Assembly (NCBI GenBank): GCA_031763025.1
Contig: JASSKH010000003.1
Coordinates: forward strand, 10,488,734-10,552,733
From: Macrocystis pyrifera
Lineage: Eukaryota > Sar > Phaeophyceae > Laminariales > Laminariaceae
Direction: 5' to 3'
Length of the DNA stretch: 64,000 nt
The notes beneath the pieces are model-generated. The model saw nothing but the letters and a program-made list of their open reading frames with translations. It was not told the DNA's origin and made no database searches. This document shows positions 1-64,000 of this stretch, in pieces; positions within the stretch are counted from its first letter, which is position 1, and every line of letters begins with the position of its first letter. The position numbers and the translations under genes were made by a program.

Positions 1-4
1 TATT

Positions 5-146
5 AGTCATGGTTTTGTATACCATAACTCACTCGTCATACGTGGTTTCGTATACCATTGTATGCCTGATACATGAATTTGTATCCCATCGTTCGTTACA
101 CGTGGTTTCGTATGCCATCGTGCGTTATAAAAGGTTTAATTTTCGT
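5..146. repeat. Degenerate tandem repeat, unit about 29-37 bp
   Basis: Four imperfect units follow one another, each built around a core like GTGGTTTCGTATACCAT (variants TGGTTTTGTATACCAT, TGAATTTGTATCCCAT and TGGTTTCGTATGCCAT). The array runs off the left edge. No coding potential is visible. Confidence 0.6.
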
Positions 147-1063
147 TGTGTATGTTAATCCTGAACCATGCAAGCGCGCATGCGAAGGACATAAACATAT
201 CCCACTAGTAGTTGATATTTCGTAGTATATGACTGACACACTAGCAAGTCAAATCATGATCATACAAGCCCGTGGTTTTTACTACGCAAGGGGTGACATG
301 ACTAGATGAAAGAGTGCAAAGCTTATACATCAACTACTGCTGTACAATGCCTTGAATGGTAGAAAGCCACAAACCTGTCACTCTTCATAAATGTTCAAAA
401 GCGGTACTGGGTTCTCCAGTATTACGCGTTCAAACATTGGGGGGCGATGTGGGTTCCAGGTTCTCGACCAGACCGTCGCATGGGTATTGTCCCGCGGAGG
501 TCCCACCATTCGCCGAGGTCGTGGATATCCGTATATCTTATTGTACGACTGTGGTCATCCATATTCCATGACTATTTGTTGTCGTCAGCAGAGATGTCGT
601 CAGCAGTGACATTGTCCCGTGACAAGTAGTCACTGCGGATTGGAATGCAAGGCCCGTGCCTCGCACACACTCTCTCTCTTCCTCTTCCATCATCGTTGAT
701 GGTTGTTCGTGAGATCGTCCGTACCGATCCTATACCAAAACCTGGCGTGTCCTACACGCTACACCCTCTAAGAAAGGGAAGTGCCACAGATGTCGAGTCG
801 AACCTGGGGGTCCTCCCCACAATAATGCCTGTCAAATAAGTACTCACGGCAACAGCAGCTGAATCGTGGCAACAGCGGTAGAATTCTAGCATCACTATGA
901 CATGTACAAGCAGGAACAGGTCTACACATGATCGAGGGCATCCTAATAAAAAAAAAAACCTGCACGTGTCATGAAATGTTTCCCTCTACGTTTAAATTAA
1001 TGAGTGTCAAAAGCAGTACCTGGTATATAATACTCTCGTGGTCACAGCAGCAGACTCGTGGCA
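147..1063. other. No gene recognised
   Basis: Only short overlapping frames without recognisable motifs are present. No RNA gene or transposon signature was found here. Confidence 0.5.
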
Positions 1064-1272
1064 ACAGCACCACTACTACCTACTACTACAGTACTACACA
1101 GTACTACTACCGCCACTACTACTGCTACAACTACAACTACTACTATTTATAATACTACGAAGTACTACAGTACGTACTACTACCTGTAGTATTACCACTA
1201 CTACTGCTACTATTAATACTGCTACTGCTACTACTAATACCAATACTACTATACTACTACAACTACTACTAT
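1064..1272. repeat. Imperfect TAC/ACT trinucleotide repeat
   Basis: The stretch is almost wholly TAC/ACT triplets with occasional CAG, GCC and TAT interruptions. Frames through it read as Thr/Tyr/Leu-rich peptides and are treated as noncoding. Confidence 0.85.
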
Positions 1273-1558
1273 GACTATGCCGGATGCACACCGAGACAGG
1301 GGGAGTAGAGAGAGACGGGCGGCAGAATGAGTCTGGCTCTGTGGCTTTTGCCCGGTGCGATTGCCTGCTGCCGAGAGTGTGCGACTGGACAACTCGCTAG
1401 GTATGATACCTGTACATGTCCAGTAGGCACCTGGTACCAATTTCCCTCAGGTATAGACGGACGGAGGGAGCCAGTTTTGTGGTCATGTACGTGCTCGGTG
1501 TGGGGTGCGTGGTGTACGTCAAAGGGCTAGGTGAAACTTATATGACGCTCGACAGACG

Positions 1559-1603
1559 TGTACTGCTGCTGCTGCATCTGCTCCTGTATCTGCTGCCGCT
1601 GCT
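1559..1603. repeat. Imperfect CTG repeat
   Basis: CTG units are interrupted by CAT, TCC, TAT and CCG. It is read as a short microsatellite, and no surrounding gene could be modelled. Confidence 0.7.
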
Positions 1604-4600
1604 GAGATTGATCAAAAACCAAAAAGTGGACGGGTAAAAGCGGGCGGTTTTCACTTTTTTGAGATTTTCTATGCAGAGAATGTTCTTTGTTGTTGAACGT
1701 GCACACAGCTCGTCGTACCACACATAGGTTTTGCATGTCACCTACTCGGCTCGGTGAGGCGGAAAGCAATCCCTTGTTTTTTAGAGCAAACTCGGCGTCG
1801 GTGAACGCCTCGAGCCCCGCAACAGTGCTCGGCCGGGATCCAGACATGCGTCGTAGTGTACCCACGGCCCCCTTGCTTGCCCCGCAGCCGAAAGTGCGAG
1901 AAATAACCCTCGGGCACCGGAGAGCAGCATGCAAAACAAATTAAAGTGCATCCTACACATATACATTATGTGGGACTGAAATATGTGTTGCACATGTTCG
2001 GATGGCAAACGAAGTAGTACAAGGTTGTTCGCTCGAGTTGTTCGCACGATAATCTGCCTCTATTCCGTCGTCTGCAAAGTTAATCCATTGCAATCGTCCA
2101 GTTCGACTCTGACGACAGCCCGTGGGTCGCCGTGCATAAGGCAATCCTTTTCTCAGGCAATTCCATACAAATTTGGTCGACGGTGGCTGAGGAGGTGTGA
2201 TATCTGCAAGTATAGTTAGGTAACGCGCTTGTAGAGCGGCGCTCGCAGCTCATGTTCTTTTCCTTCAAAAGCATTTTCGTCCCGTCCCCCCCCCCCTGCT
2301 GAAGGGTGTAGCGGTAGCTTGTTTTCCTGTGTTTTCGTAAATAAATGTTACCCTCCCCCCCCCCCCCCTCGCTGGCGCTGTAACGGATCGGTATCTGTCG
2401 TTTCTGAGCTTCTTTCGGATAGGCTTCCTTTCTCCTTTTGGCGTTCCTCCATGAGATTTCGTAGCCTCGTAGAGTACAGGCAGGTGCTGGTTTTGAGGAA
2501 CCGCAGTTTCGATTCATGTTCTATTAATAGTTCGTGTAACCGGTGTTTTGCTGCATTTTCTTTTACGGCTCATCTGGGTGGACTGTATAGTGTTATGGGA
2601 TTGCCCTGGACAGCTTGCAAAGGACCAGGATTTAGGAATACTACTGTAGGTCAAATTGTTTGGAAGGGCCTACGTACACACGTCGTATACGTACGGGGAA
2701 GAGGGGCTGAGGCCAAGGCAAGGCCGGTCCTCTTTTCAGACCTCATCCGCCCGAACTGGATACTACTGCAAACCTCTTCTAATGCAACACAAGTGTGTGA
2801 TAACGCGGGACTTACGTGATAGGCAAGGCTGGAAGGGCATACGTGTGTGTCGCAGGGAATCTGTTCACATATCCTGCAGCACAACAATACAATGCATCCG
2901 CCAACGGTCGACTTGCGCGCCAACTTGAAACTATCCCCGGTATATTTTCATCGCTATGTGTGCCACAAAGCCGCGCTGGCATCGATAGTAAATGTAACAC
3001 TACTGCTTCCGTCCCTTCTCTACCATTCATCCCGTCCCGTAAAGAAAATGAGCAGGTAAGAGGTGTGACTTAACTCAAAGAAAAAATAGGAGACGACAGG
3101 GCAATTATTCAATGTGGGCATTTTGGTGTTGCCCAACAACCACTCACCATACACCAGTATACTTCGAAGTATAGGCATAAAAACGACCCGAGAGTATCGA
3201 CGTCATACATGTACTATGTGGTCCACTCGTGTTCGGCGATGTCTTGTTCGTGAATATCAAGCTCGAGACCGCCCCCCGGAGAGTCACCGCGGAGATGCGG
3301 AATACCATGGTACCAGGTACAACGAAGGTGGAGGTAATTGCCCTTAACGTTTTCCAGTATGTACAACCTGGTTCAAGTATATTGCCCCAAACATTGTCCG
3401 CCACGAATGCCAGTCGCAACATCTACCCGAGTGTCACATATTTGGTTTTACACTGACCGTAATGAGCAGCGGAAGAGCGTAGCATAACCAGTTTGTTTTT
3501 GCTACGGGCCTGGGGCTGGCTCTAGGATCGAACTTGTTTCCCGACCAATCAAAGGCCTCATGAAGGTCAATAATAGTCAGGCGTTGTTTTTTTCAAGTTT
3601 ATTTCTGAGCGAACCGGTTGCAGGTACTCCAAGGCATGTCTGTAAAACGTTTGGAGCAATTTTCAAACAACTGACTGCGTAGCACCAATATCAAGTCATG
3701 TCCAACCCCAAAAGCTGCTCCTACACTAAACCTAAGCAATTTCAAGGCAACGCCTGTTTTTTATTCACTTTTACCACATAAAAGTCCGAATAGCCGCGGG
3801 TTTTTTCTAGACTGATCGCGATTGTTCGCACACGTATTCTATGAGTCCCTTCCAAGCCGTTACCAATTGGGGTATTATTTTCATTTTTTTTCTCCGGAAA
3901 ATGGGATCTCTTGAAACCCGAACAACCCAAAAAAAACAAAAACCAATACTACTGGAAAAAAAAAGAACATTATGTAAAGGGTTGGCAGGGGCTTTCGGAA
4001 CACGTGTGCCAAACTCACGGTCTATCTATCTGCAGAAACGGCGTGGACATTAGATGCTCACCAATTTTTGCGGCGGTATGCTCGAACCAGCACGTACGCA
4101 TATACATATGGTATTAGTATTCATGCTTGATACCAGGTATGGCACTATCGTTAACGGTGAAGAAGAATAAAATAAACGCCAACAGCCAAGAACAGCAACG
4201 TTCCGCAGGTGCTCCCGGCATACCTCACACTCCGAGAATACACGGAATATCGAGAGTATTTCGTTCTGCGAGTACTAAAAGTGTTGCAGTACTGGCGGCT
4301 GAAACATTTCGAGTACCGGCACTTTGAGCAGTAGTGACGGCCGACATACTGCGAGTACACGGCAGTATCCGCAATACCGAACTCCGAAAAGCTCACTGTA
4401 TGAGAAGTATCGAATCCTGGCATATTGCCAGTAATCTCAGTGCCTCCAGTGATTCCCCCTCGAAAGGGGTTTACTCCAACTCCCAATCGTGGGGCCATCT
4501 ATGTAAATTTTGTGCCGAAAATTGTAGATAAAATTCTCGACATGGTGCACAGGATCCTCACAACTATTTATCACCCCTCACACGGGATTCGTCGGGCAAG
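1604..4600. other. Gene-poor interval with two poly(C) runs
   Basis: No convincing gene was found. Poly(C) runs lie at about 2,286-2,298 and 2,357-2,369. The longest open frame is 166 codons (2,319-2,819, +); it begins in a poly(C) run and shows no motif. About 4,240-4,440 is rich in GAGTA/AGTAC words and may be a decayed repeat. Confidence 0.45.
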
Positions 4601-5129
4601 CTTCCTGCTGCTCTCGGTTGCTCTCCGGCTGGGGTAGAGCTCGGGCCTGCGACTTCCCCAATGCCTGGCACGTGTCAGAGCTCCCAGAGGAGTGCGGCGC
4701 TGACCTTGTTCGCGTGCCGAACTGTTGTAGCGGTCGGACATGGTCGAGCCGACGGTGATGGTCAGCGACACAGCGGGAAAGAACATCACAGCTGTTTCGA
4801 CGCCCCAATTTTTCCTGCGAAACGGTGTTGTGTCATTGTCGCGGAAAGTGCGGACCTCGTAGCGAATGGAGAAGACGGACCAGTACTCGCGAGAGTACGC
4901 AATCATTCGGTGTCATCAAGGAGGATATGGAGGTCGGGGTGCATTGTACAGCTACCCCCAGTGCGTTGGAATTTTGGCAAGAACTGAGCAAGGCGAAGGA
5001 GGACTAAGCGGAATCAGTACATCGGTCGGGGAAAGTGCAGGATGGACGAGAGGAAATATTCAGCTCGGAAAAAAATGGAGGAAACGTCGAAGGAATCGAA
5101 GGGAAGCTCGGGAGCTACGCGCAGATGCG

Positions 5130-6990
5130 AGGGCTAGGTCCAGAGCTGAGAAACTCATTGTGGGTAAGTTCAACGTCTGCACGCTCGCCTTCGACGGAAA
5201 AACGTCACAGGCCACAACGGTTACAAGTGTGCCAGGAGTTAGCTGTGATGTCAGGTCTCCAAGAGACTGGACGAGAAGGGCAGAATACCTATACGGCCAT
5301 GGGATATACAGGTTTTAGCTCTGGGGCAGATGCAGGCAAGCACAAGAGAAAGGGAACGCACGGCGTCGGACAAGCGACGAAAAGTCTGTTGTGGAAGGGG
5401 TGGGTAAGGATGGTCTCGTGGTGGAGTGCATCAGTGCTACATTGATGAAATTTTGCGTCCAACTCGAAGTCAAATCAAATGATGCGTCGAGTGTCACGGG
5501 CTATGCTCTTACAGAAGAGAAACTAGCCCACGAGCAGGATCACTTTGGAATGCACTCGACAACGTGATCCCCGGGGTTCCCAGTGGAGACCACCTGTACC
5601 GGCAAACGCGAAAACGGCTATGCCGACCTTAAGGTGCTGATAGCATACGTACGTCACTAACTGGCCGATAACGGGAAACGACTGCTGCTCCACGCAACAG
5701 ACAACAAGCTTGCGCTCCTCAATACGTTTTTCGCCACGCCTACTAGCGGAGTATGGTGCACGTTCCAATCCTCAGACTGGAGGAAAGGCTAGCACCGATT
5801 GGATCACATATTGACACTACAAGTTAATAGGCACCTCGTCCGCAACACAACCAGGTTTAGACCACCAGAGGAGCGCCATAAACCGGACCACATCGCGTGG
5901 TCACGCGTAATTTCTCTCTCTAGCCGGTTTGCACAGAATCGTCGGAAGCTAGCAAGCAGGTGTCAGCGGATTATTGATCTATGTCAACGGTGGATGACAG
6001 ACCCGGGGCTCCGAGCACACCTCGATAACGAGACGACCGCGAGTGGAGGAAAGAGGGTGGAGGCACGGGCCGGGAAAGTCGATGGACAGGGGAAGGAAGA
6101 GAGAGGCCAGACATGATGGGAAACGTTTTACGTTGACGATGCGGGCATCGTCACGGTCACCAGGAGGGTTGGAGAGGATGACGACGGTGATCGTGAATGC
6201 GTGCGCGGTGTGCAGGATTACGGCATCGGGGGCAAAGACGGAGACCATGTGCCTGCTAACCGAAAAGGGGGGGAAAGTGCCGTTCACCGCCACTGCAGCC
6301 GGCCAGATGTACAAACAAACAGTCGAGTTTGTGTACTTAGGTGGGGCTATCAGCGCAGAGAGCGGTCTCTGTGTCGAGGTATCGCGGCGACTCCAGAGGG
6401 CATGGTCGTGCTCCCGTCGGAATAAGGTTGAAATATATGACCGCCCGGGTCTGCGCTTGCGGCTGAAGGTGCGAATGCTGAAAGCCGAGGCAATCGAGAC
6501 GCTACTGTATGGGAGCGTCACATAGAGCCCGAACAAAGCTTATTGCGACAGGCTACGGCAGATCCACTGCAAAATTCTCCTCCAATGCTTCGGTTGGCGA
6601 AAGCGGAAGCGCGAAGACTATACTCTATTCCACGGCGACGCGTTTGTCCAGGCAGACCCCGAAAATACTGAGGCCACGGTGCGCAGACGGAGGGTATTGT
6701 TTACGGGTTTCGTGGCACGTATGGGAAAGGAGTGCCTGCCGAGGAGGGTGATGTTTGGGGAGATGGTCGGGTTGGGGCCTAATCCACAGGATAGGACAAG
6801 GAGTGCATAATACGTCTCGAGGGAGATCTGAAAGATTTCGGTATCAAGTCCCAAGGGTGGCACGAAGCAGCACAAAAGGCCGTCAGATGGTGCCGACGGT
6901 TTGAGGACAGGGTGGAGGCTGTCATGTAGAAGTGGCATGACGCAGAGAAGAATAGAGCGGCCGTGCGACACGGGACGGTTGCAACCATGA
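5130..6990 (+). pseudogene. LINE-1: decayed non-LTR retrotransposon
   Basis: Frames on the + strand join into the remains of a LINE polyprotein. An apurinic-endonuclease domain is seen at about 5,155-5,440 (GKFNVCTLAF, then LQETGREGQ in a second frame). It is followed by the endonuclease C-terminal part (LLHATDNKLALLNTF-like, near 5,675-5,730). The reverse-transcriptase catalytic box reads FYVDDAGIV near 6,128-6,155. Next come a conserved segment, VEFVYLGGAIS (about 6,325-6,360) and LKAEAIETLLYG (about 6,480-6,515), and a C-terminal tail to about 6,960. Multiple frameshifts and stops show it is dead. The jump from the endonuclease to the catalytic box within about 100 bp shows that most of the RT fingers/palm was deleted. 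Its sequence is unlike LINE-2 at 15-19 kb, so it is a separate family. The 5' and 3' ends could not be fixed. Confidence 0.75.
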
Positions 6991-7513
6991 CACCAACCGT
7001 TGACACCAACACACGCGCGCGGGGGGGGAGGGGGTGTCCTCCCCAGGGGCTGACGTCTGGGTATGGCCATAATCGCCATGATGCGTGCCTTCGTATGACC
7101 GTAAGTAGTTTGCGTAGGGACGCCCGGACTTCCTCGCCTTTCCATAAGTCTCCACTGCCTGCTTGTTATTTTCGTTTTATATATTTTTCCTTTATCACTT
7201 TTTCGCTTCTTTTGTACGCGTGCGAATTCATCGCTGGCTGTTCGTGTTCTAGCTTTTGTTTCGCCACCTCCCCTCCTGCTTGCGAGTCTGCGAGTCGGCT
7301 TACAATATTTCGTACTATCTTATTTTTCTTCGTTTTCCTCTGTTTCTATTTTTGTTTTGTTCCATTTCGTGTTTCCTCCTCGTCTGCGATCTGCTCGTTA
7401 TCTGCTACGTACCATACGTACTTCGAAGTATAGATGAGGAAGGTTGTCGCAGGGGAAACCTGGTGTTTTGGGAGCAACGGGTAAAAAGATACATCACTTG
7501 CAGAACGATAATT

Positions 7514-7823
7514 TAGAAGGTTTGTACAAGAAAAATGGGGGGCTTAGTACGGGGTATTAATAGGGAAAATGAGAGTTTCACGATCGGTAGGAGATAGAGA
7601 CGAACGAGATTCAGATGCAAGCAAGCAGCCGTAGGTCATTGTGAAGAGCGGAGTCGCCGGTGCGGCAAAGTAGCCAGGATAGCTGACGGGCGAAGTCTGC
7701 ACGAGCTGAACAGAGCCGGGTGCCGAGCAAGGGACGCCAAGGAGTCGTCAAGTTTTGTTTTTTTCTTGTCGTCAGTTTTGTTTTTTTGGTTATCGAGTAG
7801 TATTCATCGGAGCGGCGAGCGAG
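7514..7823 (+). mobile_element. 5' region of the DIRS-like element
   Basis: This leader is repeated at about 28,640-28,910 with high similarity (both contain GAGAGTTTCACGATCGGTA and GTCGTCAAGTTTTG). In both places it precedes DIRS-type debris, so it is read as the conserved 5' non-coding end. A 45 bp stretch just upstream (7,435-7,480) resembles 25,788-25,830 beyond the recombinase and may be part of the terminal repeats. Exact element ends were not determined. Confidence 0.6.
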
Positions 7824-8473
7824 GATGGCGTTTCCACCACGTCTTTCTCAGAGCCAGCTGCGCGAAGAGGAGCAAAACCAATGGATGGACGGCCCGAGCC
7901 TAATCAGGCAGTCGACCCGCGAAACAGACGGCCGGCAACGCAGAGGACGGGCAGTTTTCAGCAGGAGGCAAGGACAACCACGGTACGAGGATGCAAGGGA
8001 ATCTGTTGAATAACATTGGTTCCGGTACGAGACACGTGCAGTTTTCGCTGGGAGTTGGTACGTCAGCGCGTCGCGGAGTCCGCATACCGTCGGGTAGGGG
8101 ATACCACATATCGACAGGCCGTGGACGGGGGGTCGGCGCGAATAGAGACCGGGAGCAGGATCAGACAACACATCGTTTCTCCTCCCCGCAGCTCAACATT
8201 GTTTTCAGCCCAGCCCCCGGTTTCCGGGGGGCCCCTTTCCGACTGGGGGCAGTTCGTACTAGCCGGAGGCCGGGGGTGGGCGGGATCACCATCAGCTCAG
8301 TGCTTTTAGCGGGAAATCGCAGGCGTCAGGGGGGGCGTCAGCCCCACCGGAGCAGCAGCAGCAGCAGCAAAAGGGATGGGCACCACAGCAGCAGCGGTGG
8401 AGGTGGGAATCGCAGCGGCCACGGCAGGGGGGGGCACTGCAGCAACAAAGGTGGGCGCCGGAGGGACGGGGGG
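7824..8473 (+). pseudogene. DIRS-like element, gag-like 5' coding region
   Basis: An ATG at 7,824 opens a 62-codon frame (MAFPPRLSQSQLREEEQNQW at its start) ending at 8,013. Other frames then carry Gln/Ser/Gly/Arg-rich sequence with a CAG run near 8,350. The low-complexity, Gln-rich composition suits a gag-type nucleic-acid-binding protein. Position immediately after the 5' leader and upstream of reverse transcriptase on the same strand supports this. There is no diagnostic motif, so the gag label rests on context. The frame is broken by stops and then by the SINE at 8,474. Confidence 0.45.
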
Positions 8474-8808
8474 TACTCGATAGGAGAGATGTACTCGATC
8501 TCATGCATGGCCGTAGTCGTATGACCATAGACCCTCGCATCCCTACAATGCCGGAACGGGGCATGTCGGGCTTTCACCGACCAGGCAGACATTGCTTGCA
8601 CCAATCGCGAAGCGCCGTGAGGTGCCCGGCGAGTCGCATGAAGGGTGAGCTGCATCCTACTAAGAACCGCTTGTGAGGCGGATTTTCTTGCATATGGATG
8701 ACAGCCTCAATGAGTTAGTTTAATATCCGGTGTAGCCACTTCCAGAGACAACAATGGGAGTACTATGTCACTGCCTCTTGGGTGCCTTACCTGGAACACT
8801 ACGTGATA
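8474..8808 (-). mobile_element. 5'-truncated SINE copy with 11 bp target-site duplication
   Basis: The copy reads from its 3' end (GTACTCGATAGGAGAG next to a G run) to an internal point at 8,808, lacking about 190 bp of the element's 5' part. CGGAGGGACGG occurs at 8,459-8,469 and again at 8,809-8,819, exactly bracketing the copy. A 5' truncation plus a target-site duplication is what target-primed reverse transcription produces. It belongs to the subfamily whose tail has two GTACTCGAT blocks, like 26,867 and 43,270. Confidence 0.85.
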
Positions 8809-8819
8809 CGGAGGGACGG

Positions 8820-9278
8820 TGGGGGGATATGTTGGGGAGAACGGGCACCGGATCTACGGCAATATCAACAGCAGCAGCAGCTGCGGCAGCAGCCGTCACG
8901 TCCAACGCAACAGCAGCGCAGGGGGGCGGCCGAAAGCCGGGGGGGGGGGTCGGGGAAGTAAGCGCGTGGCATATAGAGGGGTCAGGATCGCGGCAGCAGC
9001 AAGTATGAGCACCCGAAGTACAGTGAGGGAGGGGGGGGTGCAAGCCCTTGGGAGACGGGGGGACGGGAGCCCCAGCCGCAGCTGCAACAGAGACTGCGGT
9101 CAGAAGGACAGGTGGGCGCAGAACGGCTCTTGGGTGGGGAGACGCGGCCGGCACCACACACAGCACCAGGCAGGAGTGGAGGGTACAGGAAGGAGGCCCA
9201 CAGCAGATGTGCTTCGGGGGAATGGGAAGAAAGCCGTGAGATTGTTCGCCCGGATGGCCGCAAGGTTTGAGGGGGGGG
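8820..9278 (+). pseudogene. DIRS-like element, Gln-rich gag-like segment
   Basis: Between two SINEs the sequence resumes with CAG/CGG-rich coding-like DNA (ATCAACAGCAGCAGCAGC near 8,865). A 214-codon frame spans 8,819-9,463 but runs into the next SINE, so only the part before 9,279 can be original. No motif is recognised; the assignment comes from position in the interrupted element. Confidence 0.35.
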
Positions 9279-9774
9279 TACTCATTAGCATACTTGGCGG
9301 TAGTCGTATGACCAAAGACCCTCACATCTATCCAATGCCGGGATGGAGCACGTCGAGTTTTCACCGACCAGGCAGACATTGCTTGCACCAAGCGCGAAGC
9401 GCCCTGAGGTGTTCGGCGTGTCGCATGAAGTGTGAGCTCCATCGTACTATGAACCGCTTGTGAGGCGGACTTGCATATGGACGACAGCTTCAATGAGTTC
9501 ATTTATTTTCCGGTGTGACCACTTCCAGAGACAGTAATGGGATTACTATGCAACTGCCTCGCGGAGGCCTTACCATAAGCGCTACGTGATGCGATCATTC
9601 CCCTTGGGCGGACTAAAGGTTCTCTACCCCGCACAGATGATCTAACTTGATAGCCAGCTATGACCGACCGCAAAAAAAAAAAGTATCCTGGTTGTCTAGC
9701 TCACGTAGTGAGCGGCATGTTTTACAGTGCCGATGCCTAACGACGCCAAGCCAACCTATGTAAAATATACAGTA
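9279..9774 (-). mobile_element. SINE copy, near full length
   Basis: It carries the family hallmarks in order: TACTCATT after a G run, the CGTAGTCGTATGACC block, CATTGCTTGCACCAAGCGCG, CACTTCCAGAGACAG, a poly(A) stretch near 9,671, then GACGCCAAGCCAACC and a second G run. The element's sense is the minus strand. Confidence 0.85.
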
Positions 9775-11008
9775 GGGGGGGGAGGGGGAGAAGGATGTAG
9801 CAAGCAATCTCTGGTGGAGATGCAATGACCGAAAAGCGGTCACAAAGAAATGGTATGGGCATCGCTGCAAGGGGACGGGAAAGAACCATCGTTTCTATCA
9901 GTGGAGACCATGAGCGTGTACACCGAAACATTCATCATCAAGGCGGGGGGGGGGGTCGCGGCAGGTAGTTTTGCTAGCCAGGATCGATGTCCGGAACTTC
10001 TCGCAGAGAGGGCACGTTGGCTTCGCGGCAGGGACTCCATAGGTTACTCTAGGCCACAGGATGGAGGCCCTGTCTCTGTTGCTGATGTGTCTCACGCAGT
10101 TCGTAGCAGACGATAAATAAGACTTCCCGCAAGCATCATTGCGCTGGATGAGCAAGCTGGTCGAGCGTTTCAGGGTTGTCGCGCAAGGGGTGGGGACTTT
10201 CCACGCGCAGAACGTGCAGATGGCGGTTTCGGCGCTGTTCCAGGCATAGTTTTGTCAGTGCTTCAACGAGGAAATGCAGCAGTGGCCGCAGGAACTAGCC
10301 AGCTAGGCGCACCTACTGAAGCAGGAACCGGGAAGCTCGTTTCCCGGTCCAAGTAATATAGGTCCGATGCCCCTACCGCTGTTCGCGCGGACTCATACGT
10401 CGGTCACGGCGGCCCCCATCTACCTGGAGGACACAGCGTATGCCGGGGACTCCGTGCGGGGGAGCATAAGAAGGGACGGGAGACGGTGAGAGGAGAGGGG
10501 GGAGCAAGCGGAGGCTGCGGGGAGGGGGGTGTGTGTGCTCGGGAGGCGGGGGGGGGCAAGGGGCGAAGGGGGTTGGGGGAGGAGGGGGAGGGGGACGGGG
10601 GGGGGGGGGGGGAGGGGGGGGCAGGCGCCATATGACCGCCCCTTCCGCGACTACACCGAATATATTGCGTGCCTGCACGAGCCTAAAACTAATTTTCCGT
10701 GCAGGTGCAGGCGCCCCACAGCCTTAAGACAGCGCAGGGCGCATTTTTGCCGAGGAAGGGGGACGGGTCGCGCAAGCGCAACAGAGAGGGAGATGGGGGG
10801 GGGGGGGGGGGGGGGGGGCAGGGAAGCGGAAGGGGGGAGAAAAAGGGAGAGAGGGGAGTGACGGGCCGGTGAGAAAATGCGAACACGGGCTCCGCCGAGC
10901 AGCGGGGTCAACCATATGAGCAACCGACATTAGTTCCGAGGCAACCATGACGAGGATAACGATGGAGACTTCAGGTTGGGCTCTGGGCCAAGGCGGGGGG
11001 AAGAGGAG
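9775..11008. other. DIRS-like internal sequence with G-rich tracts
   Basis: The segment lies between two SINE copies and is presumed part of the interrupted element. Frames of 60-110 codons are present without recognisable motifs. Strongly purine/G-rich tracts at about 10,470-10,625 and 10,780-10,860 include two uninterrupted G runs. Long frames there are low-complexity Gly/Arg or Pro runs. Confidence 0.4.
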
Positions 11009-11531
11009 TACTCATTATCATGCATGGTCGTAGTCGTTTGATCATAGACCCTCGCATCCCTACAATGCCGGATTGGAGCACGTGGGGTTTCGCCGACCTG
11101 GCAGACATTGCTTGCACCAAGAGCGAAGCGCCGTGAGGTGTTCGGCAAATCACATGAAGGGTGAGCTGCATCATACCATGAACCGCTCTTGAGGCGAATT
11201 TTCTTGTATATGGACGACAGCGTCAATAAACTGATTTATTTTCCGGTGTGGCCACTTCCGGACACAGAAACGGATTCACATTGTAACTGCCTCGTAGGTG
11301 CCTTGCCATATACACAACATGTGATACGATCACCCCCTTGTGCGGAGGGAAGGTTCTCCCCGCATAGAAATGATCTAGCTCGGCCGCCAGCCGTGGTGAC
11401 CCCCCAAAAGAAAAAAAGAAAAAAAAACGGTATCCTGGTTGTCTAGCTCACGCAGTGAGAGGCGTGTTTTACAGCGTCGTCGCCAACTGACGCCAACCCA
11501 ACCTATACATATACCAGGTACAAAAATGTAG
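11009..11531 (-). mobile_element. SINE copy, full length
   Basis: It has the same block order as the other copies, starting TACTCATTATCATGCATGG and ending GACGCCAACCCAACC, then an AT-rich leader and a G run. A poly(A) stretch interrupted by G lies near 11,410. The flanks are G-rich, so a duplication cannot be defined. Confidence 0.85.
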
Positions 11532-11562
11532 GGGGGGCAAGGGGGGGAGGGGGACTCCAAGG

Positions 11563-12152
11563 TTGGTGGTTGCGTCAGAAAAAGGTGCGATATCCGGCCG
11601 GCGCAGAAGAGCAGAAGCGTTGGCAGGTAACACAGGGGTTATTGGGGAAAGTGTCGCCGAAGTAGAAGGCCACAACTTTCATGCCGGCTCTAGCCTCGAT
11701 CGCGGGGACGAATTCATCGCGAGTTACGACAGGGCGCCAGAGGGGAGCGGGGGTGGGATTTATGGGGCAGGTAGTACGTTGGTTGAGCAGATCGTTGACA
11801 GCACCCCACATGAGCCCGGAGCACGTGGAAGCGTTCTTTGCGGACAAGCACCGGTTTCCCGGAATCGATAATTACGCGCGTAGGGGTGCCAGTGGACGTG
11901 CAGTCGGGGGAGACCTAGTCAAGGAGCTCGACTCGCACACGAAAACCATTTAAGCGCAGAGAAATTTGACGAGGTGGCGTGGGAGAAGACAGTGGCGGAC
12001 GTTGCGGGTGGCCGAACAATCATTTTTCCGAAGGAGCAGATGGGGTAGGTACCGGAATTGCGGGTGCCGCCGGTAGAGGTCGTGCAGGAGCGGGAAAGAA
12101 TATAGTAACACATTATATTACTTTCGAGCACAGGGATGGACAGGGGGGGGGG
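11563..12152 (+). pseudogene. DIRS-like element, region just upstream of reverse transcriptase
   Basis: Frames join into LVKELDSH, then KFDEVAWEKTVADVAGG near 11,963-12,013, then VTHYITFEHRDGQG ending at about 12,143. This is the lead-in to the RT of DIRS-type elements as I recall the family. The frame is cut at 12,143-12,152 by the G run of the SINE array. It resumes at about 20,276 with VNSTTDWDETPACALAEV, which shows the array landed inside this open frame. Confidence 0.6.
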
Positions 12153-15100
12153 TATTCATTAGCATGCATGGCCGTAGTCGTATGACCATAAACCCTCGCA
12201 TCCCTACAATGCCGGGACGGAGCACATCGGGTTTTCACCGACCAGGCAGACATTGCTTGCACCAAGCGCGAAGCGCCGAGAGGTGTTGGGCGAGTCGCAT
12301 GAAGGTGAGCTTCATCCTACTAAGAACCGCTTTAGAGGCGGATTTTCTTGCATACGGGTGACAGCATCAATGAATCGATTTAATTTCTGGTGTGGTCACT
12401 TCCAGAGACAGCAATGGGTTCACTACTATGTAATTGCCTCGTGGGTGCCTCACTATGTACACACTACGTGATACGATCATCTCCCTTGTGCGGAGTGAAG
12501 GTTCTCCCCGCACAAAAAATGATCTCACTCGACCGCCAGCCGTTGTAACCGCCAAGCAAGAAAAAACAAAAAAACGGTATCCTGGCTGTCTAGCTCACGC
12601 AGTGAGTGGCGTGTTTTACGGTGTCGTCGCCAACCGACGCCAACCCAACCTATAAACACCAGGTATATTGGGGGGGGGGGTGTACTCATTATCGTGCATG
12701 GCCGTAGTCATATGACCATAAACCCTCGCATCCCTACAATGCCGGGACGGAGCACGTCAGGTTTTCACCGACCAGGCAGACATTGCTTGCACCAAGCGCG
12801 AAGCGCCGAGAGGTGATGGGCGAGTCGCATAAAGGGTGAGCTGCATCCTACTAAGAACCGCTTTCGAGGCGGATTTTCTTGCATATGGGTGACAGCATCA
12901 ATGAATCGATTTAATTTCTGGTGTGATCACTTCCAGAGACAGCAATGGGTTCACTACTATGTAATTGCCTCGTGGGTGCCTCACTATGTACACACTACGT
13001 GATACGGTCATCCCCCTTGTGCGGAGTGAAGGTTCTCCCCGCACAAAAATGATCTCACTTGACCGCCAGCCGTCGTAACCGCCAAACAAGAAAAAACAAA
13101 ACGGTATCCTGGCTGTCTAGCTCACGTAGTGAGAGGCGTGTTCTACGGTGTCGTCGCCAACCGACGCCAACCCAACCTACAAATACCAGGTATATTGGGG
13201 GGGGGGGGTGTACTCATTATCGTGCATGGCCGTAGTCATATGACCATAGACCCTCGCATCCCTACAATACCGGGACGGAGCACGTCAGATTTTCACCGAC
13301 CAGGCAGACATTGCTTGCACCAAGCGCGAAGCGCCGTGAGGTGTTGAGGGAGTCGCATAAAGGGTGAGCTGCATCCTACTAAGAACCGCTTTCGAGGCGG
13401 ATTTTCTTGCATATGGATGACCGCATCAATGCATTGATTCAATTTCTGGTGTGGTCACTTCCAGAGACAGCAATGGGGTTACTATGCAATTGCCTCGTGG
13501 GTGTCTCACCATATACACACTACGTGATACGGTCATCCCCCTTGTGCGGAGTGAAGGTTCTCCCCGCACAAAAAATATCTAACTTGACTGCCAGCCGTGG
13601 TAACCGCCAAACAAGTAAAAAAAACGGTACCCTGGCTGTCTAGCTCACGCAGTGAGAGGCGTGTTCTACGGCGTCGTCGCCAACCGACGCCAACCCAACC
13701 TATAAACACCAGGTATATTGGGGGGGGGGTGTACTTATTAGCATGCATGGCCGTAGTCGTATGGCCATAGACCCTCGCATCCCTACAATGCCGGGACGGA
13801 GCACGTCAGGTTTTCACCGACCAGGCAGACATTGCTTGCACCAAGCGCGAAGCGCCGAGAGGTGATGGGCGAGTCGCATGAAGGGTGAGCTGCATCCTAC
13901 TAAAAACCGCTTTAGAGGCGGATTTTCTTGCATATGGGTGACAGCATCAATGAATCGATTTAATTTCTGGTGTGGTCACTTCCAGAGACAGCAATGGGTT
14001 CACTACTATGTAATTGCCTCGTGGGTGCCTCACTATGTACACACTACGTGATACGGCCATCCCCCTTGTGCGGAGTGAAGGTTCTCCCCGCACAAAAATG
14101 ATCTCACTCGACCGCCAGCCGTCGTAACCGCCAAACAAGAAAAAACAAAACGGTACCCTGGCTGTCTAGCTCACGCAGTGAGAGGCGTGTTCTACGGTGT
14201 CGTCGCCAACCGACGCCAACCCAACCTACAAATACCAGGTATATTGGGGGGGGGGGGTGTACTCATTATCGTGCATGGCCGTAGTCATATGACCATAGAC
14301 CCTCGCATCCCTACAATACCGGGACGGAGCACGTCGGGTTTTCACCGACCAGGCAGACATTGCTTGCACCAAGCGCGAAGCGCCGTGAGGTGTTGAGGGA
14401 GTCGCATAAAGGGTGAGCTGCATCCTACTAAGAACCGCTTTCGAGGCGGATTTTCTTGCATATGGATGACCGCATCAATGCATTGATTCAATTTCTGGTG
14501 TAGCCACTTCCAGAGACAGCAATGGGGTTACTATGCAATTGCCTCGTGGGTGTCTCACCATATACACACTACGTGATACGGTCATCCCCCTTGTGCGGAG
14601 TGAAGGTTCTCCCCGCACAAAAAATATTTAACTTGACTGCCAGCCGTGGTAACCGCCAAACAAGTAAAAAAAAAACGGTACCCTGGCTGTCTAGCTCACG
14701 CAGTGAGAGGCGTGTTCTACGGCGTCGTCGCCAACCGACGCCAACCCAACCTATAAACACCAGGTATATTGGGGGGGGGGTGTACTTATTAGCATGCATG
14801 GCCGTAGTCGTATGGCCATAGACCCTCGCATCCCTACAATGCCGGGACGGAGCACGTCGGGTTTTCACCGACCAGGCAGACATTTGCTTGCATCAAGCGC
14901 GAAGCGCCGAGAGGTGTTGGGCGAGCCGCATGAAGGGTGAGCTGCATCCTACTAAGAACCGCTTTAGAGGCGGATTTTCTTGCGTATAGATGACAGCATC
15001 AATGCATTGATTCAATTTCTGGTGTGGTCACTTCCAGAGACGGCAATGGGTCTAATACGTAATTGCCTCGTGGGTGCCTCGCCATATACGTACTACGTGA

Positions 15101-15296
15101 TACGGTCATCCCCCTTGTGCGGAGTGAAGGTTCTCCCCGCACAAAAATTATCTAACTTGACCGCCAGCCGTCGTAACTGCCAAAAAAAAAAAAAAAAAAC
15201 GGTACCCTGGCTGTCTAGCTCACGTAGTGAGAGGTGTGTTTTACGGCGTCTTCGCCAACCGACACCAACCCAACCTATATATATATCAAGTATATT
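12153..15296 (-). mobile_element. Array of six head-to-tail SINE copies
   Basis: Six near-complete copies begin at 12,153, 12,683, 13,211, 13,732, 14,260 and 14,783. Each is about 515 bp, and neighbours are separated only by 9-15 G residues. All share CATTGCTTGCACCAAGCGCG (one variant), the CACTTCCAGAGA block, CTAGCTCACGCAGTGAGAGG and CCAACCCAACCT. Copies 2+3 and 4+5 match as a pair 1,049 bp apart (GGTGATGGGCGAG in 2 and 4, GGTGTTGAGGGAG in 3 and 5), so a dimer was duplicated. The element's sense is the minus strand. No protein is encoded. Confidence 0.9.
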
Positions 15297-15761
15297 GGGG
15301 GGGGGGGGGGGGGGGTACTCATTCGTTGCTTGCCTTAGTCATTTGACCATTGACCACGCATCCCTTTCGAGACGGAGCACCGTTCCTACTCCTAATAGAG
15401 ACACCAACAATTGGGCGCTCATTACGTTGTTTCCATATATGACATAGAAATGTTTTGCTAAACTTATCCCCTTCCTGTTTGGTCCCCTGTGGCCACCATC
15501 TATCTCCCAGGATAGCGATCGTTTTCTCGCTGCTATTCATTGTATCAAACTCCTCCATGTCACATTCGTCTATTTTCCTCATCTCATCTTCTAACACATC
15601 CCGTTACTCCTTGTATATTTCACATTCTCCTACCATGTGAGTTCTACCCTCTATTCCTTTACACAAGGGCACATCTGTGCGTCTACTTCCTCCTCCTCCC
15701 GGCTACTGGTGTACCTCTTTCTTCTTTCTGGCAGGTCCAGGTCCCCTACACGAAAGCAGTT

Positions 15762-16475
15762 TCAGCGTTTTCGCGAAGTCCATTGGGCCGGGCCATGCAA
15801 ATACGTTTTCATTCCTATTCCTTCCCTCAATCCCCCGTATATCTCTAAGTATTTTTCCGATTCCACCTTGTTTCTTAGTGCTAGCCTTTCCCTTCTTTCT
15901 ATCCTTTCTTCTACTTCTGCCGTGTACCTCCCAAACTTCCTAGCGGACATCATCTCTACTTGGTTTCCCCCTAGATCCTTCCATACTTTCTCAACTACGC
16001 CATCCCACCTTATTCCAGCTCGCCCTTTTGTTACTTTCTCCCATACAGCTCTATCAACTATGGCTGGCAACCTCTTTTTTGGCATGTTCCTTATTTTATA
16101 TTGCCAGTTCAACTTTCTCATGTCTCTATTTGTCTTGAGTGGGCGCATTCCCAGTTCTGCTCTTAATACTGTATTGCTAGTCGTACGTGAGCATCTTAGG
16201 ATTTTTTTAGCTGCTGTCATTTGTACTGTTTCCAACTGTTTTACGAGTTTCGCGTTCCCTTCCCATACTTCTCCTGCATATTCTAGCTTTGGTACTATCA
16301 CATTCATCAAGATACATCTCTTAATCCTAGTGTCAAGGTTCGGGTCTGTTAGGATCGCATCCATCTTGCCTACTTGTGCCTTACCCTTTCCTATTACCTT
16401 TGCTATATGTGTATCCCAAGGGCAGTCTTTTGATATCTCTACGCCAAGGTATGTATACTGGTCTACGATCGGCAA
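15762..16475 (-). pseudogene. LINE-2 C-terminal domain
   Basis: A 237-codon minus-strand frame continues the RT polyprotein after a one-step frame change at about 16,476. It includes DQYTYLGVEISKDC, KRCILMNVIVPKLEYAGEVW and KILRCSRTTSNTVLRAELG, which are typical of the region after the RT palm in many LINEs. It ends RKR at 15,762 in this frame. About 450 bp of 3' region follows before the poly(C) tail. No zinc knuckle was seen. Confidence 0.8.
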
Positions 16476-16476
16476 T

Positions 16477-17300
16477 TCATCTTCTCCCCACTTCCAACTG
16501 AAATTTACCGGGTTTTACCTTATCTTCGTTGCAAACAACTACTGCGCGTTTCTTGACGTTCGCCGTCACCCTCCATTTCCTGGTGTATTCTAGCGCCTTC
16601 TCTTTTTGTTTCTGCAATCCTTCGGGTGTTTCTGATATCCCCACGAAGTCATCCGCAAACATCAATCCCGACACCGTATCTTCCCCTACCGTGACTCCCT
16701 GCCTTGCTGCCTCGACTGCTACTATCAGGTCGTTAATGTATATCTTGAATAAGTTAGGTGACAACGTACATCCCTGTGCAACTCCTTGTAAAATATCAAC
16801 ATACTTTGATATTTCTCCGTCCAGCATCACAGCACTTCTCGCACATTCCGTCATCTTTTTCATCATTCTCCACATCTTTCCCCTGATTCCTATTTCCCAC
16901 AGTTTTTTCCACAACCCATTTCTCCATACTGTGTCGTAGGCTTTCTGCACATCTAGAAAGAAACAGTACGTTGTTAGTCCCGCGTCTTTCCTACCTTGAA
17001 TAATCTTACCTAAGGTGTACACATGATCTACGCAGCTACGGCTTGGCCTAAACCCTGCTTGAACTTCGCTTACTTTGTCTTCCTTCTCCAACATCGTTCC
17101 CATTCTATCGTTCAAAATCTTACAAAATGTTTTGCCTACTGTGCTTAGTAGCGTTATCCCTCTATAGTTCCCCGGGTCAGCCTTATCTCCTTTCTTGAAT
17201 AAATTTACTACAACTCCTTCTCTCCACCTCCTACGTGCGTACTAGTTTTTCCATATCCAGTTATACAACATAACCATCATGGTAAGCATTTCTTCTCCCC
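16477..17300 (-). pseudogene. LINE-2 reverse transcriptase
   Basis: A 212-codon frame starting at 17,115 contains GFRPSRSCVDHVYTL, FFLDVQKAYDTVWR (motif A with catalytic Asp), GVAQGCTLSPNLFKIYIND (motif B) and GLMFADDFVGI (motif C, catalytic DD). The preceding motif DPGNYRGI lies just upstream in another frame, so at least one frameshift separates the N-terminal part. All three catalytic aspartates are present. The family would reverse-transcribe its own RNA and, if tail recognition applies, SINE RNA ending in the same tail. Confidence 0.88.
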
Positions 17301-17516
17301 CGTACTTCAGAAATTCATTCACTATTTGGTCTGCCCCTGCTGCCTTTCTATTCTTAAGTTTAGCGACACACTTCTTTACTTCTTCCCTTGTGAACTCTCT
17401 CTGTAACCCTCCCGATCCACTGTCTTCCCTTTCTGATGTATCTGCGTTCGCCTCTGCCCACGCGTTGATTTCCTTCTCGAATTCTGCATCGAACGTTTCG
17501 TTGGCTGTGGGTGTTC

Positions 17517-18905
17517 CTAGCTTCGGTAATGCTCTACTAGTACCTCCCTTTTCCCCTTCGAACTACTGACTATTTTACCGTTCTGTGCTCTTAGAGTAGC
17601 TATTCCCGTGTCTGCCTCTCCTGCTTGTTTGCCAAGTATCCCTTTTATCCCTACCCACATCTGCTTCATCCCGCCCTCAAAGTCTTCATTCGTTTTATTT
17701 ACTACGTCTTTCCATATCCCTTTCTTCTTCTTCTCTACCATCTCTTTTACTTTCTTTCTAGCTATGTATTCCTCCCACCCTGTCGAAGTTTTACTCGATG
17801 TATACCTTGCGTGTGCCTTTCTCCTTGCTCTTATAGCCTCTTTCACTTCTTCATCCCACCATTTTATCGCTCTGTTGCATACTATCAACTTAATCCCTAT
17901 TACTTTACTTGCTATGGTCTTGACCAACTGCTCCCATCCTTCTATTATCCTAGCTCCTGCATCATCCCTTTCTATATCGTTCCTTGTTGTACCTATTATT
18001 TCCAACAGCTCGGAAAATTTCTCTGCATTTTTGACCATCTCTTCTTGGAACTCTTCCCGTTTCTCTTTTACTTCTAGTTTATCTATTCTCCATCGATACA
18101 ATTTCCTACCTCTTCTATGTTTGATAACTCTCGTCTGTTGACTGTCTGTCCATATTAGACAGTGATCCGTAGTTCCTATGTCCGCTGCGCATACATGTAG
18201 TTCAGTTTCCTTACCACTTCCATTTTCTACTACTATAAAGTCAAGGATAGAGCTTTCTCCCTTTTGTATGCACTGTCTAATCCATTCCGGTTCTGCCTTT
18301 TTTACACTGTCGTTCAACGTTTTCATCTCGTTGTGCTTGAGGAACTTCAACATCTCTTCCCCATTCTTATTCTTTGTTACTTCCCCATATTGTCCAATGT
18401 TCTCATTCAGTTTGCTTGCCCCCCCAATTCTTGAGTTAAAATCTCCCAGTAGTACTACTTCTCCTTGGCCCTTGTACTTCTGTACATCTACTGCTACTTC
18501 TCCGAACTTCCTCTGTATATCTTTTATCGTATTCTTCGACTCTGGGGGCATATCTATGTTTCCTAAGAAGTAATTTTTCGCTCCCCGCTCCCCTGGAATC
18601 TTAATCCATATGCTTTCGTCGAATTTAGTGTCTTTGATGACCTCTATTATGTCACACAGGTATCTTTGACTAGGAACCCCACACCCCCCCCCCTATTCTT
18701 GCTATTCTGTCCCTTCCTTTTTTTCCCTATCCATGCGTACTCTCCAACTTTGAATCCTATCTCCCCTCCTTCTTTCTCCCACGACTCTTGAATTCCCACT
18801 ATGTCTAGGTCGGGCTTACTTACTTGTTCGGCAATTTCGATTAGTTTGCGCTCTTCCGCGGCGAAGCCACATACGTTCCATGATCCTATTCTCAGCCTCC
18901 TTTTC
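17517..18905 (-). pseudogene. LINE-2 endonuclease region
   Basis: This minus-strand region would nick target DNA for priming. Near 18,890 a frame begins with RIGSWNVCGFAAEE, and IVGIQESWEKE follows near 18,800. These are the first two motifs of apurinic/apyrimidinic-type endonucleases (WN and QE). A 344-codon frame from 18,551 holds VVLLGDFNSRIGG, the conserved GDFN motif, and TDHCLIW, the SDH-like end motif. The downstream part (to 17,517) is basic and Lys/Glu-rich. A frameshift separates the two parts. Confidence 0.8.
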
Positions 18906-19275
18906 GTTTCACTATCCGCTCTAGTCTTGCCTGTTATTTCTCCGTTGTCGCCACGAGTATTTCTGTGTCTCTTCTTTGAGCATTATTTTCGTTTCCGTTC
19001 CTGTTCTTGTCTGCTTGTTTTGCGCCCCTATGTTTCTCCCCCATTCCATTTGAGCCACTTGCTGTTTCCTGCCTCCCCCTACCTTCGTTCACCCTAGAAC
19101 TACGTCTTAGTTTTGCTATTCCATCAGCTATACATACTCTCCATCCTAGTCTTCTAACCCATGCCGACACTTTTTCTGTCTCTATCCTCTGCCACTCAAT
19201 GCTCGCTTTCAGCTTCAGAGTGACTGGAAAGTGTTCTCCCTCTCGTTCTACGTTTCCTATTGCAAAGCAATACAG

Positions 19276-20275
19276 TACTCATTATCGTGCATGGCCGTAG
19301 TCGTATGACCATAAACCCTCGCATCCCTACAATACCGGGACGGAGCACGTCGGGTTTTCACCGACCAGGCAGACATTGCTTGCACCAAGCGCGAAGCGCC
19401 GTGAGGTGTTGGGCGAGTCGCATGAAGGTGAGCTTCATCCTACTAAGAACCGCTTTAGAGGCGGATTTTCTTGCATATGGATGACAGCATCAATGCATTG
19501 ATTTAAGTTCTGGTGTAGCCACTTCCAGAGATAGCAATGGGTTCACTACTGTGTACCTGCCTCGTGGGTGCCTCACTATGTACACACTACGTGATACGAT
19601 CATCCCCCTTGTGCGGAGTGAAGGTTCTCCCCGCACAAAAATGATCTCACTCGACCGCCAGCCGTCGTGACCGCCAAACAAGAAAAAAAAAAACGGTACC
19701 CTGGCTGTCTAGCTCACGCAGTGAGAGGCGTGTTCTACGGCGTCGTCGCCAACCGACGCCAACCCAACCTGTACATACCAGGTATATTGGGGGGGGGTGT
19801 ACTCATTATCGTGCATGGCCGTAGTCATATGACCATAAACCCTCGCATCCCTACAATACCGGGACGGAGCACGTCGGGTTTTCACCGACCAGGCAGACAT
19901 TGCTTGCACCAAGCGCGAAGCGCCGTGAGGTGTTGGGCGAGTCACATGAAGGGTGAGCTGCATCCTACTAAGAACCGCTTTAGAGGCGGATTTTCTGCAT
20001 ATGGATGACCGCATCAATGCATTGATTTAAGTTCTGGTGTAGCCACTTCCAGAGATAGCAATGGGTTCACTACTGTGTAGTTGCCTCGTGAGTGTCTCAC
20101 CATATACACACTACGTGATACGATCATCCACCTTGTGCGGAGTGAAGGTTCTCCCCGCACAAAAATGATCTCACTTGACCGCCAGCCGTGGTAACCGCCA
20201 AAAAAAAAAAAAAAAAAAAAAAACGGTTCGCTGGCTGTCTAGCTCACGCAGTGGGAGGCGTGTTTTACAGCGTCG
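19276..20275 (-). mobile_element. Two more SINE copies closing the array
   Basis: Copies begin at 19,276 and 19,800, separated by nine G. The second ends at about 20,275 inside GTGTTTTACAGCGTCG, lacking roughly the last 45 bp of the family's 5' end. It was therefore 5'-truncated on insertion and is probably the oldest member of the array. The first copy directly abuts the 5' end of LINE-2. Confidence 0.85.
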
Positions 20276-21480
20276 GTAAATTCGACGACAGATTGGGATG
20301 AGACTCCAGCGTGTGCACTTGCTGAGGTTATGCACGAGGTCTTGCAGAGAATACTCGGGTGAAGAATCAAACTCGAGGATAGAACGCAAATTCTACTTGA
20401 AAAATATGGATGTCAAAAACACATTCAGACAGATCCTAGTAGATTCGACGGGGCAGCGGCTTTCGGCTAAGTGCTGGGGAGGTACCGTTTCGTGGGTTTG
20501 CGGTTATGCTTCGGGCGGCGGGGTAGTCCAGGGAGGTGGGGCGTGATATCAGTGGCGATGCAGCATGCGCGACGTAACACCACGAGAGCATCCGCATCGT
20601 TCTCGCAGGCGGGGGACAGAGCACTAGAGCACGTGACAGTCGAGCAGGACACAGGGCGTCCGGTAGTCCGTTGACCGGTAGAGTGTGTCGTGCGGCCAGC
20701 GAGGGGCGGGGGGAGAAGGTGGACGACCCAGCCAGCCTTCGCAGTATTTTTTATGGATGATGTCATCTCAATATAGGTAATGTGGGATTCAGAGGAGGCT
20801 GGGTGTTTGGATTTGTCACGATCGATAGTCAATACATTTTCAGGCGAGAGGTGCGCGGGGCAGGAGCCGTTACTGTCGCACAAAAAGGTGACAGGCTGGG
20901 CTCCGCAACAGGAGGCGTTGGGGTATGACATTGACACAGAGAGTATGACCATCATTGCCCACCCCGCACCCCGCGCGGAAAGTAGACGAACTACGCGCGC
21001 GGTTGGTGGAGTGGCCGGTGGGGCGGCAGACTGCAACGGTGCCGGAAGTGTTGTTATCAGCAGGGGTATTGCAGCACTCACCCTTCGCAGTCCGGCCCGG
21101 ACAGTACTTTGTCCATGGGCTTCTGCAGTTCTGTAATCTGCTCTTAATGGGCATGAGCGGGCCGGGAGGGGGGGGGGCGTGGGTTAGGTACAGAAAGAAG
21201 ACAGAGCCGAGGCGAGTTTTACGGTTGTCGCGGGAAATCATGGTAGATGTGGGTTGGCAGAGGTGGTTTTGCGAGAGAGGCGAGGGGGTGCGGGGGAGAG
21301 AGGATATCAGCGCCATCTTTCAGCTTCGTGAACCAGCTGCCGAGTAGAACATGGTATTCGGACGCATCCCTATCAGCGAGAGGAGGGTTGTGCTTGGAGA
21401 CGAGGGTGTACAGGAGATTCGACCTTCTCGAAGAGGTGCAGAAACGAAAGATATAGGGGGGGCAGGCGGTAGTTGAGTTG
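20276..21480 (+). pseudogene. DIRS-like reverse transcriptase / RNase H
   Basis: The frame cut at about 12,143 resumes here. Recognisable pieces in changing frames are MDVKNTFRQILVD (motif A), RRGSPGRWGVISVAMQHA (motif B region), FFMDDVISI near 20,748-20,775 (catalytic FxDD), and LLSHKKVTGWAPQQEALGYD. Next come KVDELRARLVEWPVGRQTA and, at about 21,350, WYSDASLSARGGLCLET, an RNase H-like motif with its acidic residue. The order RT, RNase H, then tyrosine recombinase is characteristic of DIRS-type retrotransposons. Several frameshifts make it a pseudogene. Confidence 0.75.
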
Positions 21481-21917
21481 ATCTCCATCAACTTACTGGA
21501 GGTCATGGCGATGGTAATGACGGCGTTTGTGACGATAGACATGAGGAGAGACAGACCGAGAAGAAAAGGTGAGGCAGTTCTTAAGAGAGTGGATATTGAT
21601 GCGGCCGTAGCCTAGGTAATGAGGTGCAGGTGGGTGGGGAAGAAACAGGCCAGAGTCGTAGGGGCATTGATGAGGATGATGGGGGCATTGGAAGCAAGGG
21701 AGGGGTGGTGTTTTCAGGCAAGCCATACACGGGGTTCGACCATAAGTTGGCAGACGGTTTGACTTGGTGAAAGGAAGAGCAGATTACCGAGAATCCAAAC
21801 GAGGAATGTCCCGGAATCGCCTGACAGGTGCAGGAACTGGAACCGGGGGAGCGGCGCATGTGTCCGGAGATATTGCGAGAGGGTACGCTGTTGGAAGAGT
21901 TGCAGCTTCGAATAGAA

Positions 21918-22385
21918 AAACTTGCGAGGCGAATTGGAGGATGTAGGTGAGTTCGAGGTCGTTCGTCGCGGAGGAGTGCTGGCTGCAGAAATATATGGGA
22001 GAAGTGGAACTAGTAGGGGAGTTGGTCGAGTTCATGGGGTACTGTTGCGCTAGAAAAGGGAAGAAGGAGTCGACTATCCTGGGCAAGTTGGTGGCGATCA
22101 ATTTTTACCAAGAGGAATTTGTAGGGCTGTCAGTACCCATGGGGTAACCCGTTGATCAGGTCGGTGAGACAAAGTATCAAAAGGGCACACGTGGAAAAAG
22201 GTAGTCAGCACTGGGTGAGAAGGCTGTTGACGTGGGAGATGCAAACGGAGATGCAGGACAGCGTTCCGTCATGGGGGGTGAGAGGAAGGGTGATGTGTAT
22301 AGGCCTGGCTTCGTCCTATTTTCTAGAGTTACGGGCGTCGGAGCTGTTCGCCATGGAGAAAGGATTGTTCCATAAAGTATTACGC
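21918..22385 (+). pseudogene. DIRS-like tyrosine recombinase, N-terminal part (left copy)
   Basis: Joined frames read VGELVEFMGYCCAR, ILGKLVAINFYQEEFVGLS, SVRQSIKRAHVEKG and SYFLELRASELFAMEKGLFH. This resembles the helical core-binding half of tyrosine recombinases. The sequence stops exactly where the palindrome-rich transposon begins (22,386). The same stretch occurs again on the other side (24,368-24,808). Confidence 0.65.
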
Positions 22386-24367
22386 ACTTCGGATAACGTA
22401 GCACTCGGATAAGACTTATCTACGTTATGGGGCCTAACCCAGGGACGTGGCAACGTACTAACATTGTGTTAGCTCATATCAGGTAGTGTTAGCACTGGAG
22501 GAGCAATCACGGCAACGCGGGAAGACAGTGTCAACTGCAAACCCACGAACGTGCACATGCCCTAACGTAATGTTTCAGCTCGATCTCGTCCAGCTCTGGT
22601 ACAGTAGCATCATGTTATGCCGTGGTCCGTCCTTGAACTAACACTGTAATACAGTGTTGCAATTTTACCAAACACGTACGATATCACTCCAACATGCCCA
22701 GATCGATATCCGCATATTTACTACTGTAACACGATAACATAATGTTACTGTCTCGCAGCGTTAGGCATAATACATTAACACAGTGTTACCCATAGGAGGA
22801 GTGTTACACAAAACACCCTAACACGTTATCATGTTCGCCAGCACTACTAACACGTAACATTGTGTTTCAAATAACACACTAACGTAACATAAGGCAGTGG
22901 CCAACACTTCTAACACTACGTTATCTGGACCCCCCATCTGATTGCCTTAGGGTCGGATAACGTAACACTTAACGTACGTTAGATACGTTAGATACGTTAC
23001 AGTCTTAGCCGGCCCATACGTAACGTCATGTTAGAATGTTAGCCTAAATGCGAAGGTCTCTGTAACATCACGTTACGGTGTTACCGTCCGTAAAGATCTG
23101 ACGGTAACATTCCGTTACTGAGTTACCGTTAGGGCCGAAGTCGTTCTAACGTAATGTTACTACGGTACCCATTGGATCTTCCCGAGATCTAACATGTGTT
23201 ACCTGTGTGAGTGGTATAGCGGCGTGTGGGAGTAACATAATGTAGCCGTGTTATCCAATTTCGCCGACATCCCAGTATGGGACACCTACAAAAATATCCC
23301 CGGGGAGGGTAGCATGACATCCCCGGTGAAAAACGCCTCCATATTTTAAAACCCAAAACAGGGGATATTTAGGAGGGATCCCCACAAAAAAACGTCTTAT
23401 TTTTTGGTGGGAACCCCGCCAGTACGTTATATATCTATAACAGAGTATGTTATCCATCTATCACGTAGTCTGCACTCTCGCACGTACGAGCTCACATGGC
23501 AGTAACATATTGTTGAAGTTAGATTGTTAGTGTACGTTATCTGCTAACTTGTGTTACTACATACATTGCATACGAGTTAATACGGGGAACCATAGTAAAT
23601 AGGACCACATATTGTTAGTAAAAATAAGTAAATATGTAGGTTTTTGTGTGTACCGTAGGTCCTAATTACTATGGTCCCCCGTAATAACACATTAACATAA
23701 TGCTAGTGTTTTATCGATTATATACGTTTTTCGTTTGACGTATGTAATGGTAGCAAGGCTTGCGTTGACACCCTCACACAACGTCGCTCGATACGGACTG
23801 CTGCTGCGGCTTATACGGTAACATAATGTTAACGTTGTATTGACCATTTACGTCACCCCTCCAAAATGTGTTCCGGTAGCCACTAGGAAATTCGCTAACA
23901 CACTAACATAGTGTTACGTACGCGTTCATTTGACCGTGAACGTTATCCGTCTAAATGGTGTTACGGCCGCAAGTAATAATCCCGCTGACACACCATCATA
24001 ATGATACTCGCTACGGGCTGATGTCGCTAACACGGTAACCTAATGTTAATGTTTAATTGACCACGTACATTATTCCTTCAACGTTTGTTACGATAGCCAC
24101 AAGAAATTCCACTAATACGCAAATATAGTGTTACTCGATATGGGCTGCATACCCTAACAGCGTAACACATATACTGCGGTCAGTACGGGATCAAGGTAAC
24201 ACCCTAACATAATGTTGCGCGATCGCCCGTCAATATCAAAATACACTAACACTATGTTATCACAAAATCCAGAAAGTAGTTAGCGTAGTAACGTAATGTT
24301 ACGGGGTTTTTTTTTTCGCTGACGCCTAACATTAACAGAAAGCGTTAAGTGTTACGTTATCCGAAGT
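22386..24367. mobile_element. 2 kb palindrome-rich DNA transposon, non-autonomous
   Basis: The ends are inverted repeats: ACTTCGGATAACGTAGCACT at 22,386-22,405 and its complement AGTGTTACGTTATCCGAAGT at 24,348-24,367, with one mismatch. The interior is AT-rich, with no open frame above 70 codons. It is filled with dozens of short near-palindromes of the type TAACATAATGTTA in many variants (CTAACATAGTGTTA, GTAACATTCCGTTAC). A 110 bp MITE sits inside at 23,577-23,686. No simple target-site duplication is visible. Instead the element is flanked by about 450 bp direct repeats. Superfamily unknown. Confidence 0.7.
23577..23686. mobile_element. 110 bp MITE, copy 1
   Basis: The inverted termini start TACGGGGAACCATAGTAAAT and end ATTACTATGGTCCCCCGTA. 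The centre is AT-rich with ATATTGTTAGTAAAAATAAG. It is one of six related copies in the window and is nested inside the palindrome-rich transposon. Confidence 0.8.
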
Positions 24368-25385
24368 TTGAAAAACCCACGAGGCGAGTTGCAGGATGTA
24401 AGTGAGTTTGAGGTCGTTCGTCGGGAAGGAGTGCTGGTTGCAGAAATATCTGGGGAAAATGGAACTAGCGGGGGAGTTGGTCGAGTTCATGGGGTACGGT
24501 TGAGCGGGAAAAGGGAAGGAGTCGACTATCGTAAGCAAGTTGGTGGCGATTATTTTTTACCATGAGAAAATTGTAGGGTTATCAGTACCCCTGAGGCAGG
24601 GTATCAAGAGGGCACACGTGGAGAAAGGTAGTTTGCGAAGGGTGAAGGCCTGTTGACGTGGGGGATGCTGACGGGGATACAGGATAGCGTTCCGTCATGG
24701 AGGATGGGAGGAAGGGCGGTGTGGATAGGCCTAGCTATGTCCTATTTTCTAATGTTTGCGGGCGTCGGAGCCGTTCGCCGGGGAGAAAGGAGTGTTCCAT
24801 AAATATACGGTTTACGGAGGGGGGACGTGGCCTTCTTTGGGGATAACGAGCAGTAGGGGGAGGGTGGGAGGCAGGAAGCAAGCAGGGTAGTAGAGGTGGG
24901 GTTTAGGGAATCGAAGGGAGACCAAGGGGGGAAGGGGGCGGTCCTGGTGAGGACAAGGACAGGGGTAGGAAGGGAAGAGGAAGGGGAAGGCAGTGGGAGC
25001 TTTTCAGCATGTACAATGACGGAGAGTTGACGGGGGAGGCGCCTTTGATGTCGCAGCAGGAGAAGGAGGGTTGAGGGTATGGTCCAGGGGAAAGGCAACC
25101 CAATGGTTGAGGAATGGGATTGCAAGGGTGGGAAGAAAGTGGAAGGACGAAGGGAGGGGAGCAGGAGCGAGACAGAATCCGGAAGAATTCGCGTTGCATT
25201 CAGGGAGAATAGGGGGAGCAACAAGGCTGGCCGCAAGCAGGGTGCCAGAGGCAGTGATCAAGAAGGAATATAGATGGTTGTCGGAGGCGTTTATGGTGTA
25301 CATTAGGGCTAACATGGAAGACCCAATATGGGTATCAGAGGTATTGGGGGAGGGAGCAGGGGAGTACGAGAGACATCCGGGATAA
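24368..25385 (+). pseudogene. DIRS-like tyrosine recombinase (right copy, with catalytic domain)
   Basis: The first 440 bp repeat the left copy at 21,918. The sequence then continues through GDVAFFGDNEQ to a 104-codon frame (25,071-25,385). That frame carries FALHSGRIGGATRLAAS and YRWLSEAFMVYIRANMED. These match the H-x-x-R box, the second His/Trp position and the nucleophilic Tyr of the tyrosine-recombinase family. Such enzymes integrate DIRS-type DNA without an integrase-type DDE domain. Stops and frameshifts occur upstream of the catalytic part, so this copy is probably inactive. The stop codon is at 25,383. Confidence 0.75.
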
Positions 25386-25835
25386 AGGACTAAATGGGGC
25401 TGAAAATATAGGTGTCACTCTGTCCGGCAACCCAAAGACCGCTCGGATACTGTTATAAGTGCCCGAACGGTCCCTATGCACGTCCGTACAGAGTGGTAGA
25501 GAAACGCTGTCTCGTGAGGGGAGGTGTTCCACTAGCGGAGCGCGACCGGTAGAGAGGTCGACCTCGTTTCGTTATGTGTTGATGGGGGAGGCGTTAACAT
25601 GCAGGGAAAGGGGCGGGGCAGCCCCTTCCCCCTCCCCTCCCTCCTGCTATTTTGTGTAGGGGTAGGGGAGGCGTACGCATGCGGGGGGGCAAGGGGGCAG
25701 TGAAGCCTACCTTCCCCCCCCCGTCCCCAATTCCGCAGCTCTTCAGATCATATATAGCATCTTTCGTGGAAGTGGCAACCAAAGAGGAAGGTTATCGTTG
25801 GGGCAACCTGGTGTCAGGGGCAACCCGAAATTTCG
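25386..25835 (+). mobile_element. 3' region of the DIRS-like element
   Basis: The non-coding sequence beyond the recombinase contains GAACGCGACCGGTAG-like and GGGGCGTACGCATGCGGGGG words that recur at 29,497-29,690. It therefore belongs to the element's 3' end. About 25,788-25,830 (GAGGAAGGTTATCG, GGCAACCTGGTGT) resembles 7,435-7,480 left of the element, consistent with a terminal repeat. The exact end is not set. Confidence 0.5.
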
Positions 25836-26047
25836 ACCAAATTCGACCACTGGAGCACCTTCAGGTCGAGGTGTAGGCCTCTGTTGAGAACTTGCGGGGG
25901 GTCAACCTCGAGAGAAACACAAGCTGCTGCGATGAACCTCTTTCAAGTCACCGTCGCTCTCCGGTGAGCACGAACCAGCCGAAATTCTAAACGCAGCGTG
26001 TTAAGGTAGCATTTTTTTTTTTCCGTTCCGATAAAACATCTAGAGAT

Positions 26048-26660
26048 GGGAGTGACCGGAAACCCGGTGACCAGGAGACGCTTGGGTGCCAGCGGCTGGA
26101 GGTGTCGAATCGTTACGTAGGCAGACTCTTTTTAAGGCTGTACTACAAGCGCCGTAGGGGTAGGACCAAAGTCCCTCCTTTCAACGAGGAAAGATTGGTC
26201 CGTATTTGTCACTCTCTGGTTGAAATCGACAGAGCGGCGGCCAAAGAAAAGAACGAAGGCAACGCGGTGCTTGTGTACATAGATGAGAGCTTTGTGCACC
26301 AGGCGCACGGCTCCGCTTACTCGTACTTTTTCATGGACGGAAATGGGATTGTCGATGATGGGTTTGGTAGGACGTCAAGAAAGAGCTTAAGGTTGATCAC
26401 GGGTGCATGCAATCACCAAGCACGGCCCCCTGGTTACACTGTGTGATGATGAAAGTAGCGACGGCGGTATCGATCAGAAAGGTTTCCCGTTAACGAGGGT
26501 TGGTTCCAAGATAAAAGAAAAAGGCCGGGCGATACAGAGAAATGAAATTTCCAAGCAAAAACAGCTCGAAAAAGCAGAGTTCCTTTGGCAGGCCAAGGTG
26601 GCCAGGCGATGGACGACAGCCACCAATGGAAGTTGCTCATCTTCTCCCTCACGCTCACGT
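26048..26660 (+). pseudogene. Tc1/IS630-type DDE transposase relic
   Basis: A frame from 26,102 reads SLVEIDRAAAKEKNEGNAV and then VLVYIDESFVHQAHGSAYSY, which matches the central catalytic-Asp block of Tc1/mariner-IS630 type transposases. After a frameshift near 26,400 the next frame gives MHAITKHGPLVT, then EKAEFLWQAKVAR near 26,570. A second acidic catalytic residue cannot be placed with confidence. The coding region is about 200 codons, shorter than an intact enzyme, and no inverted terminal repeats were identified. Confidence 0.6.
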
Positions 26661-26866
26661 AAGTACACAGCACAGCAAACGGTCGGACAGGGCGAGCAGA
26701 CAAACACGCACGCACGTACGCACACAAGGTCGTATGCCTGCCCGTCTCCTGTCCGTCTGATGCTCTGTTGTCTAATACCGAATCAGGGCCCGAAGAGGCA
26801 AAGTGTCCTGTGCTTTTGTCGGGGCGAGAAGAGGGGGGGGGGGGGGGGGGGGGGGGGGGGTACTCG

Positions 26867-27391
26867 ATAGGAGAGATGTACTCGATCTCATGCATGGCCG
26901 TAGTCGTATGACCATAGACCCTCGCATCCCTACAATGCCGGGACGGAGCATGTCGGGTTTTCACCGACCAGGCAGACATTGCTTGCACCAAGCGCGAAGC
27001 GCCGTGAGGTGTTAGGCGAGTCGCATGAAGGGTGAGCTGCATCCTACTAAGAACCGCCTGTGAGGCGGACTTGCATATGGATGACAGCTTCACTCAGTTA
27101 GTTTAATTTCCGGTGTAGCCACTTCCAGAGACAGCAATGGGAGTACTATGTAACTGCCTCTTGGGTGCCTTACCTTGAACACTACGTGATACGATCAATT
27201 CCCTTGTGCAGAGTAAAGGTTCTTTACTTCGCACAAATGATCTAACTAGACGACCAGCTGTGGGCGACCGCCAAAAAAAAAAAAAAAACGGTACCCTGGC
27301 TGTCTAGCTCGCGTAGTGAGCGGCATGTTTTACAGTGTCGTTGCCAACCGACGCCAACCCAACCCATATATAATATATTTAATCTATGGGG
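26867..27391 (-). mobile_element. SINE copy, full length, behind a long poly(G)
   Basis: The copy follows a G run of about 30 at 26,832-26,861 and starts TACTCGATAGGAGAGATG. It then shows all family blocks, including a poly(A) of 16 at about 27,273 and GACGCCAACCCAACCC, ending in an AT-rich leader and nine G. It represents the subfamily with a doubled GTACTCGAT tail. Confidence 0.88.
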
Positions 27392-27461
27392 GGGGGTAGA
27401 AATATCTCATTGTACGGGAAGGCACGGAGGGGCGTGTTGATCATTGATTATTTTCAAGAGA

Positions 27462-27595
27462 CAGAGCAGCAGCAGCAGCAGCAATGGCAGTAGAACCAGC
27501 AGCAAAGGCAGCAGCAAAGGCAGTAGTAGTTTGCAGTAGGAAATAACAGTAATAGGAACAGTAGCAGCAATAGCAGCAACAGCAGGAGCAGATGG
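27462..27595. repeat. Imperfect CAG/CAA-rich repeat
   Basis: Runs of GCAGCAGCAGCAGCAG lead into AGCAGCAAAGGCAGCAG and GTAGCAGCAATAGCAGC. No supporting exon structure was found around it. Confidence 0.75.
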
Positions 27596-27816
27596 GAGAG
27601 GGTAGACGTCAAGAGCCGCGGTTGCCGTGGTTGCGCGTCGCAAGTTTTTCACCTCGTTCGCGAGATAACCTGTCACGTTATAACAGACCACACTACTGAC
27701 TGCCAGCGCCTCGAAAACGCGCGAGGAAAAAAATCGTTTTTCGTCTCCCACGGCGTCGCTTTTTAGCCTACCACATGAGAGCGCCCCACCACCCTCCCCT
27801 CAGCCTCCGACTATAT

Positions 27817-27864
27817 GTATGGTCACGATTACGGCCATGCATGACACGAGTACACCCCCCCCCC
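27817..27864 (+). mobile_element. Very short SINE 3' tail
   Basis: TATGGTCACGATTACGGCCA, then TGCATGACACGAGTAC and poly(C), matches only the last 45 bp of the SINE, here with its sense on the + strand. It is an extreme 5' truncation. Confidence 0.7.
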
Positions 27865-28639
27865 CATTCTTTTATCGCAGAATGACATGGTTGGTGCCTC
27901 TGCGTCGGCGTATAGCTGGTACCGGTCAGAAAGATACCACTTTTGCATAATACAAGTACCGCAGACTATGGGACTAGTACAAGTACCGTTCCTTGTTTGG
28001 TTTAATCCGACACGGATACCGTCCCGAAAGTCACATGTTTTGTTGCTTTCATGTTATTAGTACATGCTTAGGGTGATGTACAGGGGACACGAACGTTAAA
28101 TTCCCGGGTTTCCGTTCAAATTCGTTCAACTCCGATCTCGATTTTTTTTTTCGAAAAACTAAACAACGCTTTTCTCATTTGTTTTTCGCCAGCGCAATCA
28201 ACAGAACAGCATATGCGTTGACCGCGCTCTACAAGTACACTGGGCTACCTACAAGTTGGTTTATTACCGAAGAAAGGCAGACAATTGGAAAAGGCCGGTG
28301 GAGGGTGACTTTTTCAGTGGCGTACGTTTTTCATTGGCTCTATGGATCGAGGAGTAAAATGCAATTCCAGCGTTTTTTTTTTTTTTTAAATAACCTTGGA
28401 ATGACCTTCAAGTGCAGCAATCGTACGGCGAGCTCCGAGTCCCCTTGCTTAGTGAGGCCATATCATATGAAGGTTGTTATTGCGTTGTTCTGGATTTGTT
28501 TTGCGTTGATTTGCATCGCCAGCCCATGGCGAACACAGTAAAAAAAAACGAAATGCCGATAGATACTATTATCGCCAAGATATCGGCACAAACGTCCAAA
28601 TAGTCCCCACAATATGCAGGAGAGCGGTATACCACTTGA
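27865..28639. other. No gene recognised
   Basis: A 120-codon frame (28,179-28,541, +) has two hydrophobic segments but no recognised motif, and no splice structure was found. Confidence 0.4.
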
Positions 28640-28910
28640 AGGACGGCAATTCAGAAGGTTTTCACAAGAAAGTGGGGTGTTTAGTACGGGGTAATATTGG
28701 GGGAAATGAGAGTTTCACGATCGGTAAGAGATAAGAGAGGAACGAGATCCAGATGCAAGCAAGCAGCCGTAGATCATTGTGAAGAGTGGAGTCGTCGTTG
28801 CAGCGAAGTAGCCAGGATAGCTGGCGGGCGAGGTCTGCACGTGCTGAAGAGAGCCGGGCGCCGAGCGAGGGGCCCCGACAAAGTCGTCAAGTTTTGTTTT
28901 TTTGTTCTCA
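28640..28910 (+). mobile_element. Second DIRS 5' leader relic
   Basis: It is about 85-90% similar by eye to 7,514-7,770, including GAGAGTTTCACGATCGGTA and the closing GTCGTCAAGTTTTGTTTTTT. The internal coding region is absent. A 3'-end relic follows at 29,497, so this is an internally deleted copy or two solo ends. Confidence 0.6.
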
Positions 28911-28949
28911 CCCAACCTCCCGCTAAACAAAAAAATTCCACCGCGGATG

Positions 28950-29325
28950 GGTGAACGGAGGGGAAGAGGACGCAGTGGTTGGTTCGTGGTGATTTTCCCA
29001 ATCGCACGGGCCGTTAGAAAGGGGAGCGCCCGACAGCACAGGTACATAGTGGTCGATTAGTGGTGGTTGTCCCGACCGCACATGGCCGTTAGAAACGAAA
29101 TCATTACCATTATTATCAATAGCAATCGTTTGGCAGTCGCGGTGGGTCCCCGAAACGATCGGGTCGATAGAAACGGAAAAATCACCCAAACGCACGCGCA
29201 GGTAGTGGTCGATTAGCGGTGATTTTCCCGAGAAGCACGGGCCGTTCGAAATGGAGTCGCTAGTAATCGTTTGGCAGTCGCGATGGGGTTCCCGATAGAA
29301 GCGAGCGGTTCAAACACAGAAAAAA
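28950..29325. repeat. Degenerate tandem repeat, unit about 155-170 bp
   Basis: GTGGTCGATTAGTGGTGGTT and GTGGTCGATTAGCGGTGATT head successive units. Each unit continues to a CACGGGCCGTTMGAAA block and AATCGTTTGGCAGTCGCG. A first partial unit starts near 28,970. Confidence 0.6.
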
Positions 29326-29468
29326 AAAAAAAACATCTCGGCAGCACACGCGAGTAGTAGTAGGTCAAGTGGGTTCCCGATCGCAGGTGCCGTGAGAAAC
29401 GGGACTACGGGGCCGTTTAGCAATTGCCAGAGCCCAGTGATGACCGGATTGTCTGCAATGCACAGGAA

Positions 29469-29694
29469 AAAGGGGGGGGGGGGGGGGGGGTTAGCATTCC
29501 ACTAGAGGAACGCGACCGGTAGGGAGGTCAACCGCATTTCGTTATGTGTGGGTGGAGGAGGCGTAAGCAAGCGGGGAAAGAGGCGGGGCAGCCTCCCCCG
29601 CTCCCCTTCCTCCTGCTATTTTATGTAGGGGTAGGGGGGGCGTACGCATGCGGGGGGGGAAGGGGGCAGTGCAGCCTGCTCCCCCTCCCCTCCC
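29469..29694 (+). mobile_element. Second DIRS 3' end relic, with poly(G) at its left edge
   Basis: After a run of about 20 G, the sequence from about 29,497 follows 25,525-25,740 closely (ACGCGACCGGTAG, CTCCTGCTATTTTATGTAGG, GGCGTACGCATGCGGGGGG). It ends where a LINE-2 copy begins. Confidence 0.55.
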
Positions 29695-30091
29695 CCAGGG
29701 CGGGATGAAGCAGATGTGGGTAGGGATAAAAGGGATACTGGGCGAACAAGCAGGAGAGCAGACGCGGGAATAGCTACCCTAGGAGCACAGAACTGTAAAA
29801 TGGTTAGTAGTTCGAAGGGGGAAAGGGAAGTACTAGTAGAGCATTACCGTTAGCTAGGAACACCCACAGCCAACGAAACTTCCGACGCAGAATTCGAGAA
29901 GGAAATCAACGCGTGGGCAAAGGCGAACGTAGACGCATCAGAAAGGAAAGACAGTGGCTCAGCAGGGTTACAGAGAGAGTTCACAAGGGAAGAAGTAAAT
30001 AGGTGTGTGGCTGAACTTAAGAATAGAAAGGCAGCAGGGGCAGACCAAATAGTGAACGAATTTATGAAGTAGGGGGGAGAAGGGATGCTTA

Positions 30092-30692
30092 GACCAACTA
30101 TTATGGGAAATTATTTCTGAGCTCTCAGAACTGGGTTTTTAGGCCGAATATACGCCTTTTACTCGGCGGGAAAACCAGAAACACCGATAGACTCCTCAAA
30201 ATGCTCCCCGTAGTTTTTTACGAGTTTTCAGGAACCATTTCCCCTTTCTCCAGAGTCCAAATTTGAATTTTGGAGCTGCCAATCAATCACTTTTCTCTGG
30301 AGGGTCAGAAATAAGGCTGTTGGTCAGAACTGGGGCCAGAAATAGTGGATCTTCGAGGATTTTTGATGAAAAATCACGATGTCCTCAGAATTGGAAATAT
30401 GGACGAACAGTCCGACGACGACTCTGGAGAAACGGGAAAGGGCTCGAGAAAGCTCTCGGAAAACTAAGGGGGGCATCCTGAGGAGTCTACCGGTGTTTTT
30501 GACAGTCCTGTTGAGTAAATCGCGGGTTTTCGGCAAAAAAAGCCAGTTCTGAGACCCCTTCAAAAATTTTCCATAATATTGCGGGGGGGACCATAGTAAA
30601 CAGGACCAAATATTGTTAGTAAAAATGCCTGATGTAGTTTTTTTATGTATGCCATAAGTCCTGTCAACTATAGACCCCCGTAACAGTTGGTC
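30092..30692. mobile_element. 601 bp TTA-flanked DNA transposon (PIF/Harbinger-like)
   Basis: The termini GACCAACTATTATGGG and the complement of CCCGTAACAGTTGGTC form an imperfect inverted repeat. The insertion is flanked by TTA on both sides (30,089-30,091 and 30,693-30,695). The uninterrupted LINE-2 copy at about 17,271-17,288 has a single TTA at the same point, giving a direct empty-site comparison. A 3 bp TTA duplication is typical of PIF/Harbinger elements. No transposase is encoded; the longest frame is 79 codons. Confidence 0.8.
30578..30684. mobile_element. 110 bp MITE, copy 2
   Basis: GGGGACCATAGTAAACAGGA at the left and CAACTATAGACCCCCGTAAC at the right are the inverted ends, with ATATTGTTAGTAAAAAT inside. 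It forms the right end of the 601 bp element. Confidence 0.7.
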
Positions 30693-32863
30693 TTACCATG
30701 TTGGTTATGTTGTATAATTAGATATGGAAAAACGAGCACGTACATAGGAGGTGGAGAGAAGGGGTAGTAATAAACTTATTTAAGAAAGGAGATAAGGCTG
30801 ACCCGGGGAACTATAGAGGGATAACACTACTAAGCACAGTAGGCTGAACATTGTGGAATATTTTGAACGATAAAATGGGAACCATGATGAAGAAGGAAGA
30901 CAAAATAAGCGAAGGGCAAGCAGGGTTTAGGCCAAACCGTAGCTGCGTAGACCATGTGTACACCTTAGGTAAGATAATCCAAGGTAGAAAAGACGCGGGA
31001 CTAACAACGTACTGTTCCTTTCTAGATGTACAGAAGGCCTCCGACACAGTATGGAGAAATGGATAGTGGAAAAATGAAGGACCTGATAGTAGCGGTCGAG
31101 GCAGCAAGGCAGGGAGTCACGGTAGGGGAAGATACGGTGTCGGGATTGATGTTTGCGGATGACTTCGTGGGGATATCAGCAACACCCGAAGGATTGCAGA
31201 AACAAATAGAGAAAGCGCTAGAATACACCAGGAAATGGAGGGTGACACGGCGAGCGTCAAGAAATGCGCAGTATTTGTTGGTAACGAAGATAAGGTGAAC
31301 CCGGTAACTTTCAGTTGGAAGCGGGGAGAAGATGAACTGCATATCTTAGATCTGCATAGAGATATCAAAATATTTCTCTTGGGATACACATATAGCAAAA
31401 GTAAGAGGAAAGGGTAAAGCACAAGTAGGCAAGATGGATGCGATCCTAACGGACTCGCACCTTGACACTAGGATTAAGAGATGTATCTTGATGAATGTGA
31501 TAGTACCAAAGCTGGAATTGCACGAAAAGTTTGGGAAGGGAACACGAAGCTCGTAAAACAGTAGGAAACAGTACAGATGACAGCAGCTAAAAGATCCGAA
31601 GCTGCTCAAGTACGACTAGTAATACAGTACAAGTATTAAGAACTCGGAATGTACCCATTCAAGACAAATAGAGACGCAAGAAAGTTGAAATGGCAATACA
31701 AAGTAAGGAACATGCCAAAAAAGAGTTTGCTAGCCATAGTTGATAGAGCTGTATGGGAGAAAATAGCAAAAGCGCGAGCTGGAATAAGGTGGGATAGCGT
31801 AGTTGAGAAGGTATGGAAGGATATAGGGGGAAACCAAGCAGAGATGATGTCTGCCGGGAAGTTTGGGAGAGGAATAAAGGACACACAGAAGGGAAAGGCT
31901 AGCGCTAAGAAACAAGGTGGAATCGAAAAAAAAACACTTAAGAGATACACGGGGGAATTGAGCGAAGGAGCAGGAATGAAAACGTATTCGCACGGCCCAA
32001 TGGACTTCGCGAAAACACTGGGACTGCGATTTTGTGTAGGTGACCTGGCCCTACCAGAAAGAAGAAAGAGGAATGCCAGTAGCCGGGAGGAGGAGGAAGT
32101 AGATGCGCAGATGTGCCCTTGTGCAAAGCAATAGAGAGTAAAACTCACATAGTAGGAAAATGTGAAATGCACAAGGAGGAACGGGATGTGGTAGAAGAGG
32201 AGATGAGGGAAATAGACGAATGTGACAATAGAGGAGCTTGACACACTAGATAGCAGCGGGAAAAAGATCGCTATCCTAGGAGATAGATGGTGGCCACAGG
32301 CGACGAAATAGGAAGGGGATAAGATTAGCAAAAAAAATCTACGTAATATATGGAAACAACGTGATGAGCACTCAATTGTTGGAGGTGTCTCTATTAGGAG
32401 TAGGAACGGCGCTCCGTCTCGAAAGGGATGCGTGGTTAATGGTCAAATGACTAAGGCAAGCAACAAACGAGTACGCCCCCCCCCCCCACACCATTTCGGG
32501 ATCCTTCAGATAAGAGCACCTTTCGTGGAGGTGAGGACCAAAACCTACGTACACTGATCTCACTTTAATAATACGTATTGTCTGAGGTGTACGAGTTGCT
32601 TCAGTTGTTTATAAAAAAATTATTATGATCAACTCTTATTGTGCATAGCATTATACATCCAATACCGAAGCGCCAGGCATGTCTTTATTTGGACGAGGTA
32701 CCTGGTATTTTTTTCGTTCATCTTACATGTTTTCCTCCCCACCACTGGAAGCATCTGTGCGGAGTTCAGATCATACCGACGACCACCTAACAGGTAGAAC
32801 CCCACATGATTACTTTCGGTTAGCACACTATAAGAAAAAAAACGAGTTGAATAATAGCAAATC

Positions 32864-32938
32864 GATCGCCCCAGCGGTCTAGTGGTCAACCTCGAATAAT
32901 ACTAAAAGGTTGAAGTCGAGGGTTCGAGTCTCCGTATG
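32864..32938 (+). other. tRNA-like segment (A and B box)
   Basis: AGCGGTCTAGTGGTCAACCT resembles a polymerase III A box and D arm, and GAGGGTTCGAGTCTCC resembles a B box/T arm about 45 bp later. A full cloverleaf with paired acceptor and T stems could not be drawn, so a functional tRNA is not claimed. It may be a tRNA pseudogene or a tRNA-derived repeat head. Confidence 0.35.
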
Positions 32939-33497
32939 GAGTTTTTATCTCTCAAATGACACCAACTGGAGAGAGTCGAGAGCGCCTGTTGTAGCGTGGG
33001 TAGGCGCAATTTAACACGAGTCGACGAGGAAAGAAAGTGCTGGACTCTTCTCGCGATAAAAACGGAAGGCGAGACCCGTAGGGGGGAGGGGGGAGAAGAG
33101 CGTACTTAGTGACCCCGGATCTGAGTTACGACTATTGACAGGAGGGAGCAGGAGCAAGGAGGGCGTAGATGACAAAGGCGATGGAAAAATAGATAATAAC
33201 TGTACTGGTTATTCCAGCAGTAGTTTACAACTCGTTTTTCATGTGTGCGTTTAAGCGTTCCAGCTCCCTGGACAAGCCGTGGCCACAGATTTCTTCCCTT
33301 CTCCCCACCGCGGTACTTGCCTTCATTTTCATCGCGCAAAAGGGTTTCAGTATTCATTCCTACTGCTCGACGACTGTCATCGAGCTTTGCTCACTCACGC
33401 TCTCAAGTGTTAAGTCTAAGGGCAGCTTTCCGCGATGAGAAAAAGGCAACATACACCAGCAATGGTATGCAATATACCTGCTATTTTTTCTTGTTTT

Positions 33498-33597
33498 TTG
33501 GACCCGCCGGCATTCGAACCCCGGCCCTCATACGCTATTTACTGTATAATATTTGAGGTTACCCTCTATTAATAGACCATCGGGGCGACCAGTGGTA
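33498..33597 (-). other. tRNA-like segment, minus strand
   Basis: On the minus strand TCGCCCCGATGGTCTATTAA is followed about 60 bp later by GCCGGGGTTCGAATGCCGGC, a B-box-like hairpin. Both this and 32,864 start TCGCCCC and carry GGTCTA...ACCTC-AATA. No acceptor stem pairs. Confidence 0.3.
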
Positions 33598-33599
33598 TC

Positions 33600-33732
33600 A
33601 CACCTCTTGATCGTGCCGTCGCATACATGATACAAATATACCAGGTACCTCTTGATTGATACCAGGTGTTCGTAGAGCTTTGGTGGATATCGTAATGATG
33701 CGAGTAACCCCCCCCCCCCCCCCCCCCCCCCC
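33600..33732. repeat. Fragment of tandem repeat family C ending in poly(C)
   Basis: CTTGATCGTGCCGTCGCATA, then CATGATACAAATATACCAGG and GAGCTTTGGTGGATATCG, recur in the three units at 35.0-36.7 kb. It ends GATGCGAGTAAC and about 23 C, a tail reminiscent of the LINE-2/SINE tails. Confidence 0.55.
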
Positions 33733-34420
33733 GGGAGAAAGTAACAAAAGGGCGAGCTGGAGTAAGGTGGGATGACGTAGTTGAGAAAGTATGGAACGAT
33801 ATAGGGGGGAAACCAAGAAGAGGTGATGTCCGCCGGGGAGTTTGGGAGGTACAAGGCAGAAGTAGAAAAAAGGATACGAATAAGGGAAATGGCTAGCGCT
33901 AAGAAACAAGGTGGAATTGGAAAAACCCTTACAGATATACGGGGGATTGAGCGAAGGAATAGGAATGAAAACGTATTTGCACGGCCCAATGGACTTCGCG
34001 AAAACGCTGAAACTGCGCTTTCGTGTAGGTGACCCGGACCTGCCAGAAAGAAGAAAGAGGTATACCAGTAGCCGGGAGGAAGAAGTAGATACACAGGTGT
34101 GCTCGTGTGACAAAGCAATAGAGTAGAACTCATGTAGTAGGAGAATGTGAAATATACAAGGAGGAACGAGATGTGTTAGAAGAGGAGATGATGGAAATAA
34201 ACGAATGTGACATGGAGGAGTTTGATACACTAGACAGCTACGAGAATACGATCGCTATCCTAGGAGATGGATGGTGGCCACAGGCGGTCAAACAGGAAGA
34301 GGGTAAGATTAGCAAAAATGTTTCTATGTAATATATGGAAACAGCGAAAGAGCGCCCAATTGTTGGAGGTGTCTCTATTAGGAGTAGGAACGGTGCTCCG
34401 TCTCGGAGTTGTTATCGAGC
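33733..34420 (+). mobile_element. LINE-2 3' fragment
   Basis: The fragment matches the C-terminal and 3' region of LINE-2 (TGGGATGACGTAGTTGAGAA, GGAGGAGTTTGATACACTAG, GGAGTAGGAACGGTGCTCCG). It breaks off inside the shared tail at CTCCGTCTCGG. Its left end is flush with a poly(C) run. Confidence 0.8.
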
Positions 34421-34479
34421 TCGAAAAATCGGTCCGGGGAAGGAAGGGGTGTACGGTTGGGGGGGGGAGGGGGAGGGTG

Positions 34480-35010
34480 TACTCATTATCATTCTCATGC
34501 ATGGTCGTAGTCGTAATGACCATAGACCCTCGCATCGCTACAATGCCGGGACGGAGCGCGTCGGGTTTTCACCGACCAGGCAGACATTGCTTGCACCAAG
34601 CGCGAAGCGCCGTGAGGTGTTGGGCGAGTCGCATGAAGGGTGAGCTGCATCCTACTAAGAATCGCTTTCGAGGCGGATTTTATGGCATATGGATGACAGC
34701 ATCAATGAATGATTTAATTTCTGGTGTGGCCACTTCCAGAGACAGCAATAGGTTTACTATGAAACTGCCTCGTGGGTGTCTCACCCTATACACACTACGT
34801 GGTACGATCATCCCCCTTGTGCGGAGTAAGGGCTCTCCCCGCACAAAAATTATCTAACTTGACCGCCAGCCGTGGTAACCGCCAAAAAAAAAAAAAAAAA
34901 AAAAACGGTACCCTGGCTGTCTATTAGCTCACGCAGTGAGAGGCGTGTTTTACAGCGTCCTCGCCAAACGACGCCAGCCCAACCTATATGTGTACCAAGT
35001 ATATAATATA
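34480..35010 (-). mobile_element. SINE copy, full length
   Basis: It begins TACTCATTATCATTCTCATG and contains the usual blocks, with poly(A) of 21 near 34,884. It ends with CGCCAGCCCAACCTATATG, an AT-rich leader and eight G. Orientation is opposite to the LINE-2 fragment beside it. Confidence 0.85.
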
Positions 35011-35049
35011 GGGGGGGGAGGGGGCGGGTTAGTTGCATTCTTTACGGTA

Positions 35050-36740
<1,691 letters not shown>

Positions 36741-37075
36741 ATACACCCACCCAACGTTTTCGAGAAACAAAACTACTTTTTAATAATACCGGGCAGGTAC
36801 GCTGTACATATCATACTTGGAATTGGACTCGGATCGTTTTTCGAAGCAGTCGTGCAAGAACAAACAGTTGGCCGAATGATCCGCAATTCCGGTGTAGGCC
36901 CCAAAGAAAAAGATATACGCAGAGCGGGCGCATGCGCGCGTGCGAGGCAAACGACGCTGCTGCTGTTTGTTCCTCATGTATGTATGTATACGCCAGGATG
37001 GTCGCTCGGTGTCTTTTGAGGGTCGTAGCTGGTAGAGATGTACAATAGCGGGAGGTATGGAAGCTTTTCACTCAC
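36741..37075. other. No gene recognised
   Basis: A minus-strand frame (36,780-36,977) contains GAYTGIADHSANCLF but could not be joined to the neighbouring candidate exons. Confidence 0.35.
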
Positions 37076-37624
37076 CAGTATTTGCCAGGCACAATCGATC
37101 GTTGCCTGCCGACCGAGTGCCGAAATCGACAGCAGCGAGAAACATCTATCCGAGCGAGATGCAAGGCCAACACTACTCACCTCCTTCGGCAGAGATCTTC
37201 AGCTGGTCAGCAGGGAGAGGCGGGCAGCGCTGGTGACTTCGTTCCCCCAGGTATTCGAAGGCTGGTGGAGGCATCTTCGTCGCAGAAGCAGGCCGTAAGG
37301 AACGATCGTTGGTCCCTTTCTCAAAGAAAATGATACATGCTCCGCGTCTTCATCATGACGAGACCAACCAGTTCAAACTTCAGACCGACGAGAGCAACCA
37401 GCAATCGTTGGGGTTGCGTAATATCAGGGCCCTCCAGCAGCAGCAGCCATCAGCAACAGAGCGGTCCTGTAGGTATCACGTTGTCCATCACCTCCCATGC
37501 GTTGGGTGCTCTTTTCTCTGCCTCGCCAGCGGTGTGTGCTTCTCTCCCGATGGGGCGGTGGTTATTGTGAACCGCCGGAAATACGAACACATGATCAGCA
37601 GCAGGGGAGGCCTGAAAAATATCC
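37076..37624 (-). CDS. Candidate minus-strand exons, product unknown
   Basis: Three intervals on the minus strand have strong splice borders. 37,624-37,492 follows CCTTTTGCAG and ends before GTGATG; one frame reads SPAADHVFVFPAVHNNHRPI. 37,274-37,181 opens with ATG (MPPPAFEYLGERSHQRCPPL) and ends before GTGAGTAG. 37,105-37,076 is a 30 bp exon between GGCAG and GTGAGTGAA, giving NDRLCLANT in phase with the previous one. Phases of the last two agree. The join between the first and second, and everything downstream, is not resolved. A 166-codon frame on the opposite strand (37,309-37,809) is the alternative. No family is recognised. Confidence 0.35.
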
Positions 37625-37699
37625 CTGCAAAAGGAAACAGGCGTTTTTGTCAACTTGTCGTTACTTTTTTCTGGTACTTTTTTGTGTATGTTTTGTATG

Positions 37700-40125
37700 A
37701 AGATCGCAACAAGAATCAGCTCATGGGTGCGCTCCTCAATCTATCTGACGAAGGTGCTCGGGAGGGGGAGGAGCGTGAAAACAGCAAACAAAGTAGCTGT
37801 CCACAATGAACGGTGGAGCAAGATAGCACTGCAGACACACCTATAGATAGCGCATCTACCTTCTTCCTCCACGCCTGTGGGTAGTTCCCTGCTGAGCGGT
37901 TGACCTCCTCCCTCCAGTTCTTCCCTCGACGGATACCCGCTTGTCTCACTCTGTCCCAGGGATAGCCGCCGACTCTGTGATAGCATCGCTACGCTACCTC
38001 GGCTCCGTCCCGTCGTGGGTATCGAATAAGGTACCAGGTACATACCGGTACCGGGGAGATTTCGACCACAACAAGTTCAGTAGTAAACCAGGTACACAAC
38101 ACCACTACCAGGTACGTAGTAGGATATTGATGTACAGCATTAAGTTCGTAGTATTACCAGGTACACACCACTACGCGCCTACGTAGTCGGCTCCATTCAT
38201 AAAACTTATGCGCGAGGCAAAGGGTGCGTCCTACACTAATATCAGCGATAACAAATGAATTTCCTCCATGGTCGGTCGTCCTTTCTACAAATATATGCAT
38301 CCACACAACTCTCATGTTACGTATGACAGAAGTTCCTTCCCGCGGCTACATAATGTGTAGGAACCGGTATGCGTAAGCGAGCAGAGACGAGGGGTTTCTC
38401 TTATGTACACAGCATACTGTCCGCAGTCACACAAAACCGTAGGACCTTGCGCGCCTGCGTGGCCGCCTCTGCCGGGGTACTTTGTATGCGCGTAAGCCAT
38501 GATATACGAAGTACGCATGTCTGCGCGATGCACAACTAGGACAAACAATATTACTTACTGATGTAGTCTACCAGTATATCGCAGTCTACATGTATATCTG
38601 TAGGTACTGCTGTTGTGGGTACCTGGTACGTACCTATCCGTACAATTAGTACCGTATATTCTATTCAAGATAACACACCCCTCTGGTTCGAACTTCGGCG
38701 CCGAGTTCTGAAAACCCAGGGGGGCACACACACACAACGAAAATTGAATTATCTTGTCGAGATTTTTCCATAGACATATGCATCGCTCGGCGTTTGCACC
38801 TTCCCCATTGTAGATAAAATCGACCTTGAAAGTCATGCGAGGGGGCGTGTTATCCTATCGCACGAGTCAAATAATATGATACTACGATATACGAGTGAGT
38901 CGTATATGGTGGTGTGCACAGGTTTGTACTTGGTACCATGGTATCTGATACCAGGTACCAGGTACATAGCTGATATGGACAGCCTCGAACTAGGCACGGA
39001 CAAGTGCGAAGCCTTGAATGGGACGCTCGGCGAGTACGGTAAACACGCACGGCCACAGCTACTCTGCCAGGTATGATAAGGGGGCGCTTGCTACAAGTCA
39101 TAATCCCGCAACAGGGGAGAGGGGATATCGTGACACTCTCACATTGCTGCGCAGTGATAAACGAAACCTCATCACGGCCTATCGTAGGATATGATATATG
39201 GTGGAGAATCCGGTGCGAAAAAAGGTGTATGTGACGGCAACACGACACGTTGTTTGCTCCAAAGTTGAAGGTCGGCAACACAAACGATACCCTATTTGTT
39301 CGTGTTCTTAGGGGTTGTTTTCATCTCTCGCCCTTGCGCTGCACGGAAGCGCACACACAAAGCTGTGACGCCTAAAACTTACCAGGCATGGGCGTACTCA
39401 CGCATGTTGACAACCCTGTGCGCTCTCGGGCTTCACTGCAAGGTCAGGCAGTATGCCATGTGCCCCCATTTTGACCGTTTCGGTGGGTCCAGTGAGACAA
39501 CTTTGACAAGACTCCCTTCGAGTGAGGTGACAACGGTTTTTTACTGGTGCCCAATTTCGCCGCGAAGACTTCACCTCCAAAACGACCAAACCTTCCCACA
39601 CGTCTGATGGTTCCCAAAATTTCCGTGCCCGCGCGGTCTGACAGTTCCAAACAACTACACCATTCCGAACGGCAGGGCCGAATTTTTCCGTGAATGCATT
39701 GGCGGTGTAGCGCAAAACCTAACGAATCTTCCACACACGGCGTGTACCGCTTGGCTCTCGTCTCGACGCCGCCGGATTACTCTCCGCAAAAACTTGTGGC
39801 GTACGACTTTAACACTCTTTTTCAAGGCTGCTAGAACATGTAGGAGACACGAATCTCCGTTTCGTCAGCCGCAGACGGGGCGAGCGGCCATGGCTAGCAC
39901 AATTCGGTGCAAGTCGCTGAGCTGAACAAAAAAAAACTCTACCTAAAGGCGCGACAACACCACGCGGAAAGACGCGCGTCAAGTCCGTTTGGCAAGACTT
40001 CCTTCTCCGCGAGCTCCAGCTAGAAGGGGGGGAAATCGGTCGACTGGTAAAAATGAAACACAACAAATATTTTTACGAAAACACGCGCTCAACGGTAAAT
40101 TAGCACACGATCAACGATAAGTTCG
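37700..40125. other. No gene recognised; repeated TACCAGGTA words
   Basis: ACCAGGTAC or a close variant occurs at about 38,033, 38,088, 38,107, 38,157 and 38,950-38,965. A minus-strand frame (39,398-39,715, 105 codons) lacks recognisable motifs. The last few hundred bases before 40,126 probably include the 3' untranslated region of the minus-strand gene. Confidence 0.4.
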
Positions 40126-43100
40126 TTACTTCTCCGCCTCCCCAACAACGGGCAGGGCTTCCTTGTCTTGTTCCTCGGCCGCCAATCGGAGATCGTCCAT
40201 CTGCACAACCCCGGCCTCGAGGTCAGCCTTCTCGTCTCCTCGTTCTCCTTCCGTCTCTGTCGTGACAAACGCGTCATCATCCCCCCCGCAAAGCAAGGGT
40301 GGCACCGCATCTTCCCCGAGGAGTTCGAGTTCCTGGACGGAGGGAATGCGGGGCAGTTAGGGGGCTGTCAGTAACGCCTACTGACGTGAGATATACGCGG
40401 GGCCTTCCACAACGACGTCACAAATAAGTTTCCATGTCCATCCGTTGCCATTGTGCGGGATACATTTGGGAAGTTTGTGCGCAGAGCGTAAATCATCGTG
40501 AACCTCCAACTGCTGTCGATTCGCTACCATACACCAAGCCGCCAAAGTGCTTGCTGCACCAGTGGTACATTCAAAGTTCTACTAGTGTTGCATTCACCCG
40601 TCCGAACACAAGAAGAACGCGTGTTGCGCCATGGAAAAAGTCGCACCTGGTTCCGGATAATCACCGGGACAGAATAAACAAGCACGCGAGCAAAATGAAC
40701 GAGCATCGGTACACACAACTTGAGCCACAACATGTTTTGGCCTCGTTATGTTGCATTGCTGACGTCAATCGCACGATCGCAGGGTAAACACACACTAAGT
40801 ACGAAGCTAACATCTCTCCAACAGGTTTCGAACATTTCGCCTTAGCGTCAATCGCACGGTGCACACCAGTAACCCACCCCCCTTCTTCAAACCGTCTCCC
40901 GAAATCCCGCACGGCTCTCGCGACAAGAAAAAAAACGGCTCGCGCGAAACACTACGCTGTATCACCTGCACGATCCGGTCTAGCTTGGCGCGGCAGTCCT
41001 CCAGCCGCTCGCCGAGCGCAACCCTGGCGCTATCCAGCTGCCGCCCCTCGTCCTTCAGCCCGTAGATCCTACGCTTGGCCTTTTTCGGGACGGGGTGGGG
41101 GGGGGGGGGGGAAGAAGATGAAGGGAGACGAGGAGACAGAGAGGACGTCCGGTGGAAACACATCGGAGTAAGTCAGGGGGAAAAACACGGGTGAACAAGC
41201 AAACAATACAACCATATAGCGCTGTTCATCGAAATAAATGTATATAACCGAAATATAAGCCGTACAAGTGAGTTCGGGTCTTGTGTATGTGCGGTGCTAA
41301 GCGGTGCTGCAGGACAAGGCTCTGGGGAGGCGCGGGCTTCTTCGTATCGGGGAATAGACGACCCCTTCCCCACCCCCCCTTCCTCTCGTCGTGATCGCTG
41401 CTCCAAGGACGCGCACGGGCGGGGATCACGCCGTGTTCATTGGCGGTGATGGTGAGCCCCCGAGGAGCACGCCGGCGACATCCAGAGCAATGAAGCGCGT
41501 GTTGGCACCACAAAAGTAACGCCGCCAGGTAAACAGAGATCAGCGTGCTGCGACAACAGACGCGCCGAAAATCTATTTTTCCCCGGCGTCGTGCAACAAA
41601 ACAGCCCAGTTTCTCGACTGACTGACTCTTGCCTGGCAGGCGAAGACACGGCCAACAGATTTGGGATCGCGCAAGGCAAACCTGACGACTCACGGACACA
41701 CCTACACGTATGATACGTATATCGCCTCCCACACTCGACTGCTCACTGCCACAGAGGCTCACCGCAACATTAACGCTGCATTCCCCTGCTTCGCGCCGGT
41801 GCTCAGCCGGCATGCGCCAGCAGAGAAACAGCTAGCCTGCGACCGCTCGATGCGTGTACGTCCCGGTTGGTCGCCTTGATTCTCGCGAGCACCGGCAACC
41901 TACGAGTACAACTACTCTGCAAACATGATGCTGCCCTGGGGTTGCGATTATGTACCTGCAGGATGTCGGTGTCCGTTTCCGAGCCACCGCGCGAAAGCAT
42001 GGTCGCCGACCGGCGTAGCCAAAGCTCCACTGTTGCGTCCACCACTCCAAGGCGCTCTCGCACCTTCGTCCCCGATCGGTGGCGTTACAGGCGACAAAAT
42101 GTTCAAAACACAAGAGACAAGACACCGCCAGCGAGCGAAGCGAGTGAGAACGCCAGCGGAAAAAAAGAGGCATGGCGGCGCCCGGCCAGGACAGTAACGA
42201 GTAAAACACGCTGTGGCGAGTCGAGCGACTGCCGAAGGCGTAGGGTAGGTATCGAGCGATGACTGACCGCTAAGCTATCACGTTCGAAGGCGCAGACAGC
42301 GCACCCGCGGGCGATGCCGGCGCCGACACGCACGCGCCTCAATCGACAGCCAGGAGGCACTCTCGACGCACTCAGCACGAATCAAATAAGTACTCTCCGC
42401 GACAACAAGAGCGACACGCTCCCGTAGCCAAAAGTAGCGCAGCAGCGCGGTGGTGCCTTTCGCGTTCCCTCAACACTGCCCATACCACCAAACGGCCGTC
42501 ATTCCCGCGCATTCTTTGGCAGCCCCAGGAGAAGGGTGTTAGCTCCGGCATGGACGAACCGCGGTCCCCTATCGGAGAGCGACAAAAACAATAGCAAGAA
42601 GTCACGCGCCCTACCTACCGCTCACCGGAGAGACGCACATCACGGGAAAGATGCACGCCCATCAATCGACCAACCATGTCAGAATGCCAACGGGAACCGT
42701 GTAGAGCTCTCGCATCGAATACCGAACACTTCAAACTCCAAACTCAGCAGCGCACCTTCTCGAGGTCGCCCTCAAGCTTATGCTCTCTATCCGCCAGCTG
42801 CTTCTGCTTCCGCCGCAACTGCCCTATTGCCACCGCGTCGGCCTGGCCTCCGCCCCCCCCACCTCCCCGTCCCCGCCCTAGTTCCCTCCTTTCTCCTCGC
42901 CCCCTATCCCCGACCCTTCTAAACGCGTCTTCCCTTCGGCGTGGTTTGGGGGCCTCGCGAGACGCCGGCCACTGGTCCCGATTGTCGTCCCACGCCGGTT
43001 CGCGTCCGCGCTGCTCCCGCGCACCCCGACGACCCCCCCCCTCCCCGCCCGCCGCATAACCCTTGGGTTTCCCGCGGCGTTGGCCTCTCCGTTCAGGGGC

Positions 43101-46100
43101 GGCGGCGGAATCTCGGGCGCTTGGTCGCCATCGGTAGTCCTGCTCAGCACCCAGGTCCTCCGGCGGGACAATAGGCTAAACCGATAGGTGTCAAGGTGGG
43201 GTAATGGGGGTCATACGTGTCGGGAGGCGGTACAAGCGCGGGGGGTGAGAGGGAGCGGGGGGAGGGGTGTACTCGATAGTAGAGACGTACTCGATCTCAT
43301 GCATGGTCGCAGTCGTATGACCATAGACCCTCGCATCCCTACAATGCCGGAACGGAGCATGTCGGGTTTTCACCGACCAGGCAGACATTGCTTGCACCAA
43401 GCGCGAAGCGCCGTGAGGTGTCCGGCGAGTCGCATGAAGGGTGAGCTGCATCCTACTAAGAACCGCTTGTGAGGCGGACTTGCATATGGATGACAGCTTC
43501 AATGAGTTAGTTTAATGTCCGGTGTAGCCACTTCCAGAGACAGCAATGGGAGTACTATGTAACTGCCTCTCGGGTGCCTTGCCTTGAACACTACGTGATA
43601 CGATCAATTCCCTTGTGCAGAGTAAAGGTTCTTTACCTCGCACAAATGATCTAACTCGACGACCAGCTGTGGGCAACCGCCCAAAAAAAAAAAAAAAAAA
43701 AAAAAACGGTGCGTTGAATGTCTGGCTCGCGTAGTGAGCGGCATGTTTTACAGTGTCGTTGCCAACCGACGCCAACCCAACCCATATATAATATGTATAT
43801 AATAGGGGGGGGGGGGGTACTCATTCGTTGTTTGCCTTAGCCCTTTGATCCTTGACCACGATTCCCTTTCGAGACGAGGGGGATTACACAGAATACGAGA
43901 GGGAAATAAGGGTTCGCATCTTCCTTTACAAGGACCAGCTATTGGTGCGATGGACGCCACTACATACTTGCACCACCAAGAGAGCATTCGGGGAAAAAAA
44001 AAAAAACGAAACAACGATACGTACCCCTCGGTAACGTCGAGTTGAGACGGGCGTTTTCGAAGCGCGGTGGTTAAGCTCCCGGACTGCGATAACCTCGCGG
44101 CTTGTTTGAGTCTCTCCACAAGGCTTTCTCGCAGGTTTTCCCCTCAACTGCTTTGAAAACATGTTGTAAAAAAAACTGCTGCAAATTCGTGCAGTGTTAT
44201 TATAATGCTGCTGCGTCATTCGAATCATGATCCATACCGTTGCTTGTTTCTAAAACGCCTTTGACACTCCTTGCTTCAATGTCTCAGACACTTCTTGCTT
44301 CAATGTCTCCCCCCCTCACCCTAAGCTTCCTCGGCGAATCGTCTCCGGCGATAGTGTCGAACCGCTCCAGCAGGTCCTGGAAATTCATCGCCGGCAGCTG
44401 TTCGGTGTCCTCCGAGGCTCCCCCGTACCAAAAAAGGGCGTTGTACAAACTGGGCGGCGCCGCGCGCCGGGGGGGGGGGGGGGGGGTACTCATTTGTTGC
44501 TTGCCTTAAGTCATTTGACCATTGACCACGCATCCCTTTCGAGGCCGAGCACCGTTCCTACTCCTAATAGAGACACCTCCAACAATGGGGCGCTCATTAC
44601 GTTGTTTGCATATATTACATAGAAACGTTTAGCTAATCTTATCCTCTTCCTGTCTGGCCGCCTGTGGCCACCATCTATCTCCTATGAGGCGTGGGGGGGG
44701 GGGGGGAGGGATACTCGATAAAAAAAAAAACAGACGTCAAAGCGGAGAGGTTTCCGACTTACCAAAAAGCGGACTGTTGTACGTACACACCACAGAATCA
44801 AAATCAATCGCGATTTTATCGGTGCGACGTCCGGCACCGCAGTGGTTGGCTTCATTTCTTCCGCGCAGACAGCACCATTCGTTTGCCGCTATGCACATAG
44901 CTTTCAAGTATACGCCACGCGCGTCTACCGGATACCACCCCTCTAACTTTCCCTTCCTTGCCATTTATTGCCTAATCGACACGAGTCGAACCGAATCCCC
45001 ACCCCTCCGCACAAACTACAACCTCAAACACGCTGCGCGAGCGCGTTCCACCAACACCCTGCACTACCCGCCGACCAAAACCCCTACCCCCGCCTTCTGC
45101 ACCACCACCAGCTGTTGATATTCGACGCACCTCCTCGCCCACGAAAACACGCCGCTCTGGTTCGCCTGCTGCGCGTCCCTGAACCAACCCGCGTTCCACT
45201 GGGGAGACGGCGGATCGACACGGCGCTGCTCGCCAGCCTCGGGTGCCGGGGCCCTCGCGTGTCGACGCCGCCGCGGCTGCAGCTCGCCATCGGCCGTGTA
45301 GTCGCCGTCGCCATCGCCATCGCCATCGCCATCCCCATCTCCCCCGAGGTAGACTTCCTCCCTATCGTTGACGCCGTTGCCGGAGCTGCCGGGGGGGGAG
45401 CGGTGTGCATGACGTCGGGTGGCAAGAGACGGAATGTGACCGGGTAGGACAGCAGGACGTGAGACGTGACGAGGGGTGGAGATGCTGGTCACGGTGTTGT
45501 GACACCAGTCACGTTATTTAGCCCACTAAAAAGTAGCGTCAGCTTGTTTCAATCGCCGATCCCTACAGACCGCCGACTTTCAGAACATGATTACTGCTGC
45601 ACCACTGCCGTGCTTTGTCGACCTGCAACCGTCTTCCCCCCGGCGGGCAGACACGAATCAAACAGCCTGTGGGCATCTGAGCATTCGCGCATTTTGTCAA
45701 AAGATATGACACCAGCACTTACACAAACGCATCATACATGACGCTCCCCGTCCGTATGCGATGCTTCCTGTTCAAGCAGTTCATGAGGTAAGCAAGTATC
45801 ATATCATACCAGGAGTTGTTACTGCCTTTACACTGCCGGTGTCACAAGTAAAGAACTAGCAGAAGCCGACCTCTCACCGGAAGTAATCCCTTCCCTGCTC
45901 CCCTAAACTGAGGTCCTGCTCCTCCTGCTCCTCCTCCTCTTCCTCTTCCTCCTCCCGCCTCCTCCTTCTCCGTCCCCCGCCACTGTTCCCTTTCCGGGCT
46001 GCAGGGACGTTGCTCCATTGGATATCCTCCCAAGGAGCCGTACGACGATTTCGCGCGCCCCCTCTCCCGCCATCTCCATCGTCATCGTCACCATCGCTAT

Positions 46101-46422
46101 CGTCCCAACGGCTCGCCGCCGCAACGAATGGGTCTTCGCCATTCTGAAAGGAACCTCCCTCGTTGAGCAAAGGCGAGCGAGACAGCACCTGCGAGCTTGA
46201 GCTTGCAGCGTTGGTGAATCCACGCGTTCGTCGACGAACCCAATTCGTGGTGGTGGAGCACGAAGATGTTGCGCAGCTGTTGCAGAACGCGCAGACCGGG
46301 GAAGGATTCAATCGAGCCTGATATGCTGGCATCGACGGGAGCGCCACGAGCGCTAGGCACGCGGCGTGCGCCGCGCCTGGAGGTACCATTGCTGCATCGA
46401 AGTTTATGAGTGTGTGTCGCAA
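40126..46422 (-). CDS. Six-exon gene for a 556-residue coiled-coil protein of unknown function
   Basis: Exons in transcript order are 46,422-45,878, 45,385-45,131, 44,449-44,320, 43,175-42,756, 41,079-40,966 and 40,332-40,126 (stop TAA). All introns are GT-AG and the phases (2, 2, 0, 0, 0) agree. The total of 1,671 bp is exactly 557 codons. The N-terminus has a hydrophobic stretch (AAHAACLALVALPSMPA) that looks like a signal peptide, then Cys- and Ser-rich sequence. Residues about 110-180 are Asp/Gly- then Arg/Glu-rich, with nine Glu in a row. Exon 2 has a GD repeat and QWNAGWFRDAQQANQSG. Exon 3 has LYNALFWYGGASEDTEQL. Exons 4-6 end in a charged helix likely to be a coiled coil (QLRRKQKQLADREHKLEG to RLEDCRAKLDRIVQ). 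I recognise no family. The start could instead be the Met 11 codons downstream (MVPPG). Introns hold LINE-2 and SINE tails. Confidence 0.75.
43270..43805 (-). mobile_element. SINE in intron 3 of the coiled-coil gene, sense orientation
   Basis: It is a full-length copy of the doubled-tail subfamily (TACTCGATAGTAGAGACG at the start) with poly(A) of about 23 near 43,683. Its sense strand matches the gene's. Confidence 0.88.
43817..43880 (-). mobile_element. LINE-2 tail abutting the SINE
   Basis: TACTCATTCGTTGTTTGCCT and GACCACGATTCCCTTTCGAG are the last 60 bp of LINE-2, separated from the SINE by about 13 G. This repeats the head-to-tail arrangement of the 12-20 kb array. Confidence 0.75.
44487..44686 (-). 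mobile_element. LINE-2 tail in intron 2, next to an exon
   Basis: It is a 200 bp 5'-truncated LINE-2 (TGGCCACCATCTATCTCCTA at its 5' side). Its poly(C) tail (18 G on the + strand, 44,469-44,486) ends 20 bp before exon 3. In transcript orientation the tail reads GAGTACC...C, then GGCGCGCGGCGCCGCCCAG, then the exon. Confidence 0.85.
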
Positions 46423-46718
46423 TCAGAGCTCGGCGAGGGTTTTCACATGAATAATAAGCATGTCTGAAAAGGGACAAAAACATCGAGAGATGCTACGCGA
46501 AGCTCACGTCACGTCTTCAACTGCCTTGGCCAGGGCGTGGCGGCGGAGACGTGGACGCAGCCAGATCTTGAGGCGCTTTTCAGCTGTTTCCTCTTTTCTC
46601 CCCCGCAGTGAACAAAACGTACGAGATAATACCTAGAGTTCGAGCTTTTTGCCCTCTAAAATAGCGCACCCACAGAAGCATTACGTAAAAAAAAAAAAAA
46701 AAAAACTGGAAAGTACAA
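46423..46718. promoter_or_regulatory. Shared intergenic region of a divergent gene pair
   Basis: Only 296 bp separate the ATG codons of the minus-strand coiled-coil gene and the plus-strand PX gene. The interval must hold both 5' untranslated regions and any promoters, so a bidirectional promoter is likely by position. A poly(A) run of 18 or more lies at about 46,687-46,705. No TATA box could be assigned with confidence. Confidence 0.5.
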
Positions 46719-49700
46719 ATGGAGGCCGGGGACGAGAAGCGGATGTCGGCGCGGGAAGCGAGGGGCTTTCTGGGGCTGCCAGCTGGCCCTGGCGCTCAGG
46801 AGAAGGACATCAGCGTGTCGGCGGCGTCCAGCGCAGACAGCGCGGATATGGCGGGCGGACGTGGTGAGTGATTGACCGCCTGCTGGCGCTACTCGTGCTG
46901 CTGCTGCTGCACGTTGTAAGCAGACAGCAGGTACGTGGCAGTTGGTCCAGGCGGGAACTCGCACCGCAACAGAATGCCCCAGCAGGAGTCAGTGTCGTTC
47001 GCACTCTCGATGGTCGAAGCCACCAGATACCAGGCTGCTGCCCATCGCCACTAACAGCTTGGTGCACCGAATACGCTGGCCATCTCTCCGACTCGTTTCG
47101 AAACTGCCTGTCAACAGGGAGTGAACCCTGACATATGGATGTGCGGTACTTTGCTTCACACGTTGCAATAAAGTGTGTCGTGTCGTAAATATGAATCATA
47201 TTATTAATATTAATACTGCTGCTGCTACTACTGCTGTGTAGGGGTACAACTGACAACAGCAGTGTACCAGTACGCCTGTGTACTACTACAAGTGGATTGA
47301 TGTCCGGTCTTGGTACTCGGCACCGCATGCATCGGAAGTGAACATCGGCACGGCACTCCTTTGCCTTCGTAAGAGTCAGGCTGCCATTACTCTTGCTGGC
47401 GTGCTGTATGTACCAGGTTATATGCACACATGTGCACACGTCTGCAGGCTACCTCTATAGCAGGGTATTCCGACGAATACCTACGGCGTCTATAAAAAGA
47501 CCACCTACCAGGTACGTACCTGGCATCTGGTGTGTCGTTTTCTCCGTTATCTTGGTATTTGTTTTTTTACAGCAGTACAGCAGTAGTGGTTGGGGTACTC
47601 ATGGCCTCGCCCTCCTTCCTTCCTTCCTTCCTTCCTGCCGTCTCCTTCCTGCCGTCTCCTTCTTGTTTTGTTTTTCTGCTTTGACGAACTAATCCGTCGC
47701 TTGCCAGAGTGATTCGCCATGAGGCCGTTTCCTATGCGGTTCGATTTTTGAGCTTCAGCTTTTGACCCGATGGCATTTCAGATGTGAGCTTGACAAATCG
47801 AAAGGGCCTTCCAATGCGGAAAAATCATATTTATTGTGCGTGTAGAGATTCGAGCAAACGCCGAGACAAACTGCTGTTTTTGTGACTTGGCGCCGCGAAG
47901 AGACGCGCTGGGTGCACTGCCCTGCGCGTAGGACCCAAGCGTCCGAGCCCACGCTGACTGCCTCTAGTCTGGTGGCGAAGAGACGTGGCGAGTTCGCTAG
48001 AGTCAACCTGTCTTGGTATTTTGTGTTTTATTTTGTGGCTTGACTGCTGCTGCTGCTGCTGCTGCTGTACAGCTGCGGTGTAGTCTACGAGTACGTATCC
48101 ACGGAGAGGCGCGTACCGAGTGCTCTTCTCTTGGTCTCTAGGCCCGAGCCCGCGCCAGCCGACTCTAGTCTGGCCACGGAGGGACGCGCCGTCCGCGCGT
48201 CGGGCGTGAAGCAACGTCTCTACACAGCTCTATCACCATCCAACTCATCGATCGTTCTGCTGCTACTGTTTGCTGTCGTGGATAACATCTTGAATTTCGA
48301 GAGCATGCCATTTTTCGATTTGAAAATCTGATGACCCTGGTCGTCGGATTTTGGCGACTTGGGTCATCGGATTCTCCAATCGAAAAATTTCCGGTCGGAT
48401 TTTCCATATTTGGACTGCATAAGCAGGGTCATTCGTTTTTGAGATCGAAAAATACAAATCTGAAGCTCGAAATCGAACCGCATAGGAAACAGCCTGAGAG
48501 AAGAGACTACGAGCACTTCTATTAATACTGCTGTTATGAATAATAGTGTTCAGGAATGCCCACCTTTCATGATCCTGTATATACCTGGACAGCAGCAACA
48601 AAAGCAGCCAGTATGTACCCGTAATACGTACGTAGCGCGAGGCAGTGTAAAACGGCTGTCATCGATTTATCCTGCGGTAAATTGTAAAGTATGAGTTTTT
48701 TTGCGGTATGTGTTGGATTGGTGCTTTGATTTTTTCCATGACTTAACTTTTTCCTATCTTTTCCCCTTCTTATCCTTATGAAAGAAGTACTACAACATAG
48801 TGGGTGGGTGACGAGCGTGTTTTTTTTGTTTTTATGTTTTTTGGCCCACTCATTCTTCCTCTTTTTACTTGGTTAAGTGTTCCCCAGGATGCATACTTCC
48901 CTTTTCCCTTTTTCCTTCCCGTTTTTTTCCCCTTGCACGTCCATTTTGGCTCATGCTCGGGGTATGTGTCTGAGCTTTGGCTTCCCATTTTATTATTTAT
49001 TTGGGATTCTTCTCCTTTTCTTTTTTCGTTTTGGTTTCTTCGTTACTTCTCTTTCTTTATGGTGTATTTTGGTTGCTGGCGTATGTATGTACGTTGTGTC
49101 GGCCGCACCTAGTGCGAAGGCGTGGTATTGCGTTGGCTATTAATGCATTACGGTGTGTTATCTCTGTGTCGTAGTCTGACCACGGAGCTCGTATCTTTCT
49201 GGGGTGAAGAATCAGCACGGACACTGGGCTTGCTGGATGTCGGCGAGTAGAAGAACGGTTTAATGTGAAGAACACACACACATATCCTGTTTGAACATAC
49301 ACATACAGCTGTAGTAAGAACACCTATGCTATGACAATGGGAACGCGACGTTCGAAAGTTTTCTTTGAAAAACATTGCTTCCAAGAAACAGCCGAAGATA
49401 TTCTCGCACCGCCGCTGCGGGAAAAAAACGGGGAACTTGTTTTCTTTTTTCTTTTTTTTTTCAAACGGCTGCAGGTGGCGCAATATGCATTTTCTCGTTG
49501 CAAATTGTCAACAAGCTGATAAAAATCAGCTCGTGCGACGATAGACGTTCGATCTCGACATAGGCTCAGCCCACGGCCAACCCGCTTGGTGTCGGGCACG
49601 GCCAACGGGTGTAGATGACGGCCTCGAAAACACCAGGTGGATCCATGGTCTAGGGGGCGAGAGCTTGCCGGCGGCATCTTACGATCTTCTCCCAAACCTG

Positions 49701-52700
49701 AAAATAGCTTGTGTTTTGCCTTTCGAGACGGATCGAGAATATTTGTCATTGGTTTTGTGCACACCAGCGACCATTTTTTTTTTTTTTATCATACGCCTGG
49801 CCAGCACCCGCCACGTATCACGGACCATTATGTGAACACGGTGACCCCAGGGTGGGTCGGAGCCCTTAACGAGCGCACTTCGTTCAGAATTCATGACGCA
49901 GTCGTTGATTTGATCGATCGGTGTCTGTCGAGGACTCGGAATCTCGCCGCTTTGACCTGAACATCTGCCTGTCTTTTTCTTTAAGCCGATGTTGGCCCAA
50001 CATCGGCCCCAGAATTGCTTTTTTAGGGGTTTTCCACAAGTTTGGAATTTTCCGTTTTGAGAATCGTGCTCGTAGCAAGCTTGTTCTGAAAAATTCTGGC
50101 GGGTATCTTTCAAATTCAAAGTTTTTATGGAAATACTTCGAGGTATTGCTTTTCCATTGGCATAGATAGGTGTACATGTATCGTAATATGTACGTCGATG
50201 TATAGCGACCACAAGAAACAGGAAAAACGAACAGTACGATTTTCTCGAGCGTCTGGCGTGAGCGTGCAGCACCATGCTGCGCGCAGCCCCGCGCCTTGCG
50301 ATTTTGGACTGACACCCCTACCCGCAACAGAGTTCATTTGTATCTCCGAGTACTCGAGATGCTCATAATATTGGCATCATGTACGCGTTGATAGTACAAG
50401 TGTATTGCTCCGCGCGTGTCGTCCGACTCCCTTCATTGATTGGTTGTATATGCGTGTAATATATACCTGGTGGTTCGGATCACCCTCCAAGACCCATCGT
50501 GTGGTCGATGATGACGTAGTCGGTTTTCTTTCGTCCCTCTCAAGCCTGAGGTTCATTTAGGGTGCGTTTCTTGTGCGTACTCGTAAATACGCCAGGCGCG
50601 GTGGTCTTCAGCATCAAAGCGCTAGAATGATATGTACTGCGTGCTGCTACATTGCTGTATTGCTTGTGCCAAAAAACGTTGGTTGCTTGTGCCAAAAACG
50701 ATTGGTGAGTGGGGGCGTCCCCTTGACCGAAAACTTGCAAGAGCTACACCAGGCATCGGGTGGGTAGCGTTTTGTTTCGAACCGCTTCGACTCTCCCGCC
50801 CGTATTCCCCGAACCGCGTTTGTTTCTACTAGTTGTGTTTTTTCGAGCGATCGCCCGAGCCAACCACAGCCCCAACCCCGCCTCCATCCCCACTCCCACT
50901 CCCACCCTTACTCCAACCCCAACCCCATCCTTACCCCCACTGCCATCCCCACCCCCATCCCCACCCCCACCGAGCGGCGAGAACTGTCGAACTGATCAGG
51001 GACTTTTTTTCATCCTCTTTTCTCCCCTCCCGCCCCCCCCACCCCTCGCGAAAAATATTGTTTAGCGGGTCCACGAGTCGGCGCCTACCCTGAAGACCGC
51101 GGGGGGGGGGTTGGCGCGAGCCCAATGGGAGGGGTTCAAATCCACCCTTCTCGGGCCCTGTGGGAAGCGCAACCGACCCCGTCGCCAACCGCCTCTCCTT
51201 CCCCGCCAGTTAACGGCAACGGCAACGGCTACCACCACCCGGCGAGCAAGAGGCCCCCGCTTGAACGCGGCGGCAGCAGCAGTAGAGAAGCGGGGTGGAG
51301 GAGACACAGCAGCGGCGGTGGCAGCGGTGGCAGTAGCTCAACGGCGGACACGTTTTGGTCCCCCGTTCTCCCGGAGACGAGTCCCGCCGCTCCCATGGAT
51401 AGCAGCAGCTTGGGCGGGCACTGGGCTTGGCTGCAGCAGCAGCAGCAGCAGCAACAACAACAGCAACAGCAACAGCAGCAACAGCAGACGTCGGAACGGA
51501 TGGTTGACAGCTTCCAGCCTAACGTGTACGGCCTGTCGTCCCCCTCGAGTCATCAGCGGCAATTTTCGGCGCCGGCGGCGATAACGGCGGCGGCGCCGGC
51601 GGCGGCCGGAGCGGAAGCGGGAATGGGGATAGCGGTGGGAGGGGTTTTTTGGCGCGGAGATCGACCGCCCGGCTTCGAGAGGGCAGGAGTACCGGCGACA
51701 GAAGAAGCGCAAGGGTGGCTGGCTTTCAAGCAAAAACAGCAACAAAAATAGCAGCAACAATAACAACAACAATAGCAGCAGCAGTAGCAGCGGTAGGCAG
51801 ATTCCCTCGGCGTCTTGCTCCTCCTCCTTGATGAAGAGCGGGTCGGTCGAGTCTCAGCTGCACTCAGCCCCGGTCGCGGAGGACTCCACTACTAGGAGGC
51901 GTTTTTGGGGCATACAATGGCTCCCCGCGCTACCGAGAATCAGACGAGGTCGGTCGGACGGGGACGACTCGCGGCGAGACTCGCCGCTTGGCGGGGGCGG
52001 GGGGGGCGATGGCGGCGGCGGGAGCGGCGGTGGTGGCGAGGGCAGTAGCGACGGGGGTGGTGGTTTTGAAGGAGGCGGTAGCTGGAAGGGGTATGACGGG
52101 TGGGGGGTGGGAGAAATGGTGCCGCCGGGGTCAGGAGGAGAGGAAAGTCGTCTGTTGGTCTCGATAGAGGGGTCGACGGAGCTGGGGAAAGGCCTAGGGG
52201 GACACACGGCGTACAGGCTACAGGTTAGAACGAAGTGTCGGTAGGCGATGCGTCCGTTCGTTCGTTCGTTCGTTCGTGTGTGTGTGGGGACTATCCCGGT
52301 AAAATGAGGAGCTGCTGACTTTGCTGGACTGCTCGCTGATGTTTGTACGAGCATCGATGCAGAAACGAGTTGAGTTTTTTTTTCTATCTCCTTGTGCTCA
52401 CGAGTGTACGATAGCTTGCATGGTTCCTGTAAACAGGGTGTGACATCTCGCACGGTAATTTTTTGTTTTTTTGTTTAGTTTTTTTTAAGGGGGAAGTTCT
52501 TCCAACGCCGGGGACTGCCAACCCGTCCCGTTAGCAAGCCACCGGCTGTCATCGTTCCAGCTTTTCGAGCACGTGCTTGGGGGGGGATAGGGCTGTAGTT
52601 ACGGTTGGCAGGGTGGGGGGCACACGTAGCTGTATCGTGAACTGCTGCCGGGTGTTTTGTGTTTCCCTCTCCGAGAAGTGTGGCGGCAATGGAAGCGAAG

Positions 52701-55700
52701 CCGGATTCGAGCCCCGCCGCCTATGGGTACCCCCCTACACTGTAGATGAGCTGCAGCGCTTCGGGTGTTTTCCACACCAAACGCGAACTAACCACCCCCC
52801 CCCGATACCTTAGCAAAACGTTTCTATGTAACATCTGGAAGCAAAGTAATGAGCGCCCGACTGTTGGAGGTGTCTTTAATAGGAGTAGGAACGATGCTCC
52901 GTCTCGAAACGGGATGCGTGGTCTATGGTCTAATGACTAAGGCAAGCACCAAATGAGTACGCCCCGCCCCCCCCCCCCCACAATCGTCAAGCAAGAAAAC
53001 TGTACGCAATGACGCGCTCGCTCCTGGTACTGTTCTTCTTCCTCCTCGAGCCAGGTGACGGATCGCGCGGGCGGGGAGCAGTGGGTGGTGCTACGAAGGT
53101 TCAGACAGTTCGAGGAGCTGCACGAAGAGCTTCTGGAGGTGTTCTCTAGGGAACCGGACGCGAACGCTTACGTGCTGCCTCCCAAAGAGGTGCGGAGCGC
53201 CGAATGCGACTGCTGCTGTTGTCGTTGTTGGTTGTGTTTTTTGTGCTGTTGATGGTACTGGTGTTGGTGTTGTTTGTGTTTACATTTGTTTTGGTTGTTG
53301 GTGTTGATGATGTTGATATTGCTGCTGCTGTTGTTGCTTTGCTGCTGCTGCTGCTGCTGTTGTTGACGTTGTTTTTGTTTTTGTTGCTGTTGGTGTTCCT
53401 GCTGCTGTTGTTCCGGCTGCTGTTGCTGCCACTGCTGCTGCTGCGGGGCTCTTTTTTTGGTGCTGATTGTGCTGTGTACTTGCACCGTGTCGTGCTGCCG
53501 TAGCTGCTACTGTCGCGTTTTTTTTTTGCTCAACATGCTAAAGCTGCTGATGATGCTGTAACGATTGCCTCTATATGGTGGACATATTGTAGCGACTACC
53601 ACCACTGAACATGCTGTAACATACTGCTGCGGCCACCGCCACTACTCGACATGCTGTGACGACTCTCCTGCGTACTGAACATACCCACTCGGTGAGCAAC
53701 TCAAACTGCCGCCTTACTTTTAAGAAACGCATGAGAAGAAGAAAAAAAAACGTTTCATCGTACTCTGCACTCTGTACATACAGCAGTGTGTTATTGGTGT
53801 TTTCTGCCGGTATGTTAGCACAGTTTGTATATTTTGCTGCTGTTCACGTGATAGCAACAATCGATAGTGATTTTTGGTATGAATTGCTGCCGGGCTGTCG
53901 CGGTGGCGACGCGTGACTGTGCAGGTGTTCGGGGGCAGGCACGGAGGCGTCATTGTGAAACGGCTGAAGCTGTTGAAGGTCTACCTCGACCGCCTCGTCA
54001 CTTGCAGGTTGGTGTGCTTGTTCATTGGTCATCGGTGAATAGTAGAGTGTGCTGGTACGAGTACTTTCCCTGAGACCTGCCAATACCGCACTATGTATTT
54101 GTATTGATTATTAGAGTCAACATATCTTGGATGATTGATGGTTAATAAACGATCGTACGCAAAACACGTGGCTCTACCAATATATTGGAAACAAATAGTA
54201 TTGGCTTCGCCAACTATTACGGAGGACCATAGTAAATAGGGCAAGATATTGTTAGTAAAAATAAGGAAATATATGGGTTTTTGTGTGTACCGTAGGTCCT
54301 ATTTATTATGGTCCCACGCAATACCAGCATACCTGGTACTGGTACTCGTATGCCGGGTATGATATGATCTTTTGTGTTTCGGCACCACACAGACGGTTCT
54401 AGTGATTGGTGCTTGGTGCTGCTCGTTCCAACGCAATATCTACTATTATACGACTAATTAAATAGCTGTTGCTGTGTTGTTGTTGTTGTTGTTGTTGTTG
54501 TTTTTTATCCTCCGGCGGATTGGTAAAAATAAAGCTTAAGCTCACCACACTTCCACGTTCCAATTTCGTGTCGTGTGTCAATTTAGCCCATAGCTCCCGT
54601 TGCGACATCAGAACAGGCTGTTGTTACCCCTGGAGTTTGGGCAGGTTGACCCGACCTGACCCCCGAGAGGAGCAGGTGCGGTGGAGATAGCCACCCGGCT
54701 GTGTTGTTGTTATGTTTCGCCGGCGTAGTGCCGAGGCCGCCTTTTTGGCAGACCTTAAGAAGCGCCGGGACGACTTAGAGTACAGCAGATTTCGCGCCAT
54801 GTTGCTGTTTTTTTTTTTGTTCCGGCTGTTTCTTACGGACCAGGTATGCGATTTTTTTTTTTCAAAGTTAATTTGTTTGTTTCGGACAGTTGTTGGTGTT
54901 TCAGATCCGGGAGGATAAGCGAGTCAGTCGTGCTCTTGTCGCAATGAGTTACCCTACCCTCCCAGAGTTACCTCGATTGAAAAAAGAAAAAAACTTATCC
55001 TCCCGTCGAAACTTTATCGAGTTCCTGCCCGGTGTGTTTATCATTTCCGCTATTTTTCAATAGAAACAAAACTGAATGTACTTCCCAGTGCGAAATTTCG
55101 GACCGTTCGAATATTTTTTTGTGCTTTCGCTTTGTTTCTACGCACTCGAAAAATTTGGAAATGGCATGATAGACATGTACTTGTCGTGTATAGGACGGGC
55201 AAAAACTCAAAATGCTTCGGTTTTTTTATTGTCGGGTGCCTCTGGCAGGGTAGGGGAGCTCATTGCGACAGGAACACGACTGCTTTGCTCTCCTTCCGGG
55301 TCTAAATTGTCAATAACTGTCTAAAGCAAACGAATCGAACTGGCTTAAGAAACAGCTATAGGGAAGCAGGGCGTGGTGAAAATATAAATTGATGCCTGGT
55401 GCTGGAATATGGTATCGATTTTTTTTTGCGGGGGGGATGTGGGGACACAGGCGCAGAAGAGGGGTCCCCTTTTACAAGGTTTGGGAAACGCACGTTTTTC
55501 TGTGGTTTGTTTTTGTTCTTACTCGTATCGCTTTTACTTTCCAACTCGACTTGTGGGAGGTTGCACCTCCACCGGCAGTCTGGAGCAAAAGCCGTGGTCA
55601 CAGGTGTCTGTATTCTCTTCTCCGCCTTCCTCCCGCAATACTGCTGGAAGTGGCCAAGTGGCCACACCAGAAAATATATTAACCCATTGAAACTGCCATC

Positions 55701-58250
55701 CATATGCCAGTCCGCTTCACAGTCGGTTCTCAGCGACTCGCCGAACACCTCACGTTTCGCTCCGCGCTTGGTGCAAGCAAAGTCTTGCTGGTTGGTAAAA
55801 ACCCGACGTACTCCGTCAGGGCGCTGTAGGGATGCGAGGGCCTATGGTCATACGGCTACGGCCATGCATAATATCGAGTACCCCCCCCCCCCCCCCCCCC
55901 CAATGCTTCCCTTCATCTTCATCGCGCATAGCGTTCATTCACTCAGCGTTCCCGCTACTCGTCGATGTCCCATCGAAAATTGCCAACGTGCGCTCTCGGC
56001 GACAGAACAACGACTCGGAAAAAAACACCACGCAAGACAAACCGCCAGTAAGTATTGACAACCTACCGCTGACCGAGCGTCAAACTTGAGACCGTGTACC
56101 AGTTACCAGCTGCACACAGTACTAAAGCAATTGGTCGTACAGTCCGGGTATAGCATACCAGGTATATCATCCTGGTACGTGCGTAGGCGGAGAAGTACTG
56201 CTGTGGTGTGGTGGCAAAACGGCACGTTTTTTAATTTCCCGTTCTGTTTTTTTTTTTTTTTTTTGCTTTCCGTGTTTCATCGGCGCGTTCCTGCGGCAGA
56301 AAACATGTATCAGGTATATTTATATATATATATATCCCTCGTCATAATTTCTCACACGCCGCACCGGTATGTATGTATGATACATGTCCGTTTCCCGAAT
56401 GCCCCCAGCGCTGCCGTGGAACACCGCGCCACGTCGTCTTTCTTGGAGCTCGACCCCGTTCTGCGCGGCCTCGGCGCCTACGGCCGGCTGCACGGCCCGG
56501 AGTGCATCCTCAAGGTGGGGTGGAGGTTATTGTTGCTGTTGTTCTTGTTTTGTATATTTTTTGTTGTTGTTGTTGTGGTCGCTGTTGTTCTGGCATCAAC
56601 GTGTTTCCTTTGTAAATACAGCAGACTCGTATGATATATACGTACCACAGGCATGATTATATTGTCTAGCCTCTAGCCTATTGCGTGGGCCGTTTTTTTT
56701 GTGCTTGAGTGTTTTTTGTTTCAAGGTTGCAAACAGATATTTTTCTGCTGCCGAGGTGGTTTTCGCCCCGTAAAGCGAAGGGATTGACTCGGCTCTTCTC
56801 GGAATGAGCCTGACTACTCTCGGAGAGGGGTGCCTACATCAGTTTCCCGCTTCTCGAGAGTCGCAGTTGCGAGAGTTTCGGACTATTGGTGGCCCGTTTT
56901 TTCAATTTTTCTTGATAGAATACAAACGTGGTCACACAGAGCCCCCAGTTTGTTCAACTGCCACTATACTGACTAGACATCGGAACATGAGTTCGTGCAT
57001 TACTCGTAGTCCGGAATCTATCGCACCTGCGACCCTCGAGAAGCGGGGAAGTATTCTGGGTACTTCTCCTAGAGCAGCCAGCCTCCTTCCGAGAAGTGCC
57101 GACTCGATTTCCCCGCTATACGGGGCAAAAACTATTTGAAAGCAGCAAAAAAAAATATTGCTTGCAACCTCGAAACCAAACAAGTCCCGCATAACGAACA
57201 GCCTCAATCGTTGCAATCATTCTGGAGCGGAAGAAATCGTACCAGGTACGGCGATACCACACGAGTGTGCAAGCAAGACTGAAGCGAATATCGCACACAA
57301 CAAACCCGCTGAAAGTTAACGTAATCAACGTGCCTGCACACGTGCGCGCATCATGTACAGTCAGTGCATGTAACACGCTGCACGGCTGGAGACTGGGGAC
57401 GAGGGAAATCGAGGATACACCAAAAAAAAAAAAAATGGATGTTTGAGTATACTCGTACGTTATGAATAAGTGTGAATAAGTGTATGGGCAGGCTTGGAAC
57501 GACTCGGCGGTGAGTCGGAAAATATACACGGCATGCGATGTTGGGTGTTCGGTATTGCGGTGTTGGGTCCAGTGGAGCTTACCGCTTCTTGAGTGGGGTG
57601 GATCGGGCGAGAGCTTGCTTTCAGACAACGAATACTCTGACGGTGAGTGCCTGGTTGGGACACGCAACAAGGTTCGTATATGTATATGTAGACGTGTCAC
57701 CATGTGCGTGTGTCGGGGGAGGGGGAGGGGGAGAGGGGGGGGGGGGGGCGGTCATCCTTGAGGTAGTGTACACACCGATGCGTTATGATGTCAACCATAA
57801 CAACAACGAGAACAACAACAATAACAACAACAGTGTGCCGTCCGTGATTAGGTGGTGTTGGTGAAATGGATAAGAGGACCCCTTGTTGCCTCCACCCGGT
57901 CTGTAGGGACTCGTTCGTTCGTAAAAGAAGCACAAGAGCTTAAGAAAGGCGGGCGTGCCTGCCTCCTGATCTTGAAGAAGACCTCTCTTTTCTCTCTTTG
58001 ATTTTTGTCGCTTGCACTTTCCTCTTCCTTTCCCTTGCCTCCTCTCTCCACCGCCCTTTACAATCCCCCCCCCCCCTGTTTCTCCTTTCCCTCGCTATTC
58101 TCCCCCTCCCCTCTCCCTTCCTTTCTCTCTTCTTGTATTTCTGTCTCTCGTTCCCTCCCTCTCCCTGCCCCCCCCTCAATATGGAAATCCCTTTTTTACG
58201 TGAAAACAGGAGGGAAAACTAAGGGTAAAGGAGTGGAAGGGACCGCATAA
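46719..58250 (+). CDS. PX (phox homology) domain protein, multi-exon
   Basis: PX domains bind phosphoinositides and bring proteins to endosomal or other membranes. Modelled exons are 46,719-46,863, 51,066-52,223, 53,055-53,189, 53,925-54,007, 56,409-56,514, 57,492-57,509, 57,573-57,642 and 58,210-58,250 (stop TAA). The PX core spans exons 2-5: HTAYRLQ joins VTDRAGGEQWVVLRRFRQFE, ELHEELLEVF, YVLPPKE, VFGGRHGG, VKRLKLLKVYLDRLV and SSFLELDP. The Arg-Phe, Pro-Pro-Lys and basic YLDRL elements fit the family. Exon 2 is long and low-complexity: an 18-Gln run, then Asn/Ser- and Gly-rich stretches. Its frame shifts by one between 51,637 and 51,751, meaning either an 82 bp intron (51,715-51,796) or an indel. 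An alternative exon at 54,729-54,843 (AEAAFLADLKKRRDDLEYS) could replace or precede the 56,409 exon. The 3' end is the least certain part. Confidence 0.72.
47600..47660. repeat. TTCC simple repeat in intron 1
   Basis: CCTTCCTTCCTTCCTTCCTT is followed by two CCTGCCGTCTCCTT units. Confidence 0.8.
47723..48494. mobile_element. 772 bp inverted-repeat element E in PX intron 1
   Basis: The left end GGCCGTTTCCTATGCGGTTC, continuing GATTTTTGAGCTTCAG, is mirrored by CTGAAGCTCGAAATCG, then AACCGCATAGGAAACAGCC at the right, about 35 bp with few mismatches. TGA flanks both sides. A CTG microsatellite (48,043-48,067) lies inside. No transposase is present. Confidence 0.7.
49318..50172. mobile_element. 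Inverted-repeat element D, copy 1, about 850 bp
   Basis: The ends ACACCTATGCTATGACAATG and CCATTGGCATAGATAGGTGT are inverted repeats. The interior aligns block by block with 62,269-63,109 (GACTCAGCCCACGGCCAACC in a close variant, GCTCGTGCGACGAT, GACGCAGTCGTTG). A perfect hairpin CCGATGTTGG / CCAACATCGG lies at about 49,987. It is non-autonomous and sits in PX intron 1. Confidence 0.75.
50868..50975. repeat. CCCCAC/CCCCAT-type minisatellite
   Basis: Repeated CCCCAC, CCCCAT and CCCCAA hexamers occur here with little else. It lies about 90 bp upstream of PX exon 2 and adds to the pyrimidine-rich sequence before its acceptor. Confidence 0.75.
51434..51488 (+). repeat. CAG/CAA repeat encoding polyglutamine in PX exon 2
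   Basis: Eighteen consecutive Gln codons (mixed CAG and CAA) follow WAWL in the exon 2 frame. Because it lies within a supported exon it is probably translated. Confidence 0.75.
52251..52287. repeat. GTTC and GT simple repeat in PX intron 2
   Basis: GTTCGTTCGTTCGTTCGTTC is followed by GTGTGTGTGTG. Confidence 0.85.
52803..52979 (+). mobile_element. LINE-2 tail in PX intron 2, sense orientation
   Basis: TTTCTATGTAACATCTGGAA through AGTAGGAACGATGCTCCGTC to GCACCAAATGAGTAC and poly(C) is a 5'-truncated LINE-2 of about 165 bp. The poly(C) ends 75 bp before exon 3 (53,055). Confidence 0.85.
53203..53515. repeat. TGY-rich (CTG/TTG/TGT) repeat in PX intron 3
   Basis: It is a long imperfect TGC/TGT tract that reads Leu/Val on + and Gln/Asn on -. 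It starts only 14 bp after the exon 3 donor, so it is intronic. Confidence 0.75.
54215..54323. mobile_element. 110 bp MITE, copy 3
   Basis: TATTACGGAGGACCATAGTA and TATTATGGTCCCACGCAATA are the inverted ends. ATATTGTTAGTAAAAATAAG inside is identical to copy 1. It lies in a PX intron. Confidence 0.8.
54904..55303. mobile_element. 400 bp inverted-repeat element G
   Basis: The left arm CCGGGAGGATAAGCGAGTCA, then GTCGTGCTCTTGTCGCAATG, is mirrored at 55,245-55,301 by CAGGGTAGGGGAGCTCATTG, then CGACAGGAACACGACTG. The arms are about 55 bp. Its left arm mimics an exon (acceptor plus open frame). Confidence 0.65.
55690..55905 (+). mobile_element. 5'-truncated SINE in PX intron, sense orientation
   Basis: The last 190 bp of the SINE are present (GCTTGGTGCAAGCAAAGTCT, GGGATGCGAGGGCCTATGGT), ending TATCGAGTAC and about 22 C. 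Confidence 0.8.
56759..57132. mobile_element. 374 bp inverted-repeat element F
   Basis: GTTTTCGCCCCGTAAAGCGA, then GGCTCTTCTCGGA, is mirrored by TCCGAGAAGTGCCGACTCG, then CGCTATACGGGGCAAAAAC, giving inverted repeats of about 40 bp. It has no coding capacity and lies in a PX intron. Confidence 0.65.
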
Positions 58251-58537
58251 ACCGGTCATCAACATCTTGGAGGCCGGGTTGAACCTCATAGGATGGACCA
58301 CGTGCGTTTTTTTTTTTTTTGTTGATACAGTTAGCGAGCCCGTGCCACCAATGGGCGATCTTGTTCTATATATTGATATAGATGGGCGCGCTTAAGGTTT
58401 GTTCACGATGCTACTACTGGTTGTGGTCTACGCTCTGAATGTAAATAGAAAGACCTTTTTAGTATTCTTATCAAGACTAAACGCTCAGTACTTGTAATCG
58501 CGGACAGGATGGTACGTGGTAAAGTAAAATGGGCCAA

Positions 58538-58571
<34 letters not shown>
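58538..58571. repeat. Uninterrupted poly(G), about 32 bp
   Basis: The run is not followed by a recognisable LINE-2 or SINE tail. A matching poly(C) lies at 59,072-59,095. Confidence 0.9.
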
Positions 58572-59430
58572 CGTTTTCAGAAAGAAAAAAAAAACGGGCG
58601 ACCTGTTTTTTGTTGTTGTTGTTGTTGTTGTTTTTTTTTGCTTTGCTTTTTTTTGTCTTTGCCGTTTTTTTTTCGCAATATTTTTGCGCGGGTTTCAGGC
58701 GTGCGACATACTTCAGAACACACCTCACCTCTTTCCCCAATCACCACTATTACTACATACCACATTGCCAACATTACCACTACGATTAATAGTTCACGCA
58801 ATAATAGCAACACCAACAACGCCGCCGCCGCCGCCACCAACCACCGTCATCACCGCCATCACTCGCAGCCCCCCCCGCACAGAACCATTTATCGGAGTCC
58901 CCACCAAGTCCTTACGCACTACACCCCGTCTCGCTCACGTCCAAACACTTGTTTGGTTCTCGATTTCGTCAAAAGCCGCGACAGTCGTCGCGTGTTGTCA
59001 TCTGGCCCGTTTGCCTAACGCACCGGTAGTTCAGTAGTTCACTAAAGTGTTTTCCTGCGCCGTACCTACGCGCCCCCCCCCCCCCCCCCCCCCCCTCCCC
59101 CCCCCTCCTCCCCCCTCCCCCTCGTTGGTTAAAAGGGATAGCCTACAGTAGTTGTCCCTCTATAGTGCGGGTTTAGCAGGGTCGGCTGCCCTTTGTCTAT
59201 AGTGCCGGTCGAATCGCTTGGCACAGATGGGAAAAATTCGCCAGTGTGTGTCGTAGTGTGCGGAGTATATACAGTAGTGCCGGTTGCCCCGCTACATTGT
59301 GGTGCCGGTATTGTTGCCTGGCGCGTACTATGTAGTAAGGACCGCTTGTGCAGCAGGTTATCCCTTCTAACCAAAACCCCTTCCCCTCTCCCTCCTTCCC
59401 CCTCCCTCTCCGTCGGCGGTACCTTCCGGA

Positions 59431-62400
59431 ATGCCTCTGCCGCGTGCACTCATCATCGCCGAAAATAGCTGCCACGCAATCGTTTCGCCAGGGCCGGTTT
59501 TCCTGGTGTACGGAGGCCCCGAGGAGAACCCTGTGAAACCGTTTTGGGCCCTGCCGGATAGAAGGACTGTCGGCTCGCAGGTGGGGGGAGCGGGCGGCCG
59601 GGGGTGGGTTTTTTTCAGAGACGTTTTTTGTTCGTTTTGGTGTGCTGGTGACGGTTTCGCCGGCGAAAAAGCACGAGTGCTGGAGGGGGCGGGGTGGGTG
59701 GGGGGGGTGGCGGGGGGGGGGGCTGAAAAAAGGGGAGCACTGCTGCTGCGTTCAATTTATTTTGTTGATTTTTTTGCCGTATCACACCTATGACCACCTC
59801 GACGCGGGACGGGGCAGACGAACGACCGCCTGTGTCCTCGGTGGGTTTTTGAGGGGGACGAGGGGGTGCCGCCACTGTCTTCTCCGTCTGCAGGATAGCA
59901 ATACCGGTAGATTTATAGCCTGACTGGTGGGGGTGAGGCAGGGGACCGTGGAGTCGTATGCCGCGACACTGCGTGTCCTTCTTCCGCCGATCGGGACTTG
60001 CCGTTGCCGTTGCCCTTCAGAGCGTGGGGCGGGGGCTCCAATGGACGGAGAGACGGTTGCGGACACAGCAGACGGAGGGGGGGGGGCACGGTGATGGTCG
60101 TTGATACCAGGTTAGAATGGCAACCCTGACTCTCTTTTGTTAGCACCACCACCACCACCACCACCGCCACCGCTATAAACGTCTACTGCTGCTACTACTA
60201 CTACTACTACTACTGCAACTGCTATATGCGTACGACTGCTATTAATATTGAAACTATTAATAGTTACATGGGAACATGGGGGAATCAGAACCTGTTACTG
60301 GTGACCATGATAAAAAGGACCTACGGTACGCACTAAAAACTATATATTTCCCTATTTTTATCAGCAACATTTGGTCCTGTTCACTATGGTTCCCCGGAAT
60401 AGTAGGGGTTGTGAAAAATTAGGGATCTTCTGGCTTTTCGGGTTTCCGTTTGGTTCTGATCGTGATCGGCCCCTTGTACTACTAAGTTTAGAGCCCATCT
60501 TTAACGAGGAACGCTAAAATTCGTTATTTGGAAATAAAGTTTCGATTCCAATGAATTTTAATTTGATTTCGAAAAAAAAATGTGTTTGTGTCTTATCGGG
60601 AAACGGCGCATTCTTTGTCAAACAAAGAGGAAATCGAACCAACCTGGAATAACGCAGCGCGTCATACAACGCCCAGCCGACAAACAGCGACGAGCGCAGA
60701 CGAGAGCGAAGGTTTGCGTTGTCGCGTGCGCGCCGCTGCCAGCATTTTTTTCTTTTTGGTGGCGCAGGATAGCTATCACCCTCAGGGTCTCTTGGGTGGG
60801 CGTAGGGAGCCCTCAAGCGCCACGTGCGGAACAGCAACGGTGGTGCAGCTATCGAGGTCTCGAGCGTATCATCTGTTTTTTGCTCATTGTTGGTCGATCG
60901 AGCAGGCCGAAAAATCGGGCTTGCGGCCGCCATGATATATTTTGAGGCACCACCACCGGGCTACGATGTTCTATGGTCTGTGGCCGTGGGCGCGGCTATT
61001 GCTCCGGTCGCCTGTCGTTGAGGTTCGGGTTTTATCGCCTCGACCGTGGTCACCGAAGCGGCCAAGAATCACCCCAGACTCCACCGGGGGTGTTGACCCA
61101 CCATGAACATGCTACATCAAGGCGGATCAACTCCTACATTCGAAATCGAAATTAAAAAAAACACACGAAAAAGTCCCAAAAGACTCTTCATTCAAATTGT
61201 TTTTTTCTAGTTTGCCCCTTCGAATCCTGCCTGGTCATTCATTCACTCTTCGGCCAGTGAGAGGCAAATTAAATTAGAAAAAAAAAATGAATTCAAATTA
61301 AAAGAACCAAAAGTCCTCAAAAAGATGGGCCCTTACCACGTACTACTACTAGTAGCACCTCTACAGTATTATATTATTACGGGGGTCCATAGTTAATAGG
61401 ACCTATGGTATACATAAAAACCTATATATTTACCTATTTCTACTAACCAAATTTGGTCCCGTTAACTATGGACCCCCGTAATAGTAGTTGGCGTGCCTTT
61501 CCTTTCCGCCAACGGAGGGCGTGTTGTCGCTTCGCCCGCGTCGGCCGGTTATTTCTTACACTTTTTTGTTCTGGCCTTGCTGTTTGTTGGTGCTGTTGCT
61601 CAAAAAGGTACCGGTACCTTCTATTACGGGGGACCATAGTAAACAGGACCTACAGTGCACACAAAAACCTGTATATTTACTTATTTTTACCAACAATATT
61701 CGGTCCTGTATACGTTGGTCCCCCGTACTAGCTGATGCTTACCAGGTACCTGGGAAGCAAAGAGCGTAGGGATACGTTTTGATATACTTGGGAATTAATC
61801 TGTAACTGTTTTTCGTTTCGCACGTCAGGTCCGCGTCCGGAGAGTGGACATGTGGAGGTCGGACCTCGAGAAAGACCATACGCGTCTGTTCCTCGTCAGG
61901 TGAGGAAAGGGACGAAAAACGCGCGCGGCACGCGATTCTCTTGCGTATAGCAGGCGGAGTACTGAGTCGTACAGTAACTAGGTACCTCGTACCCTGGTAT
62001 GTATTGTGCCTGGTCTTTTTTTACGGTACTTGTACATGTTTCGCCCCGGCGGTGGTGGAGTGATATCTGTTGGGTTATCATATGTGATAGTTCGATGGTC
62101 TATGCTACACTATGATGTACGCACTATGGTTTACCACTCTGACTGACCGAAAATGTCAGCACCGTTTGATATCGGTCTCAGAGTCCAAATGGGTGTTATA
62201 TTTTGGGTATGGGTGTTCTATTTTCGGTCAGAGTGGTGTGCACTATGATGTATGTATGGCAACTAGACCTATGCCAATGGAAACGCGAAGTCCAAAAGTT
62301 TTCTTTAAAAAAATATTTCTTTCAAAGAACAGCCGAAAATTTCCTCGTACTGTGCCGCCGCTGTGGGAAAAAAAAAGAGAGAACATTTTTTTTTTTTCTT

Positions 62401-63967
62401 CTTTTTTCCAACGGCTGCAGGCGGCGCAATTTTTTTCTTCTGGTTGCGAATTGTCAACACACTGATGGAAACCAGCTCGTGCGACGATCGACGCTCGATC
62501 TCAACATAGACTCAGCCCACGGCCAACCCGCTCGGTGTTCGGCAAGGCCAACGAATATAGATAACGGCCTTGAAGATATCAGGTGGACCCATGGTCTAGG
62601 GGGAGAGAGCTTGCCGATGGCGTCCTACGGTATCCCCCAAACCTGAAAAAAAAACCTATTTTCCTGCCATTCGAGACGGATGGAGAAGTTTTGTCTTCTG
62701 TTTTGTGCACACCAGCGGCCATTTGTTGTCTTATCATGCGCCTGATCTGCTCCCGCCACATGACACCGCCCCTGGTGTGAAGGCGGTGACCCTAGGGTGG
62801 GTCGGAGCCCCTATCGAGCGCACTCTGTTCAGAATTCATGACGCAGTCGTTGGTTTTGTCGATCGATGTCTGTCAAGGACTCGGAAACTCACCGCTTCGA
62901 ACCAAACATCCGCCTGAGTTTTTCTCAAGCCGAGGTTGACCCAACATCGGCCCCAGATTTGGTTTTTTCGAGCTTTTCCAAAAGTCTGAACTTTTTTTTT
63001 TTTTTTTCTAAACTTGCCCATAGGAAGCGTGTTCTTATTCTTTTTGGCGGTTTTCTTTGAAATTCAAACTTTTTATTGACACTGCGCTTTCCCATTGGCA
63101 TAGGTCTTACCCATTTGCTTTTTTTCGGAGATGTTTTATGTGGGTATATATGCTCCCTGTGTTTAGATAAGTTGTTTTGTACCCGTGGTCACCGTGGTGT
63201 ACAAAATTTTTTTTTTGCGTTTTCAAAGTAAAAGTTCGATGTGATCCTGCTGTGATACACGTTGCAGCTATATTGTTGGAGCTCGAATTGCTCCTAAGTC
63301 TCCCACCCACCCACCCATCCACCCACCCACCATCCTGCCCCGTCGTCCCCTTGCGCTTGCGCACCGTGACAGCTGGGAAGATACCTCTCTCCTCTGCCAG
63401 GTGGACTCGGACGCATCCCTCGAGAGCTGGGCTCTAGCGTTGGACGAGAGCGTAGACCTTCGTCCCCAGCAGTCGGAGCTTGATCGAGCCAAGGTTGACA
63501 TCGAGTTGAAGGCGAAGGAGGAATGGACTTCGAGGGAGGAGGGGATATGGGGAGGCTTGTGAGCGCTACCGCTGCATTGCACTGCACACGCTATCATGAA
63601 GGAAGAAAAATCGTGTAATGTTTTTTTTCGGGGGCGCGAAAGAGGGAAAAGGCGGGCGAACCCGTGTGTATTTTGTGTTTTTGGTTGCGGGGACGGGGTG
63701 TACTCACTCATTATCATGCATGGCCGTAGTCGTATGATCATAGACCCTCGCATCCCTACAATGCCGGGACGGAGCATGTCGTGTTTTCACCGACCAGGCA
63801 GGGGAGGGGGGGGGGGGAGGAGGGGGGGGGGTCTTCCTTGTCTGGTTTATCACGCTGCGGTGGAGCTACGTACATGTATATATATATATATTAACCAGGT
63901 ACTCACTTGGCTGTAGAGCTATCTACTGACAATCTGCAGTCGGAAGGTGCACCTGTACCCCAACACG
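59431..63967 (+). CDS. Candidate second plus-strand gene, incomplete at the right edge
   Basis: Exon 1 probably begins with the ATG at 59,431 (MPLPRALIIAENSCHAIVSP), since no acceptor AG lies in the pyrimidine-rich stretch upstream. It ends at 59,580 before GTGGGG (FWALPDRRTVGSQ). A textbook exon lies at 61,829-61,899 between CACGTCAG and GTGAGG (VRVRRVDMWRSDLEKDHTR), in matching phase. The exon at 63,401-63,558 (SWALALDESVDLRPQQSEL) has good borders but needs a further exon before it. The exon at 63,940-63,967 (RKVHLYPNT) fits the phase of either. No family is recognised. These could instead be extra exons of the PX gene if its stop at 58,248 is spliced out. Confidence 0.45.
60145..60232. 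repeat. CAC then TAC trinucleotide repeats
   Basis: ACCACCACCACCACCACCAC is followed within 40 bp by CTACTACTACTACTACTACT. Confidence 0.85.
60294..60404. mobile_element. 110 bp MITE, copy 4
   Basis: TGACCATGATAAAAAGGACC and TGTTCACTATGGTTCCCCGG are the ends. The inner blocks are in reverse order relative to copy 1, as expected for the opposite orientation. Confidence 0.7.
61374..61482. mobile_element. 110 bp MITE, copy 5, best preserved
   Basis: TTACGGGGGTCCATAGTTAA and TTAACTATGGACCCCCGTAA are perfect inverted repeats of 20 bp. TA flanks both sides, compatible with a TA or TTA target. Confidence 0.88.
61621..61730. mobile_element. 110 bp MITE, copy 6
   Basis: ATTACGGGGGACCATAGTAA and TGTATACGTTGGTCCCCCGT are the ends. 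It lies 140 bp from copy 5 in the same orientation. Confidence 0.82.
62269..63109. mobile_element. Inverted-repeat element D, copy 2, about 840 bp
   Basis: GACCTATGCCAATGGAAACG and the complement of CCCATTGGCATAGGTC are the ends. The flanks are CTA and TTA. The interior matches copy 1 at 49.3-50.2 kb throughout, with poly(T) and poly(A) length differences. Confidence 0.75.
63301..63332. repeat. CCCA tetranucleotide repeat
   Basis: CCCACCCACCCACCCATCCA continues as CCCACCCACC. Confidence 0.85.
63699..63799 (-). mobile_element. 5'-truncated SINE of about 100 bp
   Basis: TACTCACTCATTATCATGCA, then CATCCCTACAATGCCGGGAC, to ACCGACCAGGCAG is the last 100 bp of the SINE, with a G-rich sequence on both sides. 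It is antisense to the candidate gene at 59-64 kb. Confidence 0.8.
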
Positions 63968-64000
63968 GTGAGAAGGGTACGGTACGGCAGTCTGAAGGGT

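What the first reader, a model, noticed from the sequence alone, without database searches (positions are those of the whole stretch)
12153..20275. LINE and SINE sharing a 3' tail that ends in poly(C)
Compared on their sense strands, the last about 65 bp of LINE-2 (15.3-19.3, 29.7-32.5 and 52.8 kb) and of the SINE align. Both have GCTCCGTC, then GGGATGCG, TATGGTCA/AATGGTCA, GACTA-GGC-A-GCA and GAGTAC, followed by a run of C. SINE copies are truncated only at the other end (8,474, 19,800, 27,817, 55,690, 63,699). That pattern and the 11 bp duplication at 8,459/8,809 indicate target-primed reverse transcription started at this tail. Tail-sharing LINE/SINE pairs are known in other eukaryotes; a poly(C) tail is unusual.
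Basis: partly seen in the sequence, partly recalled or inferred. Interest (0 to 1): 0.8.

Follow-up and report, generated by a model that had tools for sequence, protein, structure and literature searches.

The report
Kelp retrotransposons that target C-runs
In what is almost certainly the giant kelp genome, a self-copying DNA element and its small hitch-hiker share the same 3' end and tend to insert into runs of the letter C, including the runs beside earlier copies, so copies stack head-to-tail in one orientation.

Summary
Confirmed: the LINE and the SINE-like element share their last 66-74 bp (E about 1e-10); the tail motifs occur thousands of times in the window's genome, which matches giant kelp by size and contig count. 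C-rich tracts also lie just upstream of 5' ends, truncated ones included: 35 of 58 genome-sample and 9 of 16 window copies, against a 1.0% sample background; G-rich 0. Genome-wide, 947 of 1293 minus-strand SINE heads have C6 8-38 nt upstream (background 1.9%). LINE1 interrupts an array junction of which six others, uninterrupted, hold only the C-run. So much of the poly(C) is target; the elements add a linker base plus a few C (G in 67 of 89 listed LINE ends). Seventeen of 74 copies are nested in another copy's C-run, none antisense. The LINE frame runs into the shared tail, but only 4 of 13 pieces stay open to its final TGA. Best reading: target-primed reverse transcription at C-runs; mechanism inferred. 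A new variant of known kinds.

The parts
15316..19270 (-). LINE1, the longest LINE copy, probably 5' truncated; frame broken in this copy
   Evidence: interrupts an array junction
16480..17241 (-). reverse transcriptase piece of LINE1
   Evidence: Pfam RVT_1 E=1.4e-29; PDB best hit R2 protein E=4.7e-18, LINE-1 ORF2p also found
17520..18692 (-). endonuclease-like piece of LINE1
   Evidence: Pfam Exo_endo_phos_2 E=6.9e-4, 19.9 bits, below the 27.4 gathering score
15315..15380 (-). LINE1 copy of the shared 3' tail; in this copy also the end of the LINE frame, stop TGA inside AATGAGTAC
15297..15315 (-). C-run (19 C on the sense strand, counting the last C of GAGTAC) between LINE1 and the next SINE unit
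   Evidence: uninterrupted equivalents
12153..15296 (-). six head-to-tail SINE units (about 525 bp) separated by C10-C12 runs, with a dimer period of about 1,049 bp
12143..12152 (-). C-run at the 3' end of the array
19275..19788 (-). SINE unit directly upstream of LINE1; its GAGTAC joins the LINE 5' end without a C-run
19798..20275 (-). outermost SINE unit, 5' truncated, no C-run at its 5' end
8474..8811 (-). 5'-truncated SINE with clean 11-bp target-site duplication (8459-8469, 8809-8819)
9278..9774 (-). full-length SINE, C8 directly upstream
11005..11530 (-). full-length SINE, C-rich tract directly upstream
26861..27387 (-). full-length SINE, C9 upstream, C28 downstream (counting the last C of GAGTAC)
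27811..27853 (+). short 3' SINE fragment followed by A + C11
29697..32474 (+). LINE2, inserted in the C-rich tract of repeat repE; itself interrupted at about 30092-30691
25527..25788 (+). uninterrupted repE copy: paralogous empty site for LINE2, C-rich (C9) at the insertion point
33733..34405 (+). LINE fragment, C25 directly upstream, 3' tail lost
34479..35010 (-). SINE with CCCCCTCCCCCCCC on both sides
43818..43878 (-). short LINE tail copy; the SINE 43270-43804 sits in its C-run
43270..43804 (-). SINE nested in the LINE C-run, same orientation
44487..44687 (-). LINE 3' fragment, C14 upstream, C18 downstream (counting the last C of GAGTAC)
52810..52960 (+). LINE 3' fragment, C9 upstream, G + C-rich downstream
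55645..55880 (+). SINE fragment, C21 downstream (counting the last C of GAGTAC), no C-run upstream
63701..63801 (-). 5'-truncated SINE, C-rich tract directly upstream

Best explanation
A non-LTR retrotransposon (LINE) and a non-autonomous SINE-like partner share a 66-74 nt 3' domain (GTGCTC...GAGTAC) and insert preferentially where the sense strand has a run of C. Inferred steps: the LINE enzyme binds the tail RNA, nicks the G strand of a C-run, and the freed ...GG-3' end pairs with the short C stretch that follows GAGTAC(G/A) at the RNA 3' end and primes cDNA. The copy then lies in or at an edge of the C-run, so C-runs flank it on one or both sides. Because the new copy keeps a C-run after GAGTAC, it is itself a target; later copies enter it in the same orientation, giving head-to-tail arrays such as 12143-20275. 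Shown: shared tail, enrichment of C-runs at both ends, family-specific linker base, nesting and its orientation, RT domain. Inferred: the RNA end, the nick, the priming, and that the LINE mobilises the SINE.
For: Tails: E about 1e-10; scores beyond shuffles; LINE tail pattern 2656 times genome-wide, control 0; GAGTACCCCC 11,060 against control 808. 5' C-runs: 11 of 17 hand-checked window junctions (two of them nested) against 1.3% background. Genome sample 35 of 58 against 0.99%, and 6/56, 2/56, 2/54 at -100, -200, -300; G-rich 0 of 58; excluding nested copies, SINE-full 5/8, SINE-truncated 15/34, LINE 9/15. 947 of 1293 minus-strand SINE heads have C6 8-38 nt upstream, background 1.9%. 272 minus-strand LINE copies cut within 3 nt of the tail's 5' boundary follow CCCCC (no baseline obtained). 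Empty sites: six array junctions for LINE1; repE for LINE2, left flank 86% over 202 bp, right flank matched or beaten by 5 of 4,938 random placements. Encoded end: linker G in 67 of 89 distinct listed LINE places that have C5; SINE linker A in 21 of 52, single G in none; among short runs after the linker four C is commonest, 12 of 67 tails. Nesting: 17 of 74, antisense 0 of 74.
Against: Some 40% of copies show no 5' C-rich tract by the criterion used: 23 of 58 in the sample, 7 of 16 in the window, LINE1 among them. 3' flanks are C-rich in 45 of 58 and 10 of 16, not all. Clean target-site duplications are few and hard to score in C-rich flanks: 11 of 74 of 8 bp or more against 8.2 expected from shuffled pairings, 6 against 2.6 for 11 bp or more. 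The sample was seeded on GAGTACCCCC, so its 3' counts are biased. Deduplication was imperfect (L031 and L050 are near-identical), and the genome-wide counts include segmental duplicates (visible in the listings). The genome-wide G-run control for SINE heads never returned. Full-length SINEs could carry 5' C as part of the element: the target duplication in L065 leaves seven C between it and the SINE start.
Confidence: 0.75

Rival explanations
1. The poly(C) is a true 3' tail, made by copying an RNA with a long C tail or by slippage of the reverse transcriptase; C-runs at 5' ends arise only because many copies land in the tails of older copies.
For: Linker base plus C after GAGTAC is family-specific; the 8.5-kb SINE has three C outside its target duplication; 17 of 74 copies are nested in tails.
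Against: Leaving out nested copies, 29 of 57 still have C-rich 5' flanks (5/8, 15/34, 9/15) against about 1% background; the repE empty site has its own C-rich tract. Short C stretches of 3-5 occur where the next bases are not C.
Confidence: 0.15
2. The arrays come from tandem duplication or template jumping rather than repeated insertion; the C-run is just part of the repeat unit.
For: The array has a dimer period with 97-99% identity over 300-nt stretches of alternate units, so unequal exchange has probably amplified it. RNA-to-RNA jumping would also give head-to-tail order with tails between.
Against: Nested pairs of different families and lengths (LINE in SINE tail, SINE in LINE tail) occur at other places; 5' C-runs also border copies with no recognised upstream element.
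Confidence: 0.2
3. C-runs mark fragile or accessible sites (for example strand breaks or four-stranded G structures), and the enzyme has no sequence preference of its own.
For: The window is rich in C/G runs: 73 runs of 7 or more in 64 kb.
Against: Breaks should be used in either orientation, yet upstream G-rich flanks are 0 of 58 and antisense tails 0 of 74. Priming by the G strand on C-ended RNA could still impose orientation, so this is not excluded.
Confidence: 0.15

Closest known systems
Stringent-type LINE/SINE pairs with a common 3' end (for example Chlamydomonas SINEX-3_CR with L1-1_CR, about 80 nt shared)
   Same: SINE 3' end derived from the partner LINE 3' end; simple repeat after the tail (passages of PMC3747384)
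   Different: The examples in those passages end in poly(A) or other short repeats; here the end is G/A plus C, copies sit at C-runs, and the LINE frame runs into the shared tail
Microsatellite-targeting LINEs (Dong in (TAA)n, Togen in (TG)n, telomeric TRAS)
   Same: Insert into pre-existing simple repeats (passages of PMC4640811, and PMC2887409)
   Different: Target here is a C homopolymer run, preference is incomplete, and a SINE-like partner uses the same target
RTE-clade LINEs of Lepidoptera
   Different: That paper finds no sequence-specific insertion; clade of the kelp LINE not tested, single intact ORF not seen
Zepp of Chlorella and Drosophila telomeric HeT-A/TART (recalled, no call)
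   Same: Head-to-tail arrays of non-LTR elements joined at their 3' tails
   Different: Those have A-rich tails and telomeric location; here arrays form at C-runs and include a SINE

Membership tests
Non-LTR retrotransposon (LINE) | reverse transcriptase of the non-LTR type | tested here: met
   RVT_1 1.4e-29; best PDB relatives R2 and LINE-1 ORF2p
Non-LTR retrotransposon (LINE) | AP-type endonuclease domain | tested here: inconclusive
   Exo_endo_phos_2 E=6.9e-4 but 19.9 bits against a 27.4 cut-off
Non-LTR retrotransposon (LINE) | 5' truncation with constant 3' end | tested here: met
   20 kept LINE copies of 52 to 3,954 nt, counted from the 3' end
Non-LTR retrotransposon (LINE) | target-site duplications of variable length | tested here: inconclusive
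   four persuasive cases; 11 of 74 of 8 bp or more against 8.2 expected
SINE | 3' end shared with a LINE | tested here: met
SINE | head derived from tRNA, 5S or 7SL RNA with Pol III promoter | tested here: inconclusive
   ARAGORN 0 genes in the window; Rfam no match at gathering nor E up to 5 on 12600-13800. It may be a SINE-like retroposon with an unrecognised head
Microsatellite-targeting LINE | insertions concentrated in one simple repeat with a pre-existing target | tested here: met
   empty sites. A preference, not exclusive
RTE clade | very short 3' UTR ending in simple repeats | tested here: inconclusive
   the frame runs into the tail; open to the final TGA in 4 of 13 pieces, stopping five codons earlier in 3; no intact full ORF seen
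RTE clade | RT phylogeny with RTE elements | not testable with these tools
   no reference set of LINE clades available
Stringent LINE/SINE pair | RT needs the tail RNA structure | not testable with these tools
   a common fold is predicted for the two consensus tails but covariation does not exceed shuffles

The most novel reading that the evidence does not exclude
A LINE/SINE pair that breeds its own target: the RNAs end in a shared tail (in the LINE overlapping the end of its reading frame) followed by G/A plus a few C, the enzyme uses C-runs primed by their G strand, and every insertion leaves a C-run that attracts the next copy in the same orientation, so the pair and its poly(C) tracts spread together and build arrays through the kelp genome.
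Probability: 0.4. Interest if true: 0.75.

Novelty: new variant of a known kind. Interest (0 to 1): 0.6.

Why it matters
It gives a natural test of how a LINE enzyme matches an RNA 3' end to a DNA target: a homopolymer target, a defined linker base, and two RNAs (LINE and SINE) using the same rule. It suggests how poly(C)/poly(G) tracts and tandem arrays can spread in a brown-algal genome. If the LINE's last codons do overlap the tail that the SINE borrowed, one sequence may serve both protein and RNA recognition.

Tried and rejected
Searches of viral contigs and prokaryote genomes for the tail, RT or SINE core found nothing, as expected for a eukaryote. Rfam and ARAGORN gave no head for the SINE. 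Tail RNA structure: LINE and SINE consensus tails fold alike, but six real tails have z from -2.0 to 0.0 and two of the six (window 19275, 11008) take clearly other folds; 88.1% of cells pair against 26-41% when slid, yet neither pairing nor covariation exceeds shuffles, and RNAalifold gives a weak consensus. Suggestive only. Codon-position test of the LINE 3' end: no bias (upstream 600 nt: shared changes 22/20/18, single 43/42/38; tail 3/1/3 and 3/0/2), so no sign of protein-level selection among these copies. Target-duplication statistics are weak. Genome counts did not complete: G-run control for SINE heads, tail-to-head nesting (112, 114, 119, 122, 125, 130), baseline for LINE tail starts (124, 128, 129, 133, 135, 137). 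Dropped before counting: 161 copies reaching within 30 nt of the 3' end became 78 after removing near-duplicates and those with under 30 nt upstream, then 74 after removing L028:8624, L040:1074, L062:1024 and window 30692 (overlaps or internal pieces). Of 19 nesting hits, two (L062:834, L035:308) were judged spurious by eye; window 44682 is doubtful but kept. For the fold alignment, 37 anchored tails were found, others had no anchor, and 34 were aligned, leaving out L041, L052 and L053. Outputs were cut, so other empty sites may have been missed.
Full report
What was checked. The window lies in a 537,376,219-bp assembly of 223 contigs. The published giant kelp (Macrocystis pyrifera) assembly is 537 Mb in 223 contigs with 50.37% GC (passages of PMC10498591), so the host is almost certainly giant kelp; this is an inference from size and contig number.

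The shared tail is real. Compared on sense strands, the last 66-67 nt of the LINE align to the last 74 nt of the SINE, from GTGCTCCGTC to GAGTAC. In the window BLAST the LINE/SINE matches fall at the two 3' ends, with E about 1e-10 in the best cases. Local scores of 238 LINE x SINE tail pairs have median 28 (minimum 12), against median 12 and maximum 26 for 9,520 shuffled pairs. The LINE tail pattern occurs 2,656 times genome-wide with control 0; GAGTACCCCC occurs 11,060 times against 808 for the reversed pattern.

The LINE is a non-LTR retrotransposon: RVT_1 at 1.4e-29 and a sub-threshold endonuclease match, nearest solved relatives R2 and LINE-1 ORF2p. Its frame runs into the shared tail. 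Of 13 distinct LINE 3' pieces printed, four (window LINE1, L040, L032, L070) are open through the tail to the TGA inside AATGAGTAC; LINE2 is open but has lost that TGA; three (L014, L068, L076) stop five codons earlier; five have another stop in the tail. In the 100 LINE tails listed, 96 have TGA at that place (my count), whereas 9 of 24 SINE rows in the alignment have C in place of the T (my count). That fits a stop codon kept in the LINE and free to change in the SINE, but the codon-position test showed no bias. So the tail being coding is likely, not shown.

Much of the poly(C) is target. In the window, 11 of 17 hand-placed 5' junctions have at least 10 C in 12 nt within 30 nt upstream, against 1.3% of positions outside elements. 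I then fetched 69 stretches of the genome (20, 20, 20, 9); eight further search loci were not used in the counts. With the window, 74 copies remained after deduplication. In the 58 from the genome sample, 35 have C-rich 5' flanks; at 100, 200 and 300 nt further out it is 6/56, 2/56 and 2/54; G-rich 0/58; background 0.99% of 419,418 strand-positions. Window copies by the same rule: 9/16. Without nested copies it is 5/8 full-length SINEs, 15/34 truncated SINEs and 9/15 LINEs. Truncated copies matter most, because their C-run should not belong to the element's 5' end. Genome-wide, 947 of 1,293 minus-strand SINE heads have C6 8-38 nt upstream, taking one match per head on that strand as the listing shows; in held non-element sequence it is 1.9%. 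The plus-strand figure (6,312) counts every C6 start and is not used. These genome counts include segmental duplicates.

Empty sites. LINE1 interrupts a SINE-SINE junction of its array: GAGTAC, then LINE1, then the C-run and the next unit. Its joined flanks align to six other junctions of the array, which hold only the C-run. LINE2 interrupts a repeat (repE) in its C-rich tract: the left flank matches the uninterrupted copy at 86% over 202 bp, and the right flank resumes at the expected place with a score reached by 5 of 4,938 random placements.

What the elements encode after GAGTAC. Of 1,317 plus-strand LINE tails, 1,043 are followed by zero or one base and CCCCC. In the 89 distinct places among the 100 rows listed, the base is G in 67, none in 19, A in 2, T in 1 (my count). 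In held copies the SINE linker is A in 21 of 52 and absent in 25; the LINE linker is G in 7 of 18 and absent in 11 (that sample was seeded on GAGTACCCCC and so favours no linker). Among C stretches of up to 11 after the linker, four is the commonest length (12 of 67 tails; 26 of 67 have 12 or more). The 8.5-kb SINE has three C between GAGTAC and its 11-bp target duplication.

Nesting. Seventeen of 74 copies start in the C-run of another copy's tail, and none follows an antisense tail. This explains why the array is head-to-tail with a LINE inside it, though unequal exchange has probably also amplified it (97-99% identity over 300-nt stretches of alternate units). LINE copies pile up at 52-63 nt (13 of 20), that is, tail-only copies, though short matches are also what BLAST can just detect; 272 minus-strand cases start within 3 nt of the tail boundary after CCCCC. 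This may mark a reverse-transcription stop at a folded tail, but the fold itself is only suggestive.

Comparison with print. Tail-sharing pairs and stringent 3' recognition are reviewed in PMC3747384 (passages); microsatellite-specific LINEs in PMC4640811 (passages); very short 3' UTRs in RTE elements in PMC2887409 (passages). Searches for a poly(C)-ending or poly(C)-targeting LINE/SINE returned no paper or listings with no such title (most of these lists are capped). The library is partial and the term poly(C) cannot be searched, so absence from print is not established. The word SINE was found 0 times in the main text of the giant kelp paper.

Verdict. Observation confirmed; interpretation corrected: a tail-sharing pair that prefers C-runs as target, with a short encoded C end, rather than simply elements with a poly(C) tail.

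Noticed in passing
23578-23689, 30585-30683, 54215-54326, 60295-60396, 61375-61485, 61622-61733: A roughly 112-bp palindrome-like repeat with inverted ends (GGGGGACCATAGT...), possibly a small DNA transposon; one copy lies inside LINE2.
   Followed up: partly
30099-30578: An element with inverted ends (159 bp, 76% alike) interrupts LINE2 next to the 112-bp repeat.
   Followed up: no
49329-50165 and 62269-63103: Two copies of an 840-bp repeat at 78.5% identity, without C-runs at their ends.
   Followed up: no
35856-36338: Long TAC trinucleotide array.
   Followed up: no
G000 contig C125, 1487071-1610402: SINE heads recur, many about 11 kb apart in one orientation, which suggests a large tandem array carrying one SINE per unit.
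   Followed up: no
LINE copies in L026, L027, L031, L032, L041, L048, L050 and window 43818-43878: Many LINE copies consist of little more than the 52-63 nt tail (13 of 20), truncated near the tail's 5' boundary.
   Followed up: partly
window 8474-8811, 26861-27387, 43270-43804: A SINE subfamily with an extra 18-nt piece that repeats GAGTAC at its end (GAGTACATCTCTCCTATCGAGTAC or a close variant).
   Followed up: no

Follow-up and report, generated by a model that had tools for sequence, protein, structure and literature searches.

A LINE and a SINE-like element with a shared 3' tail lie mostly in C-tracts in a Macrocystis pyrifera contig

Results

An APE-type LINE and its copies

The window analyzed here was a 64-kb (64,000-nt) stretch of Macrocystis pyrifera DNA. 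Six LINE copies were found in it. The reference copy of LINE-2 was a frameshift-broken element of 3,949 nt on the minus strand (15,316 to 19,264), which was located via blastn and Pfam matches to RVT_1 and Exo_endo_phos. Its reverse transcriptase part (16,477 to 17,241, minus strand) matched PF00078 with an E value of 1.4e-29, and the PDB matches included chains of LINE-1 ORF2 and R2. The endonuclease was split between two frames. Specifically, the second part plus linker (17,517 to 18,692, minus strand) matched PF14529 below the cutoff (E value of 6.9e-4), and the first part, which was located just upstream in the other frame, matched PF03372 above the cutoff (E value of 1.1e-6). The element thus carried a reverse transcriptase and an APE-type endonuclease, as an APE-type LINE (non-LTR retrotransposon) does, with the second endonuclease part giving a weak match only. 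Of the named matches among the 120 listed for the reverse transcriptase of the window, a single one was not from Ectocarpus; going by these relatives, the LINE may belong to the RTE-X clade. Searches of viral_contigs and genome_contigs with the reverse transcriptase yielded no confirmed locus, nor did a search of viral_contigs with an 18-row alignment.

Two further 5'-truncated copies consisted of the LINE tail. One (44,487 to 44,684, minus strand) was preceded by CCCTC14 and followed by C18, and the other (52,809 to 52,959, plus strand) was preceded by C9 and followed by CGCCCCGC13. In the case of a plus-strand stretch at 33,708 to 34,405, a C25 run was followed by a 5'-truncated copy (from 33,733) that was the only one to have lost its tail. 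The flanks of these three copies were read after blastn. Ten open frames had no match above the Pfam cutoff. One of the named protein matches, P0010 (90% identity over 65%), was labelled as a Hyphomicrobiales MAG, and we took this label, without proof, to reflect algal contamination.

A SINE-like element of about 520 bp

Seventeen copies of a second, SINE-like element were present, 16 of which were detected via blastn. The 17th was a tail remnant of about 40 nt (27,815 to 27,854, plus strand) that was recognized by eye; the first-pass annotation had listed a copy at 27,817, which is readable as this remnant and was not found by blastn. All 17 copies retained the 3' end, in agreement with the earlier claim that SINE copies in the window are shortened only at the other end. 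The terminal motif was GAGTA in 14 copies, AAGTA in two (units a2 and a4 of the array described below), and GAATA in one (unit a7).

Five of the scattered copies, all on the minus strand, had C-rich surroundings, as judged from their flanks. Four of them were full length, with C8 on each side (9,279 to 9,774), within a C-rich stretch (11,008 to 11,530), with C9 before and C28 after the copy (26,862 to 27,387), or flanked by a duplicated imperfect C-tract (34,475 to 35,010); the fifth was 5'-truncated and had C-rich sequence on both sides (63,699 to 63,801). Another 5'-truncated copy, on the plus strand (55,648 to 55,881), was followed by C21 and had no C-run longer than 3 before it.

We refer to the element as SINE-like because no RNA polymerase III promoter or tRNA-, 7SL-, or 5S-derived head, the features of a SINE in the strict sense, was found. 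When the sense strand of three units was scanned with simple consensus patterns, neither an A box nor a B box was detected, and two of these three units contained internal T-runs of 16 and 22. There was no tRNA in the 64-kb window and no Rfam match up to an E value of 10 in the interval from 12,141 to 15,320.

The two elements share a 3' tail

LINE-2 and the SINE-like element had their 3'-terminal 75 to 80 bp or so in common. Local alignment of the last 400 nt of the LINE with one SINE-like unit extended over about 90 nt, and GAGTAC ended both. The LINE version of the tail was at 15,316 to 15,395, and an example of the SINE-like version was at 12,681 to 12,763 (alignments; both on the minus strand). 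The alignment score was 72, and none of 500 dinucleotide shuffles reached it (mean of 32.7, maximum of 61), which bears out the earlier proposal that the two tails align. In contrast, the 1,000 nt of the LINE upstream of the tail scored 35 against the SINE body, which was the level of 100 shuffles (mean of 34.5). When 13 of the 17 tails of the SINE-like element were aligned together with the five LINE tails, 16 columns were invariant. A DNA pattern that fits the tails of both elements had 10 matches in the window and none in 100 shuffles; it had none in viral_contigs or genome_contigs, two collections that may omit records of the genome to which the window belongs.

With homologous 3' ends and otherwise unrelated sequences, the two elements are a tail-sharing LINE/SINE-type pair, and the copies vary in where they start while the 3' end stays constant. 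A candidate hairpin in the tail (stem CGTCYC/GGGATG) was rejected. The stem was kept in most of 18 tails, only one of 10 predicted pairs showed a two-sided change, and two single folds were not unusual (z of -1.87, with 10 of 200 shuffles as good, and z of -0.25, with 75 of 200 as good).

LINE and SINE-like copies form a head-to-tail array

An array at 12,143 to 20,275 was made up of one LINE together with eight SINE-like units, all of which had the same orientation (minus strand). Blastn and flank reading revealed C-runs of 9 to 19 nt at seven of its eight joints, and one joint had no C. The array starts with unit a0 (19,798 to 20,275), which is 5'-truncated by about 43 nt. Unit a1 (19,275 to 19,788) is followed by the LINE-2 reference copy without any C-run, and 10 unassigned bases (19,265 to 19,274) lie between this copy and the SINE motif. 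Unit a2 (14,781 to 15,296) comes directly after the C19 of the LINE, and it is followed by units a3 (14,258 to 14,770), a4 (13,730 to 14,245), a5 (13,209 to 13,719), a6 (12,681 to 13,196), and a7 (12,153 to 12,669). Units a5 and a3 were 99.0% identical, and units a6 and a4 were 97.3% identical. A dimer of about 1.05 kb was present in tandem at 12,751 to 14,850 (no strand assigned), and its halves (12,751 to 13,800 and 13,801 to 14,850) were 96 to 100% identical in 75-nt steps. The array was absent from the first-pass annotation, which had listed a truncated copy at 19.8 kb; this copy is part of the eight-unit array, and the unit that ends at this position starts at 20,275.

Nine adjacent pairs of elements were found in the window. 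All were head to tail, and C alone separated the members of eight, although the nine joints were not independent because the dimer duplication made some array joints copies of each other. A LINE ending at 34,405 and a SINE-like copy ending at 34,475 formed a close pair that was tail to tail and not separated by C alone. A LINE-C-SINE joint occurred at two loci with differing LINE and SINE copies, namely, at 15,297 to 15,315 in the array and at 43,805 to 43,817. The latter was part of a minus-strand segment (43,274 to 43,876; blastn, flank reading) that comprised a LINE tail fragment (43,818 to 43,876), C13, and a full-length SINE-like copy.

The array might be regarded as an ordinary satellite that arose from one SINE-like copy by unequal exchange, with no role for insertion at C-tails. 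The near identity of the dimer halves and of units a3 and a5 would fit such an origin, as would the finding that AATATAC opens those units of the array whose 5' end is complete, whereas scattered full-length copies start otherwise. However, the two LINE-C-SINE joints lie at separate loci and involve different copies, and a LINE lies within the array; therefore, SINE duplication alone cannot account for the array, and we consider a purely satellite origin doubtful. The structure fits repeated insertion at the C-tracts of older copies plus one dimer duplication, and insertion at C-tracts and unequal exchange have probably both acted.

C-tracts flank both ends of the elements

Sequence directly after the terminal motif was C-rich in 15 of the 17 SINE-like copies, as determined by reading; the exceptions were the copies at 11,008 (CTCCTCTTCCCCCC) and 19,275 (LINE side, no C). 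In five copies (8,476, 11,008, 34,475, 43,274, and 63,699), the sequence after the motif was imperfectly C-rich and was not a homopolymer.

C-tracts were also found upstream of the elements, on the element sense strand. A C-run of at least 5 nt was present within 20 nt upstream of the 5' junction at 11 of 14 non-nested junctions, truncated copies included, versus a background of 2.9% taken from the same 64-kb window (binomial p of 3.8e-15). The mean C content of these 20 nt was 0.64 versus a background of 0.26, and that of G was only 0.07. None of 50,000 resampled sets reached the observed C content, whether all 14 junctions (0.64), only the 10 truncated copies (0.61), or only the five LINE copies (0.69) were considered. 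The 14 junctions were positioned via blastn and by eye with a possible error of a few bases. Nested elements were left out, namely, seven units in the interior of the array, the LINE among them, and a SINE-like copy at 43,804. As a rough control by eye, four other repeat families with 11 copies in all were inspected, and an upstream C-run of at least 5 nt was found for none of the copies as listed and for one if reversed. The junctions without a C-run of 5 were those at 20,275 (the 5' end of the array; 9 C of 30, longest run of 3), 55,648 (longest run of 3), and 27,815 (longest run of 4).

A paralogous empty site carries the C-tract

The two sequences that flank the LINE at 29,696 to 32,475, when joined to each other, aligned to a plus-strand sequence at 25,518 to 25,783, with 225 of 259 aligned positions identical (gaps not counted). 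The sequence at 25,518 to 25,783 contained a C-tract (C9GTCCCC, 25,714 to 25,728) and no LINE. The filled site, also on the plus strand, consists of a 5' flank (29,484 to 29,695) that ends in CCCCCTCCCCTCCCC, a 5'-truncated LINE copy with an internal insertion and deletion (29,696 to 32,475; blastn), and C12 plus a 3' flank that is colinear with the empty site (32,476 to 32,542). C-rich sequence is now present at both ends of this LINE. When anchored after the C-run, the right flank scored 36, whereas the best of 4,894 control pieces reached 20 and scores after 57 other C/G runs were at most 1; without anchoring, the match was reached by one of 1,942 window pieces and one of 1,000 shuffles. 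The empty site is a diverged paralogue and no allele.

Because C-tracts are also present upstream of 5' ends and the empty paralogue carries the tract, most of the poly(C) is likely to be pre-existing target. The junctions and the one empty paralogue point to a strong oriented preference for a simple-sequence target, and the three junctions at 20,275, 27,815, and 55,648 argue against strict target specificity of the LINE.

The first-pass annotation had interpreted poly(C) as a tail of the elements themselves. In such a reading, a C homopolymer would end the RNAs or be added through slippage of the reverse transcriptase, and the insertion sites would otherwise be unspecific. C does follow the motif in most copies, and RTE-type LINEs are described as commonly ending in short repeats (PMC13295347, PMC3747384). 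The copy at 55,648 to 55,881, in which the tail is followed by 21 C whereas no run above 3 precedes the copy, remains an argument that some of the C was added or expanded later. A true tail would not account for C-tracts upstream of differing truncation points, for the tract in the empty paralogue, or for the imperfect C-rich sequence at the 3' ends of the five copies noted above. We therefore regard this explanation as unlikely, and within this window poly(C) appears to be largely flanking target and not part of the element.

A different origin for the joints would be co-transcripts, or a reverse transcriptase that jumps from one RNA template to the next, so that a single insertion event would yield copies in tandem. 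LINE reverse transcriptases are known to jump between templates, and the joints are exact and in the same orientation. This origin leaves the C-tracts upstream of solitary copies and the empty site unexplained, however, and it seems quite improbable.

Target-site duplications

The 5'-truncated SINE-like copy at 8,474 to 8,808 (minus strand) was flanked by a target-site duplication, CCGTCCCTCCG. The duplication reported earlier at 8,459/8,809 is real, and flank comparison extended it to CCC[A/C]CCGTCCCTCCG (14 of 15 positions match). For 13 flank pairs, which leave out nested copies and the tail-less LINE at 33,733, own 5' and 3' flanks matched better than swapped pairs, and the effect was modest (272 of 20,000 permutations equal or better, about 0.014). 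The own pair ranked first at only three of the 13 loci (8,808, 35,010, and the array) and ranked last at 63,801. The array flank match was not C-rich and was located 9 bases beyond the C-run. At 35,010 and 8,808, the 3' C-rich sequence fit the own 5' flank better than the 3' flanks of other copies did. The copies thus have a constant 3' end, a 5' end that varies, and in at least one case a clear target-site duplication, which fits target-primed reverse transcription, as originally proposed.

Discussion

The results described here suggest, with a probability of roughly 0.7, that a LINE and a non-coding partner with the same 3' tail lie mostly in C-tracts, where the predicted LINE endonuclease likely nicks the G strand of a pre-existing tract and the resulting G-ended primer likely pairs with terminal C's of the element RNA. 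The endonuclease and reverse transcriptase of the LINE would act on both RNAs, its own and that of the SINE-like element. The C's that belong to the RNA would be few (0 to 4 in three copies with a readable duplication but about 16 in a fourth), and the remaining C would be duplicated target or later expansion. Each insertion would leave C-tracts at its ends that may serve as the next target and seed a LINE/SINE array, which unequal exchange could then lengthen. Insertion into C-runs, with each copy likely leaving new runs, would explain the head-to-tail pile-up of copies.

Some members of the Tx1 and R1 clades are microsatellite-specific LINEs. Togen, which is (TG)n-specific, resembles the LINE described here in having a simple-sequence target, but it groups with restriction-like-endonuclease elements (PMC4640811), whereas the LINE of the window has an APE-type endonuclease. 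For LINEs with an APE-type endonuclease, site specificity is said to be confined to the Tx1 and R1 clades (PMC13295347).

Tail sharing has been published for the RTEX-1 and RTEX-2_Ec32 LINEs of Ectocarpus and RTEX-N1_Ec32, a non-autonomous element of about 600 bp with over 6,000 copies and a 3' end that is conserved with the autonomous LINEs (PMC12477816). Compared by description, both pairs occur in a brown alga and include an abundant non-autonomous element with a LINE-conserved 3' end and a 5' part of no recognized origin; in contrast, no C-tract target or arrays were found for RTEX in the searched text of that source (PMC12477816). RTEX-N1 is a likely relative. The RTE-clade pair of Bov-B LINE and Sauria SINE and the plant RTE pairs (Tn-TA signature) are also described as having a shared tail, a homopolymer stretch upstream of the duplication, and a 3' repeat in agreement with the base at which the target-site duplication begins (PMC13295347). 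In these pairs, the signature is a T-stretch plus TA (PMC13295347), whereas here a C-tract directly abuts most elements and arrays lie at the tract.

Searches of the open-licence literature yielded no C-tract target. We tentatively suggest that a brown-algal LINE of the APE type that does not belong to the Tx1 or R1 clade may have evolved oriented specificity for oligo(dC)-oligo(dG) tracts and may bring its SINE-like parasite along to the same sites. If so, the C-tracts left by every insertion would provide the pair with landing sites of its own making, and dispersed retroelements could in this way become mixed LINE/SINE satellite arrays.

A LINE and a SINE-like element share a 3' tail

The 64-kb window contained six copies of the LINE and 17 copies of a noncoding partner of about 520 bp, which we refer to as SINE-like since no Pol III head was recognizable when we looked for one in this element. 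Similarly, the 5' part of Ectocarpus RTEX-N1 has not been traced to a source (PMC12477816). The coding sequence of the LINE, which was interrupted by frameshifts, specified a reverse transcriptase (PF00078, E 1.4e-29) together with an endonuclease of the APE type (PF03372, E 1.1e-6). The named proteins among the 120 matches listed were from Ectocarpus, save one labelled as a bacterial MAG. A brown alga is the most likely source of the window.

The first-pass annotation had proposed a common 3' tail, and our alignments upheld it: the final ~75 to 80 nt of the two elements aligned with a score of 72 (maximum of 61 in 500 shuffles), and the parts upstream of the tail gave no alignment beyond shuffles. 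All 17 SINE-like copies retained the 3' end (GAGTA in 14, AAGTA in two, and GAATA in one), and their 5' ends differed from copy to copy. Three related copies ended in a doubled GAGTAC (26,862 to 26,880, 43,274 to 43,290, and 8,476 to 8,493; e.g., ATCGAGTACATCTCTCCTATCGAGTAC), which looks like a single slippage of the tail. In addition, at 33,690 to 33,732 and 44,693 to 44,720, C-runs located upstream of two LINE insertions followed GCGAGTAA and ATCGAGTATCCCT. These sequences resembled the final bases of the shared tail and may be the ends of further tail-sharing families.

C-tracts as probable target sequence

We measured the 20 nt upstream of the 14 5' junctions in the window that were outside any other copy. 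The C content was 0.64 (background, 0.26) and the G content was 0.07. C-runs of 5 or more were found at 11 junctions (background, 2.9%); the exceptions were the 5' end of the array at 12 to 20 kb and two SINE-like sequences, a copy at 55,648 and a remnant at 27,815. The enrichment persisted in the 10 truncated copies taken alone, indicating that the upstream C did not derive from the beginning of the element RNA.

One LINE insertion (29,696 to 32,475), which had C-rich sequence at both ends, could be compared with a paralogous empty site. Its left flank was repeated at 25,527 to 25,728 (86% over 202 bp), and this locus continued via C9GTCCCC into a match of the right flank (25,727 to 25,783 versus 32,491 to 32,542). 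When the joined flanks were aligned with the empty locus, 225 of the 259 positions compared (gaps excluded) were identical. With the alignment anchored where the C-run stops, the right flank scored 36, compared to a maximum of 20 in 4,894 control pieces and at most 1 in 57 stretches that followed other C/G runs. The control without anchoring was weaker: one piece in 1,942 from the window and one shuffle in 1,000 reached the unanchored score. Because the flanks were colinear with an empty site carrying the tract, the C-tract at this site was most likely older than the LINE, judging from the sequence.

Target-site duplications were less clear. Swapped flank pairs matched as well as own pairs in 272 of 20,000 permutations, and the own pair ranked first at 3 of 13 loci, including two C-rich loci, 35,010 (ACCC[G/T]CCCCCTCCCCCCCC) and 8,808 (CCC[A/C]CCGTCCCTCCG). 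It ranked lowest at 63,801, and own pairs at other loci were indistinguishable because C-rich flanks were too alike. By our reading of the flanks, element-derived C beyond the duplication amounted to 0 to 4 in three copies whose duplication could be read (8,808, 35,010, and 63,801, the last weak). About 16 C at 55,648 would be the element's, suggesting that slippage or later expansion was also involved. The proposal that poly(C) is an element tail may hold for part of the C, but the tracts upstream of 11 of 14 junctions and the empty site spoke against it as a whole, and the C-tracts mostly look like target sequence rather than part of the element.

Homopolymer runs of C or G reaching 8 bases or more numbered 59 in the window, making such tracts common potential targets. 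Fourteen came within 3 nt after GAGTA or GAATA; of the remaining 45, no fewer than 11 by our count were also at ends of LINE or SINE-like elements. The longest (34 bases; 58,538 to 58,571) was not at the end of these elements.

Other repeats in the window

Two copies (49,329 to 50,165 and 62,269 to 63,103; 79% identical) of an 850-bp repeat, whose terminal inverted repeats were imperfect (CTATGMCAATGG...CCATTGGCATAG), are likely the remains of a DNA transposon. Another repeat, of ~110 bp and nearly palindromic at its ends (TATTACGGGGGTCCAT...), was present in five copies at 23,578, 54,215, 60,295, 61,374, and 61,622. Two dispersed pairs (7,495 to 7,770 and 28,633 to 28,909, 86% identical; 21,915 to 22,376 and 24,370 to 24,803, 80% identical) and a (TAC)n microsatellite (35,862 to 36,338; about 159 units, 97% matches) were also found.

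Head-to-tail array and proposed mechanism

SINE-like units (a0 to a7) and one LINE formed a head-to-tail series on the minus strand (20,275 to 12,143) in the order a0, C9, a1, LINE-2 (the LINE, 15,316 to 19,264), C19, a2, C10, a3, C12, a4, C10, a5, C12, a6, C11, a7, and C10, with unrelated DNA beyond. The a1/LINE joint had 10 intervening bases, assigned to neither element, and no C-run. All nine adjacent pairs in the window were head-to-tail, with C as the only spacer in eight, and LINE-C-SINE joints were present at two loci. The array joints were not all independent, because the array contained a duplication of a 1.05-kb dimer (halves 96 to 100% identical; a3/a5, 99.0%; a4/a6, 97.3%). In a further close pair, a LINE ending at 34,405 and a SINE-like copy ending at 34,475 were tail to tail.

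We consider it probable (roughly 0.7), from sequence comparisons whose main limit is their confinement to this single 64-kb window, that this tail-sharing pair lies mostly in C-tracts through insertion into tracts already present. Three of the 14 junctions lacked a C-run and the own flank pairs ranked poorly in the duplication comparison, which tempers this estimate and makes target specificity less certain. The predicted LINE endonuclease would nick the G strand inside a C-tract, and the G-ended primer so released would pair with the C's that end the RNA of either element, making the shared tail the putative start point of reverse transcription. Some of the tail C's would come from slippage or later expansion.

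Tail sharing in brown algae is already in print (PMC12477816). For RTE-clade pairs, PMC13295347 describes an upstream homopolymer stretch of T, in contrast to the C-tract here, and a 3' repeat that agrees with the first base of the duplication. C-tract targets and arrays built on such tracts did not turn up in searches of open-licence papers. New copies would land on tracts at the ends of older copies in the same orientation and, since tracts remain at element ends, further landing in that orientation would be possible.
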